Origin: Planctomycetaceae bacterium
Lineage (GTDB): Bacteria > Planctomycetota > Planctomycetia > Planctomycetales > Planctomycetaceae
NCBI GenBank assembly: GCA_024742875.1
Contig: JANSXP010000013.1
Span: 73,218 to 137,217, forward strand
Direction of reading: 5' to 3'
Length of the DNA: 64,000 bases
The position numbers and the translations under genes were made by a program. Each line of letters opens with the position of its first letter. Position 1 is the stretch's first letter. The notes beneath the pieces are model-generated. The model was not told where the DNA came from, did no database searches, and saw only the letters and a list, made by a program, of their open reading frames with translations. Shown piece after piece: positions 1 to 64,000 of the stretch.

Positions 1-2
1 AG

Positions 3-809
3 GACAGCAGCGGCAGTCAGTTTCCGGCTCTGGTGACACAGCGTTTCGGGCGGGGGCGTGCCGCCGCCCTGTGCCTGGGCGATTTCTGGCGGTGGCGGAT
101 GAATGAGGGACGACGCAAGCTGGAAGAATACTCGCTGCAGCTGCTCGACCCTTCCGCCAGACCCGTGCCACCTGGTGGGGACCCGGCCGAAGACCTGAAC
201 GACCACGCCCGCGCCTGCCGCCAGATGGTGCGATGGCTGGTGGCCGATGTGCCCAGACGTCTGGATGTGTCTGTGAAACCGCAGCCTGCACTGGGCACCG
301 GCACTGTGAAACTGGTGGCTGATCTGAAAGGCGGCGACTTTGAGGTGCGTGAAGATGCGGACGTCAAATTCAACGTCACGGGGCCAGATGGAAAGACACT
401 GCCCATGGCCGGCGAACCCTCGGAGGATGTGGCGGGCCGCTTTGAAGCAATCGTGTTTGGCGTGGAACCGGGCGCATGGCAGGCAAATGTGGTGGCCACC
501 CTCAACGACCCGGAGACCGGGCCGGAACAGCTACAGGCTCAGGTGGGCTGGGCCAGTCAGCCCGACCAGCAGGAAATGTCTTCGGTCACGATCAACCGTC
601 GCCTGCTGGAAGACGTCGCGACGACCACCGGTGGTCGGGTGATTGACAGCAGCGGGCTGGATGATTTTGTCGACGACCTGTCACGCAGCGATGCGCCTCT
701 GGTGGAAGTCTGGTCGTGGCCTGTCTGGCATCAGTGGTGGATCTTTGCCATTGCCGTCGGCTGCTTCGTTTCGGACTGGACCATTCGTCGACGCCACGGA
801 CTCCCCTGA
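3..809 (+). CDS. C-terminal part of a large membrane protein (Bat-operon / GATase-like type)
   Basis: The frame is open to the left edge of the window, so the first GTG (33) is probably internal and the gene is 5'-truncated. The visible part starts with a segment reading FPALVTQRFGRGR...GDFWRW, which I recognise from large planctomycete membrane proteins that combine two N-terminal membrane segments with a glutamine-amidotransferase-like or vWA domain. A beta-rich extracytoplasmic stretch follows. The protein closes with one hydrophobic helix (WHQWWIFAIAVGCFVSDW) and a basic RRRHG tail, a typical stop-transfer anchor. The stop codon overlaps the next start in an ATGA junction, so the two are translationally coupled. 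Family assignment rests on the C-terminal block only; the catalytic part lies outside the window. Confidence 0.7.
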   Translation, partial: DSSGSQFPALVTQRFGRGRAAALCLGDFWRWRMNEGRRKLEEYSLQLLDPSARPVPPGGDPAEDLNDHARACRQMVRWLVADVPRRLDVSVKPQPALGTGTVKLVADLKGGDFEVREDADVKFNVTGPDGKTLPMAGEPSEDVAGRFEAIVFGVEPGAWQANVVATLNDPETGPEQLQAQVGWASQPDQQEMSSVTINRRLLEDVATTTGGRVIDSSGLDDFVDDLSRSDAPLVEVWSWPVWHQWWIFAIAVGCFVSDWTIRRRHGLP

Positions 810-1891
810 TGAAGATGAACAGCCATTCGCAATACTCATTCCTGACGCTGGCCGTATCCGCCTGCCTGGCGGGACTGATGCCAGCAGCCGAAGGTCATGA
901 TGAAGGACGCCCCGGCACCCAGCACGTCATCGTGGTGGTGGGCGCTGCGGGAACCGAAGAGTTTGGCCAGCAGTTTGCTGCCTGGGCGTCTCGCTGGGAG
1001 CAGGCCGCCGCGCGCGGTGACGCGTCCTGCCAGATCATCGGTGTGAATCAGGGCGAAGGAACGGCTGACGCCGAACGTCTGGTCGCGGCACTGCACCAGC
1101 ACGCCTCCCTCAGCACTCAGGAACCGCTGTGGCTGGTATTGATCGGTCATGGCACCTTTGATTCCCGCGCCGCGCGATTCAATCTGCGGGGTCCTGATAT
1201 CTCAGCCACGCAGCTGTCCGATGCCCTCGAGAATGCCGCGCGGCCACTGGCCGTTATTAACTGTTCGTCATCCAGCTCACCATTCGTCAATGCGCTGTCC
1301 GGACCGGGTCGCACTATTGTGACGGCCACCAAAGATGGCTCCGAGCATCAGTTTGCGAGGTTTGGGGCGGCTATGTCTGAGGCGGTTCTCGGCCTGGAAG
1401 CAGATATCGATCGGGATGGGCAAACTTCGCTTTTGGAGGCTTGGTTATTCGCGGCTCGTCGCACCTCGGAGTACTATGAAGGGGAAGGCCGCCTGGCCAC
1501 AGAGCATTCACTGCTGGATGACTCTGGGGATGGCAAAGGTACGCGGTCAGAATTGTTTGACGGAGTGCGTGTCAGCGACAGCGTCGCCAACCGCAATCAG
1601 CTGGACGGGCGACTGGCGGCACGCTGGCATCTTGTGCGAAGTGAAGAAGAGAAACGTCTTTCTCCTGAACAACGTCGTCAGCGAGACGAGCTGGAACAGC
1701 AGCTGGAGAGTCTGCGGACTCGCCGGGCCGAATACTCCGAAGCGGATTATCTGGTTAAACTGGAAAAGCTGATGGTCCCTCTGGCAAAAATCTACCGGGA
1801 AGTGTGGTCATCTGAGGAAGGCGCACCGACCGGCGAGGGCGAATCCTCTGCGGGACAGTCTGCAGGAGATTCTGTGAATGCACAGCCCTGA
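809..1891 (+). CDS. Secreted caspase/C13-like peptidase-fold protein
   Basis: The protein has 360 aa. I chose the ATG at 809 because it overlaps the upstream stop (ATGA) and is followed by a hydrophobic export signal; the longer frame from 716 lies inside the previous gene. After the signal, a beta strand HVIVVVG is followed by WLVLIGHG (His114-Gly115) and later by PLAVINCSSSSSPF (Cys152). This His-Gly...Cys arrangement after hydrophobic strands is the layout of the caspase/legumain (clan CD, C13-like) fold. A DIDRDGQTSLLEAW segment looks like a calcium-binding loop, and a charged, probably coiled-coil region (E/R/Q rich, about residues 285-340) ends the protein. Neighbouring it with a Bat-type membrane protein suggests an envelope role. 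Protease activity is inference; no substrate can be named. Confidence 0.72.
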   Translation: MKMNSHSQYSFLTLAVSACLAGLMPAAEGHDEGRPGTQHVIVVVGAAGTEEFGQQFAAWASRWEQAAARGDASCQIIGVNQGEGTADAERLVAALHQHASLSTQEPLWLVLIGHGTFDSRAARFNLRGPDISATQLSDALENAARPLAVINCSSSSSPFVNALSGPGRTIVTATKDGSEHQFARFGAAMSEAVLGLEADIDRDGQTSLLEAWLFAARRTSEYYEGEGRLATEHSLLDDSGDGKGTRSELFDGVRVSDSVANRNQLDGRLAARWHLVRSEEEKRLSPEQRRQRDELEQQLESLRTRRAEYSEADYLVKLEKLMVPLAKIYREVWSSEEGAPTGEGESSAGQSAGDSVNAQP

Positions 1892-1950
1892 CGCATGCTG
1901 CCCTCGCGGGCCGTCTGCAACCTTTAATCAACTATCCTAGTGAGAGCAGA

Positions 1951-3177
1951 ATGATGAAGAAGTGGAACTTGGGACACCTGCCGTTGTTGCCCGGTCTCGT
2001 CATGGGGCTGATGGTTCTTGCAGGCATTCCGGCCGTCTCGGCACAGGAAAGCGATTCCGCAGCGGCCGCTGCGACTGACGAAGCGACTGAAGCGGAAGAA
2101 AAGCCATCCGTGTTCGACATTCCCGCAGACCTGGATGTTGCCGGGCTGCTGGGACACGCGAACAAGATCAAGCGCTCGCGCCCTGAGTCCCCCGACCAGG
2201 CCAAAGGCTGGCTGGAAAAACAGATCAACGGCGTCATCGCATGCTGTGACAAAGCGCTGGAGCTGAAGCCGGAAGGCAAAGACCTGGTAGCCGTCTACAC
2301 CGAAAAGATGGGCGCTGTGAACGTGCTGGCACGCGTCAATCGCAAAGAGTCTGCCGCGAAGAAGGCTGCCCTGATGGAAGTCCTGGAAGCCAGCGAACTG
2401 CCCGCCATCATGGCGATGGTCAAACGCATGAAACTCCAGGAAACCGCAGGCCGTGTTGGCCAGATGACCGCCGAAGAGCAGTCCGCTTTCGTTGATGAGC
2501 TGTTTTCCACGATTGATCCCGACGGCCTGTCGATGGAAACCTACAGCCTGATCTCCGGGGTCGCCCGCACGATTGGATCCGGCAATGCCGAAACGGGTGC
2601 CGCTGTCTACATCCGTCTGGCAGAAGCCATGGAAACCAGCCCCGTTGAACAACTGGCCGCTCGCGCCGAACGTACGCGTGGCAGCGCCCGACGCCTGGGC
2701 CTGATGGGCAACTTCATGGAACTGGAAGGCACCACGGCCGACGGCGAAGCGTTTGACTGGGCCGCCTATCGCGGCAAAGTGGTTCTGGTCGACTTCTGGG
2801 CGAGCTGGTGTGGCCCATGTCGCGCCGAAATCCCCAACATGAAAGAGCAGCTGGAAAACTACGGCGACAAGGGCTTTGCCATCGTGGGTGTCAATCTGGA
2901 CAACACACGTGCCGCCTACCAGAAGTACGTGGACGCTCAGGAACTGACCTGGACCAATCTGATGAGCGACAAAGACGGAGAACGAGGCTGGGACAACCCA
3001 GTCGCCGCTCACTATGGTGTCAGCGCTATTCCTACCGCCATCCTGGTCGACAAAGAGGGCAAAGTGGTTTCCATGTCCGCACGCGGCAATCGCCTGAACC
3101 AGCTGCTGGAAGACATTCTGGGCCCTGTTGAAACCAAAGAAGAAACGGGAACCGAAGGCTCAGCAGGCGACGAATAG
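1951..3177 (+). CDS. TlpA-like periplasmic thioredoxin-domain protein
   Basis: The protein has 408 aa, with a signal peptide (about residues 1-31, ending in VSAQ). A helical region of about 200 residues rich in A/E/K has no recognisable domain. The C-terminal third is a TlpA/ResA-type thioredoxin fold, with VVLVDFWASWCGPCR and redox cysteines at 287 and 290, and IPTAILVDKEGKV carrying the cis-proline typical of the fold. Family members reduce or oxidise protein disulfides outside the cytoplasm, often for cytochrome c maturation, but no cytochrome genes are nearby. It stands alone, closed by a strong terminator. The acidic tail (about 14 residues, ETKEETGTEG...) is unusual but harmless to the call. 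Confidence 0.88.
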   Translation: MMKKWNLGHLPLLPGLVMGLMVLAGIPAVSAQESDSAAAAATDEATEAEEKPSVFDIPADLDVAGLLGHANKIKRSRPESPDQAKGWLEKQINGVIACCDKALELKPEGKDLVAVYTEKMGAVNVLARVNRKESAAKKAALMEVLEASELPAIMAMVKRMKLQETAGRVGQMTAEEQSAFVDELFSTIDPDGLSMETYSLISGVARTIGSGNAETGAAVYIRLAEAMETSPVEQLAARAERTRGSARRLGLMGNFMELEGTTADGEAFDWAAYRGKVVLVDFWASWCGPCRAEIPNMKEQLENYGDKGFAIVGVNLDNTRAAYQKYVDAQELTWTNLMSDKDGERGWDNPVAAHYGVSAIPTAILVDKEGKVVSMSARGNRLNQLLEDILGPVETKEETGTEGSAGDE

Positions 3178-3206
3178 TCTCTGCAATATCCTGACGTCAG
3201 ATCACC

Positions 3207-3239
3207 AAACGCCGCGTCTGCTCAGACGCGGCGTTTTTC
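3207..3239 (+). terminator. Intrinsic terminator after the TlpA-like gene
   Basis: CGCCGCGTCT and AGACGCGGCG form a perfect 10-bp G+C-rich stem (3210-3219 with 3224-3233) around a 4-nt loop. The stem is followed by TTTTT. It lies 30 bp after the stop of the thioredoxin-domain gene, and A residues on the left allow partial function on the other strand. Confidence 0.9.
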
Positions 3240-3474
3240 TATGCGCGTGATGGCGGTGTGCAGGGGCCGCATATCCGGCGCAATCCGATTAACTGCTGAA
3301 GTTTCACACAGGCGACGGGATTCTGTGCGGAGGTTTTGCTCGCGGACCGGGATCCGCCACGTTCGAAACGACTCCCGAGGAAATTACGACCTACGCTGCA
3401 GGCAGACAGCGCCTCCGCTGTGATATCAGCGGGCCGCTGTGACAACCCTCGCGTCGTTTTCAGGACCCTGTGCC

Positions 3475-4131
3475 ATGGTGACTCAAACACCCACAACGTC
3501 TTTCAACTGCGGCCAGTGCGGCGGCACGGCCTCGGCCGTGCCCGGTTGCTCATATCTGCAGTGCGACTACTGCAGCTCCCTGGTTTTTTCCGAGGAGAAC
3601 CCGGCCAGTGTTGACCGACTGACGCCAATCGAGGCCGATGTGGAAGGCAGCTGTCCGACCTGTTCGGCCGCTCTGCAGGCGGGTGAAATTGACGGACGAC
3701 GAATCATGTTCTGCGGTCGCTGTTACGGCGTACTCATTCGCAATGCCGATCTGGGACATGTGGTGCGGGAACGTCGTGCCCGCCGCCGCGACAGAGAAAT
3801 GGAATCCGCCAAACCGATTGATCCGTCGGCTTACCAGCGACAGCTCCACTGTCCGTCGTGTGCGGGGCGTATGGAAGTGCACCCCTATTACGGGCCGGGC
3901 AACATTGTGATCGATTCGTGCAGTCGGTGTTTCTATGTGTGGCTGGACCACGGCGAACTGCAGAGCATCGAACGCGCCGAAGGTGGCGCACCACGGACCG
4001 ACGTGCCCGTGTATGTAAACGGCGAGGGAGAAGTGGTCATCGTGCCGGAAGCCATGTCCGCCACCGAGCCGCAGGCGCCGCCTCGCAAACACCCTTTGCA
4101 GACGCTCGCAGAAATCTGGTTGGGTCTGTAG
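3475..4131 (+). CDS. Multi zinc-ribbon protein (zf-TFIIB-like)
   Basis: The frame opens at a GTG (3439), but the ATG at 3475 gives a compact 218-aa protein beginning just before the first zinc ribbon, so I prefer it. Six CxxC-type knuckles are visible: CGQC, CDYC, CPTC, CGRC, CPSC and CSRC. They pair into three treble-clef or ribbon modules like the bacterial zf-TFIIB family. Between the second and third modules lies a basic stretch (RERRARRRDRE) that could bind nucleic acid or membrane surface. The tail is low-complexity and proline-rich, ending in a short amphipathic helix. No catalytic motif is seen. It is probably a cytoplasmic structural or adaptor protein, function unknown. Confidence 0.8.
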   Translation: MVTQTPTTSFNCGQCGGTASAVPGCSYLQCDYCSSLVFSEENPASVDRLTPIEADVEGSCPTCSAALQAGEIDGRRIMFCGRCYGVLIRNADLGHVVRERRARRRDREMESAKPIDPSAYQRQLHCPSCAGRMEVHPYYGPGNIVIDSCSRCFYVWLDHGELQSIERAEGGAPRTDVPVYVNGEGEVVIVPEAMSATEPQAPPRKHPLQTLAEIWLGL

Positions 4132-4367
4132 GCCGCTTCGCTGCAGCGACGCGTTTCAGAACACTCTGCGGCGGCACCGCGCTGGGAACCCTCGGCGGCT
4201 GCCCGTTACGTGAGGTCGCTCGGCTGCCACAGCTGCGGGTGCACGCGTCCTGCTACGACTCAGCGTCCCCGATTTTCGGAAGCTGTGAAAAGAGATACTC
4301 GCGCGGGTGGTCGGTTTCGCTAGCATTCCGGCCACGTCTGTATCTCAACGCCGACCGGTACCCAAGA

Positions 4368-5777
4368 ATGCCTCGCGATTTCACCACGGAAAGTCTGTCG
4401 CACGACCCCATTCACGGCTACATCCCTTTCATTTCCCGGCACGGACTGCCGGACGATGAAGTGGCCGAGCAGCAGCTGATTGACCATCCCTGGGTGCAGC
4501 GCTTGCGGCACATTCATCAGCTGCAAACGGCCTGGTGGGTGTTCCCGTCGGCGGAGCACATGCGATTTCAGCATGTGCTGGGTGTGATGCATCTGGGCAG
4601 CAAGACCGTGTCCGCCTGGTACGAGTCGCTGGCGCAGGTCTGCCGCAACGTGCCCTCGCAGGCCTATGTGGAAAGTCTGGTGCGTATTGCCGGACTGCTG
4701 CACGATGTGGGGCACGGTCCGTTCGGACATTTCTTTGACGACCACTATCTGGAGCAGTTTGACCTGACGCACGAGGACATTGGCGCTCATATCATCGAAC
4801 ACGAACTGGGCGAGCTGATTCGCGGAATCCGTCGCAATCCCAATGGCCGGCTGCAGCCGCTGGAGGAACTCGATCCACAACAGGTGGCCTGGCTGATTCG
4901 TCGGCCGAGCGGTCGGCCTGAAGACGAAGACGGGCATCCGGACTGGCTCCGCAAACTGAGGTCGCTGTTCAGCGGCATCTACACGGTCGACAACATGGAC
5001 TTTGTGCTGCGGGACGCCTACATGTCGGGTTACAACACGAAGGCGTTCGATATCTCCCGACTGATCCACTATTCGTTTTTCAGCAAAGACGGACTGACCA
5101 TTCACTCCCGCGGTTTGCCCACGCTGATCAACTTCATCGAAACCCGTGCCAACCTGTTTCGTACGATCTACTTTCACCGCACCGTTCGAGGCATCGACAT
5201 TGCTCTGGAAGACTACTTTGCCGAAACCATGGCTCGCCTGTTTCCCGGGAACCCCATTGAGCATCTGGACGCGTATCGGGGACTGACGGAGACCTCGTTT
5301 CTGGTGGACGTGCTGCGGTGGGCCGACAGCGATGATCCGCAGCTTAAGACACTGGGCGGTCACTGGCGGGCCATTGTCAACCGCGACGAAATGTGGCGAA
5401 TGGCGTCCGAGCGATCGATGTATTTTCATTCCGGCCAGGCCGAAAGCACCACCATCTTCTCGGAGCCGGAACTGGTCGAACGGAGGGTCCGAGAACATCT
5501 GCCGACCGACCTGCAAGACATACCACTGCGGATTGACGTAGCGCGACACTATCATCGCCCCAGCGCCCGCAAGCCATCAGGAAAGCAGAACTTCTGGTTC
5601 AACGCAGCCAGCGGAGAATCGCACGAACTGGATGACGATGAACTGTTCCACAGCCTGCCGACCAGTTTTCTGATCTTTCGTATCTACAGCCGCGACCACG
5701 GGCACGACCGACAAATCAGCGATGCACTTTCCAAAGTGGCGGGGGGCAGCGGCGGAGATACCAAAACCAACATGTAG
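4368..5777 (+). CDS. HD-domain phosphohydrolase (SAMHD1/dGTPase-like)
   Basis: The protein has 469 aa from the ATG at 4368, just before the conserved DPIHGYI opening; the frame extends further upstream but that part is not protein-like. The metal site reads FQHVLGVMH (His69), LLHDVGHGPFGH (His112-Asp113) and DNMDFVLRD (Asp211), the HD-superfamily pattern of the COG1078 / SAMHD1 branch. The phrase MDFVLRDAYMSGYNTKAFDISRLI is characteristic of that branch. Relatives hydrolyse dNTPs to deoxynucleosides and triphosphate, or act on other phosphorylated nucleotides; the exact substrate cannot be read from sequence. The gene stands alone and converges with the SRPBCC gene, 17 bp away. Confidence 0.88.
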   Translation: MPRDFTTESLSHDPIHGYIPFISRHGLPDDEVAEQQLIDHPWVQRLRHIHQLQTAWWVFPSAEHMRFQHVLGVMHLGSKTVSAWYESLAQVCRNVPSQAYVESLVRIAGLLHDVGHGPFGHFFDDHYLEQFDLTHEDIGAHIIEHELGELIRGIRRNPNGRLQPLEELDPQQVAWLIRRPSGRPEDEDGHPDWLRKLRSLFSGIYTVDNMDFVLRDAYMSGYNTKAFDISRLIHYSFFSKDGLTIHSRGLPTLINFIETRANLFRTIYFHRTVRGIDIALEDYFAETMARLFPGNPIEHLDAYRGLTETSFLVDVLRWADSDDPQLKTLGGHWRAIVNRDEMWRMASERSMYFHSGQAESTTIFSEPELVERRVREHLPTDLQDIPLRIDVARHYHRPSARKPSGKQNFWFNAASGESHELDDDELFHSLPTSFLIFRIYSRDHGHDRQISDALSKVAGGSGGDTKTNM

Positions 5778-5794
5778 CACCAACGGCCGCTGGT

Positions 5795-6253
5795 TCACGG
5801 CCGATCATCTGCTTCCAGACAGCGTTTCAGATTCTGCAGTTCCTTCAGCGCGGCCTGGCAGCCGGATTTGCGGGCGAATACGCCCACCAGCCTGAACATC
5901 AGGCGAAACAGAAAGCCCTTCGCGGTGACGACGGACACCTGCGTCACGCGTGTGGAACGGCCGAGGTCTTCAAACAAATACAGGGCGTGAATGTCAAACA
6001 CGCCGGACTCCAGATGCACGGCCGATTTGACGGGCGGCTCATACTGCGTCACGGTGCCCTGCATCTCCATCCGCTGCCCATTGTTGGCCGTCACGCACCG
6101 GAATGTGGAACCCACGCCGCCATCCGGCATGGTCTCCAGCGGTTCGTCTTCAATGACCGTGTCGCTCCATTCGGCCACATGATTGGTGGTGTAGTCGAAT
6201 ACCTGATCGATCGGGCGATCGATCTCAATGCTCGCCTCGGTCTTGATGGCCAT
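5795..6253 (-). CDS. SRPBCC-family (START/polyketide cyclase-like) protein
   Basis: The protein has 152 aa. It begins with TEASIEIDRPIDQVFDYTTN, the usual first strand and helix of SRPBCC (Bet v1-like) ligand-binding proteins, followed by alternating beta strands and a long C-terminal helix (QAALKELQNLKRCLEA). Proteins of this fold bind hydrophobic ligands in a cavity, and a few are cyclases or hydrolases, but no specific active-site signature is visible. There is no export signal. It is an isolated gene between two convergently or divergently placed units, so context adds nothing. Confidence 0.8.
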   Translation of the reverse strand: MAIKTEASIEIDRPIDQVFDYTTNHVAEWSDTVIEDEPLETMPDGGVGSTFRCVTANNGQRMEMQGTVTQYEPPVKSAVHLESGVFDIHALYLFEDLGRSTRVTQVSVVTAKGFLFRLMFRLVGVFARKSGCQAALKELQNLKRCLEADDRP

Positions 6254-6363
6254 GCTGCCGCATTCCTGAAAGTGTGAGAATGCGAATCATACTGACAGGC
6301 GACCGGCCGACTGACAACCGCCCGGGCCAGTCGCAGACAGGGAGGATCGGCCGGCAGGCTGGC

Positions 6364-7146
6364 CTACTGCCGTGCGGCCGTGATTTCTGATTTGGCCAGC
6401 GGCACTCGTCGGGCGGCCACGATTTCTCCCGTGCGGGACACCTGCAGATAGGCAACCACCGTGGCGCCTGCGGTCGGCATGTCTTTGGGAACCGCCAACT
6501 GCGTGGTCAGTCGTTTGTCACTGGCCCGCAGTACTTCAAAACTGCGTACGACGTTGCGATGAGTGAGCGTGCGATTGGCATTTTCGCCGCGCGGCACTTT
6601 GACGGTGCCACTTTTCTGCACCAGCGCGACATTCAGCAGCAAACCTTCCTCGGGCTGCAAATCGGTGGTGGCCGTCACGCGGTCGTCCTCAATGCTCACG
6701 TGCAGCTTTAACGACCGCGGCGGTGATCCCGACAGGGCCGCTTCAACGGCCGCATCCGCTTTGCGGCGATGAGAGCCCACAAAGCCTGCGCGGCCATTGA
6801 CGATCAGTTGCGGCGTGTAAATGCGATTTTCACCCAGCACGCCGGCATACAGTCGCTGCCGCTGTGTGTAGGCGGCTGCGGAAAACGGGTCTTTCCAGCC
6901 GAGCTGGTTCCAGTAGTCAACGTGGAAAGACAGCGCGAAAATCTCCTGGTTTTCGCGGTCACCGCGTGCCGCCAGTTCCTCCAGAATACGGTCCGCCGGA
7001 GGACAGCTGCTGCAGCCCTGGGAGGTAAACAGCTCCAGCACGGCAAATCCGCCTTCGTCTGCGAAGGCACAGGGCCCGCCTGTAAGTCCGCCGAGGAACA
7101 AACCCAGCAGCAGAAAACCGGGGCGAAAACGGGGCAGCGTGCACAT
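6364..7146 (-). CDS. DUF1223 secreted thioredoxin-like protein
   Basis: The protein has 260 aa from the ATG at 7146, which directly precedes a signal peptide (FLLLGLFLGG...CAFA). A longer frame to 7236 lacks an export signal and is less likely. The mature part opens with AVLELFTSQGCSSCPPAD (Cys45, Cys48), the hallmark of DUF1223, a thioredoxin-fold family. HVDYWNQLGWKDPF and YTPQLIVNGR, both family-typical, follow. The second half is beta-rich. Family function is unknown. The CxxC and the export signal suggest a periplasmic redox or metal-binding role, which is inference. Confidence 0.85.
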   Translation of the reverse strand: MCTLPRFRPGFLLLGLFLGGLTGGPCAFADEGGFAVLELFTSQGCSSCPPADRILEELAARGDRENQEIFALSFHVDYWNQLGWKDPFSAAAYTQRQRLYAGVLGENRIYTPQLIVNGRAGFVGSHRRKADAAVEAALSGSPPRSLKLHVSIEDDRVTATTDLQPEEGLLLNVALVQKSGTVKVPRGENANRTLTHRNVVRSFEVLRASDKRLTTQLAVPKDMPTAGATVVAYLQVSRTGEIVAARRVPLAKSEITAARQ

Positions 7147-7330
7147 GGTGAGATTTCCGGAATGGTGAGGGCAGAAAGCGACCTGGCATGGGGACGCGGC
7201 TGCCAGACAGCATCTTACCTGAAGGCGGACTGACATTGACCTGAACCCGGTATTCGGGGTTCAATTCGGCAAAACACCACTGGAACGGTCCGGCAGCCGT
7301 TCGACACCGCCGGAATGATGGAGCATTCGC

Positions 7331-8281
7331 GTGAAAATTGGCTGGATCGGCGTCCATGACGAAGGACGGCTCGCGCTGCAGGCCGTGTGTGAGGCGGGTT
7401 ACACGGTCACCGGACTGATGACCCTGAAACCGGATCGGGCGCAGAGCCGCTGCGGTTCCGGCAGCTATGCGCAGATCTGCTCGACTCACAAAATCCCCAT
7501 GTTTCCGGTGTCTCACGTCAATGATGAGGCGAGCCGGACGATTCTCGGCGATATGCAGTGTGATCTGCTGGTCGTCCTGGGCTGGGGACAGATCCTCAGT
7601 GATGCGGTGCTGCAGATTCCGACCATCGGTACTGTCGGTGCACACGCTTCTTTGCTGCCCCACAATCGCGGCAGTGCGCCGGTCAACTGGGCGATCATCA
7701 AGGGAGAAACAAGCACGGGCAATTCACTGATGTGGCTGGCGCCCGGTGTGGACACGGGAGAATTGATCGACCAGCGCGAGTTTCCCATCACGGCCTTCGA
7801 TACGTGCGACACGATCTACCAGCACGTGGGGCAGTCCAATCGCGATATGCTGCTGGACCTGCTCGCTGAACTGCGGGCCGGCCGCCGCCCCGGTCGCCCG
7901 CAGGCTCACACCACGCAGGCCGTGCTGCGACGACGTCGGCCCGAGGACGGCCGAATCGACTGGACGGATTCCGCAGAGCAGATCTACAACCTCATTCGCG
8001 GCGTCACCCGACCTTATCCGGGCGCCTTTGCCACGCTGGGCGACGAAATCTGGAAGATCTGGCGGGCCGCATTGCTGCCGATCTCTGCCGGCGGCCATCC
8101 GCCAGGCACTGTCCTGGGCCCTGTCTGCAGTCCCGATCCGGCCGCCTGTGGCGTGGTGGTGGCCACCGGTGAGGGATGTTTGCTGCTTCTGGAAACCGAA
8201 GACAGCAGCGGACGAGTGCTGACCGGACGGGAACTGTGCGAACACACGTTCCAGCATCCCGTTCTCCGACTGGCCGCCTGA
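7331..8281 (+). CDS. Formyltransferase-family protein (Fmt/ArnA-like), probable sugar or amine N-formyltransferase
   Basis: The protein has 316 aa from a GTG start. The N-terminal formyltransferase domain shows VGAHASLLPHNRGSAPVNW and the later GVDTGELID. His105 and Asp141 correspond to the catalytic His and Asp of Fmt (N-x-H...D). The usual Asn two residues before the His is Gly103 here. The C-terminal part carries the Fmt-C-like stretch (GRIDWTDSAEQIYNLIRGVTRPYPGAF). Such enzymes move a formyl group from 10-formyl-THF to an amine, either Met-tRNA or an amino sugar nucleotide. The next genes are a PIG-L deacetylase and a sugar-phosphate transferase, which argues for an amino-sugar substrate rather than tRNA. 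The protein ends in Leu-Ala-Ala. Confidence 0.82.
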   Translation: MKIGWIGVHDEGRLALQAVCEAGYTVTGLMTLKPDRAQSRCGSGSYAQICSTHKIPMFPVSHVNDEASRTILGDMQCDLLVVLGWGQILSDAVLQIPTIGTVGAHASLLPHNRGSAPVNWAIIKGETSTGNSLMWLAPGVDTGELIDQREFPITAFDTCDTIYQHVGQSNRDMLLDLLAELRAGRRPGRPQAHTTQAVLRRRRPEDGRIDWTDSAEQIYNLIRGVTRPYPGAFATLGDEIWKIWRAALLPISAGGHPPGTVLGPVCSPDPAACGVVVATGEGCLLLLETEDSSGRVLTGRELCEHTFQHPVLRLAA

Positions 8282-8333
8282 CGCCCCCGGTGAACGCCTG
8301 CTGACCACTCTGACCCCAAACGAAAGCTGCCCG

Positions 8334-9005
8334 TTGAAACGTGTACTGGTGATTGCCGCTCATCCTGATGATGAACTGCTCGGCTGCGGGGGGACCGTGG
8401 CCCTGCATGCGGAAAACGGAGATGAAGTCACAGCGGTCATCGTGTGCGAGGGGGAATCGCTGCGCTATGGCGAGGACGGCGTGGGACAAAAAGGCCACAT
8501 TCAGGCGGCCGGAAAGGTGCTGGGCGTCAAAGAGGTCCGCACACTCAAATTTCCGGATCAAAAACTGGACACTTTCACGCTGACGGACATCATCACGCCG
8601 CTGGAAAACGTGGTAGACCAGGTACGTCCGGATGTGGTCTACACGCAGTACGGCGGCGACATCAATCGCGATCACGAACTGCTGTTCAAAGCCATGCTCG
8701 TGGCCACTCGGCCCATGGAAGAATACATCGAAGCGGTCTATGCCTTTGACACGGCCAGCAGCACCGAATGGGCCTATCCGCGGACGTTTGTCCCCGATAC
8801 GTGGGTCGACATTTCGTCCACGGTGCAGAAAAAACTGGACGCGATGGCGTGCTACGAAAGCGAAGTCCGCGACTATCCGCACCCGCGTTCTTTGCAGGCG
8901 CTGTCGAACCGCAGTGCGGCCTGGGGCAACCAGTGCTGCATGGAACATGCGGAAGTTTTCATGACCGTTCGAAGGACGCTGCGCCGTGGTAAAACGCCTG
9001 TTTGA
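8334..9005 (+). CDS. PIG-L/LmbE-family N-deacetylase
   Basis: The protein has 223 aa from a TTG start, chosen because KRVLVIAAHPDDELLGCGG, the first strand and zinc motif AHPDDE (His10, Asp12, Asp13), begins immediately after it. A later YGGDINRDH supplies the remaining zinc-binding or catalytic segment of the family. PIG-L/LmbE enzymes remove N-acetyl groups from GlcNAc-containing lipids or nucleotides. It sits 52 bp after the formyltransferase and overlaps the sugar transferase by 20 bp. The simplest reading is deacetylation of an amino sugar whose free amine is then formylated before lipid loading. Confidence 0.88.
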   Translation: MKRVLVIAAHPDDELLGCGGTVALHAENGDEVTAVIVCEGESLRYGEDGVGQKGHIQAAGKVLGVKEVRTLKFPDQKLDTFTLTDIITPLENVVDQVRPDVVYTQYGGDINRDHELLFKAMLVATRPMEEYIEAVYAFDTASSTEWAYPRTFVPDTWVDISSTVQKKLDAMACYESEVRDYPHPRSLQALSNRSAAWGNQCCMEHAEVFMTVRRTLRRGKTPV

Positions 9006-9684
9006 TATTCTCGCCGCGGCCGCCGCGCTGGTGATCGTGGGTCCCGTCATTCTGCTGGCAGCCGTCTGCGTGAAACTGTGCAGCTCCGGTCCGGCGTTTT
9101 ATTGCGCGCAGCGGGCGGGCGTGGGCGGGCGACCGTTCACTCTCTATAAACTGCGCACGATGCATGTGAATCAGGGAGCCGGCGCGAGCGCCGTCACGGG
9201 TGCCAAAGATCCCCGCATCTTTGCCTTTGGCAGTCTGCTGCGAAAAACCAAACTGGACGAACTGCCTCAGCTGCTCAACATTCTCAAAGGCGAAATGAGC
9301 GTGGTGGGCCCGCGGCCGGAAGACTGCGTCAACGTAGAACGCTACTACGGCGAGCTGGGCTGGCAGACGCTGCAGGTGCGGCCCGGCCTGGCAGGCGTAA
9401 GCAGCATCTACAATTACACACACGGAGAGAAGCTGCTGGTGGGCGACGACGTTGAGGCAATTTACGCCCGCGAGTTGCTGCCCGTCAAACTGGCACTGGA
9501 AGTCATCTATCTGCAGAACGCGTCAATGGCGTACGACGTGCGGCTGATTTTCCGCACGGCCATCACCATCGCGCAGATCGCTGCCGGAAAGCAGCAGTTT
9601 GACGACCCACCCGAGATGCCGGCCGCACAACAGCTGCTGGCTCAGAAGCCGTCGGACGACCAGCCATTCCAACTGGCCGCCTAA
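8986..9684 (+). CDS. Polyprenol-phosphate sugar-1-phosphate transferase (initiating glycosyltransferase)
   Basis: The protein has 232 aa from a GTG that lies inside the end of the deacetylase gene. It opens with the reentrant or transmembrane helix typical of small bacterial sugar transferases (FDILAAAAALVIVGPVILLAA). KLRTM, DELPQLLNILKGEMSVVGPRPE and VRPGLAG, all signatures of the WcaJ/PglC family, follow. These enzymes move a sugar-1-phosphate from a UDP-sugar to undecaprenyl phosphate and so start glycan assembly at the membrane. Length fits the PglC-like single-domain class. The tail is Q/P/A-rich and ends in Leu-Ala-Ala. Confidence 0.92.
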   Translation: MVKRLFDILAAAAALVIVGPVILLAAVCVKLCSSGPAFYCAQRAGVGGRPFTLYKLRTMHVNQGAGASAVTGAKDPRIFAFGSLLRKTKLDELPQLLNILKGEMSVVGPRPEDCVNVERYYGELGWQTLQVRPGLAGVSSIYNYTHGEKLLVGDDVEAIYARELLPVKLALEVIYLQNASMAYDVRLIFRTAITIAQIAAGKQQFDDPPEMPAAQQLLAQKPSDDQPFQLAA

Positions 9685-9696
9685 CGTGGCCCTGTC

Positions 9697-11241
9697 CTAT
9701 TGGCCCTGTTCGTCCCAGTCATCCGTACGAAATGGCGATGCCGGAATGCCGGCTTCGTTGTACAAACTGAAAATCGGATTGGCGGCCCACGCATAACGCA
9801 CAGAAACCGGCTGTGGCACATCGGGACTGCTGACAATCACCTTGTCGCCATCAATGCGGGCGTCGGCCCAGACAAATTTGCGGTCCGCGCCGCAGATGGC
9901 AAAGCCTTTCACCGTATCGGTGGCGGACGTAAGTCCCTGAGCATGATCAAAGGCGATCGTCACGCGGCCATCTGTGATGGCGTGTTCACGATAGACGGGG
10001 CCCATGGGAATCAAATCCGCACCATAGACACTGGCGAGTGCCCACTGGGCCAGTCGGAAGCCGACGGACTGTTTGTCTTTGGGATGAATGTCGCGAGCCT
10101 CGCCCACGTCCAGCGTGATGGCCATGCCGGTAGCCGGCTCGTCCAGCGTTTTCAGCATGCCTTCCTGCACGAGCGTCCAGCCGTTGGTCTCGACCGGCTC
10201 TTTCTGAGCGGCCCGATAATTGGGCAGCTGAACCCAGGCGAATGGAAAATCGCTCGCCCAGCGTTGCCGCCAGTCACGGATCAGTGTGGTCAGCTGCCGA
10301 CCATACAGGTGCGCGAAGCCACGTCCAGAGCTGTTTTCTCCCTGGTACCACACCGCACCGCGAATTGAGAAACCAATCAGTGGATGGATCTTGCCGTTGA
10401 ACAGATTGGACGGGTAGTTGCGATCCTGGCGAGGCCGAGCGGCCAGCTTCGGTTTGCGGGGTGGTTTGTTGCCCGCATCGCGCGCGGCTTTGGCGTTCTT
10501 CGTCCACCGCTGCATGGCTTTGGCGAAAGCCGCCTGTGCTTTTTGCTCATCAAACTCCCCATCAGACTGCTGCCAGGCTTCAAGCCGCGGGCGGATCGCG
10601 GCCACCTTTGACTGCGCCGACAGACTGGTCCACGACTCGACCGACGTTCCTCCCACAGACGAATTGATCAGCCCGATCGGAACATCCAGATCTTTGTGCA
10701 GTCGGCGACCAAAAAAGTAGGCCGTGGCGGAGAAGCCGCCCACGGTATCGGGCGAACACACGGTCCACGTGCCCGCACATTTGTCCTGCGGCGTCAGCGC
10801 GTGACCGGAGCTGACTTTAAACATGCGAATCTGCGGCAAATCGGCCGTACCACGTTCTGCCTCGTAGTCCTTCGCGCGATTGACGGTCATGGCCATATTG
10901 GACTGCCCGGAGCACAGCCAGACTTCGCCCACAAGAATGTCGGCGATTTCGATGGACGATTCGTCGCTGCTGACTTTCATGGTGTGCGGGCCAGCGGTCG
11001 CGGGCGGATCGACGGTTGCCGACCAGCGACCGGTTGCGGAGGCTGTCGCCGAAACGCTTTCCGCGTTGATCGTCACACTCACCTGCGTGCCGGGCTCGGC
11101 CCAGCCCCAGATTTTAAAGGGCTGCCCCCGCTGCATCACCATGTGATCAGAGAACAGCGAAGCCACCGAGAGCTCGGCGGAAACCACAGAAGAACAGCAA
11201 ATCAGCAGGGACAGGCAGGCGGAAACCAAAAGACGGTTCAT
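9697..11241 (-). CDS. Secreted sialate O-acetylesterase-like SGNH hydrolase
   Basis: The protein has 514 aa from the ATG at 11241, preceded by AGGAGA at a good distance and followed by a signal peptide (NRLLVSACLSLLICCSSVVSA). An Ig-like N-terminal region (about 23-100) leads to VGEVWLCSGQSNM, where Ser114 is the SGNH nucleophile of the SASA/DUF303 family. INSSVGGTSVESW and GAVWYQGEN are further family blocks, and the catalytic His is probably in the ARDIHPKDK segment. These enzymes remove O-acetyl groups from sialic acid or other acetylated glycans outside the cytoplasm. It converges on the sugar transferase gene with 12 bp between them. Confidence 0.92.
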   Translation of the reverse strand: MNRLLVSACLSLLICCSSVVSAELSVASLFSDHMVMQRGQPFKIWGWAEPGTQVSVTINAESVSATASATGRWSATVDPPATAGPHTMKVSSDESSIEIADILVGEVWLCSGQSNMAMTVNRAKDYEAERGTADLPQIRMFKVSSGHALTPQDKCAGTWTVCSPDTVGGFSATAYFFGRRLHKDLDVPIGLINSSVGGTSVESWTSLSAQSKVAAIRPRLEAWQQSDGEFDEQKAQAAFAKAMQRWTKNAKAARDAGNKPPRKPKLAARPRQDRNYPSNLFNGKIHPLIGFSIRGAVWYQGENSSGRGFAHLYGRQLTTLIRDWRQRWASDFPFAWVQLPNYRAAQKEPVETNGWTLVQEGMLKTLDEPATGMAITLDVGEARDIHPKDKQSVGFRLAQWALASVYGADLIPMGPVYREHAITDGRVTIAFDHAQGLTSATDTVKGFAICGADRKFVWADARIDGDKVIVSSPDVPQPVSVRYAWAANPIFSLYNEAGIPASPFRTDDWDEQGQ

Positions 11242-11399
11242 GGGGCAGGATCTCCTGTGTGAGGGTGACCAGCTCAGAATATCGTGAGGTCGGGCCAATG
11301 TCCCGCGTGACGTTCGGAGGACGGTTTTCCCGGCAGCGGCGGCAGAAAAACGGCAGAGCGGCCACTTTTTTCAAATTCCCTCTGGGCGGGAGGACGATA

Positions 11400-11423
11400 G
11401 TTAGTTACCGTTTATTAACTAAC
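11400..11423. promoter_or_regulatory. Palindromic operator upstream of the TetR-RND operon
   Basis: GTTAGTTA and TAACTAAC form a perfect 8-bp inverted repeat with an 8-bp spacer, ending 20 bp before the TetR start. This size and position fit autorepression by a TetR dimer. The A+T-rich site stands out from its surroundings. Binding is inferred. Confidence 0.7.
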
Positions 11424-11443
11424 AATCTCCAGCGAAAAACGGC

Positions 11444-12043
11444 ATGGCACGTCCGCGATCGATCTCAGACGAACAGATTCTCCACACAGCGCGGGAGTGC
11501 TTTCTGGAGCACGGTCCGTCGGTGTCGACGGACGTGATCGCCGAACAACTGGGCGTGTCTTCACCCGCGTTGTTCAAGCGTTTTCGCAGCAAGAATGAGC
11601 TGATGATGGCCGCTTTGGTCCCCCAGCAGCCAGCCCCGTGGATCCCTCTGGTGGAAGCCGGACCGGATGACCGGCCCGTGCGGGAACAGCTGACTGAGAT
11701 CCTGCACGAGCTGGCCGAGTTTTTTGTGGACATCTCCCGGCGGATGTCTGTATTGCGTTTCAGCAGCGTCGACTTTCGCGCGCTGCTCAGTCATTTCGAA
11801 GAACCGCCACCCGTCACCGACATTCGGGTGATTGGCGGCTGGCTGCAGCGAGCGATCGAACAATCGCTGATTCGCTGTGTCGACGTGAAGGCGACAGCCA
11901 TGCTGATGCTCACCTCCATGCACGGTCCGGCCATGCTGACCGACATGCTGGGAGAGCACCCGACCGGACACAGCCGGGACCAGTACGTGGACTTTATGGT
12001 GGACATGCTGATGCAGGGCCTGCTGCCCCGCACGCAACAATAA
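11444..12043 (+). CDS. TetR/AcrR-family transcriptional regulator
   Basis: The protein has 199 aa. The N-terminal helix-turn-helix reads ILHTARECFLEHGPSVSTDVIAEQLGVSSPALFKRFRSKNELMMAAL, a classic TetR DNA-binding domain. The remainder is an all-helical ligand-binding and dimerisation domain that is not informative on the inducer. The gene is 10 bp upstream of the efflux adaptor and 20 bp downstream of a palindrome, so it is very probably the local repressor of its own operon, relieved by a pump substrate. Confidence 0.92.
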   Translation: MARPRSISDEQILHTARECFLEHGPSVSTDVIAEQLGVSSPALFKRFRSKNELMMAALVPQQPAPWIPLVEAGPDDRPVREQLTEILHELAEFFVDISRRMSVLRFSSVDFRALLSHFEEPPPVTDIRVIGGWLQRAIEQSLIRCVDVKATAMLMLTSMHGPAMLTDMLGEHPTGHSRDQYVDFMVDMLMQGLLPRTQQ

Positions 12044-12053
12044 GGAGCACGAC

Positions 12054-13511
12054 GTGAACATCGTTCGTGACACAATCATCGGTATCTTGATTCTGGCGGT
12101 CGGCGGCGGCGGCCTGTATTTTCTGGGCCGAAAACCCGAAGCGCCTCGCGCAGAGACCACGGCAAGTGACGGGGCGCCCGTCGTCACTGCGGAAGTCCGC
12201 GAATGGGATCGTCCGTTTCAACTGGAACTGGACGGGGAAGCGGTCACCTATCGGGTGGTCAGCGTGCGGGCGGAAGTGGCCGGACGAATCATCCGCAAGA
12301 CGGCCGCAGCCCGCGGCGGCAGTTACGTCAGTCCCGAAGATCTGCTGTTCGAACTGGACCCCACCGACTACCAGCTGGAGGTGGAGCGACTCTCCGCGCA
12401 ACTGAATCAAACAGACGCCGATCTGGCATCAGTGGATGTGGATCGGGCCAATGCTGAAAAGATGCTGGAACTGGCAAAACGCGAAGTCGCGCTCGAAGAG
12501 CGACATCTGCAGCGAACCCAGCGGCTGCGCCAGCGAGACTCCGCCAACCAGGCCGAACTGGAACAGGCCGAGATGCGAAAGCTGAAAGCCGAAAACTCCC
12601 AGCAGACGCTCGTCAATCAGATCGCCTCGCTCGAGCAGCAGAAGAAGAGCCGCACGGCCGCCCGCAATCTGGTGGCCGCACAACTGAAGAAAGCCGAGAA
12701 AGACCTGCAGCGGTGTCGCATCGTCAGTCGGATTGAAGGTCGCATCGTGGAAGACGAAGTGGAAGAGGGCGACTACCTGAAGCCTGGTGAAGTGCTGGCC
12801 CACATCAGCGATGGCTCACAGATGGAAGTCAAAACCAAACTGCGGGCCGAAGAACTGGCGTGGGTCTGGCAGCAGCACGAAGTGCAGCAGTCGCTGGAAG
12901 CACTTTCCACAGGCGACCCGCTGACGCTGCCGGATGTGAAATGCGAAGTGGGCTTTCTGTTCCAGGGTCAGGAAACCATCTGGGACGGTCATCTGTCCCG
13001 CATCGAAGGCACGGGACTGGACCGCAGCACGCGTACATTCCCCTGCCGGGTGCTGATTGAAGATCCGCGAAAAACACGCGTGAATGACAGCAACGGAGGC
13101 ACGGCCGTCTCCCCCCCCACGCTGCTTAGTGGCATGTTTGTCACCGTTCGCATTACGGTCGAATCTCCCACGCCGCTGCTGGAACTGCCACTGGAAGCCG
13201 TGCGGCCTGGCGGCAAAGTCTGGGTCATGCGAAACGGCAAACTGACGGTCAAAGATGTGGCCACGGTGCACAACGATGATCAAATGGCTTTGGTGCAGTC
13301 GCACACCGGGCTGCAGAAGGGCGACCGGGTCATCATTTCCCCGATGGCGGCCGTAATCGAAGGCATGAAGGTGACGGAGCAGGGCGAGTCGACTGAGACG
13401 GCGACTGCGGATTCTCCGACCGCCACACAGGACAGCACACAGCAGAACACGGCTGAAAAAGCCGAAACTCCGGCCGACACACCGGCTGACAATTCAAAGG
13501 GTCAGTCATGA
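12054..13511 (+). CDS. RND efflux periplasmic adaptor (membrane fusion protein)
   Basis: The protein has 485 aa from a GTG with AAGGAG just upstream. An N-terminal membrane or signal helix (IIGILILAVGGGGLYFLG) precedes the lipoyl-like half motif (EVAGRIIRKTAAARGGSYVSPEDLLFELD). A long alpha-hairpin with alternating E/Q/R/K (about residues 110-220) is followed by the second lipoyl half (RCRIVSRIEGRIVEDEVEEGDYLKPGEVL) and beta-barrel and membrane-proximal regions. It bridges an RND pump to an outer-membrane channel, but no outer-membrane factor gene is present here. The stop overlaps the pump gene start (ATGA). The low-complexity Thr/Ala/Glu tail is an extension beyond the usual family end. Confidence 0.93.
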   Translation: MNIVRDTIIGILILAVGGGGLYFLGRKPEAPRAETTASDGAPVVTAEVREWDRPFQLELDGEAVTYRVVSVRAEVAGRIIRKTAAARGGSYVSPEDLLFELDPTDYQLEVERLSAQLNQTDADLASVDVDRANAEKMLELAKREVALEERHLQRTQRLRQRDSANQAELEQAEMRKLKAENSQQTLVNQIASLEQQKKSRTAARNLVAAQLKKAEKDLQRCRIVSRIEGRIVEDEVEEGDYLKPGEVLAHISDGSQMEVKTKLRAEELAWVWQQHEVQQSLEALSTGDPLTLPDVKCEVGFLFQGQETIWDGHLSRIEGTGLDRSTRTFPCRVLIEDPRKTRVNDSNGGTAVSPPTLLSGMFVTVRITVESPTPLLELPLEAVRPGGKVWVMRNGKLTVKDVATVHNDDQMALVQSHTGLQKGDRVIISPMAAVIEGMKVTEQGESTETATADSPTATQDSTQQNTAEKAETPADTPADNSKGQS

Positions 13512-16500
13512 GAAAAATGATTGCCTGGGCGATCAAGCAGTCGCCCGCGATGAACATCCTGATGGTCTGCATACTGGGGATCGGCCTGCTGGCCGGGTTC
13601 TCGCTGCGGCGAGAAGAGTTTCCTCAGTTTGAGCTGGAACTGATCCTCGTCAGTGTGCCCTATCCGGGTGCCAGTCCGGAAGAGGTCGAAACGGGCATCT
13701 GCCAGAAAATTGAGGAGGCCATTCGCTCCGTGGACGGGCTGAAGAAAGTCACGTCCGTCGCCGGAGAAGGCGCAGGCAGTGTGGTGATCGAAGTCAAAAC
13801 GGATGTGCCCAGTGTGCAGAAAGTGCTCAATGAGGTGCAGTCAGAAATCGACCGCATCCCCAGCTTTCCGGATCTGGCCGAAGAGCCCGAAGTGCAGCAG
13901 GTCACAATCCGCAATCCGGCCATCACGGTGGGAGTGGTGTGCACTGAAACAGCGGCCGCCGACCCGGAACTGCAGCTGCGGGAGGTCACCGAGCGGGTGC
14001 GGGAAGACATCCTGCTGATCAAAGAGGTGAGTGTCGCTGACATCACGGGTGAGCGTGACTATCAGATCGATGTGGAGATTCCCGAAAGCACGCTGCGACA
14101 GTACGGCCTGACGCTGACCGATGTCGGCCGCCGCATTCGTCTGCGGAATCTGGAGCTGCCGGGCGGGAACATCAAAGACCGCGGCGAAACGTATCTGCTG
14201 CGGGGCAAGAACAAGCGAACCGTCGGAGAAGAAATCAAGCAGATTCCTCTCATCACGCAGTCCGATGGCCTGGTGCTGACCGTCGATGATCTGGGAGAAG
14301 TCAAAGACGAGTTCATCGACAATGTGTCCATCAGTCGCATCAACGGCAACCCGGGCCTGGCCATTTCCGTGAAGGCGGCCGCCCGTGAAGACCTGCTGGC
14401 GATGGTTGATGCGGTGAACAAATACGTGGAGTCGCATCAGCTGCCGCCAGGTTACGAATTTGTGACCTGGGGTGACAACGCGGTCAACGTACGCGACCGC
14501 CTCGATCTGCTGAAACGTAACGGCTCGCAGGGTCTGATTCTCGTCTTCGTAGTATTGGCTCTGTTTCTGGAACTGCGGCTGGCGTTCTGGGTGGCACTGG
14601 GGATTCCGATTTCTGTGCTGGGGGCCTGCGGTGTGCTGTGGCAGTTTGATCAGACGCTCAACATGCTGTCCATGTTTGCGTTTCTGATCGCGCTGGGCAT
14701 CGTGGTGGATGACGCGATTGTGATTGGCGAGAATATCTACGCCCACCGCGAACTGGGCAAACCGTTTCTGACGGCCGCCATCGAGGGCACGCTGGAAGTG
14801 GCGCCATCCGTCATCACGTCCATTGCCACCACGGTCATCGCCTTTATGCCCATGTTCTTTGTGACAGGCGTCATGGGGAAATTCTTTGCCGTGCTGCCAC
14901 TGGCCGTGATTGCCATGCTGATCATTTCTCTGTTTGAAAGCATTTTTATTCTGCCGTGCCATCTGGCACATGGCAAAAAAGAGCCATTCTTCCTGACGGC
15001 CGGTATCAACCGCATGACCAATCGTTTTCTGGATGCGGTCATCAACCGGGTCTACATGCCGCTGGCAAGTGCGTGTGTACGGCGGCCGTTTGTTACTGTC
15101 TGCAGCGCGATCGCCGTTGCTCTGCTGTCGGTCAGTCTGGTCACCAACGGAACAGTCCCCCGCATTTTCTTCCCCAAACTTGATGCGCCCGAGGTGATTG
15201 CCAACGTGCTGTTTCCCAACGGAACGCCGAGCCGGATCACCGACGAAGCGACGAAGAAAATCGAAGATGCCATCTACGTTGTCAACCAGAAGTCGATCGA
15301 AGAAAACGGGGAACCGCTGGTGGAGGTTGTGCATCGCCAGGTCGGCACGGTGACCCTGGGTGGCGGTCCGGGCGGTGGCGAAACCACGACCGGCGGCCAC
15401 GTGGGAAAAGTGCACGTACAGATGGTGGATAGTGCCAATCGGACGTGGAGCAGTGAAGATGTCGTCCAGCTGTGGCGTGAAGCGACAGGTGACATCCCTG
15501 GTTATGAAACGCTGACATTCGGCTCTCAGTCGCGCGGCCCCGCCGGCAAAGCGATTGAATTCAAACTGCTGGGCACACCTGCCGACATGGCCGACCTGGA
15601 GCAGGCGGTGGACCTGGCAAAAGCCGAACTGGCCAATTTTCAGGGCGTCAAAGATATCGACGACGATTCGCGGCCCGGCAAATGGGAACTGCAGCTGACA
15701 GAAAAGCAGAATGCCATCGCCATGGGCATTCCCCTGGACAACATCGCCCGTACGGTCCGCGCTTCGTACTACGGCGAGGAAGTCATGCGACTGCAGCGGG
15801 GACGTCACGAGGTCAAGCTGATGGTGCGATACCCGGAAGAAGATCGCAACTCGCTGGCCAATATGAATGACATCCGCGTGGATGGGGGTGACGGGATTCA
15901 GCGCCCCATTACCGAACTTGCCACCACCACGGTGACTCGCGGCTATTCGGAAATCAACCGCGTCGATCAGCGGCGTTCCATTACTGTTTCTGCTGATGTG
16001 AACGAAGACCTGGGCAATGCCAAAACGATTGTGGCCGCACTGCAGAAGGACTTCATGCCTCAACTGCTGAAAAAGTATCCCCGCCTGCGGGTGCGATGGG
16101 AGGGCCAGCAGGAACAGGACACCGAAAGCATTCAGAGTTTGGCAGTCGGCATGATTGTCGCTCTGCTGGCGATGTACGTGCTGCTGACGATGGAGTTCAA
16201 CTCGTACGGTCAGCCGCTGGTGGTGATGGCCGTCATTCCGTTTGGCATCGTGGGGGCCATCTGGGGACACGCCTTCATGGATCTGCCGCTGACGCTGTTC
16301 AGCATGCTGGGCCTGGTGGCTTTGACGGGTGTTGTCGTAAATGACTCCATTGTGCTGGTGGACTTTATCAACTCCCGCACGCGGGCCGGCATGCCTGTAC
16401 ACGAAGCGGTCGTGGAAGCCGGAAAACGACGATTCCGACCGGTGCTGCTGACTTCACTGACGACCATTGTGGGGCTGTTGCCGATTCTTACGGAAACCTC

Positions 16501-16693
16501 TTTTCAGGCGCAGCTGGTGATTCCCATGGCAACCAGCCTGTGCTTCGGTCTGCTGCTGTCCACACTGCTGGTGCTCGTGCTGGTGCCCACCTTCTATCTG
16601 ATTTACAGCACTGTGTTTGGCGTGCGAATGTCCGAGCAGGAAGCAGAAGTGCCCAAATCGCTGAACAAACCGGAGGCCGCTCCCGTTCTGTAG
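13508..16693 (+). CDS. RND multidrug efflux permease (AcrB/HAE1-like)
   Basis: The protein has 1061 aa, the usual size of the HAE1/AcrB class. It has an N-terminal transmembrane helix, the two large periplasmic loops typical of the family, and two blocks of helices. The proton-relay helix reads ALGIVVDDAIVIGENI, with the paired aspartates of family TM4. The second half shows GLVALTGVVVNDSIVLVDFIN and GKRRFRPVLLTSLTTIVGLLPI. It should export hydrophobic or amphipathic compounds, driven by protons, together with the adaptor encoded upstream. Translational coupling and the shared TetR operator make these three genes one unit. The substrate is not readable. Confidence 0.95.
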   Translation: MRKMIAWAIKQSPAMNILMVCILGIGLLAGFSLRREEFPQFELELILVSVPYPGASPEEVETGICQKIEEAIRSVDGLKKVTSVAGEGAGSVVIEVKTDVPSVQKVLNEVQSEIDRIPSFPDLAEEPEVQQVTIRNPAITVGVVCTETAAADPELQLREVTERVREDILLIKEVSVADITGERDYQIDVEIPESTLRQYGLTLTDVGRRIRLRNLELPGGNIKDRGETYLLRGKNKRTVGEEIKQIPLITQSDGLVLTVDDLGEVKDEFIDNVSISRINGNPGLAISVKAAAREDLLAMVDAVNKYVESHQLPPGYEFVTWGDNAVNVRDRLDLLKRNGSQGLILVFVVLALFLELRLAFWVALGIPISVLGACGVLWQFDQTLNMLSMFAFLIALGIVVDDAIVIGENIYAHRELGKPFLTAAIEGTLEVAPSVITSIATTVIAFMPMFFVTGVMGKFFAVLPLAVIAMLIISLFESIFILPCHLAHGKKEPFFLTAGINRMTNRFLDAVINRVYMPLASACVRRPFVTVCSAIAVALLSVSLVTNGTVPRIFFPKLDAPEVIANVLFPNGTPSRITDEATKKIEDAIYVVNQKSIEENGEPLVEVVHRQVGTVTLGGGPGGGETTTGGHVGKVHVQMVDSANRTWSSEDVVQLWREATGDIPGYETLTFGSQSRGPAGKAIEFKLLGTPADMADLEQAVDLAKAELANFQGVKDIDDDSRPGKWELQLTEKQNAIAMGIPLDNIARTVRASYYGEEVMRLQRGRHEVKLMVRYPEEDRNSLANMNDIRVDGGDGIQRPITELATTTVTRGYSEINRVDQRRSITVSADVNEDLGNAKTIVAALQKDFMPQLLKKYPRLRVRWEGQQEQDTESIQSLAVGMIVALLAMYVLLTMEFNSYGQPLVVMAVIPFGIVGAIWGHAFMDLPLTLFSMLGLVALTGVVVNDSIVLVDFINSRTRAGMPVHEAVVEAGKRRFRPVLLTSLTTIVGLLPILTETSFQAQLVIPMATSLCFGLLLSTLLVLVLVPTFYLIYSTVFGVRMSEQEAEVPKSLNKPEAAPVL

Positions 16694-16722
16694 CGTAACC
16701 ACCGGACTCAGCGGAGCCAGCC

Positions 16723-16983
16723 ATGGGAGACCTCAGAAGCCGTCGACTGATCTGCGTCAAGGGCGGCCTGTTTCTGGTGTGTGGTCTGACGGCCGCCGGT
16801 CTTCTGCTGGCCGAACATCGTGACCTGAAAACCGCCGCACTGCTGGCCATTGCGGTGTGGAGTTTCTGTCGCTGCTACTACTTTGCGTTCTATGTGGTTC
16901 AGCACTACGTGGACGCAGAGTATCGCTTTCGCGGGCTGTTTGATTTTCTGCGGTACCTGCTGGGCCACCGTCGTACGCCGTAA
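16723..16983 (+). CDS. Small membrane protein, unknown
   Basis: The protein has 86 aa. A short basic N terminus (LRSRRLICVKGG) is followed by two hydrophobic stretches (about residues 15-30 and 38-62) and a basic C-terminal RYLLGHRRTP, so it is probably a two-helix inner-membrane protein. It begins 29 bp after the RND permease on the same strand and may be co-transcribed. I recognise no family. It could be a pump accessory or an unrelated protein. Base composition and codon use match the neighbours, which favours a real gene. Confidence 0.6.
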   Translation: MGDLRSRRLICVKGGLFLVCGLTAAGLLLAEHRDLKTAALLAIAVWSFCRCYYFAFYVVQHYVDAEYRFRGLFDFLRYLLGHRRTP

Positions 16984-17020
16984 CAACCGCTGGCCGAAAC
17001 TGATCCTGGCAGCCGCGCGA

Positions 17021-17839
17021 TCAATGGGCATCCGCAGCGCCAAAATCAGACACATCGGGCGCCGTGCATTTGCGATCCAGATGCGTGTAGCCGCCATCCA
17101 CATAGACAATCTGCCCGGTCGTGTGACTGCTGCGGGGCGAAGCCAGAAACACGACCATATCGGCCATCTCTTCAATCGTGGTGAACCGTCGCCCCAATGG
17201 GATCAGACGCTCAATGTCAGCGCGAGCGGTGGCAGGGTCCGGCATTTCGGCCAGACAGCGTTCGTACAACGGCGTCCAGGTTTCCGCCGGCAGCACGGCA
17301 TTCACTCGAACACCGTCGTCCGCCAGTTCCACGGCCCACTCTCGCGTCAGTCCATTGATGGCCCCTTTGGAGGCGGCGTAACCAGACGTCCCTCCCTGGC
17401 CCGTGTCGCACACTTTGGAGCCGATGTTGATAATTACGCCCTGTGAGGCCTTCAGGGCGGCGGTCGCAAAGTGGGCCATGGCGTAGTAGTGGATCAGATT
17501 TCGCTGCAGCGAGGTCACAAACGCGTCCACTCCGGCCGCCAGACCGGCTCCGTCGTTGACGCCCGCATTGTTGACCAGAATGTCAATCTGACCGAATCGC
17601 TCCAGAGCTGTCTGCACAGCGTTTTCGCACGCACTGACCAGTGTCAGATCGCCCTGCACGAACACACACTCCTGGCCGTTGGCAGCGTATTCCGCTTCGA
17701 GCCGCAGACCGTCTTCTGTGCTGCGGTTGACGTTGATCACGCGACAGCCCTCGGCCAGCAGAGACCGCACGATTCCCAGGCCAATGCCTTTGGACCCGCC
17801 CGTCACGATGGCCACTTTGTTTCTCAGATTCAGGTCCAC
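17021..17839 (-). CDS. Short-chain dehydrogenase/reductase (SDR)
   Basis: The protein has 272 aa from a GTG start. The cofactor motif is TGGSKGIG (TGxxxGxG) near the N terminus, NNAG follows, and the catalytic set is INIGSK (Ser) with YAASK (Tyr and Lys). The C-terminal block TGQIVYVDGGYTHLD is the usual end of classical FabG-like SDRs. It should oxidise or reduce a hydroxyl or keto group with NAD(P). Similar proteins include sugar dehydrogenases such as L-fucose dehydrogenase, but the substrate cannot be decided. It is an isolated gene, convergent with the small membrane protein. Confidence 0.9.
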   Translation of the reverse strand: MDLNLRNKVAIVTGGSKGIGLGIVRSLLAEGCRVINVNRSTEDGLRLEAEYAANGQECVFVQGDLTLVSACENAVQTALERFGQIDILVNNAGVNDGAGLAAGVDAFVTSLQRNLIHYYAMAHFATAALKASQGVIINIGSKVCDTGQGGTSGYAASKGAINGLTREWAVELADDGVRVNAVLPAETWTPLYERCLAEMPDPATARADIERLIPLGRRFTTIEEMADMVVFLASPRSSHTTGQIVYVDGGYTHLDRKCTAPDVSDFGAADAH

Positions 17840-18037
17840 GCGAAGATTCCTCGATCAGCAGTTCAGAAGTCGGCCCGCATATCCTACAGATCGGTCGGTT
17901 TGAGAAAATCGCACCAGCCGCTTTTGCGTTGTCGGCAGCCGCGTTGTACGGTCCACTGACGGCAGCGGGCCCAATTCGCTGTGGCAGCGGGCCCGTTCGC
18001 TGCACAACTTTCTGCTGTAACCGGTAACCGGACGTCT

Positions 18038-19429
18038 ATGAGCAATCCGACCGCTGAGCAAACAAATGAGCCTGAAGGGGGCAGCTGGCTGAGCCTGGTG
18101 ATTTCCAGCGTGCTGCTGCTGTTGTGTGTGGTCTTCGGCTGGCTGCATCACACGTCGGACGGAAATCAGTGGGCACTGTCGTACCTGCTGATGAAAGTGT
18201 GCGTCATTTCCGTCGCCATCTGGCAGGTGTGCGACCCGTTTGCAGACGCCGCTCAGTGGGTGGGTCAGAAGTTCCACCTGCCAGGCTCTGTCCGGGGGGC
18301 CACGCTGGACGCCATCGCCAGTTCCATGCCCGAGCTGTTCAGCGGCATCTTTTTTGTGGTCCTGGCCATCGCGGCCGTGAAGTCCGGCAGCGACCCGGGC
18401 ACGTCGGTGGTGGAAGCGGGGGCCGAAGGATTTGGGTCCACCATCGCCACGTGTGCCGGCAGCGCCGTGTACAACATGATCTTGATTCCCGCCTTCTGCG
18501 CTTTGGTCATTTCGTGGTCCCGCCCGGAACGCCCCACCATTGATGTGGAAGATGAAGTCATCTCGCGCGACGGCGTGTGGTTTTTGTGCACTCAGTTTCT
18601 GTTGATTCTGTTTCTGTTTCAGTCACAGATGATGTGGTGGATGGGCGTCGTGTTCCTGGCGATCTACGCGGTCTACATCTTTCAGCTGTACTACGATGCC
18701 GTCGTGTATCGCAAACGCATGGCCGCCATGAACGACTACTTCACACAGCACGGTGCTGATCTGCCGGTGCGTGACATCATGAGCGCGATGAAGGAGCAAT
18801 CGATCCGCGTGTCGGCTGCACTGGTGATGAAAGCTCAGGAGAGTTTCGCTGACGGCACGGACGAGGATGAAGAGGAGCAGGCGGATTCGGCCGGCATGTT
18901 CTTCGGATTCATCGATGTTCCGCTCAATGGCGTCAGCACGGTGATGGTCCTCACCGTCTCCACCCTGCTGGCGGCCGCGGCCTGTTATTTTCTGGTGGAA
19001 GCGACCATTGAGACGGCCGAACTGCTCGACGTTCCCGCCTTCTTTGTGGCCGTCATTCTGGCTGCCGCGGCCTCTTCCGTGCCGGACACGTTTCTGGCTA
19101 TTGCCGCGGCGCGGCGAGGCGATGATTCGGGGGCGGTCTCCAACGCATTCGGTTCCAACATCTTTGACATCTGCATCTGCCTGTCGATCCCCCTATTGAT
19201 TAACTCGTGGCTGACAGGCTGGGAGCCAGTCAGCCTGCTGCAGGACGGCAAACCCATGGAGGGACTGGTCGGCCTGCGGATTCTGCTGGCCGTGCTGACC
19301 ATCGTGAACCTGGGCATCATGTGGCACAATCGTCAGATCACACGCCGCAAGGCATGGATTATGTGTGGGCTGTACGTCGTCTTTGTGGCCTATGCGGTGC
19401 TCGGTTCGCTGGGAATTGCCACGTTCTGA
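18038..19429 (+). CDS. Sodium/calcium exchanger-like CaCA-family transporter
   Basis: The protein has 463 aa from the ATG at 18038, just before a hydrophilic N terminus and the first membrane helix. Two alpha-repeats are clear: GATLDAIASSMPELFSGIFF in the first half and AAAASSVPDTFLAIAAARRGDDSGAVSNAFGSNIFDI in the second. The conserved acidic positions are Glu in the first and Asp in the second, as expected for cation binding. Each half carries about five hydrophobic helices. A cytoplasmic acidic loop (DGTDEDEEEQAD) between the halves may sense or buffer cations. It should exchange Ca2+ or another cation for Na+ or H+ across the inner membrane. Confidence 0.9.
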   Translation: MSNPTAEQTNEPEGGSWLSLVISSVLLLLCVVFGWLHHTSDGNQWALSYLLMKVCVISVAIWQVCDPFADAAQWVGQKFHLPGSVRGATLDAIASSMPELFSGIFFVVLAIAAVKSGSDPGTSVVEAGAEGFGSTIATCAGSAVYNMILIPAFCALVISWSRPERPTIDVEDEVISRDGVWFLCTQFLLILFLFQSQMMWWMGVVFLAIYAVYIFQLYYDAVVYRKRMAAMNDYFTQHGADLPVRDIMSAMKEQSIRVSAALVMKAQESFADGTDEDEEEQADSAGMFFGFIDVPLNGVSTVMVLTVSTLLAAAACYFLVEATIETAELLDVPAFFVAVILAAAASSVPDTFLAIAAARRGDDSGAVSNAFGSNIFDICICLSIPLLINSWLTGWEPVSLLQDGKPMEGLVGLRILLAVLTIVNLGIMWHNRQITRRKAWIMCGLYVVFVAYAVLGSLGIATF

Positions 19430-19678
19430 GCCAATCGCCCTGTCGCGGCCACTGCTGAGCCTGCGCCATCCGGCCACCATCACGCAGCCTCCTGCTTCCG
19501 GACGCCTGACACCGGGCCGCCGGGACCAGGCTCTTCTGCAGCGCCGCCCAAATTTTTTTCCAGACAGCGTGTCACACATTCTCCCGACCTTCGCTGTGGT
19601 GAGTAACTCAAACAAAACGCGGTCAACCGGCAAACCGCTTTTTCCACTCACCACACTGCCGGGCCATGGAGAATCCCA

Positions 19679-20047
19679 ATGCTCAAGAAATTCATGCTGG
19701 CTCTGATGCCACTGACCCTGCTGTCTGTTTCTGCCAAAGCGGACGACGATGCTCTCAACATTGACCTGTCATCCATTCAGGACGCGGGCGCCGAAGTGGT
19801 CGAGTTCGATCTCGACATCGACGTCGATCAGCTGGCCGCAGACGCCGGAGAGGAATCAGAAGACGCTGTCGAAGCCTGCTTCCGTCGCTTCCGCTATCGC
19901 TGCGGCGGCTGGGGGCATCGATACGGTGGCTGGCGGGGCTGCTACAGCTACTGCCGACCGATCTACCGCTACCACACCATTCGCTACTGTCGTCCGATCT
20001 ACCGCATCGCCGCTCCTGTGTACCACCACTACTGGGGCTGCCACTAG
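19679..20047 (+). CDS. Small secreted Tyr/Arg/Cys/Gly-rich protein
   Basis: The protein has 122 aa. A signal peptide (LKKFMLALMPLTLLSVSAKA) is followed by a short acidic segment (about residues 23-62, rich in D/E) and then a C-terminal half of aromatic and basic residues with regularly placed cysteines. There CYSYCRPIYRYHTIRYCRPIYR contains the tandem unit Y-C-R-P-I-Y-R. The protein ends HHYWGCH. No known domain is recognised. The acidic-then-basic layout could be a self-neutralising propeptide, and the Cys/Tyr content suggests a cross-linked envelope or matrix protein; both ideas are inference. The gene is isolated, with a hairpin downstream. Confidence 0.75.
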   Translation: MLKKFMLALMPLTLLSVSAKADDDALNIDLSSIQDAGAEVVEFDLDIDVDQLAADAGEESEDAVEACFRRFRYRCGGWGHRYGGWRGCYSYCRPIYRYHTIRYCRPIYRIAAPVYHHYWGCH

Positions 20048-20076
20048 GATGCTGATGGATCCTCACAGACACTCAT

Positions 20077-20106
20077 GACCTCGACGGGTACCCACCGGTC
20101 GAGGTC
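20077..20106 (+). terminator. Hairpin after the small secreted protein gene
   Basis: GACCTCGAC (20077-20085) and GTCGAGGTC (20098-20106) form a 9-bp perfect stem with a 12-nt loop, 29 bp past the stop. There is no U-tract, so termination strength is uncertain; it may only protect the 3' end. Confidence 0.45.
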
Positions 20107-20254
20107 GTCTGCGTTGTGCTGAGCCGGCCGGGGCCATCCTGCCTGTATCTGGCGGCGGGCCACACTCGCACAACTCGGCCGGGGCTCGAAAGACGCTCGA
20201 CTTGCCGCAGCACACCGCTACGATGCCGCCCACTGTTTCCTGTTCGGGCTGCTC

Positions 20255-21547
20255 ATGTCATCTGCCACTTCTTCCTCCAGCAATCGTGTGGCCGTCATCG
20301 GTGGTGGCCCCGCCGGACTGATGGCCGCCGAAGTCATCTGCCGGGCGGGACTGGCGGTGGATGTGTATGAGGCGAAACCATCGTGCGGCCGCAAGTTTCT
20401 GGTGGCCGGCCGTGGCGGGCTGAACCTCACTCACGCCGAGTCCCGCGAACAGCTGCTCAGCCGCTATCAGGCCGATGACCCTGGCAACATTCTGGCCAAC
20501 GCGATCCGCCCGTTTGACGCAGCCGCCATCCGCATGTGGGCCGCCGAACTGGGCGTGGAGACCATTGTCGGCAGTTCGCAGAGGGTCTTTCCGTCCGATT
20601 TGAAAGCGCTGCCGTTGCTGTCTCGCTGGCAGCGACGCCTGATCGCTCACGGCGTGCAGATCCACACGCAGCATCGCTGGACAAACTGGCAGCCGGATCG
20701 CCTGCAGCTTGAGCTGGACACACCATCGGGCCCCGTCGTGCGTGAGGCGTCTGCTGTGGTGCTGGCCACGGGTGGTGGCAGCTGGAAAAAACTGGGCTCC
20801 GATGGCGCGTGGACCTCACTGCTGACTGACCACGGTGTGGATGTCGCTGCGCTGCAGCCAAGTAACTGCGGCTTTGAAATCGACTGGAGCCCCCACTTTC
20901 GGCAACGGCATGCGGGCACACCGCTGAAGTCGGTCGTGCTGCGCTTTGAGCACAGTGAACGGCAATTCCAACGCCGCGGCGACCTGATGATCACCGACAG
21001 TGGGCTGGAAGGCAGTTTGATCTACGCGGCCTCCGCACTGCTGCGGCAGGCGATTCACGAAACGGGAACTGCCCGCATCACGCTCGATTTGACGCCCGAT
21101 CGCACGGCCGAACAGGTCCTTCAACGACTGCAAAAGCGGGGCTCACAGTCGGTCTCCACGCTGTTAAAAAAGCGGCTGCGACTGCGCAGCGTCCACACGG
21201 GTTTGCTGCGGGAGGTGCTGCCGGCCGGATTCGGCACGACCGATCAACTGGCTGACACGCTCAAATCTCTGCCATTGACGCTGACGGGCACACGTCCCAT
21301 TGATGAAGCCATCAGCACGGCTGGCGGTGTCAGGCTGACCGCCTGCAACGAACACCTGATGATCAACGCGCTGCCGGGCGTCTTTTGCGCGGGCGAGATG
21401 CTGGACTGGGAGGCGCCCACCGGCGGCTATCTGCTAACCGCCTGTCTGGCGACGGGACGACGGGCAGGGCAGGGGGTGTTGAGGTGGCTCAGCCAAACGG
21501 CCGACAGACCACGCGACGAATCAACCGAGAATCATCCAGACGGCTGA
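20255..21547 (+). CDS. FAD-dependent oxidoreductase of the HI0933/YhiN (TIGR03862-like) family
   Basis: The protein has 430 aa. The N-terminal dinucleotide fold reads VAVIGGGPAGLMAAEVICRAGLAVDVYEAKPSCGRKFLVAGRGGLNLTH, the FAD-binding signature of the HI0933-like flavoproteins. The GRKFLVAGRGGLNLTH part is diagnostic. The C-terminal block GVFCAGEMLDWEAPTGGYLLTACLATGRRAG closes the FAD site. The cellular reaction is not established for most members. The 3' end overlaps the convergent methyltransferase gene by 27 bp, so the two messages are partly complementary. Confidence 0.92.
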   Translation: MSSATSSSSNRVAVIGGGPAGLMAAEVICRAGLAVDVYEAKPSCGRKFLVAGRGGLNLTHAESREQLLSRYQADDPGNILANAIRPFDAAAIRMWAAELGVETIVGSSQRVFPSDLKALPLLSRWQRRLIAHGVQIHTQHRWTNWQPDRLQLELDTPSGPVVREASAVVLATGGGSWKKLGSDGAWTSLLTDHGVDVAALQPSNCGFEIDWSPHFRQRHAGTPLKSVVLRFEHSERQFQRRGDLMITDSGLEGSLIYAASALLRQAIHETGTARITLDLTPDRTAEQVLQRLQKRGSQSVSTLLKKRLRLRSVHTGLLREVLPAGFGTTDQLADTLKSLPLTLTGTRPIDEAISTAGGVRLTACNEHLMINALPGVFCAGEMLDWEAPTGGYLLTACLATGRRAGQGVLRWLSQTADRPRDESTENHPDG

Positions 21548-22837
21548 CAGGTATTCCGTCTCCGGCGCATCTCCGCCGACCGGATGACAGGGCGCCGCGC
21601 CCGTTTTGGCGATGATCTGCATAGGCCGCGCCGCGTGTCGAGCCGCCTGAGTGTCTGTCGCGGCCGAAATCTGTGGCCCACCCTGGCGGGCCGCGCTGCA
21701 CAGCAGTTTGGAGAATTCGGCTTCGGGCAGCAGTCCCGCACACGTGCAGCTGAGCAGCAGACCACCGGGCTTAACGAGCCGCATGGCCAAACGGTTCAGA
21801 TCGAAGTGCTTTCGTGTGCCCTCTTCAATTTCCATGCGATTGCGGATCAGCTTGGGGGGGTCCAGCACCACCACATCAAACGTACGGTTAATGGCGATCA
21901 GATCGCGCATGTAATTGAAGGCGTCCGACTGCACAAATTTGGCGCGGACCTGATTGAGGTTGGCATTCTCCCGCGCGATGGCCAGCGGCTTCTCGTCCAG
22001 GTCGACGCCTGTGACTTCCCTGGCCTGACCGAGCTTCATCGCCTGCACAGAAAAACCGCCCGTGTAACAGCACAGATCCAGAACCGATTTGCCCGCACAA
22101 AATTCTGTCAGCTTGAGTCGATTGTCCCGCTGATCACAGAAAAAGCCCGTTTTATGGCCGCCTTCGAACCGCACCTTAAAGCGGGTGCCGTGTTCCTGCA
22201 CAATCACCTCTTTGGGACAGCCGTCCGACATCCGCGTGATGCCCTCAGTGCCCTCCTGAGTGCTGAAGCGGGGACTGCTCTGCAGAATGGTGTGCCGGGT
22301 GCCCATGATGCCGGCCAGCCGCTGCAAAATGGCGTCTCCCCGCAGATACATGCCCAGACCAAACGCTTCCGCCGACAGCACGTCGCCAAAGCGATCGATG
22401 ACCATGCCCGGCATTTCGTCCGACTCAGCATGTACCACGCGATAGGTGTCCGTGACCTCGTCCAGCTTCAGCACTCCGCGACGCAGATCGGCGGCCGTCT
22501 GCAGCTTGCGATCCCAGTCGTCCAGGGTCGGCAGCTCTTCCTGCTTCCACAGCATGCGCAGCGACATTTCGCTGCGGGGATTGAACAGGCCGTAGCCCAG
22601 CAGTTTCCTGTGCGACGAATACACGGCCACCAGATCGCCGGGCTCAGCGCCGTCCACACGATCAATCTGCTTGCGAAACATGGTCGTGTAGGCAAATTTG
22701 GCCTTCAGCGTTACGGCCGGAATAGACTTTGTCGGATCGGGCGCAAGATCGTCAATCTGGTGGATGGGCACATAGCCGCCGCCCCACGGAGATCGGGATC
22801 CGGACTTCTTGTTTTTTCGGGGGCGATAATGATTCAT
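21521..22837 (-). CDS. Class I SAM-dependent rRNA (cytosine-C5) methyltransferase, RlmI-like
   Basis: The protein has 438 aa. A basic N-terminal tail (RPRKNKKSGSRSPWGGG) is followed by a PUA-like domain (KAKFAYTTMFRKQIDRVDGAEPGDLVAVYS), then a central segment, then the methyltransferase domain. SAM motif I is VLDLCCYTGGFSVQAM and the catalytic motif is VVLDPPKL; SCTCAGLL supplies a Cys at the usual second position. This order (PUA, linker, MTase) is the RlmI/YccW pattern, an enzyme that makes m5C in 23S rRNA. It is 37 bp downstream of the RluA-like gene, forming a small RNA-modification operon. Confidence 0.88.
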   Translation of the reverse strand: MNHYRPRKNKKSGSRSPWGGGYVPIHQIDDLAPDPTKSIPAVTLKAKFAYTTMFRKQIDRVDGAEPGDLVAVYSSHRKLLGYGLFNPRSEMSLRMLWKQEELPTLDDWDRKLQTAADLRRGVLKLDEVTDTYRVVHAESDEMPGMVIDRFGDVLSAEAFGLGMYLRGDAILQRLAGIMGTRHTILQSSPRFSTQEGTEGITRMSDGCPKEVIVQEHGTRFKVRFEGGHKTGFFCDQRDNRLKLTEFCAGKSVLDLCCYTGGFSVQAMKLGQAREVTGVDLDEKPLAIARENANLNQVRAKFVQSDAFNYMRDLIAINRTFDVVVLDPPKLIRNRMEIEEGTRKHFDLNRLAMRLVKPGGLLLSCTCAGLLPEAEFSKLLCSAARQGGPQISAATDTQAARHAARPMQIIAKTGAAPCHPVGGDAPETEYLSAVWMILG

Positions 22838-22874
22838 GACAGCAGCGTCAAAAGCGGCGACTTTGCATCACCAG

Positions 22875-23861
22875 TTAACGGCGAGACATCGAGCGGGCCT
22901 GCAGGCGGTTCAGGTACACCTGCATGGGTTTGGGCCAGGGAGTTTCAAAGTCCATCACTTTTCCGGTTTCCGGATGCTCAATCTTGAGCTGCGCCGCGTG
23001 CAGACACAGGCGGCGAGCGCGACTCTCGTCGGCAGCCGGATCCTGTCCCAGCGGGCCGCGATATTTCACGTCGCCGCAGATGGGATGTCCCAGTTCCGCC
23101 AGGTGAATGCGAATCTGATTGGTACGACCGGTCTCCAGGCGGCATTCCAGTTCACTGTAGTCCCCCAGCGTTCGCAGTGTGGTGATATGTGTGATCGCCT
23201 GCTGTCCGATGGACGTGTCCTGCGTGCTGCCCCGCAGACCATCGCCACGGTCACGGATCAGCTGCGACACAATCTTCTGAGTGGCCACTTTGCCGGGCAC
23301 CAGGGCAAAATACCTGCGAACGGCTTTGTGCTGGGCAAACTGCGCGATGATGTTCGTCTGCGCGTCTTTGTTGCGGGCGAACAGCAGCAAGCCACTGGTG
23401 TCACGGTCAATGCGGTGCACGGGGAACAGCCGCAGCAGGTGCTGGTGCAGTTTGTCGGACTTGTTTTTGGCGGCCGCATGTTCGCGGATCAGTCGTGGCA
23501 CGCATTCGTCGAGCGTGGGCTGCAGCTGACGCCTGGACCATGGCCACGCCCGCTCATTCGCCCGACGCAGGGTCACCATGCCCGACGGCTTTTCGGCAAT
23601 GATCACGTGCTGATCGACATAAACCACCCGTACGTCTTTTTCAGTGGGCGGTTTGGGGGCGGGACGTTCGTAGACACGAACCGTTTCGCCAGCTGTCAGC
23701 CGCCGCGCCTCGTCGATGCACACGACGTCGCCGATGGTGACTTTGCCGTCGGTAATCAGGCGACGCACTTTGGACCACGACAGACCACCGGGCAAAAGCG
23801 CCCGCAGCGCGGCGGCCAGTGTGGGCGAAGACTCATCGTCAATGGAAAATTCGTGTTGCAC
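22875..23861 (-). CDS. RluA-family RNA pseudouridine synthase
   Basis: The protein has 328 aa. The N-terminal S4-like domain (LSWSKVRRLITDGKVTIGDVV) is followed by the catalytic domain, with HRIDRDTSGLLLFARN carrying the invariant Asp of the RluA class. RRYFALVPG, LETGRTNQIRIHLAELGHPICGDVKYRG and LHAAQL are further family blocks. It should isomerise specific uridines in rRNA or tRNA to pseudouridine; the target cannot be read. It probably heads an operon with the RlmI-like methyltransferase. Confidence 0.94.
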   Translation of the reverse strand: MQHEFSIDDESSPTLAAALRALLPGGLSWSKVRRLITDGKVTIGDVVCIDEARRLTAGETVRVYERPAPKPPTEKDVRVVYVDQHVIIAEKPSGMVTLRRANERAWPWSRRQLQPTLDECVPRLIREHAAAKNKSDKLHQHLLRLFPVHRIDRDTSGLLLFARNKDAQTNIIAQFAQHKAVRRYFALVPGKVATQKIVSQLIRDRGDGLRGSTQDTSIGQQAITHITTLRTLGDYSELECRLETGRTNQIRIHLAELGHPICGDVKYRGPLGQDPAADESRARRLCLHAAQLKIEHPETGKVMDFETPWPKPMQVYLNRLQARSMSRR

Positions 23862-23996
23862 GACTACCCGTATTTCCTGCGGGAAACGCTCTTTGGTTCA
23901 CAGCGACTGCGGCACAATAGAATCGCCCGGCCATCCCGGCTATTGTCAAATGGCTGGCTGGACACGTTACAACTGCTTTTGACCGGATCATAGATC

Positions 23997-26132
23997 GTGA
24001 CGAGAAAACTCCTGAAGTTGCTGAGCGTTTTGCTGTTGTGCCCGCAATTCCTGCCCGCTCAGGACGTGCGCCGCCCCAATATCATCCTGATGATGGCCGA
24101 CGACATGGGAATGGGGGACACCAGCGCCTATCAGGATTTCACAAAAAACACGGACGCGCAGCAGCTGCACACACCCGCCATGGAGGAACTGGCTCGCCGA
24201 GGCGTTCGGTTTCTGGACGCTCACACGCCGTCGTCTCGCTGCTCGCCCACGCGTTATGGACTGCTCACCGGCCGCTATCCGTGGCGAAACCGTCTGAAAT
24301 TCTGGGTGCTGTTTGGTTCGCAGGGCGACCCCATGATCGAACGGGATCGTCCCACCCTGGCGACGCTGCTGGCCGATCAGGGATATCGCACGGCGATGTT
24401 CGGCAAGTGGCATGTGGGCCTGCGTTATCACAATGCCCAGGGCCAGCCGGCCGCGTCATTCACCGATGCTGATCTGACAAAACCACTGTTTGACGGACCA
24501 CTCGATCACGGCTTTCACGTTTGCGATTTCACCTCACGATCGCACGCCACATCAGGAGCCACCGGTCGCAAAAACAATCGCACTCAGAACGTGGGCCCGG
24601 GACACATTCAGGGCCGCACATTTTTGAGCGCCACCGGCCAGGGTCGCAAACTGAAGACCGACGGGCCGGACGCTTACGTGCTGAAGACACTGGGCTCCCG
24701 GCACTCCGATCATGCGATGGAGTTTCTCAGCAGCCATGTGGCCGACAGCAGTTCGCAGTCACAACCCTTCTTTCTTTATTACCCCGCCAATTCCAATCAC
24801 GGCCCGCACACTCCGGATGCAGCGATTGGCGATGTGCCGGTCGCCGGACATGGCCGGCAGGCAGACGGCAGTGCGGCCAGCAATCGTGGGGATTACATTT
24901 TCGAAAACGATGTGGCCCTGGCCCGCATGATCGACTGGCTGAAATCGACCGACGATCCCCGCCATCCCGGTCATCCACTGATTGACAATACGATCGTCAT
25001 TTTCACCAGCGACAATGGCGCAGAGATCAAAGACAGGTTCGCCACCGGTCCGTTTCGCAGTCACAAGGGGTCCTGCTATGAGGGCGGACATCGGGTGCCG
25101 TTTCTCATTTCCTGGCCGGCCGGCGGCATCGGTGATGGTGACAGCGCCACGCCGGGACGGGACAGTGAGCAGCTGCTGTGTCTGACAGACATGTTTGCCA
25201 CGTTTGCCGACATACTGGACGTGCGTCTGCCGGACAGCGCGGCGGGTGAGAAAGGAGCCGAGGACAGCTTCAGCATGCTCCAGCCCATGACATCGGAACA
25301 GACGTTCGATCGCCCGCTGTTTGTGAACGATCACCGGGAAGCCGGCAAGGACGACGCCGCACTGGCCGCACTGCGGTGGGACGCACCGCTCGTGAATGAT
25401 CGAGTCATTGCCGGACACTGGAAGATTCTGTTCGACAGTCGCCTGCTGCGATCGGGCGTTGCCCATCCGCTGGAGCTGTACGATCTGTCGACGGATGCGC
25501 TGGAGACGAACAATCGGATCAGCGAAACTCGGCTGGCAGAACTGGTCAGGTTTCTTTCACAGCAGGCTGTCGACCACCGCAATGCGGGCGGCCACCGCCT
25601 GACAACAGTTCCCGCCTCTGCACCCATCGTCTTTGACTGGACGGACTCACCGACAGACGGATGTGTGTGCGTGGTGGACGAGTTCCGCGGCCGGTCAGGT
25701 CGTGTGTCCGTCTCCGCCAGCGATTTGACCATAACAGTCACTCTGGAATCAAAGGTCACACGACGACAGGCCGGCACGTTTTCCATCAACCCCAAAGGAC
25801 TGGGCGTGTCAGGCGGTCCGTTCCAGCAGGTTGATAACGGCGAGGCACTGCTGATCCGTTTTGATCAGGACGTGATTGTGGAACACGTGGCGCTGGTGGC
25901 GGGCAATGGTGTGTGTGGCGGCTACTATCAGGTGGGGGATGGGTCACGTCTGTCGATCTACTGCGTGGATGCGGATATCGATTCCAAAGATCAGTCCGGC
26001 GTGCTCAGCGACATTGGCGTGATCCGCCAGGGACAGGCCCTGCGGCTGGACAGTACGCCGCGATTTGCAGCAGAAGACGCCGGACGCTGGAGACTGCAGC
26101 GAATTTCTGTGAGACGTCTTGCACAGCAATAG
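23997..26132 (+). CDS. Secreted sulfatase (formylglycine type, S1 family)
   Basis: The protein has 711 aa from a GTG start followed by a signal peptide (LLKLLSVLLLCPQFLPAQ). The metal site begins with RPNIILMMADDMGMGD. The sulfatase signature SRCSPTRYGLLTGR contains Cys82 (to be converted to formylglycine) and Arg86. GKWHVGL and SDNGAE are later catalytic blocks. The C-terminal 180 residues form a beta-rich extension beyond the usual sulfatase end, possibly glycan-binding. It should cleave sulfate esters from polysaccharides outside the cytoplasm. No formylglycine-generating enzyme is in the window. Confidence 0.95.
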   Translation: MTRKLLKLLSVLLLCPQFLPAQDVRRPNIILMMADDMGMGDTSAYQDFTKNTDAQQLHTPAMEELARRGVRFLDAHTPSSRCSPTRYGLLTGRYPWRNRLKFWVLFGSQGDPMIERDRPTLATLLADQGYRTAMFGKWHVGLRYHNAQGQPAASFTDADLTKPLFDGPLDHGFHVCDFTSRSHATSGATGRKNNRTQNVGPGHIQGRTFLSATGQGRKLKTDGPDAYVLKTLGSRHSDHAMEFLSSHVADSSSQSQPFFLYYPANSNHGPHTPDAAIGDVPVAGHGRQADGSAASNRGDYIFENDVALARMIDWLKSTDDPRHPGHPLIDNTIVIFTSDNGAEIKDRFATGPFRSHKGSCYEGGHRVPFLISWPAGGIGDGDSATPGRDSEQLLCLTDMFATFADILDVRLPDSAAGEKGAEDSFSMLQPMTSEQTFDRPLFVNDHREAGKDDAALAALRWDAPLVNDRVIAGHWKILFDSRLLRSGVAHPLELYDLSTDALETNNRISETRLAELVRFLSQQAVDHRNAGGHRLTTVPASAPIVFDWTDSPTDGCVCVVDEFRGRSGRVSVSASDLTITVTLESKVTRRQAGTFSINPKGLGVSGGPFQQVDNGEALLIRFDQDVIVEHVALVAGNGVCGGYYQVGDGSRLSIYCVDADIDSKDQSGVLSDIGVIRQGQALRLDSTPRFAAEDAGRWRLQRISVRRLAQQ

Positions 26133-26271
26133 AAGTTCCCGCAAGCGTCTAAACGACCGTCGCAAAGTTCCTGAGGCATCTGTGGACATGGCGAAAAAAA
26201 GGCTCACGCTGCTGCGTTCTTCCGGACGACGCTGATCGTTGCCTGACCGCCGTTCTGCAGGAGATACCGCG

Positions 26272-27636
26272 ATGATTCGTTCTGCCATGTGTATTGCCGC
26301 CCGGGATAAGCTTGTCGCCTGTCGGCTGTCCGTTTATCGGCTCGTCGTCCGTCGGCTCCCTCTGTCGATCCTCGCCGCCGCCACACTAATGACCACCGCC
26401 ACCGGCCAGAACGTACGCGAAAAAACGATCATGCGAGTCTTCTGGCAGGACGCAGCCAGCCAGAAGCTTTCGTATGCCAACCTGACTGCTTCCAGTCGCT
26501 GGAATCTGCGTCGTGGCTGGGTGGGCGGGTTTCCGCAGCTGGACGCGTCCACACAGTCGCTGGGCGAAATGGTGGCGGCCGACGGGCAGGTGTTTGTCAG
26601 TGTGACGGCCGCCAGTGACGCCGCTGTGGGCGGGTGGCTGTGTCTGGATTCGGGCGCTTTTGAAGAGCCGCACGGCAATCACACACACTGGAAATACACC
26701 CGCACGCCAAAGGTGAGGCAGTCAGAACTGACGGTCGGCCGCGGTCAGGTTTCGGGGCTGAAGCAGCACGGCGACACCGTGGTGCATGCTGACTCGACGG
26801 GCGCCTGCACGCTGCTCACTCCCGGTCAGATGAAGTTTGGCGGTGACCGTGGCATCCGCCGAGTGACGCTGCCGGAGCCGGCACCTTTCTGCATGCTCGA
26901 CGGTCAGACGCTGATCACAGTCGGAGAGAAGGCCGGTCAGATCGTCACCAGAAATTACCGGCTGACCGATCCGCTGACGTCGCGTACGGAAACGGCTTTT
27001 GAAGGAGGACGACTGTCCGGTGTGGTTCACAACAGCCAGGCGACGTTTCTGTCCTGCGACGGAGGCATCAACCGTCTGACAACAAACTCCAGCGGCGTGG
27101 TCACGCCGTCCACGCAGATCAATGAACCGGTGTCGGGCCTGACGTCTCACCTGCAATGGGTGCTGGGCACGGCCGGAACGGGTGAGGACGCGCGGTTGTG
27201 TCTCAAAAATGCGACGCAGTCTGCTTCGGCCATCACGCAACTTCCAATTCCAGGTCCTGAAGGGACGCGACCACTGGTTCCCCGCGTGACGCTCTCTCTG
27301 GGCAAACGCTTCGCATTTGTGATTCAGCAGGCCACCAGCCCGGACGTCGGTGTTCAGGAACAGCTGACCGTGATTCTGCTGGATCCCAACAAAGACAAAG
27401 ACTTCAGCGACGCCAGGATCCATCGCACGATTGACTTGGGCACGCAGTTGGCCGCCAAGGCCGCCGCCAGAGACATCTGCTTTGATGCGTACGGTCGTCA
27501 CGCGGTCCTCACGTCACCGGCCGAGGGTGTGATGACTGTGATTTCGCTTTCGAAAATGAACATCGTGGCGCGATTCCGAGTGGGTGGCGCGCCGGGACGA
27601 ATCGTGAGTGTGGGAGCCGCCGAGCACTTCCACTAA
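26272..27636 (+). CDS. Secreted protein of unknown function, probably beta-propeller-like
   Basis: The protein has 454 aa from the ATG at 26272 (AGGAG 8 bp upstream). A longer in-frame start at 26239 has no ribosome site. A basic N terminus and a hydrophobic stretch (LPLSILAAATLMTTATG) form an export signal. The mature part is a string of short beta segments with repeated GxV/GxT turns and no catalytic motif, as in WD40/YncE-like propellers. HGNHTHW (about residues 135-141) could bind metal, and the zinc-chaperone AztD has a similar general build, but the resemblance is weak. I do not recognise the family. It stands between a sulfatase and a convergent hydrolase. Confidence 0.65.
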   Translation: MIRSAMCIAARDKLVACRLSVYRLVVRRLPLSILAAATLMTTATGQNVREKTIMRVFWQDAASQKLSYANLTASSRWNLRRGWVGGFPQLDASTQSLGEMVAADGQVFVSVTAASDAAVGGWLCLDSGAFEEPHGNHTHWKYTRTPKVRQSELTVGRGQVSGLKQHGDTVVHADSTGACTLLTPGQMKFGGDRGIRRVTLPEPAPFCMLDGQTLITVGEKAGQIVTRNYRLTDPLTSRTETAFEGGRLSGVVHNSQATFLSCDGGINRLTTNSSGVVTPSTQINEPVSGLTSHLQWVLGTAGTGEDARLCLKNATQSASAITQLPIPGPEGTRPLVPRVTLSLGKRFAFVIQQATSPDVGVQEQLTVILLDPNKDKDFSDARIHRTIDLGTQLAAKAAARDICFDAYGRHAVLTSPAEGVMTVISLSKMNIVARFRVGGAPGRIVSVGAAEHFH

Positions 27637-27665
27637 GCCGGCACGGACAGGTCAGATCTCGGCAT

Positions 27666-29438
27666 CTAGGGTAACGTGTTCTGCAGGGGTCCGTCGGACG
27701 ACGGCAGATCCTGGATCACGCTGATGGACGCGATGCGTTCGGGCGTGAGCTGAGTGGGCATTTCCTCCGGCAGCAGCTCAACGTGCAGCGCCAGCAGGGC
27801 CCGCGCTTCCTGAGGCTTGTACTGCCGCAGCCGCCGTCGAGCCAGCTCCATCAGTGAGTGCGCCACCACCGCGTCCCGGAATTTCAGCTGAAAGCGGGCA
27901 TTGCCAATTTCGTAGTACTCGTCTGGCTGCGCCGGCAGGTATTCCAGCATCTTTTCGGCAAAGGGCAGGTCGCCCAGTCCGTTGCCAGGCCGCTGCTGCA
28001 ATGGACGTCGGGGCCAGCGATCCAGCCGGGCCAGCAGGCCCGCGTAACGCACGCGAATCCGCTCCGGCAGACTGTCGGCACTGGGAAGCTGCTGCAGCCA
28101 CTTTGCGTTCACTTCGGCCGGCAGTCGACGCAGAAACCCCGGCTTGGTGTAAAACAGCTGCCCCTGCCGGGCGAAATAATATTCGCACGCGCGTTCGCTG
28201 CCGAACAGCCTGTGAGCCGTACGACGAAACGTGTCCAGTGCGGCGGAAAACGAGGACAGCCGCGGTGTCCACGATTGTTCACTATCGACGTTCGTATCGT
28301 GAAACACCACACACGACACGTGTGTGGCGGGAAACCGGGTTTCGATGTGCAGCCGCGTTTCTCCGCGTACCTGGCAGCGAACAAACCGCCGGCCTCCGCG
28401 CTGATCGGCAAGCACCACCTGCACGCAGGTCGGCTGACGGTCGGTTGTCTCACAGCGTACACACAGCTCCAGTTCGTGGCGGTCAAATTCCCGCCGCCAG
28501 AAGTGCTGCTGCTGTTTGACGATTTCAACGGTCGGCTCCTGCAGTTCACCGGCGAACGCCTGTCGGAAGAACGACTGCAGCTGCGCGGTGTATTCGGTTT
28601 CGTTGACTTCCAGGGACTCCGGCGCGTGCCCCGTGCGATCCATGAGCCACACGCGTTTGGGGCCCGAACAGGCGGCCGCCACTGTCATGGTGCCCGCCGG
28701 AGGCAGCAGCCAGTCGTTGATGCCGTGCAGAAAGAAGACAGGGGCCGCCACGTTTTTGATATTACGCAGCGGATCCACTTCCTGCAGAAAGACGGCCTTG
28801 AGTGTCGACAGGGCGAGCCTGGCCAGCGTGTCATCCTGCTTGACATAACGAGCTGCCAGACGATCGACTTCCTGGTCAGGAATGAACACATCTTCCACTG
28901 CCACAGCGCCCACCGGATACTCGGCCGCCAGTCGCAGCGCCAGCACAGACCCCAGCGAGACTCCGAAGATTCCGATGTCCTGTGGCTGACGATGGCGAGT
29001 TTCTGTGAGAAACGTCATCGCGCACTGACAGTCTGACAGCAACGACGTGACGCTGGCAATCCCTTCGCTGTTGCCGAATCCCTGATAATCGAACAGCAGC
29101 ACTTCGAACCCGGCCTGTTGCAGAATCCGGGCATAGGGCATCATCAGTGAGATGTTGCCCGAGTTGCCCATGCAGAACAGGACCGTTTTTTTTGCTCCGG
29201 CGGCCGAAAACAGCCATCCGCGCAGGCGATGACCCGAGGCGTTGTCAAAAAAAATCTCTTCGGCCGGCAGTCCGACGTCGGCGGGCGTGCGAAAATCGCC
29301 CTTCCACGGATTCAGGCTGGCATCGCTGATGGGGTCAGACGTGGGACGATCGCGGTCAATTTCTGCTGCAAAACCAGAAATACGGCTGGAAAAAAGGGCC
29401 GGCAGCACGAACAAAAAGAGCAGTAATCGTGCTTTCAT
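27666..29438 (-). CDS. Secreted alpha/beta-hydrolase with C-terminal extension
   Basis: The protein has 590 aa. The signal peptide (LLLFLFVLPALFSS...GFAA) is followed by an alpha/beta-hydrolase domain to about residue 300: CMGNSGNISL and FDYQGFGNSEG (oxyanion region), GIFGVSLGS (nucleophile Ser in GxSxG), LHGINDWLLPP (acid Asp) and DRTGHAPES (His). The order matches YfhR/BEM46-like serine hydrolases. The second half has about 290 residues of unknown function with many Arg and Trp, and is longer than usual for the family. The substrate is unknown; a lipid, ester or peptide is possible. Confidence 0.85.
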   Translation of the reverse strand: MKARLLLFLFVLPALFSSRISGFAAEIDRDRPTSDPISDASLNPWKGDFRTPADVGLPAEEIFFDNASGHRLRGWLFSAAGAKKTVLFCMGNSGNISLMMPYARILQQAGFEVLLFDYQGFGNSEGIASVTSLLSDCQCAMTFLTETRHRQPQDIGIFGVSLGSVLALRLAAEYPVGAVAVEDVFIPDQEVDRLAARYVKQDDTLARLALSTLKAVFLQEVDPLRNIKNVAAPVFFLHGINDWLLPPAGTMTVAAACSGPKRVWLMDRTGHAPESLEVNETEYTAQLQSFFRQAFAGELQEPTVEIVKQQQHFWRREFDRHELELCVRCETTDRQPTCVQVVLADQRGGRRFVRCQVRGETRLHIETRFPATHVSCVVFHDTNVDSEQSWTPRLSSFSAALDTFRRTAHRLFGSERACEYYFARQGQLFYTKPGFLRRLPAEVNAKWLQQLPSADSLPERIRVRYAGLLARLDRWPRRPLQQRPGNGLGDLPFAEKMLEYLPAQPDEYYEIGNARFQLKFRDAVVAHSLMELARRRLRQYKPQEARALLALHVELLPEEMPTQLTPERIASISVIQDLPSSDGPLQNTLP

Positions 29439-29721
29439 GGAGAGTTCGCAACTGATGGAAAGAAACGATCAGGCGGACCTCGGCGACGAGTCCCGTTCGT
29501 TCCAGTATACTGCACCCAACCAATGCGGAGACAACCCAGGAATCCAGCCCGAGACGGTCTTTTTTCCTTCGAAACATGGTCGGCAGGCGTAGACATCTGA
29601 ACGAACCCGCATGATTCTGCACTCTCCGTTTGTCAGCTGGACAACAATTGGTTGTCCGATATCCTTCCGCCTCCCACAGATCTGGATGCTCCTCCGGCGA
29701 GCCAAACACAAGGAATCAATT

Positions 29722-30384
29722 ATGAGCAGAAATTTGACAGCCGCATTCGGCCTGATGGCGTTGTTCGTGCTGGGATGTGCCGATGAGACGGACATGGCGA
29801 CGACAAACACGCCGCCGGTCATGAGTGATGGCCATGAACACGATGGAGGACACGGACATCCTGAATCCTTCGAGGCGGCCGTCGAAAAAATGGTCGGGCT
29901 GCGAAACACCATTCGTGACGGCTTTGCCGCGGAAGACCCGGATGCCGCCCATGGCCCGCTGCACAGCGTGGGTCACGTCCTGGTGGAAGTGGAAGCACTG
30001 GCGGAAAAAGAATCACTGGAAGCGGAAACACTCACTGGCGTGCGGGATGCAGTCGAAGTGTTGAAAGAGAAATTTGCCTCCGTCGATAAGATGATGCACG
30101 GTGGAGAAGGTTCCGAATACAGCGAAGTATCAGCGGACATCGACGCCGCCCTGGAAACACTGATTGCTGCCTCCGGTGCCAGTGAAGAGGGTCACGCCGA
30201 AGGTCACGCCGAAGGTCACGCCGAAGGTCACGCCGAAGGTCACGATGAGCACGAAGGTCACGATGAGCACGAAGGTCACGAAGATGGTCACGATCACGCC
30301 GAAGAAGGTCATGATCATGGCGAAGAAGGGGAAGCTCACCATGAAGAAGACGGACATGACCACGACGAAGACGAGAAGAAGTAG
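29722..30384 (+). CDS. His-rich lipoprotein with GHAEGH repeats, probable metal binding
   Basis: The protein has 220 aa from the ATG at 29722 (AGGA upstream). The N terminus (AAFGLMALFVLGCADE) ends in a lipobox with Cys19, so it should be a lipoprotein. The middle is a helical region of about 110 residues (EKMVGLRNTIRDGFAAEDP...). The C-terminal 65 residues are almost only H/E/G/D/A, built from G-H-A-E and G-H-D-E-H-E repeats with more than 20 histidines. Such tails bind Zn, Cu or Ni. The neighbouring convergent permease with an HMA domain fits a metal-handling locus. The helical region has no named family that I recognise. Confidence 0.85.
   Translation: MSRNLTAAFGLMALFVLGCADETDMATTNTPPVMSDGHEHDGGHGHPESFEAAVEKMVGLRNTIRDGFAAEDPDAAHGPLHSVGHVLVEVEALAEKESLEAETLTGVRDAVEVLKEKFASVDKMMHGGEGSEYSEVSADIDAALETLIAASGASEEGHAEGHAEGHAEGHAEGHDEHEGHDEHEGHEDGHDHAEEGHDHGEEGEAHHEEDGHDHDEDEKK
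30189..30272 (+). repeat. In-frame tandem repeats coding the His-rich tail
   Basis: The 12-bp unit GGTCACGCCGAA occurs four times in a row (30189-30236), followed by two copies of the 18-bp unit GGTCACGATGAGCACGAA (30237-30272). Both keep frame, so copy-number change would lengthen or shorten the histidine tail without a frameshift. Confidence 0.92.
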
Positions 30385-30417
30385 GACGGATCACTGACCT
30401 GCTGCTGCGTATTCGAG

Positions 30418-30447
30418 GCTCGGCTGAGATTCAGCCGAGCTTTTTTT
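30418..30447 (+). terminator. Intrinsic terminator between two lipoprotein genes
   Basis: GCTCGGCTGA (30418-30427), a GAT loop and TCAGCCGAGC (30431-30440) form a perfect 10-bp stem, followed by seven T. It ends the His-rich lipoprotein message but lies only 17 bp before the next same-strand start, so the next gene depends on read-through or a very close promoter. Confidence 0.92.
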
Positions 30448-30464
30448 CCGGAAAGACAATCATC

Positions 30465-30968
30465 ATGCTGCCAATTTGCCGAATCATGCCTGTCGCGTTC
30501 GTCACCCTGCTGATTTGCGGCTGTGGCGACTCTGAAGTTGCCGTTCTCCAGGAGCAGTATCTTCTGGCCGAGGAACCCGCAGGCGCCCAGGTGGTGTCTC
30601 GTATTCGTTCCGCCCTGCAGGCAGACGATGCGCCCGCTTCCATTGACGTCGTGCTGGCCGGACGCATCTATGCGGGCAAGGATTCCGAGCCGTGGTCCGC
30701 GGGCAAGTGTGCGTTTATCCTGACGGACTTCGCTGGCCACAATGGCGACTCAGAACATGACCCCTATGAGTGCCCGTTCTGCAGTGAGTCGATTGAAGAC
30801 TACCGCGTCTTCGTCAACTTCGGAGAAAATGGCGCGGCGGCTGAGGTCGACGCCCGCGAAGTGTTCAATGTCAAAGAACGACAGAAAGTCACCCTGGCCG
30901 GCACCGCCCGCCTCGATGAAGCGGGTGATGTGCTGATCGAAGGCAGTGGTCTGTTCATTCCGCAATAG
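30465..30968 (+). CDS. Small lipoprotein of unknown function
   Basis: The protein has 167 aa. The hydrophobic N terminus VAFVTLLICGCGDSE has a likely lipobox with Cys20. The mature part is beta-rich, with CPFCSES (a CxxC around residue 104-107) and a GHNGDSEHD stretch just before it, together a possible metal site. SIDVVLAGRIYAG and VKERQKVTLAGTARLDEAGDVLIEGSGLFI look like an OB-fold-type lipoprotein (similar in outline to tRNA-anticodon or NrfJ-like OB proteins), but I am not confident. Its 3' end overlaps the convergent permease by 14 bp. Context suggests a metal-related envelope role. Confidence 0.7.
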   Translation: MLPICRIMPVAFVTLLICGCGDSEVAVLQEQYLLAEEPAGAQVVSRIRSALQADDAPASIDVVLAGRIYAGKDSEPWSAGKCAFILTDFAGHNGDSEHDPYECPFCSESIEDYRVFVNFGENGAAAEVDAREVFNVKERQKVTLAGTARLDEAGDVLIEGSGLFIPQ

Positions 30969-32202
30969 GCAGCAGAGAGTCCGACGCGGCTTTCGCGGGC
31001 CGCTCACCGGAGTGTACGGTGGCTGAGAACCCCGCTCGTTCAATCGTACTCAGGACGGATTCCTCGGTGGCCGAGCCGCTCACCACCGCCGTACCGGTCG
31101 CGAAAGACACGGTCGCCTGATCCAGATCCGGCAGCGCCACGAGACTTTTTTCCAAACGGGAAGCGCATCCCTGGCACGTCATGCCGGTTACCACGAAAGA
31201 TCGCTGGGCGTCCGACGACGACGTGGTCCGACGACGCCACCAGCGGCTGACGTCACCGACTGCAAAACGCAGCAGCAACACCGCCAGGGTGATGGCCGAG
31301 GCCACGCGCCACCATGACGGACCATGCTCGTGCGTCATCAGGTGAGTCGGCGCGTTGGGCAGAAAATGATTGAAGAACAAACCAGCCGTCAGACTGCCTG
31401 CAATGATCGTCAGCAGATAAACGATCAGCGCTCTTCGCCCGAGTGCGCGAGACACAGCGCCCAGTGTGGCCACATTGGTGGCCGGGCCGGCCATCAGAAA
31501 CACGAGTGCAGCTCCGGTGGGCAGTCCCGCACTGACCAGAGCCGCGGCGATCGGAACGGAAGCGGTGGCACACACGTAAAGCGGTAAAGACAGCACGAGT
31601 GTGATCAGCAGTGCGGCGGGTCCGTTCAGCAGGGGCAGCGTACGCAGGGAGTTCTCCGGCACCAGCCACGTAATGGCCGCAGAGATGAGGACACCCAGCA
31701 GCAGCCAGCCCCAGATGGATTCGATCACTTTCGTACAGTGGGCCAGCAATGGTCTCCAGAAGCCAGTCGCCTGGTGAGGAGGGTGAGCGGCTGCCAGGTC
31801 GTTGCCCGAGCCACTCGCGTGATCCAGATCTGTGATCAGTCCGCCTGCCAGGCCTGTCACCAGAGCGACCAGCACTTTGAGCACAGCGAACGGCCATCCC
31901 AGCAGGGAGCCACTGACAAGCAGCGAATCCACACCGGTCTGTGGCGTGCTGATCAGAAAGCCGACGGCCGCCCCACGACTGGCGCCATCTTTTCGCAGAC
32001 CCACACCGACGGGAATCACTCCACAGGAACACAAAGGCAGCGGAACGCCAATCGCCACTGCCTTGAACACACCCAGGCGGCCTGACAGATGTTTCTTCAT
32101 CCAGCCTGGTGGCATCAGCACGTGCAGCAATCCTGCCGCCACGGCGCCCAGCAGCAGCCACGGCGCAAGTTCCAGCCAGATGTTCCAGATTGCCGTCAGC
32201 AC
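30955..32202 (-). CDS. SO_0444-type permease (DUF318) fused to a heavy-metal-associated domain
   Basis: The protein has 415 aa from a GTG at 32202, which has GAGG 7 bp upstream and begins just before the first membrane helix. The frame also continues to a GTG at 32253 (17 residues more). About ten hydrophobic helices carry PLPLCSCGVIPVG and ISTPQTGVDSLLV, the cysteine-containing signature of SO_0444-family Cu/Zn efflux permeases. The cytoplasmic C terminus contains FVVTGMTCQGCASRLEKSL, an HMA domain with a CxxC metal site. A periplasmic loop carries HLMTHEHGP. It should move Cu(I), Zn(II) or a similar metal across the inner membrane. Divergent from it is a secreted protein; convergent are two lipoproteins. 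Confidence 0.9.
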   Translation of the reverse strand: MLTAIWNIWLELAPWLLLGAVAAGLLHVLMPPGWMKKHLSGRLGVFKAVAIGVPLPLCSCGVIPVGVGLRKDGASRGAAVGFLISTPQTGVDSLLVSGSLLGWPFAVLKVLVALVTGLAGGLITDLDHASGSGNDLAAAHPPHQATGFWRPLLAHCTKVIESIWGWLLLGVLISAAITWLVPENSLRTLPLLNGPAALLITLVLSLPLYVCATASVPIAAALVSAGLPTGAALVFLMAGPATNVATLGAVSRALGRRALIVYLLTIIAGSLTAGLFFNHFLPNAPTHLMTHEHGPSWWRVASAITLAVLLLRFAVGDVSRWWRRRTTSSSDAQRSFVVTGMTCQGCASRLEKSLVALPDLDQATVSFATGTAVVSGSATEESVLSTIERAGFSATVHSGERPAKAASDSLLPIAE

Positions 32203-32458
32203 GATTCTGCCTCGAAGTCGGCCTGATTGAGGGTCACCCGCGGTCCATTCCACAAAGCGTCACCTGCAAAAGCGACAGGACAGGCCGCATCCTGACAAAA
32301 ACGCGGTCATTGATCACAGGAAAACGGCCGCAAATCACACGGTTTTCGGAGCAGGGTCGGCAGATCGGCCATTCACCGAGCGATTTTGTGTAACACACGG
32401 CCCGCTCTTTCGCTGAGAAGATCAGACACCCCAATCCACTTTTGCATCGAGCGTCATC

Positions 32459-33388
32459 ATGAACATCCGAGCCTTTTTCCTGACTGCTGTTGTGCTGACA
32501 GGTTCACTGTCGTCTGACATCTGTCGGGCAGATTCCGACGAGCTGTTCTCTGAAATTCCGTCAGGCTCAGTTTTTGGAGGCACGGACGCTGCGAATTCAT
32601 CCGCCGGAGAGCAGATGCAAAGCGCGGAAGATCTCCGCGAGCTGCTGAAGGCCGCTGGCTTTGATGCCAAAATCGCCGGCAGCCGGCAGGCCACCGCCAC
32701 AAAGAAACTTGATCCCTGGACCTTCCCGTTGCTGCTGGAACTCTCTGAGGAGGAATCCACAGTCACCGTCTCTTTGGGTCTGGCCACGGTACGCGACACG
32801 CAGCAACTGACGGCCAACAAACTGCTGCAGATGATGAAGGTCAGCCGTGAGCACGCGCCCATGATGCTGCTCTACAACGCCGCACGTGAGCGCACAGAGA
32901 TTTGTCGCACCCTGGACAATCGCAATCTGTCCGCAGAGCAGCTGCGGCGAACCATCAATCGCATGGCGGTTCTCGCAAAAAGCCGGGCGAGCCTCTGGGC
33001 CAGTGGCGAACAGCAGCAGGGCGGATCTCCGGCGGCACAGCAGCCCGCACCGGCACAGCAGCCCGCACCAGCACAGCAGCCGACGCCCACGCCTCAGGCC
33101 AGCCCCGAGGTTTCGATCACCGCCCTGACAGGAAAGTGGGCCGCCTCACGATCCGCCACAGAAGCGTTCGGAATCGAATTCCGACAGGACGGTACGTTCA
33201 ACCTGGTCTACGTCAACAACGCTCAGCAGTCAAAGTCCTCGGGACGCTTCACGCTGACGAGCGGAAACCTGCAACTGAATGGCAATGACGGTTTGAAGCT
33301 CGGCGGCAAACTGACGCTGAAATCCGGCAGCGAATTTCAATTCGAACCCGCCGGCTCAGCCGCCATGACGTTCCGCAAAGCACAGTAA
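32459..33388 (+). CDS. Secreted two-domain protein (YbjN-like N-terminal, lipocalin-like C-terminal)
   Basis: The protein has 309 aa with a signal peptide ending near ICRA. Residues of about 55-180 (LRELLKAAGFDAKIAG...LNRM-like helix and strand pattern) resemble the YbjN / type III chaperone-like fold in outline. A low-complexity linker follows, made of the unit A-Q-Q-P-A-P repeated (DNA 33036-33090). The last 95 residues, starting TALTGKWAASRSATEAFGIEF, form an antiparallel beta block like small lipocalin-type domains. No catalytic residue is evident. The role may be binding of an envelope ligand or protein; this is inference. Confidence 0.72.
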   Translation: MNIRAFFLTAVVLTGSLSSDICRADSDELFSEIPSGSVFGGTDAANSSAGEQMQSAEDLRELLKAAGFDAKIAGSRQATATKKLDPWTFPLLLELSEEESTVTVSLGLATVRDTQQLTANKLLQMMKVSREHAPMMLLYNAARERTEICRTLDNRNLSAEQLRRTINRMAVLAKSRASLWASGEQQQGGSPAAQQPAPAQQPAPAQQPTPTPQASPEVSITALTGKWAASRSATEAFGIEFRQDGTFNLVYVNNAQQSKSSGRFTLTSGNLQLNGNDGLKLGGKLTLKSGSEFQFEPAGSAAMTFRKAQ

Positions 33389-33518
33389 TCATGCGTGCGA
33401 TGGACCACGCCACGCACTGCGGATGACCGGCCGGATCTCCATGATCCGGCCGGATTTGCATCTGCCTCGGCATCCCGGAGAATACGCAGAGCGAGGGAAA
33501 TCGGGCCGGAGCGATTCA

Positions 33519-34232
33519 ATGGACGTGTACGAGGTGGAGTGTGACTGCGGGCAGCGTCTGAGCGTCGAACTGCACGAGGCGGGCACCCGCAAAAACTGTC
33601 CCGGCTGCAGGGGGACGGTCATCGTGCCCGACACCGTCAAACTGAAGCAGGCCGCCGGTGATCCTTATCCGCTGCTTTCGGCCCGCCAGAAGATTCGCTG
33701 GACGCTGGAAGCCGGCGAGCCGCCGTTCGACGGGCGGTGTCACAACGGCTGTCAGCGACCCGCCGCACTGGAAACACAGTGCCGGCTGGAAATTCTCGAA
33801 CAGCGAATCGTCGACGACGATCAGAACGGCGTGTTCCCCACGATCACCGGAGACCTGTCGTTCCGAGCCGCCGCCACCGAGGAACAGTGGACAACCCTGT
33901 TTGTGCCACTTTGGCTGTGCGAATCCTGCCAGCAGCAGTTTCGACGCGATCGCAAACGGGCCCGCTGGTTCAGTTTCTGCAAACACGTGGGACTGCTGGG
34001 GATATTCGGCGCATTTATTGCATGGGTTGTTGTGGACCCAGAGCAGGTGGCCGCAATGGCAGGCCTGTTCAGTGTGATCGGCGCGGTGGCCTGGATGGCG
34101 CAGTTCCGGCTGAACCGACAGGAGTGCCCCGCCACGGCAAGATATGTGCGGCGAATTCGCTGGATGTCCGAGTTTCTGGACAGCGAAGACGAATACCGCC
34201 TCACCCCCGCCCGGGCAAAAAGAAAAACGTAA
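33519..34232 (+). CDS. Zinc-ribbon membrane protein, first gene of the protease-PARG operon
   Basis: The protein has 237 aa from the ATG at 33519; earlier in-frame ATGs (33423, 33441) lie before a non-coding-looking stretch. The N terminus is a zinc ribbon (VECDCGQRLSV...KNCPGCRGTVIVP) with two CxC/CxxC knuckles. A second Cys pair (CESCQQQF, about residue 137) follows. One or two hydrophobic helices (VGLLGIFGAFIAWVVV and MAGLFSVIGAVAWMAQF) anchor the protein, and a basic tail faces the cytoplasm. It is followed after 24 bp by a trypsin-like protease. Function unknown; it could recruit the protease or a nucleic acid to the membrane. Confidence 0.75.
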   Translation: MDVYEVECDCGQRLSVELHEAGTRKNCPGCRGTVIVPDTVKLKQAAGDPYPLLSARQKIRWTLEAGEPPFDGRCHNGCQRPAALETQCRLEILEQRIVDDDQNGVFPTITGDLSFRAAATEEQWTTLFVPLWLCESCQQQFRRDRKRARWFSFCKHVGLLGIFGAFIAWVVVDPEQVAAMAGLFSVIGAVAWMAQFRLNRQECPATARYVRRIRWMSEFLDSEDEYRLTPARAKRKT

Positions 34233-34256
34233 TCCCATTTTCCCCAAAGGGCTGGC

Positions 34257-35075
34257 ATGGCAGATTTTCAGGGCCTCTCACCAATCTTTGCAGGGCGTGG
34301 TGTCAGGACGGGCGAGTGGGCCATCGTGCTGCTCATTTTGTGTGGCCGGTCGCTGGCTGACGATCTTCCTCGCTGGGATCGCGCCATCTGCCTGCAGTCT
34401 GTTGAGCAGGCCGGGCAGGAATCACGCAAGCACCTGGCCACCGGGTTTCTCGTGCGCCATCAGAAGCGCCTGTTTCTGGTTACCGCCGATCATGCGGCCC
34501 GCCAGACCAACAGAAATACGCGAGTGCTGTATGCGGACGGAGAAGGCAAACCGCAATGGGCCGCGCTAAAAGCTTTGTGTCCTGGCAACCGTCCTCCGTG
34601 GCGGCGGTTTGAGAACTCCGATCTGGCGACCGCAGAAGTGGTTTCCGCCGATCTGCCGCAACCGGTGGCCGAGTGGATGCAGCGCATGGCCATCCCACAC
34701 GCTGACATTGCCGACACAGACCCCGAGCGCACGACGGACATCGAAGTGGCCGGCTTTCCCATGGGACTGGGGCTGCAGCAGCAGGTCAGTCCGATCGTGG
34801 TCAAAGGGCACATCGCTTCCCGGGCGATTGCCACGGAAAACGAATGGGGTTCCGAACCAATGCTGTACAGCTTTCCCGATCTGGCTCAGGGCACCAGCGG
34901 GGGGCCCGTGTTTCTGTCCGATGACGATTCAAAAGCCACAACACTGGTTGGAATGTACGTGGGCGTGATCTTTGACAAGTCCGGCGGCAAGCTGTCCAAG
35001 CTGGTGCCGTCACGACTGATCAAAAATGCAGTGGCCCGGCATCCCCGTTCCGAAACGCCCAACGGAGATAAATGA
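34257..35075 (+). CDS. Exported trypsin-like serine protease
   Basis: The protein has 272 aa. The N terminus has a hydrophobic stretch (GEWAIVLLILCGRSLADD), probably an export signal. The catalytic triad of the chymotrypsin fold is visible: LFLVTADHAAR (His79), FENSDLATAEV (Asp122) and LAQGTSGGPVFLS (Ser214). There is no PDZ domain, so it is a single-domain protease unlike DegP. It overlaps the macrodomain gene by 4 bp (ATGA) and follows the zinc-ribbon membrane protein closely. Several bacterial conflict and stress modules include a lone trypsin-like protease; that role is inference here. Confidence 0.88.
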   Translation: MADFQGLSPIFAGRGVRTGEWAIVLLILCGRSLADDLPRWDRAICLQSVEQAGQESRKHLATGFLVRHQKRLFLVTADHAARQTNRNTRVLYADGEGKPQWAALKALCPGNRPPWRRFENSDLATAEVVSADLPQPVAEWMQRMAIPHADIADTDPERTTDIEVAGFPMGLGLQQQVSPIVVKGHIASRAIATENEWGSEPMLYSFPDLAQGTSGGPVFLSDDDSKATTLVGMYVGVIFDKSGGKLSKLVPSRLIKNAVARHPRSETPNGDK

Positions 35076-36127
35076 TGCTGACTCGCCTGCTGCATCTTCT
35101 GCATCTGACGACTGCCCCCACCCGGTCCTTGTCAGGAGAAACACGCGCCCTGATGTCTGAGCGTGAGCAATCGCTGCTGGGATCCATCACAATCGCCAAT
35201 GAAAGGCTGTGGCGCGAGCATCCGCCGCAGCCCGAGCACGCCAATAAGAAAAGACTGCTGGAACTGGCGGGCCAGCAGGTTCCCGCCGGCCATGTGACCA
35301 TCGAACGCTGCGATGCGGCCACACTACCGGAGACGTATGTTCCCTATGCGCCGGCCACCAGAATTGTGCCTCGCCGTGGACACTTCCGTTACCAGCCGGA
35401 CGAGCAGGCCGACCAGCAGCACTGGTTCATGAACTTCGCCCACCATGACGCGTTTTGCTGTTATCCTCATTTTCAATTCGCTCAGGATGAAATTCAGGTG
35501 GCCGAGCACCCGCTGCTGGCCAGTGTGAGAGAACACCTCTGCCGCCGGCAGGATCAACTCACCGCCCGCTGCGTCGAGCACGGTTCGCCCCGACCACTGC
35601 TCATCCACAATGTGCCCCGACAGCTGAACATCGAAACCCGGGAAATCTACGGACAGCGGTTTGCCCGCGCCGATGACGAACTGCTTTGTGCCTGCACCCA
35701 CGTGCTGCATCCCACAACGGTCAGCAACATCCTGGCCATCGAAGCGCCCGTCCAGCAGGGCCACACAACCTACTCCCTCGAGGAAATCACATATGCTCTG
35801 CAGACAGCGTACAGCGGCTTTCGCAGCGTGGTGCGGGCCTCCGTGGCGGCCGGGCACACCGACGTCACACTGCACACCGGCAACTGGGGATGCGGGGCTT
35901 ACGGCGGCAACCGACAGTTGATGCTCTCGGTGCAGTTGCTGGCGGCACGAATGGCGGGAGTGGCGACGCTGATTGTCTATTGCGGGACCGACAGCAAAGA
36001 CGACATCGCCACGTTTGATACCGAACTGACGAAACGGTTTCGATGTCGTCCGGGAACATCCGTCGCCGCCATTTGCGATCGACTGGCGGCCGCCCGGTTC
36101 CCCTGGGGAACATCAGACGGAAACTAA
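35072..36127 (+). CDS. Divergent poly(ADP-ribose) glycohydrolase-like macrodomain protein
   Basis: The protein has 351 aa, translationally coupled to the protease gene. The key segment HTGNWGCGAYGGNRQLMLSVQLLAA (Thr269 to about 293) matches in order and spacing the ADP-ribose-binding block of eukaryotic-type PARG (TGNWGCGAFGG... in human PARG). Upstream, NILAIEAP corresponds to the PARG strand IVAIDA, and MNFAHHD...FAQDEIQVAEHPLL resembles the catalytic loop VDFANR...VQEEIRFL, with Gln138-Asp139-Glu140 in place of Gln-Glu-Glu. The GGG loop of active PARGs is replaced by CCYPHFQ. It may hydrolyse ADP-ribose chains or only bind ADP-ribose. There is no signal peptide. Confidence 0.8.
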   Translation: MMLTRLLHLLHLTTAPTRSLSGETRALMSEREQSLLGSITIANERLWREHPPQPEHANKKRLLELAGQQVPAGHVTIERCDAATLPETYVPYAPATRIVPRRGHFRYQPDEQADQQHWFMNFAHHDAFCCYPHFQFAQDEIQVAEHPLLASVREHLCRRQDQLTARCVEHGSPRPLLIHNVPRQLNIETREIYGQRFARADDELLCACTHVLHPTTVSNILAIEAPVQQGHTTYSLEEITYALQTAYSGFRSVVRASVAAGHTDVTLHTGNWGCGAYGGNRQLMLSVQLLAARMAGVATLIVYCGTDSKDDIATFDTELTKRFRCRPGTSVAAICDRLAAARFPWGTSDGN

Positions 36128-36151
36128 CCCCCCAACGCAGCGACAAGACGG

Positions 36152-36730
36152 ATGCCAGGTCCCAGCGAATTTCAATACCTCAAACAACGTCCCCGCGCCT
36201 TTCGGATGACGGCCGAAGACGTTCATGCTCGGTTTCAAGCGTGCGGCGTTCCGACAGAACATACGTTTGTCGATTTTCAACAAACGTATGGCGGCTACCA
36301 GCCGCATGAGGATCTGTGTTTCGGCATTGTTGAACCGTCCGGCAAACCAGAACCTGGCCGTGTGGAGCACTGGGATGGTGAACTGCGGGTCCGCTGCGAC
36401 GTGCGTTCGCTGGTGCAGATTGACTACTGGCTGGCGATCGACGGGCGCCTGTATTACGGACCAAACTGCGTGGCGTCGTCGTTTGAAAATTACATCCGTT
36501 ACAGCGCCTACCTGCAGCAGCAGCTCGATCCACTGAACTACACGTACATCGACAATGAGCGACGGCAGACCAAACGCTTCGCTCCGCTAATCGACAGCCT
36601 GAAGACGTCCGTCGTGCGGGAAGTCAGCGACCCTTATCACACGGTCCGACGCGGTGATGAGGCTTTCTGGCTGGAAATCTGCGGGCGACGCGACCTGTAC
36701 GTCTGCCCAAAGCGACTGCAGCAGAAATAG
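36152..36730 (+). CDS. SUKH (SMI1/KNR4)-like small protein
   Basis: The protein has 192 aa, 24 bp after the macrodomain gene on the same strand. The layout is consistent with a SUKH-fold: an N-terminal helix and a THTFVDFQQTYGG-like opening (EHTFVDFQQTYGGYQPHEDLCFGI), a beta-rich middle, and a closing strand and helix YGPNCVASSFENYIRYSAYL that resembles the SUKH ending 'aSSFeeFl'. SUKH proteins are common immunity or protein-binding factors. A C-terminal region of about 60 residues is extra. The match is by eye and weak, so the call is tentative; an unrelated planctomycete protein is possible. Confidence 0.55.
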   Translation: MPGPSEFQYLKQRPRAFRMTAEDVHARFQACGVPTEHTFVDFQQTYGGYQPHEDLCFGIVEPSGKPEPGRVEHWDGELRVRCDVRSLVQIDYWLAIDGRLYYGPNCVASSFENYIRYSAYLQQQLDPLNYTYIDNERRQTKRFAPLIDSLKTSVVREVSDPYHTVRRGDEAFWLEICGRRDLYVCPKRLQQK

Positions 36731-36774
36731 GCCTGTCGCTGCAGCGGCAACAGCCACACCGAACGGGTCAGACA

Positions 36775-38511
36775 CTAGCGTCCGCCGCGGCCTGTTGTCT
36801 GCTGAGGTTTGCGACTGGTGATCTCCGTTGGCGCTGCTTCCGTTGCCTTAAACGACACGCGAAGCTGTCCGCCCAGAGACTGAATGCGGTGAATGCGAAC
36901 CGAAGGCAGCTGGTCGGCAAACTTTGTCAGGTCGATCTGCCGCGGCAGTTCTGTTTCGGGGATCAGATCGATCACGCGCTCGACCTGACCGTTGATCAGG
37001 TTGGTCCAGTTGTCCGGCTGCTCGTTGGTGCTGGCAGCCGCCACAGAAATGTCGCTGACAAACAGCGCCCAGCCACCACTGTCGGTGCCTCGCCCCTTCA
37101 ACTGCACAGTCATCAACTGGGTGACGCTGGCGTTTCCGGATTTCGGCAGAATCTGAAAGCGAAACTGCAGCTGCAGCCGTCCATCGCGAAAACGCACGCC
37201 CAGCGGCTGGGAGTCAGCCAGACGCAGCGAGAACAGCACAGGTTCGGCCGTGGAGTCACGCAGAGACTGCAGCGTTTCCAGCAAATGGGCTGGATTGCGG
37301 TCGCCATTTTTGTGATTCGTCACCAGTTGCTGCAGGGCAGAATCTGTAATGACCAGGCCGTTGAGCGCCTGATGGTCGAGCGTGTGATTAATGCCATCTT
37401 CTGAGACAAGAATGGCGGCCGCTTCCATCGGTGCAAGTTCCGCCTGCAGCTCACTGTCGGGAGAATGTGTGCGTGACAGAACGGATCGATTGGTGACGAT
37501 TGTGGTGAAGCTGTCCTTGGTGCTGCTGGCCGACCACGCCACGCGATCGCTGCCTGTCAGGGCTGCCAGCCGCTGCCGCATGCCCGTCCATTTCCGATTG
37601 AAGTCGGTGAGCTGCTGATCCACGGACTGGTTGACGCGGGGAAATACGTCGTCCGCCACGCGGCGCACCACAATGGCATCTGACTGCGGCATCCGCCGCA
37701 ACACTTCGTTCCAGGCCATCTGATCACCGAGGGGACCGATCAGCGGCATACCAGAGGCACGCGTGCTGACCTGCTGCGGGGTCTGCCGCACCTGCAGGCC
37801 ACCGTAAGCCGGCTTGGTGAGAAACCTGCGGCCATCAAAATAGACCGGCTTGATTACGTTAAACGTGTGGTTGCCAGCGGTGGTGATGCGTGCCTGTGGC
37901 GTGTAGCCCACCGTATTGCTGTTCACTGTGCCCTGTGCGATCACGTTGAGTCGCGCCATGCGAGCATTGTCGGCCGACTGCAGCTGCACAAACGTGGCCG
38001 TCGTCTGGACGCCACGAACATCGGCTTCCAGAACCCGCGTGGCCACATTGTCGCTTTCGATCTTCTGATCTTCGACAAATCGATTCAGCAGCGAAGAGCG
38101 AATCGTGACCGCCACGTCTCCGGTGGCTGGTGGTGCAGACACAATGGGAGATCGCGCTGAGAATTCTCGATCCGGAAGCGACCGCCGATTCTCGTCCGAC
38201 GTCCTGTCAGTGTCTGCAGATCGATCCGAAGACATGGAGTCCGAAGGAGGATCTGTCCGCGGCAGAAACTCGCGTTCGCCCGGCTTCAGTCGCTGCTGCA
38301 TGCGAGGTGCGGGCGCGGAGAGGGGCTGGTCTCCCGCCGGTCGTGACTCGGAAAAAGCGGGCGGAGAATCGGAGGCTGGTTTGTCACCATCTTTGAGGCC
38401 CGGAATGGTGAGCGTCGGGAAGTCTTCCTGACACCACGCCACGGGTGAACTGCAGCACACAGCGGTGCTGAAGGCAACGACCAGCAGGAATCGAAACGGC
38501 AGAGAAACCAT
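36775..38511 (-). CDS. Secreted protein of unknown function with low-complexity N-terminal region
   Basis: The protein has 578 aa from the ATG at 38511, which directly precedes a signal peptide (LPFRFLLVVAFSTAVCC). Residues of about 30-135 are Pro/Ser/Asp/Arg-rich and probably unstructured. The remaining 440 residues alternate strands and helices (VAVTIRSSLLNRFVEDQKIESDNVATRVLEADVRGVQTTATF...), suggesting a folded envelope domain with many VRGxx and TxxN turns. No catalytic motif or known family is recognised. It is divergent from the glycosyltransferase gene and convergent with the SUKH-like gene. Confidence 0.75.
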   Translation of the reverse strand: MVSLPFRFLLVVAFSTAVCCSSPVAWCQEDFPTLTIPGLKDGDKPASDSPPAFSESRPAGDQPLSAPAPRMQQRLKPGEREFLPRTDPPSDSMSSDRSADTDRTSDENRRSLPDREFSARSPIVSAPPATGDVAVTIRSSLLNRFVEDQKIESDNVATRVLEADVRGVQTTATFVQLQSADNARMARLNVIAQGTVNSNTVGYTPQARITTAGNHTFNVIKPVYFDGRRFLTKPAYGGLQVRQTPQQVSTRASGMPLIGPLGDQMAWNEVLRRMPQSDAIVVRRVADDVFPRVNQSVDQQLTDFNRKWTGMRQRLAALTGSDRVAWSASSTKDSFTTIVTNRSVLSRTHSPDSELQAELAPMEAAAILVSEDGINHTLDHQALNGLVITDSALQQLVTNHKNGDRNPAHLLETLQSLRDSTAEPVLFSLRLADSQPLGVRFRDGRLQLQFRFQILPKSGNASVTQLMTVQLKGRGTDSGGWALFVSDISVAAASTNEQPDNWTNLINGQVERVIDLIPETELPRQIDLTKFADQLPSVRIHRIQSLGGQLRVSFKATEAAPTEITSRKPQQTTGRGGR

Positions 38512-38827
38512 GGCAGACTGGCAGAAGAAAACAGGTGAGGGGCGCGGATGGCCCAACTGCGTCAGTGCCCGACACGACCAATTTACGGTGGCACCTTCCC
38601 GTCATCTACAGTTTTCTGACGCTCATCTGATGAACGCTGGAAAACGAGACAATTGACCGGGTTGGCGAAGCTCGGGCCCGATCCGAGCCACCTGGAATTA
38701 CGGCAGACACACCGCAGGGCACTCAAGCAACGCAAACTGCCCTTCTTTACAATCTGGGATTGGAGTCTTTCCCCGATTCCCCTACAAGCCGCTCAGCGGA
38801 TTGGCAGCGCCCACAAAGGATGACCCC

Positions 38828-39997
38828 ATGGCATGGATTGCTTTGGCCGTATCAACGGCCGCCCTGTACTGGATTTACGACGGCTATGCCCGCTTTCTTT
38901 CGTGCTGCCTGGCCATCGGCCAGATTCGCGAGCGAATCTGGCCCCGTGCAGAAGTGGATTCGCTTCCCGAGGACTGGTGGCCCGAGCTGACCGTCCTGTT
39001 GACCGTGCATAACGAACAGTCGGTTGTCGAGGCACGGGTCCGTAATCTGCTGGCCTGCGATTATCCGGCCGACCGGCTGCGGGTCTTTGTCGCCTCAGAC
39101 GGCTCCACAGACGCGACCGCAGACGTCGTGCGGCGAATTGACGATGATCGCATCACCGTGGTGGAGACGCCGGGTCTGGGAAAAACGGGCACTCAAAATG
39201 AAGCGCTCAAGCGCATTAACTCCGATGTCGTTGTGTTCACGGATGCCGATATTGTGTTTGATATGGACTACCTGAAGACCACCGCTGCCCGCTTTCGGGA
39301 TCCGAATGTGGGCGCTGTGGATGGACGGCTGCTGTACACCACGCCAGCCGCCGACAGCACGATCGCCAGTCAGGGCTTTTACTGGAAATACGAACTGAAG
39401 GTGCGGCATCTGGAATCGCGTCTGGGCTGGCTGGCCGTCGTGGCGGGAGCCAGCTTCTCGGTTCGTCGCGAACTGCTGCAGCCAATGGACCCGTCAATCG
39501 GAGAAGACTGCATCGTCCCTCTGGATGTGGTGCAGCAGGGGGCCCTGGTGGTGCACGAACCCCTGTCCAAAGCCTACAACGAATTTGAAGAGGGCGCCGG
39601 GCTGACGCTGCGTCGCCGCATTCGCCAGACACTCCGCAACTGGCAGGGCACATGGTCACGGCCCGCGCTGCTCAATCCCCTGCGGCATCCCGCCTATGCG
39701 CTGGCCCTGTGGTCGCACAAACTACTGCGCTGGCTGTCGCCCGTCTTTCTGCTGGTGGCCCTGTTTTGCTCCAGCTGGCTGCTGATTGCCTCACCCGGGC
39801 TGCTGTCGCTGGCGGCCGCAACCCCTTATCTGTGCCTGTTCGCGCTCGCGGGGCTGGGCTGGCTGGCCACCGTATCGGGACGCCGTATTCCGCTAACGGG
39901 CATCGCTTTCAGTTTTGTGCTCGCCAACACGGCCTTTCTGGTGGGCATCATACGGGCGACTCTGGGCAGTCGCATACACGCCTACAAGAACGCCTAA
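38828..39997 (+). CDS. Family 2 glycosyltransferase, membrane-anchored
   Basis: The protein has 389 aa from the ATG at 38828. An N-terminal hydrophobic segment is followed by a GT-A domain: PELTVLLTVHNEQSVVEARV, VASDGSTDATADVV, VVFTDADIVFD (DxD-like metal site) and AVDGRLLY. GASFSVRRE...GEDCIVP contains the usual ED acid-base pair, and QTLRNWQ resembles a QxxRW motif of processive enzymes. Three to four C-terminal membrane helices follow. It should transfer a nucleotide sugar to a lipid-linked or growing glycan at the inner membrane. It is the only recognisable glycosyltransferase beside the polysaccharide locus. Confidence 0.93.
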   Translation: MAWIALAVSTAALYWIYDGYARFLSCCLAIGQIRERIWPRAEVDSLPEDWWPELTVLLTVHNEQSVVEARVRNLLACDYPADRLRVFVASDGSTDATADVVRRIDDDRITVVETPGLGKTGTQNEALKRINSDVVVFTDADIVFDMDYLKTTAARFRDPNVGAVDGRLLYTTPAADSTIASQGFYWKYELKVRHLESRLGWLAVVAGASFSVRRELLQPMDPSIGEDCIVPLDVVQQGALVVHEPLSKAYNEFEEGAGLTLRRRIRQTLRNWQGTWSRPALLNPLRHPAYALALWSHKLLRWLSPVFLLVALFCSSWLLIASPGLLSLAAATPYLCLFALAGLGWLATVSGRRIPLTGIAFSFVLANTAFLVGIIRATLGSRIHAYKNA

Positions 39998-40326
39998 CCG
40001 ACGCGCTGTCATAACGACCAGAGCCGTTCGTGAGGCGCCTGGCAGAGTCTCCCGGCGCAACGGATGCCACCGCTGGCAAATGCCTGACCGAGCGACAGGC
40101 GGAAGCCTGTTGCCAACACGCGTTCGTGCGGCGCCGCTTCGGTCAGGACCGTGCGAAACTGCAGGCCAAAGCCAAAAACCCGGGCACAAATTGGTGTTGG
40201 CCAGAATGCGGAAACGGGCTATTCTGCAGATCCTGCGCCTGAGCACGGGATGTCGCAGCAAGCGCAGGACGCTGAAGAACGCTAACTCTGAATCAACGGA
40301 ACTCAGTCAACACGGAAGTTGCACGC
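39998..40326. other. 329-bp intergenic region with nothing recognised
   Basis: The region between the GT2 gene and the TylF-like gene has short open frames only, with no ribosome site or protein-like composition. I saw no repeat, hairpin with T-tract or RNA gene. It may hold the promoter of the polysaccharide locus, but no clear -35/-10 pair was found. Confidence 0.5.
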
Positions 40327-41067
40327 ATGAGTGGCCTGAAAACTCAATTGAAGCGCGCCGTCAATCGACTCGGCTTTCGCATCCATCGATTGCCGCGGGA
40401 GACGGGCGGTCCCTACGAAGAAATTCTGCCTCGCGCAACCTACGCGCCCTGGAACGCGGACACCGCCTTTCAGGAAACCTACGAGGTCATTCGCAACAAC
40501 ACGCTGGTCGACAAATACCGGTGTTTTGAACTGTGGCAGATGGTCTCTCAGGTGGCCAAACTGCCCACCGGCGGCATCCTGGAAGTCGGCGTCTGGCGCG
40601 GCGGTACGGGCGCTTTGATGGCAAAGCAGGCACAGCTGTGTGGCATCACCGAGCCCCTCTTCTTGTGCGACACGTTCTGCGGTGTGGTGAAAGCCACGTC
40701 CAACGATGAGACCTATCAGGGCGGCGAACACAGCGATACGTCGATTCCGCTGGTCGAAAGCCTGCTGTCCGACCTGCAGCTGTCCAACACGAAAATCCTG
40801 CAGGGGATTTTTCCCGATGACACGGCCGACCAGGTCGCCGACCAGAAGTTTCGACTGTGCCACATCGACGTGGACGTCTACCAGTCCGCCCGTGAAGTCA
40901 ATGAATGGGTGTGGGAACGACTGCTGCCCGGCGGCATCGTGGTCTACGACGACTACGGATTTGAAGCATGCGACGGCATCACCAAATGCGTCGAAGAACA
41001 GCGGCAGTGCGAAGACCGCGTTGTCTTCCACAATCTGAATGGTCACGCCGTTGTGGTGAAACTCTAA
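40327..41067 (+). CDS. TylF/MycF-like O-methyltransferase
   Basis: The protein has 246 aa. LPTGGILEVGVWRGGTGALMA is the SAM-binding motif of the TylF (macrocin O-methyltransferase) family. Further family blocks are LFLCDTFCGVVKA, LCHIDVDVYQSAREVNEWVW with the metal-binding Asp pair, and GGIVVYDDYGFEAC with a second Asp pair. Members methylate hydroxyls of sugars in macrolides and surface glycans in a Mg2+-dependent way. At the front of the locus it probably methylates a polysaccharide residue or a nucleotide sugar. Length equals the family norm. Confidence 0.92.
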   Translation: MSGLKTQLKRAVNRLGFRIHRLPRETGGPYEEILPRATYAPWNADTAFQETYEVIRNNTLVDKYRCFELWQMVSQVAKLPTGGILEVGVWRGGTGALMAKQAQLCGITEPLFLCDTFCGVVKATSNDETYQGGEHSDTSIPLVESLLSDLQLSNTKILQGIFPDDTADQVADQKFRLCHIDVDVYQSAREVNEWVWERLLPGGIVVYDDYGFEACDGITKCVEEQRQCEDRVVFHNLNGHAVVVKL

Positions 41068-41112
41068 CCGCTGGCCCGCTGCTCCTTTCCCTTTTTGCAG
41101 ACGGATATTCCC

Positions 41113-41493
41113 ATGACCAGTCCCTGTCCACTTTCAGTCGAAGCTCTACCGGATTCTCTGGAACCCGGTGATGTACTGCTCAATCTGACCGATCAGGAAC
41201 TCGCCTGTTCGGTGCCATTTGTGGCCGACAGCGGCGAGCAGCTGCAAACCGGATTTCTGGCTCCGTCTGTCACGGGCAGCGTGACGGCCGGGAAACTGAT
41301 TTCACTTTGCGAATCCGCCGACCGCCTGGTGGTGGTCGGCGAAAATGCCAGCGGTCTGGTGGACCAGCTGTCGGCCGCTGGGCAAACCGTCAAGTGGATT
41401 CAGCTGACCGCAGACTGCGGCAGCGACTCATTTATGGATGAAGAAGATTCAGAAGCGGTGGCCGAACGGCTCCGACAGCTGGGATACATCTAG
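41113..41493 (+). CDS. Small cytoplasmic protein of unknown function
   Basis: The protein has 126 aa from the ATG at 41113. The sequence alternates hydrophobic strands and charged helices (GDVLLNLTDQELACSVPFVADSG, DRLVVVGENASGLVDQL, GQTVKWIQLTADC), suggesting a small alpha/beta fold. An acidic segment (DEEDSEAVAERLRQLGYI) ends it. I recognise no family and no catalytic motif. It lies between the methyltransferase and the AlkP-like gene with short gaps (45 and 88 bp), so it is probably co-transcribed with the glycan locus. Confidence 0.65.
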   Translation: MTSPCPLSVEALPDSLEPGDVLLNLTDQELACSVPFVADSGEQLQTGFLAPSVTGSVTAGKLISLCESADRLVVVGENASGLVDQLSAAGQTVKWIQLTADCGSDSFMDEEDSEAVAERLRQLGYI

Positions 41494-41581
41494 GACACCT
41501 GAACGGGCGGATCACCAACGACCGCTTTCCTCCGACATCAACCACGTTGCCACGGGCAACAACAGGCGACAGGGCAAAGGA

Positions 41582-42868
41582 ATGCCACAACTGTTCTTAC
41601 TGGGAATTGACGGCCTGCCACGCTGGATGTGGCAGCAGTTTGCTGACTCGGGCATCATGCCCCACAGTCGCCAGCTGCTGGATTCCGGCACGCTGGTGCC
41701 GATGAAATCCGCCATGCCGGAAGTCTCCTCTGCCGCATGGGCCAGCATCGTGACAGGACAGGACTCCGGTGGTCACAACGTGTATGGCTTCACCGATCTG
41801 ATCGATGGCACGTACACGCTGGGCTTTACGTCGTCGCGAACCTTCCGCGCCAAACCTTTCTGGGCGGCCGAAGATGCGGGCCCGTCTTTGATCATGAATG
41901 TGCCGCAGACCTATCCGGCCCAGCCGCTGGACGGCATGCTGGTGTCAGGCTTTGTGGCGCTCGATCTGGACAAAGCCGTTTACCCGGCCGAACAACTGCC
42001 GTGGCTGAAAGAACGGGGCTATGCGGTCGATGCCGACATGTCACTGGTGGAAAAAGGCAAAAGCGAATTTGTGGCCGAACTGCGGCGAGTCATGCAGGTG
42101 CGGTGCGACGCGCTGCATCACCACTGGGACCGCGAAGACTGGCGGCAGATGATGTTTGTGCTGACCGGGACCGATCGTCTGAACCACTATCTGTGGGAAG
42201 ACTACGAAGACACTTCTTCGCCCCATCACCAGGCGTTTCTGGACTACTACCACGAAGTTGATCAGCAGATCGGACGCATCCTCGAACGACTGGACGATGA
42301 CACCACGATCGCAGCTGTTTCCGATCACGGCTTTGCCGCGCAAAAAATCAGCGTCAATCTGAACTGCCTGCTGTCCCAGCATGGCTATCTGCAGCTGAAA
42401 GCCTCGGAACGACCCTCGTATATCGACATGCTGCCGGAAACCGTCGCGTTTGCCATGGATCCTGGTCGCATCTACCTGCATCGGAAAGGACGTCATCCAG
42501 GTGGCACGGTCACAGACGAAACGGCCGAACAACTGATGCAGCAGCTGACCACCTTCTTCCTGAACACCCAGGTGGACGGACGTCCGATCGCGACCGCCGT
42601 GCACCGCGGCGCCGACATCTACCGCGGTCCGTTTGCTCATCGCGCCCCCGACCTGGTGGTGATGGCGGCCGAAGATGTGGCCCTGTCCGGTCGCATGAAC
42701 ACGGACGATCTGATCGAACCAACGGCCATCAACGGCAAACACACCTACGAAGAGTCTTCGTTTTTCGTCCGCGGTCACAACGTGGGCGCCATCCCTGCTG
42801 ACATGAAGGTGGAACACGTGCTGGACGTGATTCTGCCGCAACGCGCCGCACTGCAAAAGGCGGCCTGA
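41582..42868 (+). CDS. Alkaline-phosphatase-superfamily phosphodiesterase/phosphatase
   Basis: The protein has 428 aa from the ATG at 41582 (AAAGG just upstream); an earlier start at 41438 would overlap the previous gene. LFLLGIDGLPRW provides the first metal-binding Asp (Asp10). PEVSSAAWASIVTGQDSGGHNVYGFTD holds the nucleophile region (Ser49/Ser50). LTGTDRLNHYLW, AAVSDHGF and the late NGKHTYEE supply further metal ligands of the type I phosphodiesterase / nucleotide pyrophosphatase fold. There is no signal peptide, so it works in the cytoplasm. In a sulfation and glycan locus it could act on nucleotide by-products (for example PAP), but that is inference. It ends in Ala-Ala. Confidence 0.88.
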   Translation: MPQLFLLGIDGLPRWMWQQFADSGIMPHSRQLLDSGTLVPMKSAMPEVSSAAWASIVTGQDSGGHNVYGFTDLIDGTYTLGFTSSRTFRAKPFWAAEDAGPSLIMNVPQTYPAQPLDGMLVSGFVALDLDKAVYPAEQLPWLKERGYAVDADMSLVEKGKSEFVAELRRVMQVRCDALHHHWDREDWRQMMFVLTGTDRLNHYLWEDYEDTSSPHHQAFLDYYHEVDQQIGRILERLDDDTTIAAVSDHGFAAQKISVNLNCLLSQHGYLQLKASERPSYIDMLPETVAFAMDPGRIYLHRKGRHPGGTVTDETAEQLMQQLTTFFLNTQVDGRPIATAVHRGADIYRGPFAHRAPDLVVMAAEDVALSGRMNTDDLIEPTAINGKHTYEESSFFVRGHNVGAIPADMKVEHVLDVILPQRAALQKAA

Positions 42869-42920
42869 TCCCTTTCAACCTGGCGGCTTCCGGCCACCTT
42901 TCAAAGAACGAATTCAACTG

Positions 42921-44429
42921 ATGAGCGAATCTGCGTGTCACAATGGTGGTCAGACGTGCTGGAGCTGTCCGGCCGTGGAATTCAAGGGCCATGTGGACTT
43001 TCGCGCCTGTGGCCAGGCCGCCTTTCGTAAAGCGGCTCAGGGCCAGCTGGTCGTCGAGTGCAAACGACGACCGGAGATCGGCTACTTTGACCCCACGTCC
43101 ATCACTTTTGAGCAGTGCACGGAATGGCAGGAGACCGAGTGCGGCTATCTGCTCAAAGGTATGAAGGTGCTGATCCTGGGAATGGACGGCTACCTTGGCT
43201 GGCCACTGGCACTGAAGCTGGCGAAGCTGGGCTGCAAAGTCTACGGCATCGATAACATGCTGCGACGCAAACTCGTCGAAGAGCGCGGCGCGCAGTCGGT
43301 CGTCCCCATCGAGACTATGGAAGACCGCATTAAGGCGGCCAACGAGCACCTCGATGTCGAAATAGACTTTCGCGAAATCGACCTGATGGATCGCGACGCG
43401 CTGTTTGGCTACATCCGCGAGATCGGGCCGGAGTCCATCGTCCAGTTCGCCGAAATCCCCAGTGCGCCCTACAGCATGGCGGATGTGGACAAGGCGGTGG
43501 ACACCATCCAGAACAATGTTGTGGGTACGCTGGGACTGCTGTTTGGCGTTCGTGATCACGCACCCGATGCCTCCATCATCAAGCTTGGCACCATGGGCGA
43601 GTACGGCAGTCCACTGACGGGACGTCCGCTGTTCGAGGGCCTGTTTCCCGGTGATGCCGTGCTGCAGTATCAGGGTCAGGAATGGAGCCTCGGTGGCGAG
43701 CTCACTCCACGGGATCCGGTCAGCTTTTATCACGTCAGCAAAGTGCAGGGCACATTCAGCGTTTACGAAGCGTGCAAGTACTGGTGGCTGCGAAGCTATG
43801 ACGTGATGCAGGGCGTGATCTACGGTAACCATTCGGCCGAACTGGCCGCCAGTCCCGCACTGGCCACCCGGCTGGACATCGACGAATGGTGGGGCACAGT
43901 CGTGAATCGCTTTGTCGCTCAGGCGGTCATTGGCATGCCGCTGACTATCTACGGCAGCGGCAATCAGCTGCGTGGCTATATCACCCTCAAAGACGCCATG
44001 CAGTGTATCACGCGTTTGATCGCCGCTCCCCCGGAACCGGGTCAGTATGACGTGGTCAACCAGGTGACCGACGTCTTTTCCGTCAAACAGATCGCCATGA
44101 CGGTCGCCAAAATCGGGGCCGAATTCGGACTGGACCCGGAAGTCCAGCGGATTGAAAACCCGCGGGTTGAAGCCGAAGAACATCCTTACGAAGTGATCCA
44201 CGACAAACTGAGTGATCGCTTTGGCTTCAGTTCTGAGTCTTCCCTGGAAGACGAAGTCCGCGCTATGTTTGCGACGCTCACCCAGCCGGCGATGGTCGAA
44301 CGCATTCGCGAGCAGGAAAACAAGTTGTTCCCCCGCACGAAGTGGTCGGGCGAAGAAGGGGAACTGAAAGTCCTCGAAACGTGGAAGCCCAGCATGGAAG
44401 CCGGCGACGATCAGGCCGAAGCCGCCTGA
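42921..44429 (+). CDS. SqdB-like NAD-dependent epimerase (UDP-sulfoquinovose synthase type) with Cys-rich N-terminal extension
   Basis: The protein has 502 aa. From residue 80 it follows the UDP-sulfoquinovose synthase pattern closely: MKVLILGMDGYLGWPLALKLA (NAD site), EIPSAPYSMADVDKAV, NNVVGTLGLLF, IIKLGTMGEYGSP, YHVSKVQG (Tyr and Lys), GVIYGNHS, GYITLKDAMQCI and NPRVEAEEHPYE. The first 79 residues are not part of that family and contain seven cysteines, including CxxC at 13-16. If it acts as SqdB does, it makes a UDP-6-sulfosugar from UDP-glucose and sulfite. A thioredoxin gene follows. It ends in Ala-Ala. Confidence 0.87.
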   Translation: MSESACHNGGQTCWSCPAVEFKGHVDFRACGQAAFRKAAQGQLVVECKRRPEIGYFDPTSITFEQCTEWQETECGYLLKGMKVLILGMDGYLGWPLALKLAKLGCKVYGIDNMLRRKLVEERGAQSVVPIETMEDRIKAANEHLDVEIDFREIDLMDRDALFGYIREIGPESIVQFAEIPSAPYSMADVDKAVDTIQNNVVGTLGLLFGVRDHAPDASIIKLGTMGEYGSPLTGRPLFEGLFPGDAVLQYQGQEWSLGGELTPRDPVSFYHVSKVQGTFSVYEACKYWWLRSYDVMQGVIYGNHSAELAASPALATRLDIDEWWGTVVNRFVAQAVIGMPLTIYGSGNQLRGYITLKDAMQCITRLIAAPPEPGQYDVVNQVTDVFSVKQIAMTVAKIGAEFGLDPEVQRIENPRVEAEEHPYEVIHDKLSDRFGFSSESSLEDEVRAMFATLTQPAMVERIREQENKLFPRTKWSGEEGELKVLETWKPSMEAGDDQAEAA

Positions 44430-44486
44430 TCATCGCACGACTTTTGCCAATTGCCACACGTAGCCATTATTCACAACGGACTCAAC

Positions 44487-44816
44487 ATGCAGGTGACGGA
44501 CGCAACATTCCAGGAGCAGGTCCTGAAATCCACCCGCCCGGTACTGGTGGACTTCTGGGCCTCGTGGTGCCCGCCGTGCAAAATGATGCAGCCACTGGTG
44601 GATCGCCTGCACAAAGAGTACGCCGGCACGGCCGACATACTGTCGATCAACATCGACCAGAACCCCAGCGCAGCGGCCGATTACAACATCGCCGGTGTGC
44701 CCACGTTTGTCGCCTTTTCCGGCGGCCAGGAAGTGGCACGCAGGACGGGCGCGCTGACCGAAAATCAGCTTCGCGCACTGATCCCAGCCAGCTCCTGTGA
44801 GTCCGAGGCGGCCTAA
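44487..44816 (+). CDS. Thioredoxin
   Basis: The protein has 109 aa from the ATG at 44487, the normal length of a thioredoxin. VLVDFWASWCPPCKMMQPLVDRL contains the redox pair Cys28 and Cys31 with a Pro-Pro linker (WCPPC rather than WCGPC). GVPTFVAFSGG carries the cis-proline loop. It sits 57 bp after the SqdB-like gene, whose N-terminal extension is Cys-rich, and before a sulfotransferase, so it may supply reducing power for sulfite or for disulfides in this pathway; this is inference. It ends in Ala-Ala. Confidence 0.94.
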   Translation: MQVTDATFQEQVLKSTRPVLVDFWASWCPPCKMMQPLVDRLHKEYAGTADILSINIDQNPSAAADYNIAGVPTFVAFSGGQEVARRTGALTENQLRALIPASSCESEAA

Positions 44817-44878
44817 GTCCCGACAGTCCCGTTACATATCCACGAATCCCCGTTTCTCTGGTCTTCTTGCTCAATTCT

Positions 44879-45487
44879 ATGTCAGTCGCCACCTCACAAC
44901 AGATCACCATCGTCACCGGTCTGCCACGATCAGGCACATCCATGATGATGAAAATGCTGGAAGCCGGCGGTGTAACGCCACTGTGCGACGGGGAACGCAC
45001 GGCTGACTCGGACAATCCCAACGGCTACTACGAATACGAACCGGTCAAACAAACAAAGACAGATTCCTCGTGGCTGAACAACGCGGCCGGCCGGGCTGTC
45101 AAAATGGTTTACAGCCTGCTGTATGACCTGCCCACACAGCGAACCAAAGATCAAACGGACGATCGCCCCTACGACGTGTTGTTCATGCGTCGTGACCTGC
45201 ATGAGATTCTGGCCTCACAGCGGCAGATGCTCAGCAACATGCAACTGAGCACCGACATCGATGATGCCCGCATGGGCCAGCTGTTCGCCCGAGAGATCAA
45301 CCGCTTTCAGGCGTGGCTGAAGACGGCCGACCACATCAACGTTCTGGAAGTGGACTACAACGCGGTCGCCCGCGGAGAAGCCACTCCCTTTGAACAAATC
45401 AACGCCCATCTGGGCGGGCAGCTGGATACGACCTCCATGGCGGCGATCGTGGACCCGTCTCTTTATCGAAATCGATCCGCCGCCTGA
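44879..45487 (+). CDS. Sulfotransferase-family protein (small)
   Basis: The protein has 202 aa from the ATG at 44879. ITIVTGLPRSGTSMMMKMLEAGG is the P-loop-like 5'-phosphosulfate-binding motif of sulfotransferases. MRRDLHEILASQRQML is the 3'-phosphate-binding block, where R..L.e.laSq is typical. At about 200 residues it is shorter than most sulfotransferases and lacks an obvious substrate-binding cap. It could sulfate a glycan or be a related enzyme of the same fold. It ends in Ser-Ala-Ala. Confidence 0.82.
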   Translation: MSVATSQQITIVTGLPRSGTSMMMKMLEAGGVTPLCDGERTADSDNPNGYYEYEPVKQTKTDSSWLNNAAGRAVKMVYSLLYDLPTQRTKDQTDDRPYDVLFMRRDLHEILASQRQMLSNMQLSTDIDDARMGQLFAREINRFQAWLKTADHINVLEVDYNAVARGEATPFEQINAHLGGQLDTTSMAAIVDPSLYRNRSAA

Positions 45488-45571
45488 CACCGACAACTGC
45501 AACTCCTCTCTCTCACTCACCGCGAGCATCCTGCTCTTCCATCTTTGATCTCGAAATAAAGGCATCCTCTC

Positions 45572-46678
45572 ATGGCATTTCTCACTGGAAAAACCGTGCT
45601 GGTCACAGGTGGCTGCGGAACCGTTGGACGCGAACTGGTCCGACAGATTGTCTCGCAGAATCCGGCCGAGATTCGCGTCGTCGACAACAACGAATCAGAG
45701 ATCTTCTTTCTGGAACAGGAGATTGACGCTCAAATTGCCGAGCAGGAGCTGATCGACATCTGTGCCCTGTGTCACGTCGCCGACATTCGTGACATTGACC
45801 GCCTCAATGGCGTGTTTGAAGGCGTGGACGTGGTCTATCATCTGGCTGCCCTCAAACACGTGATCCTCTGTGAGAAATCGCCCTTCGATGCCACACAGAC
45901 CAACATCATTGGCGTGCGCAATGTGATTCAGGCAGCGCTGAACAACAACGTGGAACGGGTGATCTTCACCAGTTCCGACAAAGCCGTCGATCCCACCAAC
46001 GTACTGGGCACGTCCAAGCTGATGGGCGAACGGCTGATTACCGCCGCCAACAGCATGAAGATCAACAAGCGGACCATCTTCAGCTCCACACGATTTGGCA
46101 ACGTGCTGGGCTCCCGCGGCTCGGTAGCCACCGTCTTCCAGCGGCAGATCGAAGCGGGCGGACCCGTGACGCTGACGGACCCGGAAATGACACGGTTCGT
46201 CATGACGCTGCAGGAAGCCTGCCGACTGGTTCTGCAGGCCTCAGAAATTGCCCGTGGCGGAGAAGTGTTCGTCACCAAAATGCCCATCATGCGAATTGAA
46301 GATCTGGCGAAAGTCATGATCAACCGACTGGCGCCCGAATACGGTCGCGATGCAGAAGACATCGAGATGACCCTCATCGGCTCCAAAGCGGGTGAGAAGT
46401 TCTATGAAGAACTGATGAGTGATGAAGAGACACGTCGCACCTGGGAACTGCCCGACATGTTTGCCGTGCTGCCTGCGTTCCGCAGCGTCTACCAGGAAAT
46501 CGAGTACGACTATCCGGACGTGCTGCGAAAACAGGTGCATGAGCCCTACGTCAGCTCCACGGGCGAAATGATGACCCATCCGGAGATTGAAGAACTGCTG
46601 GAACGCTGCGAAATTCTGGCCCCTCAGGTGACTGCCGAGGCAGAAGCCGACATCCGTCCGTTTCGCCACGCGGCATAG
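45572..46678 (+). CDS. CapD/PseB-like UDP-HexNAc dehydratase family protein
   Basis: The protein has 368 aa. The cofactor site is VLVTGGCGTVGRELVRQI. VDNNESEIFFLEQE and HLAALKHV are CapD/FlaA1-typical, and SSDKAVDPTNVLGTSKLMGE is the catalytic block. The Asp-Lys pair is present, but the SDR Tyr of YxxxK is Leu here, similar to the large WbpM-type members that have Met at this place. RFGNVLGSRGSV and TMKMPIMRI-like (VTKMPIMRIEDLAKV) blocks complete the family. It should convert UDP-GlcNAc or a related sugar to a 4-keto-6-deoxy intermediate. No aminotransferase follows, so later steps must be elsewhere. It ends in Ala-Ala. Confidence 0.88.
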   Translation: MAFLTGKTVLVTGGCGTVGRELVRQIVSQNPAEIRVVDNNESEIFFLEQEIDAQIAEQELIDICALCHVADIRDIDRLNGVFEGVDVVYHLAALKHVILCEKSPFDATQTNIIGVRNVIQAALNNNVERVIFTSSDKAVDPTNVLGTSKLMGERLITAANSMKINKRTIFSSTRFGNVLGSRGSVATVFQRQIEAGGPVTLTDPEMTRFVMTLQEACRLVLQASEIARGGEVFVTKMPIMRIEDLAKVMINRLAPEYGRDAEDIEMTLIGSKAGEKFYEELMSDEETRRTWELPDMFAVLPAFRSVYQEIEYDYPDVLRKQVHEPYVSSTGEMMTHPEIEELLERCEILAPQVTAEAEADIRPFRHAA

Positions 46679-46743
46679 GACGTCTGCTGTCATGATGTGC
46701 CGTCTGAAATCAACGTCCTGAAATCTCTCAGTCCCCGTACCTG

Positions 46744-47649
46744 ATGGACAAGACCATGGCATGGGCACCTGCCTTCATCGGCATCGGCGCCGAAAAGAGC
46801 GCGACCACATGGGCATGGACCATGCTGGATGAGCATCCCGATGTGTGCATGAGTCAGCCGAAAGAGCTGAATTATTTCAACCTCGACGAAAATTTTTCGC
46901 GGGGCGATCAGTGGTACCGCAGACACTTCTCCACAGACGCCGAATGCTGTGGAGAAATCTCGCCGCTGTATATGGACGATGAGGGCGTGGCCGCACGCAT
47001 TCACGCCACGTTTCCGGACACTCGGATTCTCGTCATGCTGCGTGATCCGTTTGATCGGGCCCTCTCGCACCTGTTTCACGACGCATCTGTGCGTTACGGA
47101 ACAGTGGCCGATTTGACGGCCGAGCATTTGAAATCTCTGGTCGAGAAAGACGACAAGTACGTGCGTCGCAGCTGCTATCACGCTGCCCTGCAGCCATTCT
47201 TCCGGACCTTTCCGAAAGAACAGCTGGGCGTGTTCTTTTTTGACGACGTCAAGGCGGACGGTCTGGATCTGGCGCAGCGAATCTATCGTCTGGCAGGTGT
47301 GGACGAGACGTTCGTCCCCGCTCAGTTCAACACAAAAGTGAACGAGTCACAGGATTTGAAGCCGCTCGCCGGCGTCGTGATGGGGGCCTCTCGTCTGGCC
47401 CGCTCCTTTCCACCAACACGCATGGCGCTGCAGTATGTCTATCGCCGCACACGCATTCGCGAACGTCTGATTTCGTGGCTGATGGTCGACAGGGGACGGC
47501 CGCACATCACATTTGCAGACGTCTTTCCCGAAACCACCCAGCGTCAGCTGGCGGACGACCTGATCGCTCTGAATGACCTGCTGTCGGACGCCGTTCCCGA
47601 CAGCTGGCTGCATGATTCTCCCGCGGGCTCACTGCGTCGAGCCGCCTGA
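46744..47649 (+). CDS. PAPS-dependent sulfotransferase
   Basis: The protein has 301 aa. PAFIGIGAEKSATTWAWTMLDEHPDV contains the 5'-phosphosulfate-binding loop (KSATTW). KELNYFN is typical, and TRILVMLRDPFDRALSHLFH is the 3'-phosphate-binding block (RDPxxRaxS) of heparan-sulfate-type sulfotransferases. QLGVFFFDDVKAD is a further family strand. It should transfer sulfate from PAPS to a sugar hydroxyl or amine. Together with the smaller sulfotransferase it marks the product of this locus as a sulfated glycan. It ends in Arg-Arg-Ala-Ala. Confidence 0.92.
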   Translation: MDKTMAWAPAFIGIGAEKSATTWAWTMLDEHPDVCMSQPKELNYFNLDENFSRGDQWYRRHFSTDAECCGEISPLYMDDEGVAARIHATFPDTRILVMLRDPFDRALSHLFHDASVRYGTVADLTAEHLKSLVEKDDKYVRRSCYHAALQPFFRTFPKEQLGVFFFDDVKADGLDLAQRIYRLAGVDETFVPAQFNTKVNESQDLKPLAGVVMGASRLARSFPPTRMALQYVYRRTRIRERLISWLMVDRGRPHITFADVFPETTQRQLADDLIALNDLLSDAVPDSWLHDSPAGSLRRAA

Positions 47650-47676
47650 CCTGACCCCTTCTTTCGCCAGCCGCAG

Positions 47677-49125
47677 ATGCACCAGGGAACCCTGCCAAAC
47701 AGTCTGTATCGCGAACCCCTGAGCGTTGCTCAGCAGGGGTCGCTCGTGCAGGCCGAAGTGATTAAGGGCGTGCTGTTGTCCGCCGGCTATTTTCTGCTGA
47801 CGCGGCTGGGTGTGCAGACCCGATTTGATGGCCCCCTGTTTGCCGTTGCCGCTTCCGCCATCTTCCCACAGTGGCGACCCTGTCTGTTGCTGATGGTGCT
47901 GTCTGTGCAGGACGCGCCCGGACAGGTGGTCCCCTATGACTATCTGGGAGTGGCCGGCATCTCCGGGCTGATGATCCTCAGCGCGGCATTGAATCGCAGC
48001 CGGGAAGTGATCCCCGCCGAAACGCAGCGCTTTCGCGGCATGCTGCGCTTTGGCATGGTGCTCGTCGCCTACGCCATCATCAATTCCGCCGTGCAGCATC
48101 GCTTTGGCTTTCACGAACAGTCGCCCACACGACCGTTTGCCATTATTGGCGCACTGATGGTCATGATGATGCTGACGGGGTATCTCGCGCATCGCGAACT
48201 GCAGTCCGACCCACTGTCCGGCGTGAGGATTCAAACGGTCTGTGTGTGCATTGTCATCCACATCTTTTTCATCATCGGCTGCCAGATTCTGTTTGGACCC
48301 TTGTTTGGCTCCTCGCCTCAGGGTGCCGAAGAAATGAAGCAGCTGTTTCAGATGATGAACGGTGGGGCCCGCGGGCTGGCCCGGCTGACGGGTCCGTTTT
48401 TGTCGCCCAATCTGCTGGCGGCCGCCCCCGGTCTGTACATGCTGATTTTCCTGCGCTACCAGCAGTCCTCAGAAATCAGCGTCCGATTCATCGCCACATT
48501 CTTCATGGTGGGACTGGCGGCCGCGTTATCGGGCGGGGCCCGCACCATGTTTGTGTTTTATCTGGCGGGAACCGCCGCCATGACGTGGACACGATCGCCC
48601 AAACACACGCTGATCGCCGGCGTGATGGCCACACCGATGATTTTTCTGGTCGATATCCCGTGGGGCGATGTGCTGCGGATGATGCGACTGAAGGATCTGC
48701 AAAGCCTGGGAGTCCGCGGCGAACTGTGGCAGGCGTCGCTGTACTGCATGGACTGGAAGGACTGGATGTTCGGCTTCGGACTGACCCACTTTCCCGTGTT
48801 CTGCAAATCGACACTGGGCTACTACGGCTCGGATCCGCACAACTGGATTCTTTCGGCCGCGCAGATGTTCGGTCTGCTGGGACTGATCTTCTACTTTGTG
48901 CTCACTCGCGTGCTGTTTCAGAAAGCGTTCACTGCAGAGCTCAAAGTCCGCGCGATCGCGATCTGCCTGCTGCTGTTTTTTATTGGCCGCGAATTTGCCA
49001 ACACCCAGTACGTGCTCAACAATCACTGCTGGTGCTGTCTGTACTGGATCATGATCTCCCTTGTGTTCGGCAGCTCTCCTTCCACCGCGTCACCGGTCAC
49101 CCCCATGACCGAGCGTCCGTCCTGA
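47677..49125 (+). CDS. O-antigen polymerase/ligase-like membrane protein (Wzy-type)
   Basis: The protein has 482 aa with about eleven hydrophobic helices. The long non-membrane loop with LTGPFLSPNLLAAAPGLYMLIFLRY is the recognition block of the Wzy_C / O-antigen ligase family (R/G-PF-xxPN). A second loop (LRMMRLKDLQSLGVRGELWQASLY...FGFGLTHFPV) resembles the periplasmic ligase loop. Such proteins polymerise lipid-linked repeat units or attach glycan to an acceptor on the outer face of the inner membrane. It lies directly between a sulfotransferase and a Wzx-like flippase, as in Wzx/Wzy-dependent loci. Confidence 0.88.
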   Translation: MHQGTLPNSLYREPLSVAQQGSLVQAEVIKGVLLSAGYFLLTRLGVQTRFDGPLFAVAASAIFPQWRPCLLLMVLSVQDAPGQVVPYDYLGVAGISGLMILSAALNRSREVIPAETQRFRGMLRFGMVLVAYAIINSAVQHRFGFHEQSPTRPFAIIGALMVMMMLTGYLAHRELQSDPLSGVRIQTVCVCIVIHIFFIIGCQILFGPLFGSSPQGAEEMKQLFQMMNGGARGLARLTGPFLSPNLLAAAPGLYMLIFLRYQQSSEISVRFIATFFMVGLAAALSGGARTMFVFYLAGTAAMTWTRSPKHTLIAGVMATPMIFLVDIPWGDVLRMMRLKDLQSLGVRGELWQASLYCMDWKDWMFGFGLTHFPVFCKSTLGYYGSDPHNWILSAAQMFGLLGLIFYFVLTRVLFQKAFTAELKVRAIAICLLLFFIGREFANTQYVLNNHCWCCLYWIMISLVFGSSPSTASPVTPMTERPS

Positions 49126-49135
49126 AGGAGCCGCA

Positions 49136-50674
49136 ATGAACCCCACCGGTCCCGACCACAAGACTGACGGCGATTCGGACAACGAATCCAACAACCCCTG
49201 TCAACCGGCGCAAGAGTCAGCGCCGCAGGCGGCCGGCTGGCTGTCACGCCTGCTGCCAGGCCGCTTTGGCAAAAACGTCATCAGCAACGCCGGTGGCAAC
49301 GCACTGCATTCGGCCATGCAGCTGGGACTGCTGCTGGTGCTCATTCGCATTCTCGATGATCGCAGTTATGCGGCCTTTCTGCTGGCCACTTTTCTGGTGG
49401 GCCTTTTGGAAATGGCGTCGGATTATGGCACACGAATCTGGGCCACCCGCGAGTTTTCCTTCGTGAAGTCTGGCCGTCCGATTCTGCGGCGTTCCTGCCA
49501 GAGTAAGCTTTTTTACACGATCCTGTCAGGCGCTGCGGCCGCCTGCCTGCCGCTGAACACACTGGACACCACCGCATTTGTGATCTGTCTGCTGATCGCC
49601 GCCACGCAGCCCAGTACCGATCCCCTGCTGTGGTATCTCCGCGGCCGGGAACGACTGGACGTGGAAGCCGGTGTCGTACTCGCATTTCGCACACTGGTGA
49701 CATTGGGCATGCTGACAGTGGCCTGGCTGGGTGGCAGTCTCTATCTCATGCTGCTGATCTGGCTGACCGGCAACGTGGCGCGAATCATGACTGAGTCCCG
49801 TCTGTCCATGACAGCGGACCTGTTTGTCCCACCGGATCCCGACAGCACGAACGTATCGCCACGGCTGTCGGCCACGCTGACCTACGTCTTTCCGATTGGC
49901 ACGGCCTTTGTGCTGACCGCCCTGTTTCAGCGGGCCACCGTTTTTCTGCTCGATATTTTCGCAACGCCGCAGGACATCAAGTTTTACGGCACAGCCTTCA
50001 AGGTTGTCAGCACTTCCGGCTTTGTGGCGACCAGTATTTTTGTCTCGTCCTTTCCGCGACTGGCCAAAGCCATCGCCAGCGACGATCGCCCGCTCATTCG
50101 CACCGTCATTTCGCGGATGCTCACTCTCGTGACCGCGGTCTTCGCCCCCATCTGCGTGGTCGGCATTCTGGCCACCGTCCCACTGTCCCGCCTGACGCCC
50201 ATCGACGACGTTCTGCCGATTGCCCGCATCACCGTCCTGCTGATGCCGGGCCTCTATCTGTCCTGCATCAACATGGGCCTGAAGTACACCCTCAATGCCT
50301 TCGAGCTGAACTGGCAGGATGTGTGTGCCGTGGTTGTGGGCATGATGGTACTGACACTGGCAACCGTCTTTCATGGCCGCTTTTCCTGGGCAGAAGCAGC
50401 CGCCATTGGCTGGGCAGCAGGCGAGGGCACTCTGCTGGCGTGCCGAATGCTGCTGCTGTGGAAACACAAACGCCATGCCGGCGTGCCGCTGAGTCTCATC
50501 CTGACGGCCACTTCGGCACTGGTGCTGATGATTGGACTCACCTGGACACCCGCGGCCGCGCTCACTGCCAGGTCCGTGGGTGCGCAGACTCGCCTGGTCG
50601 ACGACCCGACAGCCCGCGGGCCCTCATCAGATTCTCTCCGCGCCGCCACGCCATCGACAACCGTGACCAACTAG
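49136..50674 (+). CDS. Polysaccharide flippase (Wzx/MATE-like)
   Basis: The protein has 512 aa. A hydrophilic N-terminal region of about 40 residues (acidic, Gln-rich) precedes twelve or more hydrophobic helices. FGKNVISNAGGNALHSAMQLGLLLVLIRILD is the typical first-helix block of polysaccharide exporters of the MOP superfamily. FPIGTAFVLTALFQRATVFLLDIFATPQDIKFYG is another. It should flip lipid-linked repeat units to the periplasmic face. It starts 10 bp after the Wzy-like gene, so the pair is tightly coupled. The hydrophilic tail has no known role. Confidence 0.9.
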   Translation: MNPTGPDHKTDGDSDNESNNPCQPAQESAPQAAGWLSRLLPGRFGKNVISNAGGNALHSAMQLGLLLVLIRILDDRSYAAFLLATFLVGLLEMASDYGTRIWATREFSFVKSGRPILRRSCQSKLFYTILSGAAAACLPLNTLDTTAFVICLLIAATQPSTDPLLWYLRGRERLDVEAGVVLAFRTLVTLGMLTVAWLGGSLYLMLLIWLTGNVARIMTESRLSMTADLFVPPDPDSTNVSPRLSATLTYVFPIGTAFVLTALFQRATVFLLDIFATPQDIKFYGTAFKVVSTSGFVATSIFVSSFPRLAKAIASDDRPLIRTVISRMLTLVTAVFAPICVVGILATVPLSRLTPIDDVLPIARITVLLMPGLYLSCINMGLKYTLNAFELNWQDVCAVVVGMMVLTLATVFHGRFSWAEAAAIGWAAGEGTLLACRMLLLWKHKRHAGVPLSLILTATSALVLMIGLTWTPAAALTARSVGAQTRLVDDPTARGPSSDSLRAATPSTTVTN

Positions 50675-50686
50675 AAGTGACAACTC

Positions 50687-51604
50687 ATGACTTCCACCAC
50701 CAAAACCGAATGTCCCGTCTGTGGCCCAGCCGCCACATCCGCCGTTGGTGTGTGCCATGAACAGCCGGTCGTGGCGTGCACACAATGCGGCCTGCTGTTT
50801 GTGGGCGAGTGCCAGACAGTGGAAGACACGGAAGAATTCTTTCGCAGCGAGCATGTCGACAGTGAAGAGCTCACCGCCATGCACTATGTCACGTTTCGCA
50901 AAGACAGCCTGGAACGGGAAGCGGCCGTCATTCAGCGACTCTATCCCGAAGGCGGACGACTGCTGGATGTCGGCACAGCGTCCGGCTACTTCCTGCGGGA
51001 GTTTGCCGACGTCTCCGGCTGGGAACCTGTCGGCGTGGAGCCATCCGCCGTGTCCACCCGATTCGCCCGGCAGGAGTTTGGTCTGGATGTGCGGGAAGGA
51101 TATCTGCAGGAACAGCAGTTTGCAGCAGAATCGTTTGACGTGGTCACCTCGCTGGATGCCTTCAACTGTCATCGCGAGCCCAACGAAGATCTGGCCGAAA
51201 TTCACCGCGTGCTGAAACCCGGCGGAACATTTGCCATCGAAATCCCGGGGCAGAGCTATCGTATGCTGACAGGTTCCGGACCGCTGTGCCGCCTGCTGTT
51301 TGGCTGCTCGCTGCGGTTGAATGCCGGCGTGAACTTCTATTTTTACACGACGCAGGCACTGGTCACGATGGCTCAGCGCGCCGGCTTTGTGCTGCAGGAT
51401 GCCTATCCGGAGTCCACTCCTGTGCAGGGTCGACTGGTTTCTCGACTGGCCAAATCGGCCTACTTCACAGCCACGTCACTGCTGTACCGGCTCACCGGTG
51501 GTCGGGTGCACTATGCCCCCAAAGAGTATCTGATCTTCCGCAAACCGGCCGCCGCCAAACCCGCCTGGCAGCAGGCTCCGGCCGAGCCTCGAGCGGCCGC
51601 GTAG
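50687..51604 (+). CDS. Class I SAM methyltransferase with N-terminal zinc ribbon
   Basis: The protein has 305 aa. The N terminus is a zinc ribbon (ECPVCG...VACTQCGLLF) with two CxxC knuckles, as in the sugar C-methyltransferase and UbiE-like proteins of glycan loci. The SAM motif I is GGRLLDVGTASGYFLREFADV, and HRVLKPGGTFAIEIPG is the post-motif strand. A C-terminal region with YAPKEYLIFRKP closes it. It should methylate a sugar or lipid-linked glycan. It begins 12 bp after the flippase and is the last gene of the locus. It ends in Ala-Ala-Ala. Confidence 0.9.
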   Translation: MTSTTKTECPVCGPAATSAVGVCHEQPVVACTQCGLLFVGECQTVEDTEEFFRSEHVDSEELTAMHYVTFRKDSLEREAAVIQRLYPEGGRLLDVGTASGYFLREFADVSGWEPVGVEPSAVSTRFARQEFGLDVREGYLQEQQFAAESFDVVTSLDAFNCHREPNEDLAEIHRVLKPGGTFAIEIPGQSYRMLTGSGPLCRLLFGCSLRLNAGVNFYFYTTQALVTMAQRAGFVLQDAYPESTPVQGRLVSRLAKSAYFTATSLLYRLTGGRVHYAPKEYLIFRKPAAAKPAWQQAPAEPRAAA

Positions 51605-51661
51605 CCGGGGAAACTGGCGGCAGCTGTCTGGCGGGCAATCGCTGCATTCATTCGTGGCCGT

Positions 51662-53197
51662 TCAATCCTGTGGTGTCACATCGACGAACTCGCGACGAAA
51701 CTCGCCGTTGGCGGCTCGCTGGATTTGACGGTCTTTGATCCAGTGATCGCGATACCACGTGCACGGCTGAAAGTCGTCGTGCAGCGCCAGCATTTTTTCC
51801 GCCAGCCACTGACGTCGCTTTTGCAGATCCCGTTGATACTTCGGATCTCCCGCCAGATTGGTGGACTGCTGAGGATCTCCGATGTTGTCAAACAGCAGCT
51901 CCTCCCCGTCCACCAGGTATCGCGCGTAGGTGAATCGCTGATCGCGAATCGCACGCCACTCAAAACCGTCCTGCCACTGAAACGTATGACCCATGCCCTG
52001 CAAAAAAGCAAAGTCCGGCTCGCAGCTGCAGTCCACGCGGGTGGAGTCCGACATATCGATGCCATCCACGGCATCCGGATAGCCAACACCCAGCATGCCG
52101 CACAGCGTGGGCATCAGATCCACGGCCGAAAAACAGGCGTTGGATTTGCGGCCCTTGGGAATCTTCCCCGGCCAGCGGATCAGCAGCGGAACGCGGGCAG
52201 ATTTGTCAAAGAATGTCAGCTTGAACACCCGGGCGTTGGCACCAAACTGTTCCCCATGATCTGACGTGAACACAACAATCGTCTCCCGCTCCAGACCACT
52301 GTCCTGCAGCGACTTCAGCAGTCGGCCAATCTGCTCATCCAGCGCGGCCGTCATGGCGTAATACACACGCATAAACTCGGGCAGATTCGGTTTCCAGTAG
52401 GACAGCCATCGCTGCGGATCGGCATTGCGATCCATGTGGCGATCCGGCACGTCACTCCACGTTGACGGCAACTCAAATTTGACCTCACGAAACCGATCGT
52501 ACCACCAGGGCGGAACATTCTCTTTGGTCCAGGGATCGTGGGGCGGGCTGTACGAAACCACCATGGCAAATGGCTGGTCCGTACTGGCATGATGCTCAAT
52601 TCGCTGGATTGCCAGATCCGTAAAATGGGCGGGCCCCCAGCCGTCAACCTCTTTCCGCACCGGCTGATCGCGAAAGTAGAACGCGTTGTAGTTGCCGTGG
52701 TTGAAATTGTAGGCCGCCCAGAATCCATCAAAGCCAAGCCGATACGGGCCGGGCGGACAGAAGGCATTCTCGGTCTGTTTGTGGCGCCCTGCCTGAGCGG
52801 CCCACAAGTGCCATTTGCCGATGTAATCACACGTGTAGCCCTTGCGATTCAGCAGGTGAGCGAGCGTGTCCTGCTCTGGATGAATGCGCAGTTCGTTGAC
52901 GACCATGCCGTGGGAACTGGCATATTTGCCCGTCCACAAAGTGGCTCGTGTGGCTGCGCACACGGGCGTGTTGACCACATAGTTGTCAAAGCTCATGCCA
53001 TCATCGGCCAGCCGATCAATGTGGGGCGTGATGGCCCGTTCGTCGCCCGCATAGCCGCACGATTCCCGTCGCAGCTGATCGGCCACAATGATGATCAGGT
53101 TGGGACGCTGAATCTGCCCCCACGCCGCTTCCAGCCCGCTGCAAAGCACTGCCACAGCAAGTGCCACAACACCGCGACAACAAACAGATGGCTGCAT
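51662..53197 (-). CDS. Secreted sulfatase (formylglycine type, S1 family)
   Basis: The protein has 511 aa from the ATG at 53197, with a GGGGGA element upstream; an ATG at 53212 is also possible. The signal peptide ends near EAAWG. RPNLIIIVADQLRRESCGYAG begins the metal site. NTPVCAATRATLWTGKY is the sulfatase signature, with Cys80 as the formylglycine precursor and Arg84. It has Ala-Thr instead of the common Pro-Ser, which still fits CxxxR. GKWHLW and FTSDHGEQFG follow. It should desulfate a polysaccharide or other ester outside the cytoplasm. It is the last gene of a minus-strand unit headed by a two-component system. Confidence 0.95.
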   Translation of the reverse strand: MQPSVCCRGVVALAVAVLCSGLEAAWGQIQRPNLIIIVADQLRRESCGYAGDERAITPHIDRLADDGMSFDNYVVNTPVCAATRATLWTGKYASSHGMVVNELRIHPEQDTLAHLLNRKGYTCDYIGKWHLWAAQAGRHKQTENAFCPPGPYRLGFDGFWAAYNFNHGNYNAFYFRDQPVRKEVDGWGPAHFTDLAIQRIEHHASTDQPFAMVVSYSPPHDPWTKENVPPWWYDRFREVKFELPSTWSDVPDRHMDRNADPQRWLSYWKPNLPEFMRVYYAMTAALDEQIGRLLKSLQDSGLERETIVVFTSDHGEQFGANARVFKLTFFDKSARVPLLIRWPGKIPKGRKSNACFSAVDLMPTLCGMLGVGYPDAVDGIDMSDSTRVDCSCEPDFAFLQGMGHTFQWQDGFEWRAIRDQRFTYARYLVDGEELLFDNIGDPQQSTNLAGDPKYQRDLQKRRQWLAEKMLALHDDFQPCTWYRDHWIKDRQIQRAANGEFRREFVDVTPQD

Positions 53198-53226
53198 TCT
53201 GTGTTCCCCCATTCGAAATCTGCGAC

Positions 53227-54615
53227 TTAGCGATCTGCCCGCTGGCGACCATCGCGCCCGCTGGCTGACATCGCCGTCACGGTACTCAGCGGCTGACCGC
53301 GGAGAAGTTTTCCAATTTCTTCGCGGGAGACCGTCACTTCGGTGGCGTCGGGGCCGTCAAACTCCCGGTAGGCCACCACATCGCCGCCCACCCAAAAGCC
53401 GACCCAGCGCACACCGGAAGCGGCACTCACCACAACCGAATCGTCGGTCACTCGAATCCGGGGTGGCGCATTGTCTTCGTACGTCGTTTCATTCAGTTGA
53501 AACCAGCGACTCCACTGCAAAAACGCAGCGCTAATGGGCGCAAAATAGGCTTCCTGTTTTGACGTGAAATAGCGGGTCTGCCGATTCTGACCACTCGGCG
53601 GCTCGGCCAGCGTGAACACACGATTAAAGCGATCAAAGCCGCGCGTCATGATGCCCAGGCCGTCTTTGCAGTGTGGCAGGCCAAACGTGTGGCCCATTTC
53701 ATGCAGTGTCGCGCCAATGGTGGTCGAAGCCAGGCCCCAGTAAGTTGATCGTCCCGCACTGTCATCGTGCACACGAGTGCCATCAACCCGTGTGTCATCA
53801 CCAAACACGTCCAGGGCTGTGGAAATATCGCGTGGCCAGGCAAACACGGACGCACTGCCAAACAGACCCAGATTGCCGCCGCCCAGCGCCGTATGCCCTT
53901 TGAGTCTGCCGGTCTCCGGTTCTTTGCGGGTGTAGGCCGCCAGTACAATGTTCTTGGCAAATGGGTCGGGATGATCGGCATTCAGCCAGCGATAAACGTT
54001 GCGCCACCAGCCGTTGCTGTCACCAAGTTCATAATAAAAATCGGCCGTTTCCGGCCCGGCAAATGTGTGCACAATGATCTCACCGGCCGCATCCCGCTCC
54101 AGCCGAAAGGTCCGGCGGCCAAAACCCAAATCGTGCATTCGCTCTGCCGTGAATGTCTGCATCAGCTGAGCGGCGGTCCGCAGCCGCGCCTCGTAATCCT
54201 GCGGCACATCGTCGCTGGGCGTGGCAAACTTTGTGTCACCCGTATTGTCGGTCATCCAGACAAGACGAACGTAAAACGGATTCGTCTGCGGGACATAGGA
54301 CAGCTTCAGCGTGGATTGCTCATCACCTGCACTCAGGACAATCGTGTTCTCACCCTCGCGCAGCGGCACCAGCGCTTTGAAGCGGCCCTCGTGCACCACC
54401 GGGCGAATCTGCGGCACATTCTCCTCAAGTCGCGAATTGACAATCGTCAGCTGTCTTTGATCTTTGCTGATCCGGCCCCGCAGCAGGACAACCGGATAGC
54501 GCACCGTCGATCCGGTCTCGTGATTCTGCACCTCGGGAGGTGCGGCCGCCGCAACGGTCAGCAGACACACAAACAAAGGAGGGTAACGAAGCATTCGAAC
54601 GGCAGTGTGCAGCAT
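53227..54615 (-). CDS. Secreted zinc metallopeptidase, eukaryote-like YIL108W/PF12044-type
   Basis: The protein has 462 aa. The signal peptide (YPPLFVCLLTVAAAA) is followed by an Ig-like region (about 35-110) and then a catalytic domain. TLHEMGHTFGLPHC contains HExxHxxGxxH (His305, Glu306, His309, His315), the metzincin-like zinc motif. FYVRLVWMTDNTG and GHTALGGGNLGLFGSASVFAWP resemble the yeast protein YIL108W family (PF12044), whose biological role is not settled. The C-terminal region is beta-rich. It sits 29 bp before the sulfatase and 31 bp after the sensor kinase, so these form one operon. The family call is moderate; the protease motif is certain. Confidence 0.85.
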   Translation of the reverse strand: MLHTAVRMLRYPPLFVCLLTVAAAAPPEVQNHETGSTVRYPVVLLRGRISKDQRQLTIVNSRLEENVPQIRPVVHEGRFKALVPLREGENTIVLSAGDEQSTLKLSYVPQTNPFYVRLVWMTDNTGDTKFATPSDDVPQDYEARLRTAAQLMQTFTAERMHDLGFGRRTFRLERDAAGEIIVHTFAGPETADFYYELGDSNGWWRNVYRWLNADHPDPFAKNIVLAAYTRKEPETGRLKGHTALGGGNLGLFGSASVFAWPRDISTALDVFGDDTRVDGTRVHDDSAGRSTYWGLASTTIGATLHEMGHTFGLPHCKDGLGIMTRGFDRFNRVFTLAEPPSGQNRQTRYFTSKQEAYFAPISAAFLQWSRWFQLNETTYEDNAPPRIRVTDDSVVVSAASGVRWVGFWVGGDVVAYREFDGPDATEVTVSREEIGKLLRGQPLSTVTAMSASGRDGRQRADR

Positions 54616-54646
54616 GGCAGATCAGAAATTCAGGCAGAAAAGAAAT

Positions 54647-55927
54647 TCAGACAGAAGGCACGACGTGTCGTGGCCAGACGGTCGTCACGCGACAGCCGTC
54701 GGAGGGACTGGCGGAGATCATAACGGAGCCTTCATGCTGCTGCAGAATGCGACGGACAATAGACAGTCCCAGGCCCACACCTGAGGTATCGCCGTCCGCC
54801 TTGACGAACGGCTCCAGCACGCGTTCGCGGTCCTCCTCCGCAACCCCCGGACCGTCGTCGTCCACAGTCAGGACAATACTGTCCGTGGTCTGCTCCGCAT
54901 TCAGGTTCACTGCGGATCTCGCATAGCGCAGTGCGTTGCTCACCAGATTCGAAATCACCCGCTCAAAAGCGGCTGGATCCACGGCCCCGCGAAGTCCCCC
55001 TTCGGCCAGCGTTTTTCCGATATCTATCTGAATGTCGGTGTGCTGCGGCTGCAGTTTCTGCACCACCCGGGCGGCAATTTCGCCCAGCAAAACATCTCCC
55101 AGAATCTGGCTGGCGACGCCCTCCAGCCGGACGTATGACAGCAGTTCTTCCACCAGCTGATCCAGATCCTCGGCCGCTGTCGACAGCGAATTCAGCCGCT
55201 GTTCCCGCGTCGCCTCGTCACCTCCCCGGATCAGGTCGATCGCAAAATGAATTCGAGACAGCGGCGTTCGCAATTCGTGCGAAACCGCCTGCAGCAGTTC
55301 TCGCTGAGAACTGACGAGTGTCTCTGTTCGGGACGCCATGTCGTTAAACGCCTGACGCAAATTGCGAAAATGGGTGCCCTCCTGACGAATCCGCGCCGTC
55401 AGATCGCCGCCAGCAATCTGAGTGGCGGCCGTCTCCACGCGCTGAAACTGCTCCACGACGGGCCGCAGCAACAGGGCAATCAGCAAAGCGGCAATCGCAA
55501 AGACGGCACTCACACCGGTCAGCAGTTCTGTCAGACTCGGCTGCGGCAGTACGGGGAGCGGCCCGAACAACAGGGTACGCGGACTCGTGGGCGCGACGCG
55601 GGCCAGAATAAAAACGCCGTCGCCGTAGCCCTCCTCTCGACCGTTGGCCAAACGCACATCAAACGCCTGACCGGGGTCCACAGAAACGAGGGTGACCGGA
55701 TAATCAAACTGCTCCTGAATGTTCTTCAGCAGTGCATCTTCAATGCCCCGATCCAGACCAAAGCGATACTTGTCGCGGGCATTGCGGACACCGCCAAACA
55801 AAGCATCACGGACAACCTGGGCGTTCTGTGCGGCGAAGCGTTCCCCGGTGAGCCACGACTGAATCAAACCAGCCAGCACCAGAATACCCACCACGCCGAT
55901 GTAAAAACGCAGGAACAGTCGTGTCAT
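54647..55927 (-). CDS. Sensor histidine kinase (RstB/CpxA-like)
   Basis: The protein has 426 aa. Transmembrane helix 1 (about residues 7-26) and helix 2 (about 138-155) bracket a periplasmic sensor of about 110 residues. A HAMP domain (about 155-205) follows. LQAVSHELRTPLSRIHFAI carries the phospho-acceptor His217. The ATP-binding domain shows NLVSNALRYA (N box), DDDGPGV (G1) and SGVGLGLSIV (G2). It should sense an envelope signal and phosphorylate the regulator encoded just upstream, with which it overlaps (ATGA). Unusually, it is followed directly by genes for a secreted metalloprotease and a sulfatase. Confidence 0.95.
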   Translation of the reverse strand: MTRLFLRFYIGVVGILVLAGLIQSWLTGERFAAQNAQVVRDALFGGVRNARDKYRFGLDRGIEDALLKNIQEQFDYPVTLVSVDPGQAFDVRLANGREEGYGDGVFILARVAPTSPRTLLFGPLPVLPQPSLTELLTGVSAVFAIAALLIALLLRPVVEQFQRVETAATQIAGGDLTARIRQEGTHFRNLRQAFNDMASRTETLVSSQRELLQAVSHELRTPLSRIHFAIDLIRGGDEATREQRLNSLSTAAEDLDQLVEELLSYVRLEGVASQILGDVLLGEIAARVVQKLQPQHTDIQIDIGKTLAEGGLRGAVDPAAFERVISNLVSNALRYARSAVNLNAEQTTDSIVLTVDDDGPGVAEEDRERVLEPFVKADGDTSGVGLGLSIVRRILQQHEGSVMISASPSDGCRVTTVWPRHVVPSV

Positions 55928-56628
55928 TGATCGTCCACAAGAATGTAACCCACGCCGCGAATCGATTTGATCCGCGCCGGAGTCGCCGGATCATCGCCCA
56001 GCTTCCTGCGCAGTCTCGAAACACGAAGATCGATCGACCGGTCCTGTCCGTCGTAACTGACACCCACCAGTTTGGGATAAATGTCTTCTCGGCTGACCAC
56101 ACGACCTGCCTGTTCAGCCAGCATCCAGAGCAGGTCAAATTCCGCTGTGGTCAGCTGAACCTCGTCCTCGCCCAGTGATACCGAGCGACGGTTCAGATGA
56201 ATCTTCAGGCTGCCCACCGTGATCTCGCGGACCTCGTCGGCCGGACTGGAGGGCACATGTTTGCGCAAGTGAGACCGCAGCCGGGCCAGCAGCAGCCGCG
56301 GCCGAACGGGCTTGGACATGTAGTCATCCGCGCCAATCTCCAGACCCACAATTTCATCCAGCTCATCGCCACGGGCTGTCAAAATCAGAATCAGCCCGTC
56401 ATAACGCGAACGCACCCTGCGGCACACTTCGAAGCCATCAATACCCGGCAGGTTGATGTCCAGCAGCACCGCATGCGGCGCGTCCTGCACGATGCGGTCA
56501 ACGGCGAGGTCACCGCGCTGCTCCACAGTCACCTGAAACCCGTTGGACTGCAGATACTCGCATACCATCTGCGCCAGCTCCGTGTCGTCTTCCACCAGTA
56601 AAATCTGCGATGTCTGTTCGTTTGTCAT
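55924..56628 (-). CDS. OmpR/PhoB-family response regulator (RstA-like)
   Basis: The protein has 234 aa from the ATG at 56628; the longer frame upstream to 56832 is not regulator-like. The receiver domain shows ILLVEDDTELA (acid pocket), AVLLDINLPGIDG (phospho-Asp57), LTARGDE and MSKPV (Lys). The C-terminal winged helix carries LTTAEFDLLWMLAEQAGRVVSREDIYPKLVG and RSIDLRVSRLRRKLGDD. It should bind DNA as a phosphorylated dimer. It heads the unit regulator, kinase, metallopeptidase, sulfatase, which it may itself control. Confidence 0.96.
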   Translation of the reverse strand: MTNEQTSQILLVEDDTELAQMVCEYLQSNGFQVTVEQRGDLAVDRIVQDAPHAVLLDINLPGIDGFEVCRRVRSRYDGLILILTARGDELDEIVGLEIGADDYMSKPVRPRLLLARLRSHLRKHVPSSPADEVREITVGSLKIHLNRRSVSLGEDEVQLTTAEFDLLWMLAEQAGRVVSREDIYPKLVGVSYDGQDRSIDLRVSRLRRKLGDDPATPARIKSIRGVGYILVDDQ

Positions 56629-56911
56629 GAACGCCAGTATAGGCGCCAAACGCCACGAAACCCAACTGTCCGGCAGGTCTGCCTCCCCCTCCACAGACAC
56701 AGTGGCCCGCTGACGGCCCATCGCACTGGCGGGACCGCACTCAGACGAACTGTGACGAACTGTGACGAACTGCCATTTGATGAAAAATGGGCACTTTTCA
56801 AAGCCCACACACCTGCCTTCATCAACGCCCAATATCCAAGTGCAAAATCAAACAGGGGCAGTTACGATACTCTGTCCTGCAGTCACTCCTCACCTCCGCA
56901 AAGGTTTCCCG

Positions 56912-57889
56912 ATGACCCGTTCCAACTCAAACCAGCCCCTGGATCGCCGCAGCTTTGTCAAAACTCTGGGAGGTGCTTCGGCACTGGCAGCACTTGGAGG
57001 CAACTCGCTGGCCGCCGGCCTCTTCTCGGGCCCCACCCCCGACAGCGCCGCCGAGACAGTCGTCACGGAGTTCTACAAGTCACTGAGTGACAGTCAGAAA
57101 CGGGAGATCTGTTTTGGCTTCAACCATGAACTCCGCAAACGGATCAACGCCAACTGGAACATCACCAAACCGGAAATCGGCGACAGCTTCTACACCGACA
57201 AACAGCGCACACTGATCGATCAGATCGTCCGCGGCATCACCAGCGAAGACGGCTACAAAGTCCTCAAACACCAGATGGCTGACGACTCCGGCAGCATCGA
57301 TGCCTACAGCGTGGCCATCTTCGGCAAACCGGGTCAGGGCGATTTCCAGTTTGAACTCACCGGACGACACCTCACCATGCGAGCTGACGGCAACAGCGTC
57401 AAAAACACGGCCTTCGGCGGACCCATCGTCTACGGTCACGGCATCGACGAAGCCAAAGAAAACCTCTTCTACAACCAAACCCTGCAGACCAACAAAGTCT
57501 TCCAGGCCCTCGACGCCGGTCAGGCCAAAAAAGCACTCGTCAACACCCGCATCCCCCGGGAAACGGCCGTGCAGCTGCAGGGCGAAGGCGGCACGTTCGC
57601 CGGAATCGGCGTTGATGAACTGACCGACGACCAGAAAAAACTGGTCACCAAAACTCTGCAGTACCTCGTCTCACCCTACCGCGAAGAAGATCGCAAAGAA
57701 GTCATGGAGATCGTCAAACAGGGCGGCGGCATCGAAGCACTCCACATGGCCTTCTACCAAAAAGCTGACCTCGACTCCGATCGCATCTGGGACGTCTGGC
57801 GCGTCGAAGGACCCTCCTTCGTCTGGCACTTCCGCGGCGCACCCCACGTCCACGCCTACATCAACATCGGGGCCGCGAATCGCGGCTGA
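56912..57889 (+). CDS. Tat-exported DUF3500 protein
   Basis: The protein has 325 aa from the ATG at 56912 (AAAGG 7 bp upstream); the longer frame to 56762 lacks a Tat start. The N terminus LDRRSFVKTLGGASALAALGG is a twin-arginine signal (Arg12-Arg13). The body (SLSDSQKREICFGFNHELRKRINANW..., IPRETAVQL, HMAFYQKAD, VWHFRGAPHVHAYINIG) matches the DUF3500 family, whose role is unknown; the late HFRGAPHVHAY could bind metal. The last codons, giving Gly-Ala-Ala-Asn-Arg-Gly and the stop, lie inside the start of the intergenic repeat array, so the C terminus is repeat-derived. Confidence 0.88.
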   Translation: MTRSNSNQPLDRRSFVKTLGGASALAALGGNSLAAGLFSGPTPDSAAETVVTEFYKSLSDSQKREICFGFNHELRKRINANWNITKPEIGDSFYTDKQRTLIDQIVRGITSEDGYKVLKHQMADDSGSIDAYSVAIFGKPGQGDFQFELTGRHLTMRADGNSVKNTAFGGPIVYGHGIDEAKENLFYNQTLQTNKVFQALDAGQAKKALVNTRIPRETAVQLQGEGGTFAGIGVDELTDDQKKLVTKTLQYLVSPYREEDRKEVMEIVKQGGGIEALHMAFYQKADLDSDRIWDVWRVEGPSFVWHFRGAPHVHAYINIGAANRG

Positions 57890-58350
57890 TGGGGGCGTTG
57901 CTGGATCGATCAAAAACTGATGTCTCTGCGCCAAGCCGCTCTCGTTGCTCGCTACGACAACCGAAGTGGCTCCGCGCTTGAGCCGCGGCGGCGGATGGGG
58001 GCGTGGCGGGATCGATCAAAAGCTCACGCCTCTGCGCCGAATCGTGTCGCTGCGCTTCCTCGTGTTCGCTACGACAACCGAGTGGCCTCAGATCGCGCTG
58101 TGAGTGACGGCGGAGGCCAGGGTATGGTAGTTGTTGCCGCAATCAACCAGAGCACACTGACACCAGCTTTTCCTCCGTCCATCCAACTACGTCACCGCCC
58201 GACGGGGCTTCCCAGCCAGGCGCGGAGCCACCTCGGTTATCGTAGCGAACAACGAGAGCGACTGGGCGCAGAGACAACACCTTTTCATCGACCCAGCTGC
58301 GGGAACCGCAGCCGCAACGCCATCGTCCGCCGCGACTCGCGGCCCCGGCT
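57869..58350. repeat. Convergent intergenic array of ~106-bp repeats, two direct and at least one inverted
   Basis: Copy A (from about 57869) and copy B (from about 57975) are direct, with matching GGGGGCGT at 57891 and 57997, a period of 106 bp. Both contain GGATCGATCAAAA, CTCTGCGCC, and CGCTACGACAACCGA followed by GTGGC. Copy C is inverted at about 58218-58350; its complement has GGTCGATGAAAAGG, CTCTGCGCC, CGCTACGATAACCGAGGTGG and the same GGGGCCGCGA-TCGCGGC end. A decayed inverted copy D may fill 58110-58217 (AAAAGCTGGTGTCAGTGTGC on the complement). The array fills the whole gap between the convergent DUF3500 and DAHP synthase genes and touches both stop codons. No ORF or transposase is present in it. 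Confidence 0.85.
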
Positions 58351-59683
58351 ATTTGCATTGTTCGGCGAGGAGGAAGGCGATTTCCATGGCTTGTTCGTAG
58401 TTGAGTCGGGGGTCGACCTGGCTGCGGTAGTCGCGTGGGAGATCGAATTCAGTGAGGTTAGCCGGTCCGCCGACGCATTCGGTGACGTCTTCGCCGGTGA
58501 GTTCCAGGTGGATGCCGCCCAGGCGGGTGCCGCAGTCTTTGTGGACGCGGAAGGCGGTGATGATTTCGGACGTGATGTCGTCAAAAGAGCGGGTTTTGAA
58601 GCCGTTGCGGGTGGCCTGCGTGTTGCCGTGCATGGGGTCACAGCTCCACAGCACATTGAGGTTGGCTTTTTTAATGGCGGTGGCGAGGGCGGGCAGTTTG
58701 GCGCCGATTTTTTCGGCACCGAAGCGGTGAATCAGGGTGAGCCGTCCGGGGGTGTTGTCCGGGTTGAGGACTTTGACCAGATCAATCAGTTCATCGGCGG
58801 CGATGGTGTTGCCGACTTTGATGCCGATGGGATTGCGAATGCCGCGGAAGTATTCGACGTGGGCGCCGTCGATGGCGCGGGTGCGATCACCGATCCAGGG
58901 CAGGTGAGTGCTGAGGTTGTAGTAGCCTCGCTGTCGCTGATCGGCGCGGGTGAGTGCCTGTTCGTAGAGCAGATGCAGGCCTTCGTGGGACGTGAAGAAG
59001 TCCACGCGTCGCAGTTGTTCGAGTTCACCGGCGGAGACAACTTCCATGAAACGAATGGAGTCGCTCAGGGCTTCCAGCAGTTCCTGATAGGTGCGTGAAC
59101 CGGGCGTGTTGCGAACGAACTCAAGATCCCAGTTTTCGGGATGATGGAGATCGGCGAATCCGCCCTGCGACAAAGCGCGAATGTAGTTGATGGTCAGGGC
59201 CGAACGTTCGTAAGCGCGGAGCAGCAGTTGAGGATCGGGACGACGATCGGTTTCGTTGAAGCCGCTGCGGTTGATGATGTCACCGCGGTAGCTGGGCAGC
59301 TCGACGCCTTCGCGGGTTTCGGTGTCCGCCGAGCGGGGCTTGGCATACTGACCGGCAATGCGTCCGATGCGGACGATGCGCTGTTTGGAACCGCAGATGA
59401 GCACCAGGCTCATCTGAATGAGGACCTTCAGTTTGCGGAGGATGGTGTTGGCGTTGCAGTCGTCGAAACTTTCGGAGCAGTCGCCTCCCTGAAGCACAAA
59501 ACTGTTTCCCTGGGCTGCTTCGGACAGCTGCGCCTGCAGCTTGTCGACTTCCCATGCGGTGACCAGCGGCGGAAGGTCGGCCAGACTGCCGAGGACACTT
59601 TCGACTTCGGCCGCGTCATCGTAGACCGGCTGCTGTTTGGCAAGCCGGTCCTGCCAGGAATTGGGGGTCCATGTTGTACTCAT
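58349..59683 (-). CDS. Class II 3-deoxy-7-phosphoheptulonate (DAHP) synthase
   Basis: The protein has 444 aa from the ATG at 59683, just before WTPNSWQDRLAKQQPVY, the usual start of class II (plant or AroH-type) DAHP synthases. Family blocks are FVLQGGDCSESFDD, RIGRIAGQYAKPRS, SHEGLHLLYEQALTR, HLPWIGDRTRAIDGAHVEYFRGIRNPIGIKVG, SCDPMHGNT, and GGIHLELTGEDVTECVGG. It condenses PEP and erythrose-4-phosphate, the first step of the shikimate pathway. No other aromatic gene is adjacent. The stop lies at the edge of the inverted repeat array. Confidence 0.96.
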   Translation of the reverse strand: MSTTWTPNSWQDRLAKQQPVYDDAAEVESVLGSLADLPPLVTAWEVDKLQAQLSEAAQGNSFVLQGGDCSESFDDCNANTILRKLKVLIQMSLVLICGSKQRIVRIGRIAGQYAKPRSADTETREGVELPSYRGDIINRSGFNETDRRPDPQLLLRAYERSALTINYIRALSQGGFADLHHPENWDLEFVRNTPGSRTYQELLEALSDSIRFMEVVSAGELEQLRRVDFFTSHEGLHLLYEQALTRADQRQRGYYNLSTHLPWIGDRTRAIDGAHVEYFRGIRNPIGIKVGNTIAADELIDLVKVLNPDNTPGRLTLIHRFGAEKIGAKLPALATAIKKANLNVLWSCDPMHGNTQATRNGFKTRSFDDITSEIITAFRVHKDCGTRLGGIHLELTGEDVTECVGGPANLTEFDLPRDYRSQVDPRLNYEQAMEIAFLLAEQCK

Positions 59684-60081
59684 GGGCGGGATTGTTTCGG
59701 TGGAAGTCAGCAAAGTCACCTGCAGACCGTAAGTTATCCAGAATCCGAACCATTTCCCTGATCTGGTGTCGTGCGGACAACGTTGTTTTGACAACGGGTG
59801 TCAACATTCAGAGGGTCCTGCGGGCGAAGCCACAACATGTGGTGGCGACCAGAAAAAGAACCGCGAAACGCACACATAACCCAACGTAATGTGCCCATTT
59901 TTCCGCGTGTGAAATCAGGTTTTCCACGCTTGAGTCACGGGCGGGTGCTGCATAAAGTTCGGTCGAAGGCAGCGTCAGGGAAGACAACATTCGCTGCCAT
60001 GGCTGCTGTTTGGTGCCAGGGTCACGCAACGTTGACCACAGCAGCGTCTTACCAGTTAACGTGAGTCAGGGAGGAGTCACG
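59684..60081. other. 398-bp divergent intergenic region
   Basis: This gap separates the DAHP synthase (minus strand) from the small zinc-ribbon gene (plus strand) and should hold promoters for both. Apart from the palindrome at 59788-59804 I saw no clear -35/-10 pair, repeat or RNA gene. The short open frames here have no ribosome site. Confidence 0.5.
59788..59804. promoter_or_regulatory. Operator-like palindrome upstream of DAHP synthase
   Basis: TTGACA and TGTCAA form a perfect 6-bp inverted repeat with a 5-bp spacer, 105 bp upstream of the minus-strand start. An overlapping GTTGT-TTTG-ACAAC hairpin is also present. It may be a binding site for a regulator of aromatic synthesis; the protein is unknown. 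TTGACA could also be a -35 box on the plus strand. Confidence 0.4.
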
Positions 60082-60477
60082 ATGAATCGTCTGCATCTTC
60101 GCATCTACGAACCACCGGCCGACGAAACAGCGCATGATGCGACTGCCGCATCTTCAGAAGCGCAAGCCACGCCCTCGCTGGAGGCACTCGAGCTGGCCAC
60201 TGACCGGCACATCATTCCGTTTGAATCACTCAAGCGGACGACCATTATCAGCGGTCGGTATGTCGAGCCTGTGGAGCGCGCTCGCCTGCTGAGCGACAAC
60301 TCGGTGTGCCCCGAGTGTGATAAGTCAGACATCGAGCCGCTGGAACTGGCGGATGCTGTGATCAGTCCGGGCAGCCGGCTGCCGATTCCCGGCACGGCCA
60401 CGATTGTCGGATTTCACTGCAACGAATGCGGCACCGAATGGCCGGTTTACGAACTGACCAGTCGCCGCAACGGGTAG
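60082..60477 (+). CDS. Small zinc-ribbon protein of unknown function
   Basis: The protein has 131 aa from the ATG at 60082, which has GGAGGAG about 8 bp upstream; the frame from 60010 has none. The N-terminal half is helical and Glu/Ala-rich. A central strand precedes CPECDKSD (CxxC), and the last part carries CNECGTEWPVYEL (CxxC), so the four cysteines can hold one zinc ion. There is no export signal and no catalytic motif. It is probably a cytoplasmic adaptor or regulator. It converges with the PQQ-like propeller gene, with only 4 bp between them. Confidence 0.75.
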   Translation: MNRLHLRIYEPPADETAHDATAASSEAQATPSLEALELATDRHIIPFESLKRTTIISGRYVEPVERARLLSDNSVCPECDKSDIEPLELADAVISPGSRLPIPGTATIVGFHCNECGTEWPVYELTSRRNG

Positions 60478-60481
60478 ACGC

Positions 60482-61810
60482 CTATTGGTCTGCCTGCAGA
60501 CAGTAGAGTTTGGTCCAGCTGCGGATGAACAGCTGATCCTCGACGATCACCGGCGATGCGTCGGTGGCATCGTTGAGTTTGTTGACGGCCACCACCTCCG
60601 GTTCGGCCGCATTGGTGAGAACGGCACAGGTCCCCTGACGGTCGAGCACGTAGATGTGGTTTTGTGTGGCAACTGGGGACGCATACAGGCTTCGCAGCGC
60701 AGACAGCCGTGTGGGTGCGGCGAGTGTCGCTCCGGTTCGCGCATTCACGACGGACAGCACATTGCCGTTGCCCGCCGTGAAGTAAAGACGATCGTCGGAC
60801 AGCAGTGGCGAAGGAACGTAGGGCGTGCCGCGTCTCAGACTCCAGCTCGCAGCTGACGGCGAGAGGTTTCCAGCACTGTTGAGTGGAAGTGAGACGGCCA
60901 GCGCACCGCGATAGCCGCTCATGACGATGACACTGTCTTCAAAGCGGACCGGAGAAGGAATCGCGTTGACCGTCTGTCCGCCGCAACTCCAAAGTTGCCG
61001 GCCCGTGGCTGCGTCGTAACCACGGACCAGGTGCGTGCCGTTGGCCACGATGATTGTGCGGCCCGAAATGCCCGTGACCAGTGGCGTGTTCCAGGAGGTC
61101 ACTTCCCGTTCGCGCGGTGTGGTCCAGTTGGGTGTGCCGGTGGCCGTGTCGAGACTCGTGATGAAGGAGCCTTCTTCCTGGTCCCAGTTGACGATCAGGC
61201 TGTCGCCCGCAAGTACGGGCGTCACGGCTTCGCCCCAGCCATAACGAGTCTGCATGTCTCCCAGGTCACGCGTCCACACGAGGTCTCCGTCCAGCGTGTA
61301 GCAGAAGATGCCCCGCGAACCGAATGACACGTACACGTGCATTCCATCCGTAGTCGGTGAACTGCCCGCATACGTGTGCGTCGGATGATGGCCTTCGTGA
61401 GGCACGGCTTCGATGGCGGTTCGCTGCCACAAAATCTCACTCGAACGGCGATCCAGGCAGATCACCAGAAACCGATAGAAGACGTCGGGAGCGATTGTCT
61501 TGGATGTTTCCCGCTGAACAGCAGGTGTCAGGGCGGGGCGGTCTGTTGGTTCAGCGGCCAGCACAAAGATGCGATCACCCCACACGATCGGCGTGGAAGT
61601 GCCTTCACCGGGCAGATCCGTCACCCAGCCTACGTTTTTGGTGGTGTTCCAGCTGATCACCGGACTGGCCGAAGCGGCCGCCTGTCCATTGGCCGTGGGA
61701 CCCCGCCAGTGGGCCCAGTGGGCGTTTGAGTCGTGGGCTGAGGCGGCAGGAACACGGTTGATCACAAAGGCCGTCAGCAGCGCGACGGCCATCGTCTTTT
61801 TGTACACCAT
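60482..61810 (-). CDS. Secreted PQQ-like beta-propeller protein
   Basis: The protein has 442 aa. The signal peptide (KKTMAVALLTAFVINRVPAASA) is followed by AHWRGPTANGQ, the opening block of the PQQ-like propeller proteins found in large numbers in planctomycetes. Repeated units such as GEGTSTPIVWGDRIFVLAAE, DGMHVYVSFGSRGIFCYTLDGDLVW, and GRTIIVANGTHLVRGYDAATGRQLWSCGG build about seven to eight blades. It has no extra catalytic domain, so it is probably a scaffold or binding protein of the periplasm or outer surface rather than a dehydrogenase. Confidence 0.93.
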   Translation of the reverse strand: MVYKKTMAVALLTAFVINRVPAASAHDSNAHWAHWRGPTANGQAAASASPVISWNTTKNVGWVTDLPGEGTSTPIVWGDRIFVLAAEPTDRPALTPAVQRETSKTIAPDVFYRFLVICLDRRSSEILWQRTAIEAVPHEGHHPTHTYAGSSPTTDGMHVYVSFGSRGIFCYTLDGDLVWTRDLGDMQTRYGWGEAVTPVLAGDSLIVNWDQEEGSFITSLDTATGTPNWTTPREREVTSWNTPLVTGISGRTIIVANGTHLVRGYDAATGRQLWSCGGQTVNAIPSPVRFEDSVIVMSGYRGALAVSLPLNSAGNLSPSAASWSLRRGTPYVPSPLLSDDRLYFTAGNGNVLSVVNARTGATLAAPTRLSALRSLYASPVATQNHIYVLDRQGTCAVLTNAAEPEVVAVNKLNDATDASPVIVEDQLFIRSWTKLYCLQADQ

Positions 61811-62057
61811 CTGTCAGTTTCTCCGGGACGAACTGTGCGAAAACCAGGGCCCGCGCGACTGGCGGGGCGATGCCTGGTGCACAGAGGCAACAGACCGTCA
61901 CACTCGCTTTCACCCGTTATTTGCCTCACGTTTGGGGCTTACCGCCCAGGGTTAATCACCAAAATAAGAATTTTGCATTAGGCGATTGTTCATCAGTTCA
62001 CTAGTCTGGCATTCCCCACCCTGACCTACATTCTGATCAGTAGTCGAGGACTGAGAG

Positions 62058-63149
62058 ATGCGGCGTTTTGGTTTGGTATTTTCACTCCTGGCCGGGCTGA
62101 CAACAAGTGCCCAGGCGGACCTGATCTTCAACATCAGCAGTACGGGCAATGCACAGGCCGATGCGGCATTCGCCGCCGCCGGCAATTTCTGGTCGTCCAT
62201 CTACGACGACGATGTGACGATCAACATTACAGCCGGGTTTGCATCGCTGAGCCCGGGGGTCCTGGGTCAGGCGGGTTCCGCCCGGGTCGCCACCTCGTTT
62301 TCCACGTTTCGCAACGTGCTGCAGGCCGACATTTCGTCCGCTGATGACTCCACTTTTGCGAACACTCTGCCAACCGGCAGTGACTTCTCCGTTTACATCA
62401 ACGAAACAACCGAGGGGCTGGGGCCTGGCTTTGATGGCGCCTATGTCGATGATGATGGCGGTGCGAACAATGAAGTCGTGCGGATGACCCGCGCGAATGC
62501 CAAAGCACTGGGCCTGGTTTCCGGCACATCGACAGTGGAAGATGTGGCGATCACGTTCAGCACCAATTTCGACTGGGACTTCGACCCGACAAACGGAATC
62601 GTTGGCGGCCGATTCGATTTCGTGGGCGTCGCCATCCATGAGATTGGTCACGGTCTGGGCTTTGTCAGTGGTGTGGACGTGCTGGATCTGAACGACGATG
62701 GTGCATTCAGCGACAATGCGTTCACCTTCGTGAGTCCCGTGGACTTCGCCCGATTTTCACCCGACAGCATCGCGGCTGGTGCTGACATCGACTTCACGGC
62801 TGACAGCCGAGACAAGTTTTACTCAATCGACGGTGGCGTCACCGCCGGTGGCGGTCTGGTGGGCGGGATGAGCCACTTCTCCACGGGTGTCACCAACGGC
62901 GATGGGCGTCAGGCGAGTCACTGGAAAGACAATCTGGGTCTGGGAATTCTGGATCCCACCGCACGTCCACCGGGTCAGCTGAATGTGGTCACCGATCTGG
63001 ACCTGCAGTCGCTGGACATCATTGGCTGGGACCGCGCCGCACTGACGGCTGTGCCCGAGCCGTCGACACTCGCCGCGTTTGCCTTCGGGCTGGGATTTTT
63101 CGTTTGCCGTCAGCGACGTCGTCGAGAACAGGCCGATGAAGCCAACTGA
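62058..63149 (+). CDS. PEP-CTERM-anchored zinc metalloprotease (NF038122-like)
   Basis: The protein has 363 aa. A signal peptide (FGLVFSLLAGLTTSAQA) precedes a catalytic domain with FVGVAIHEIGHGLGFVSGVD (His194, Glu195, His198), a metzincin-like HExxHxxG site with Asp207 as a possible third ligand. The C terminus is a textbook PEP-CTERM tail: VPEPSTLAAFAFGLGFFVCRQRRRR, that is VPEP, a hydrophobic helix and an Arg cluster. Such tails are processed by an exosortase, which is not in this window. It should degrade or mature surface proteins and be tied to exopolysaccharide export. Confidence 0.92.
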   Translation: MRRFGLVFSLLAGLTTSAQADLIFNISSTGNAQADAAFAAAGNFWSSIYDDDVTINITAGFASLSPGVLGQAGSARVATSFSTFRNVLQADISSADDSTFANTLPTGSDFSVYINETTEGLGPGFDGAYVDDDGGANNEVVRMTRANAKALGLVSGTSTVEDVAITFSTNFDWDFDPTNGIVGGRFDFVGVAIHEIGHGLGFVSGVDVLDLNDDGAFSDNAFTFVSPVDFARFSPDSIAAGADIDFTADSRDKFYSIDGGVTAGGGLVGGMSHFSTGVTNGDGRQASHWKDNLGLGILDPTARPPGQLNVVTDLDLQSLDIIGWDRAALTAVPEPSTLAAFAFGLGFFVCRQRRRREQADEAN

Positions 63150-63308
63150 CCTGTCGAGCGCTGACTCGATTGTCCGCGCATCGTGAAATCGCGCCGCCAC
63201 GGAGGGCATCGCGTCTGGCGAACCGCCCGGCGTGCTTGTGTCTGTCCTGCAGGAATGTCATAGTCTGAGCAGCTCCTCACTGCTCACGTGACCCTGTGGA
63301 CCACACAC

Positions 63309-64000
63309 ATGCTTCGTCTGCTGACTGCGCTGATCTGCGCGACTGTCTGTTGGAACTGCTCGCCACTGTCTGCGAGCGAACGGCCCAATCTGGTCTTCAT
63401 CATTGCCGACGACTGCACCTATCTGGATATGCAGGTGTACGGCGGCCAGGCGAAGACTCCGCACCTGAATCAGCTGGCCAAAGAGGGTATGCAGTTCACA
63501 CGCTGCTTTCAGACGGCCCCCATGTGCTCGCCCACCCGGCATAATATTTATACCGGCATCTATCCGGTCAAAAGTGGCGCGTGGCCCAACCACACGCGGG
63601 TGTATGACGGAACAAAGTCGATTGCTCACTATCTGAAAGACGTGGGCTATCGTGTGGCTCTGTCCGGCAAGACTCACATTAACCCCCGGGAGTCGTTTCC
63701 CTTTGAGTATGACGGCGAATTCAAAACAGGAGACGTGAGCAAAGCCAGCCCTTATCCGACCATCAGCAAACTGATGGCCGAGTCTGCGCAGGCCGACACA
63801 CCCTTTTGTCTGTTTGCCTGTTCCAACGAACCACACACGCCATGGAACAAAGGCGACGCGTCTGCTTATCCGCCAGCTTCCCTGAAGCTCCCGCCATCGT
63901 GGGTCGACACGCCCGCGACTCGAGCCGCCTACTCGGCCTACCTGGCAGAAATCACCTACTTCGATGCCCAGTGCGGCAAACTACTGGCCCTGCTCAATCA
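63309..64000 (+). CDS. Secreted sulfatase, 3' end outside the window
   Basis: The frame starts at the ATG at 63309 and is open to the end of the window, so 230 residues are seen and the gene is 3'-truncated. A signal peptide (LRLLTALICATVCWNCSPLSAS) precedes RPNLVFIIADDCTYLDMQVYGG (metal site). TAPMCSPTRHNIYTGIYP is the sulfatase signature, with Cys73 (formylglycine) and Arg77. ALSGKTHINPR is the next conserved block (GKxH). It is the third sulfatase of the window, 159 bp after the PEP-CTERM protease gene. Confidence 0.95.
   Translation, partial: MLRLLTALICATVCWNCSPLSASERPNLVFIIADDCTYLDMQVYGGQAKTPHLNQLAKEGMQFTRCFQTAPMCSPTRHNIYTGIYPVKSGAWPNHTRVYDGTKSIAHYLKDVGYRVALSGKTHINPRESFPFEYDGEFKTGDVSKASPYPTISKLMAESAQADTPFCLFACSNEPHTPWNKGDASAYPPASLKLPPSWVDTPATRAAYSAYLAEITYFDAQCGKLLALLN

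Follow-up and report, generated by a model that had tools for sequence, protein, structure and literature searches.

A tight run of four genes in the window (the whole 64-kb stretch of DNA that was analysed) raises the question of whether its members work together, as the original prediction had it, in one system that senses or reverses ADP-ribosylation with a protease as output, and of what the poly(ADP-ribose) glycohydrolase (PARG)-like product of the third gene does. Re-reading of the open reading frames (ORFs) in the window bore out the predicted layout: the four lie on the forward strand with intergenic gaps of 24, -4 and 24 bp, and all were retained by a gene caller whose codon-usage model was trained on long ORFs of the window (Table 1). 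By appearance the genes are co-transcribed, and the 4-bp overlap suggests translational coupling of genes 2 and 3. No promoter-like site was found in 33200-37000; since only 0.9 sites would be expected there by chance, the absence of an internal promoter says little about an operon. Terminator-like sites number seven in the same interval, versus 3.8 expected, and the three on the forward strand all fall within genes. Both genes bordering the cluster (309 and 593 aa) are matched in each of the seven congeners, never side by side: in G004, a single contig, some 466 kb separate the two, and in the six remaining genomes, all drafts, they fall on different contigs, the match to the 309-aa gene in G001 being weak (3.4e-5). 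As the flanking genes are separate in the congeners, no empty site can be read for an insertion at a conserved junction.

Table 1. Coordinates of the four genes and of features within them (positions in the window)
Feature	Position	Strand	Description or basis
Gene 1	33519..34232	+	237-aa protein; zinc ribbon N-terminal, membrane hairpin C-terminal
Zinc-ribbon Cys8 to Cys30 of gene 1	33540..33608	+	read from translation
Gene 2	34257..35075	+	272-aa serine protease, trypsin-like; Trypsin_2 6.7e-10
Catalytic His79 of gene 2	34491..34493	+	read from translation
Catalytic Asp122 of gene 2	34620..34622	+	read from translation
Catalytic Ser214 of gene 2, in GTSGGP	34896..34898	+	read from translation
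Gene 3	35072..36127	+	351-aa PARG-fold protein; first 4 bp overlap gene 2 end; PF05028 2.7e-13
Residues 121-140 of gene 3, equivalent to PARG Asp737 to Glu756: NFAHHDAFCCYPHFQFAQDE	35432..35491	+	alignments
TGNWGCGAYGG, PARG diphosphate-binding loop, residues 269-279 of gene 3	35876..35908	+	sequence and alignments
Gene 4	36152..36730	+	192-aa protein, no family assigned

The 351-aa product of gene 3 is a PARG-like macrodomain, as had been proposed. It matches the Pfam profile PARG_cat_C (PF05028) with 50.4 bits versus a curated cut-off of 26.3, the match spanning only positions 114-200 of 207 in the profile, and in a structure comparison its model (pLDDT 87.1, pTM 0.89) shows the canonical PARG fold over the whole domain. 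With the canonical enzymes (human, mouse, Tetrahymena) it shares, besides fold and Pfam match, Gln754 and the TGNWGCGA loop; the block noticed earlier is indeed this loop, and its G-x-G-A-F is present as GCGAY (residues 273-277), with Tyr for Phe. It differs from them in being bacterial, in having FCC and QDE in place of the signature GGG-X6-8-QEE, in carrying Asn121 at the Asp737 equivalent, and in length, the solved catalytic domains being ~440-520 aa. Bacterial-type PARGs (T. curvata, D. radiodurans; DUF2263) are structurally less similar to it, and none is among its sequence matches at E<=1. The T. curvata enzyme retains GGG-QEE (excerpt of PMC8699189), and Ala at its Glu755 equivalent leads to weaker ADP-ribose binding (excerpt of PMC3519477).

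These changes are not confined to one protein. Gene 3 belongs to a bacterial PARG-fold clade with a rewritten catalytic signature, found in Planctomycetota, Verrucomicrobiota, Myxococcota and Spirochaetota. Among the rows covering the sites, the buried acid at the human Asp737 equivalent is Asn in 21/21 and GGG is absent from 21/21. The Gln-Asp-Glu triplet is retained in 14 of the 21, including all 12 planctomycete, verrucomicrobial and myxobacterial rows, and Glu is lost in seven; in one Treponema branch (five rows) the catalytic Glu is replaced by Ala and the gene lies next to one for an AAA ATPase. The Asn869 equivalent is variable (N, F or Y), and for the Phe902 and Glu727 equivalents three alignments disagree by one or two positions, leaving both residues unassigned.

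Judged from its sequence, the 351-aa protein probably binds ADP-ribose and is not an ordinary glycohydrolase. The ADP-ribose group would be held in the usual macrodomain cleft by the intact TGNWGCGA loop, and the usual poly(ADP-ribose) (PAR) cleavage would no longer be performed, owing to the loss of the GGG loop and of the buried Asp supporting the catalytic Glu. With binding kept and the usual cleavage lost, the protein may serve to read or sense ADP-ribose, or a target that carries it, perhaps with some remaining or altered hydrolase activity in the planctomycete branch, which retains Gln-Asp-Glu. The other three products (protease, zinc-ribbon membrane protein and 192-aa protein) would then come from accessory genes on its transcript, each distributed separately, rather than from a conserved ADP-ribosylation system, and to this combined reading we give an even chance. 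The weaker ADP-ribose binding of T. curvata PARG with Ala at the Glu755 equivalent and the variable Asn869 equivalent count against it.

The genomic context offers a link to ADP-ribose. In G165 the operon of the PARG-like homologue holds an NrtR-like Nudix regulator and an ADP-ribosylglycohydrolase (ARG) gene, the latter with a low codon-usage score (12.5) and identified from Pfam. In this it resembles the ARG-centric NAD/ADP-ribose systems regulated by Nudix or WYL proteins, for which the available portion of PMC9503650 names planctomycetes and accessory Macro genes. The window itself is different: of the 16 genes called between 26239 and 44429, 15 were scanned and none matched ARG, Nudix or WYL, and there was no match at 1e-2 when the 64-kb stretch was searched by tblastn with the G165 ARG protein. 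Nudix and ARG relatives were likewise not found in the 18 kb examined in G223, whose homologue is 57% identical. A search of 12 genomes for PARP (PF00644) gave no match, and since its control gave none either, the result carries no weight. By Pfam, ADP-ribose-related neighbours are two of 28 proteins from 14 loci, both in G165; the remainder are mixed (aconitase, isocitrate dehydrogenase, ABC transporter, AAA ATPase and others) or without a name. That such a context was seen at one locus only speaks against a reader. Of the earlier proposal that ADP-ribosylation is sensed or reversed, the connection to ADP-ribose is favoured by the G165 neighbourhood, and reversal is weakened by the loss of both GGG and the Asp737 equivalent from every clade row covering the site.

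Taken more broadly, the clade may be a distinct bacterial PARG-fold class of these four phyla, in which the swapped signature (Asp737 to Asn, GGG to F-x-x) marks an ADP-ribose reader or a hydrolase of new specificity in NAD/ADP-ribose stress operons, a proposal that we put at slightly under even. Pfam annotation would label the 351-aa protein a PARG, which is misleading if the whole clade is non-PARG; the clade would in that case be a natural counterpart to the laboratory Asp-to-Asn mutant, binding without cutting.

A tentative alternative, to which we give appreciable weight but well short of an even chance, sees in the 351-aa protein an active (ADP-ribosyl)hydrolase of changed specificity, in which the acid chemistry of Asp139-Glu140 is directed at a non-PAR linkage and ADP-ribose is removed from proteins or RNA. 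Retention of Gln-Asp-Glu in most clade rows favours this, and its presence in all 12 planctomycete, verrucomicrobial and myxobacterial rows speaks for the acidic residues being under selection, hence for possible catalysis, which counts against a reader. The ARG neighbour in G165 is also in keeping with a hydrolase, as is the ability of bacterial-type PARGs to protect against an RNA-targeting ADP-ribosyltransferase (ART) toxin (excerpt of PMC11833690). Moreover, the Arg-specific macrodomains of the MavL/DUF4804 type are likewise macrodomain-like (ADP-ribosyl)hydrolases without GGG-QEE, set apart from the 351-aa protein, by published description, through their own motifs and another strand connectivity (excerpts of PMC10951314 and PMC8699189). 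Against an active hydrolase stand the replacement of Asp737 by Asn and the loss of GGG throughout the clade, together with the loss of Glu in a third of the rows. In the accessible parts of the open-licence PMC literature, no paper was recognised that deals with a bacterial PARG clade lacking GGG and bearing Asn, or with an active PARG of that kind. MavL itself, which lacks GGG-QEE, was first proposed as a reader (excerpt of PMC8699189) and later reported to be an active Arg-specific hydrolase (excerpt of PMC10951314), a precedent that serves as a warning against a reader assignment for the 351-aa protein.

Whether the four genes form one system is a separate matter. Each is sparsely distributed in its own pattern, the PARG-like gene being present in at least 6 of the 392 genomes sampled from the phylum, its own included; this sample is part of the phylum, scoring in it covered the first five or first eight candidates per genome, and the search for genes 1 and 2 covered 58 relatives. 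A greedy longest-ORF caller missed PARG-like genes beneath longer antisense ORFs, and the codon-usage caller was used instead; six-frame ORFs supplied what it missed in turn, namely PARG-like genes in L013 and L030, the L053 fragment, relatives of gene 1 in L048 and L049 and the relative of the 192-aa protein in L031. Apart from the window's own genome, none of those searched matched more than one of the four genes in full, the second match in G039 and G054 being a short zinc-ribbon stretch (36-76 residues) in another protein, far away. In 23 loci around PARG-like genes, 345 kb in all, no match to profiles of the other three families rose above noise, and homologues of these three sit in different settings elsewhere. 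The arrangement is unique to the window's genome among the genomes searched. No conservation of the gene order was seen in the relatives searched, an outcome that the original prediction had named as refuting it, and the four genes were rejected as a conserved module.

A single stress or conflict system, with the PARG-like protein as sensor, the protease as output, an immunity or adaptor role for the 192-aa protein and the complex anchored by the membrane protein, is improbable. The tight packing, the overlap of the protease and PARG-like genes and the lack of an internal promoter-like site, for what little that is worth, would suit it. The 23 loci without the other families are against it, and the protease, if exported, would be on the opposite side of the membrane from the macrodomain; its N-terminal signal sequence is a by-eye reading, the best 19-residue hydropathy being only 1.28. 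The present evidence does not support promoting the quartet as a new defence module, nor the protease output of the original prediction. That the PARG-like gene, sparse as it is, represents a functionless paralogue, neutral or in decay, is highly improbable given its open 351-aa frame, its coding-typical codon usage, the 23 columns invariant across 15 sequences and the spread over four phyla.

The SUKH-like ending ascribed to the 192-aa protein was not confirmed: searches of Pfam, NCBIfam and PADLOC gave it no match at E<=1, and nothing in Pfam, SUKH profiles (SMI1_KNR4 or other) included, matched it at E<=10, a range in which HMMER filters drop most weak matches. In hhalign against SMI1_KNR4 members of the same genome it reached a probability of 1.2%, left-out members themselves falling below 10% in 2/7 cases. 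Its single-sequence structure prediction (pLDDT 35.2) is too low to use, and a PDB match to multidrug resistance protein 1 (E 0.05) was judged to be chance. One relative was found, in G028, and matches Nif11 only, at 0.25. Scans of plasmids for the 192-aa protein, of phage records for the PARG-like protein and of viral contigs for both led nowhere.

The gene 2 protease is a Trypsin_2 serine protease with nothing unusual about it, matching the Pfam profile above its curated cut-off and holding the complete His79-Asp122-Ser214 triad, as had been seen. PADLOC yielded just weak protease matches, and among the 58 relatives its homologues are in G056, G048 and G039. Gene 1 likewise agrees with its description as an anchored zinc ribbon, having four Cys (residues 8, 10, 27 and 30) and two hydrophobic stretches at residues ~153-172 and ~177-196 (best 19-residue mean 1.89), with Pfam scores for the ribbon all below cut-off. 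Its good matches among the 58 relatives are limited to G030 (37%) and G005 (53% over 89 residues).

The four genes of the cluster are closely packed, with spacings of 24, −4 and 24 bp; all were retained by a codon-usage gene caller, and their G+C content (0.57–0.62) is close to the 0.60 of the window. The zinc-ribbon protein has cysteines at positions 8, 10, 27 and 30 (Cys8, Cys10, Cys27, Cys30) and two hydrophobic stretches, at approximately residues 153–172 and 177–196. The protease carries His79, Asp122 and Ser214, the last within GTSGGP, and matches Trypsin_2 in Pfam (6.7e-10); a putative signal sequence was read by eye at its N terminus, where the best 19-residue hydropathy is only 1.28. 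The third protein matches the poly(ADP-ribose) glycohydrolase (PARG) family PARG_cat_C (PF05028; 2.7e-13); the match covers only positions 114–200 of the 207 in the profile. No match to the fourth was found at E ≤ 1 in Pfam, NCBIfam or PADLOC. Nearby, an ArsP_1-family permease fused to a heavy-metal-associated domain is encoded on the minus strand (30955–32253).

Genes of the four-gene cluster, with positions in the window
Gene	Product	Length (aa)	Position	Strand	Type
1	Zinc-ribbon protein	237	33519-34232	+	ORF
2	Trypsin-like protease	272	34257-35075	+	ORF
3	PARG-like protein	351	35072-36127	+	ORF
4	192-aa protein	192	36152-36730	+	ORF

The catalytic site of the PARG-like protein was compared in an alignment of 25 rows: 21 from its clade (two of which, L020 and L021, are identical), one canonical PARG with the residues D, GGG and QEE (L004, from genome G054), and three fragments short of the site. 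In all 21 clade rows the equivalent of Asp737 (canonical numbering) is Asn, GGG is absent with Phe replacing its first Gly, Gln754 is conserved, and the diphosphate loop is retained (Gly273 and Gly275 of the window's protein). At the Glu756 position, 14 rows have Glu and seven have lost it (Lys in L015, Asp in L017 and Ala in five Treponema rows), and the Asn869 equivalent varies between Asn, Phe and Tyr. The register was checked in two ways: hhalign aligned the clade profile to L004 without gaps from NFA to QDE, and hmmsearch matched a stretch of human PARG, weakly (3.8 bits). A tree of 22 rows places the eight planctomycete rows together (support 97/92), the three verrucomicrobial rows in a second group (97/94), and the Spirochaetota rows, joined by the myxobacterial row, in a third (91/96), to which all seven Glu losses are confined; the position of L004 is unsure. 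A Verrucomicrobiaceae MAG carries three paralogues within 5.3 kb (L014, 9971–15220), one on the opposite strand and all without GGG.

The predicted PARG fold, the retained diphosphate loop, the loss of GGG and Asp, and the ADP-ribose-related operon of a single relative suggest that the protein would bind ADP-ribose or an ADP-ribosylated target and would probably not be an ordinary PAR hydrolase. According to PMC3519477, Glu756 is the likely catalytic acid and Glu755 is supported by Asp737; in the bovine enzyme, mutations corresponding to D737N and E755N abolished activity while inhibitor binding was not significantly reduced, and in T. curvata PARG, Ala in place of the Glu755 equivalent weakened ADP-ribose binding as well. 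Erasers and readers have been told apart by the presence or absence of GGG-X6-8-QEE, on which ground MavL was proposed as a possible reader (PMC8699189). MavL was later reported to be an active Arg-specific hydrolase (PMC10951314), which weakens any argument that uses only the absence of the signature. Bacterial-type PARGs of eukaryotes that keep the signature in part are mentioned in PMC4245714, so that an altered signature is in itself no novelty. Judged from its sequence, the window's protein has about an even chance of being an ADP-ribose-binding reader, a reading preferred because the Asn is invariant and the Glu is lost in a third of the clade. The same two features speak against a changed hydrolase, cutting another linkage via Asp139-Glu140; this is possible, if less probable, and the best arguments for it and against a pure reader are the MavL precedent and the Gln-Asp-Glu found in all eight planctomycete rows. 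Sequences of this type are already within the reach of Pfam, as PF05028 members; no description of a GGG-less, Asn-bearing PARG-like clade was found in the portions of the open-licence literature searched.

The ADP-ribose-related operon lies in genome G165 (L028 4728–9655; G165:C46:3000-20000). On one strand it comprises, in order, a Nudix regulator with an NrtR winged helix, the PARG-like gene, an ADP-ribosylglycohydrolase (ARG) gene, and Band_7-like and NAD-kinase-like genes. The regulator matches PF21906 (1.3e-30) and the NCBIfam model NF050029, "ADPR responsive transcriptional repressor" (8.7e-59; its 199 bits fall short of the model's cut-off of 400). The PARG-like gene starts 18 bp after the regulator gene and is overlapped by 11 bp by the ARG gene (PF03747, 8.1e-49). 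The last two genes have counterparts behind the homologue in G223, with 79% and 73% identity. In G223 one of them encodes a Band_7 protein (1.3e-16) and the other a protein whose NAD-kinase matches are weak and below cut-off (2.4e-07); the copy of this second gene in G165 matched nothing in Pfam. A palindrome-like TGT...ACA stretch was seen by eye upstream of the regulator. Relatives of the Nudix and ARG proteins were not found by tblastn (1e-2) in 18 kb of G223, in the other loci outside G165 or in the window, and only two of 28 neighbour proteins scanned with Pfam at 14 loci are ADP-ribose-related, both in G165, the rest being mixed or unnamed. Section 3.8 of PMC9503650 describes operons centred on ARG, in planctomycetes among others, that have Nudix or WYL regulators and at times extra Macro genes. 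The G165 operon is similar, whereas the window differs: 16 genes were called in 26239–44429, and the 15 of their proteins that were scanned include no ARG, Nudix or WYL protein.

At five Treponema loci (L016, L018, L019, L021 and L024) the PARG-like genes adjoin relatives of a ~560-aa gene and a 90-aa gene, which in L021 encode an AAA domain and an RNA-polymerase alpha-CTD, respectively; in L018 the former is truncated by the contig end. The catalytic Glu is Ala in four of these loci and retained in L016. A PARG-like gene annotated as hypothetical, with leucine-rich-repeat protein genes nearby, is borne on the T. saccharophilum plasmid pTS2 (L069, NZ_AP025290.1, 6031–6996).

The original prediction joined the four genes into one ADP-ribosylation system with a protease output. 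The neighbourhood test suggested along with it was carried out: genes 1 and 2 were searched for in 58 relatives, and genes 3 and 4 in these and in 392 genomes of the phylum, all counts including the window's genome. Gene 1 matched in 12 relatives, well only in G030 and G005 beyond the window's genome, the remaining matches being short zinc-ribbon stretches (E 1e-4 or weaker); gene 2 matched in four (the window's genome, G056, G048 and G039). Gene 3 matched in 4 of 58, the matches in G057 and G054 being partial or distant, and in 6 of 392; a pattern scan of genome contigs gave 15 loci with PARG-like genes. Gene 4 matched in the window's genome and G028 among the 58 and, as a two-row profile, in the window's genome alone among the 392. 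Among the genomes searched, only the window's own has full matches to more than one of the four genes; G039 (protease) and G054 (canonical PARG) have an additional short, distant zinc-ribbon stretch in another protein. Profiles of the families of genes 1, 2 and 4 gave a best E of 0.25 against 2360 six-frame ORFs (345,281 bases) at 23 PARG-like loci, which include a fragment (L053) and a canonical PARG (L054); the same profiles recover their own members elsewhere, from which they had been built. The nearest gene 3 homologues, L011 and L012 (50% and 48% identity), have no protease relative in the ~0.3–0.6 kb present upstream and no 192-aa relative within 10 kb downstream. The protease is preceded in G056 and G048 by a 223- or 209-aa gene, by eye presumably a lipoprotein, and in G039 by a 113-aa gene; the relative of the 192-aa gene adjoins genes identified by eye as purM and glnA. 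The genes flanking the cluster are not adjacent to each other in congeners, six of which are drafts. Thus, the other three genes were not found with PARG-like genes and the order is not kept in the genomes reached, so that the four-gene system loses its main support and is not supported; only gene packing suggests a functional tie between the PARG-like protein and the protease. Upstream of the PARG-like gene of L011, a Planctomycetales MAG, lies a 71-bp tandem repeat (100–399; 3.4 copies, 93% matches).

Nor was the reading of gene 4 as SUKH-like borne out. Its protein has no Pfam match even at E ≤ 10, and the sole Pfam match of its only relative (L031) is Nif11 (0.25). Aligned by hhalign with seven SMI1_KNR4 members of the window's genome, the pair reached 1.2% probability over 33 columns close to the N terminus, where the SUKH motif presumably sits; this test has little power, because two of the seven members, left out, also score below 10%. 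A single-sequence structure model of the protein has a pLDDT of 35.2. Contig 144 of the window's genome carries, next to an SMI1/KNR4 match, an ORF (L060 825–1280) whose motif makes it a candidate NADAR ADP-ribose glycosidase.
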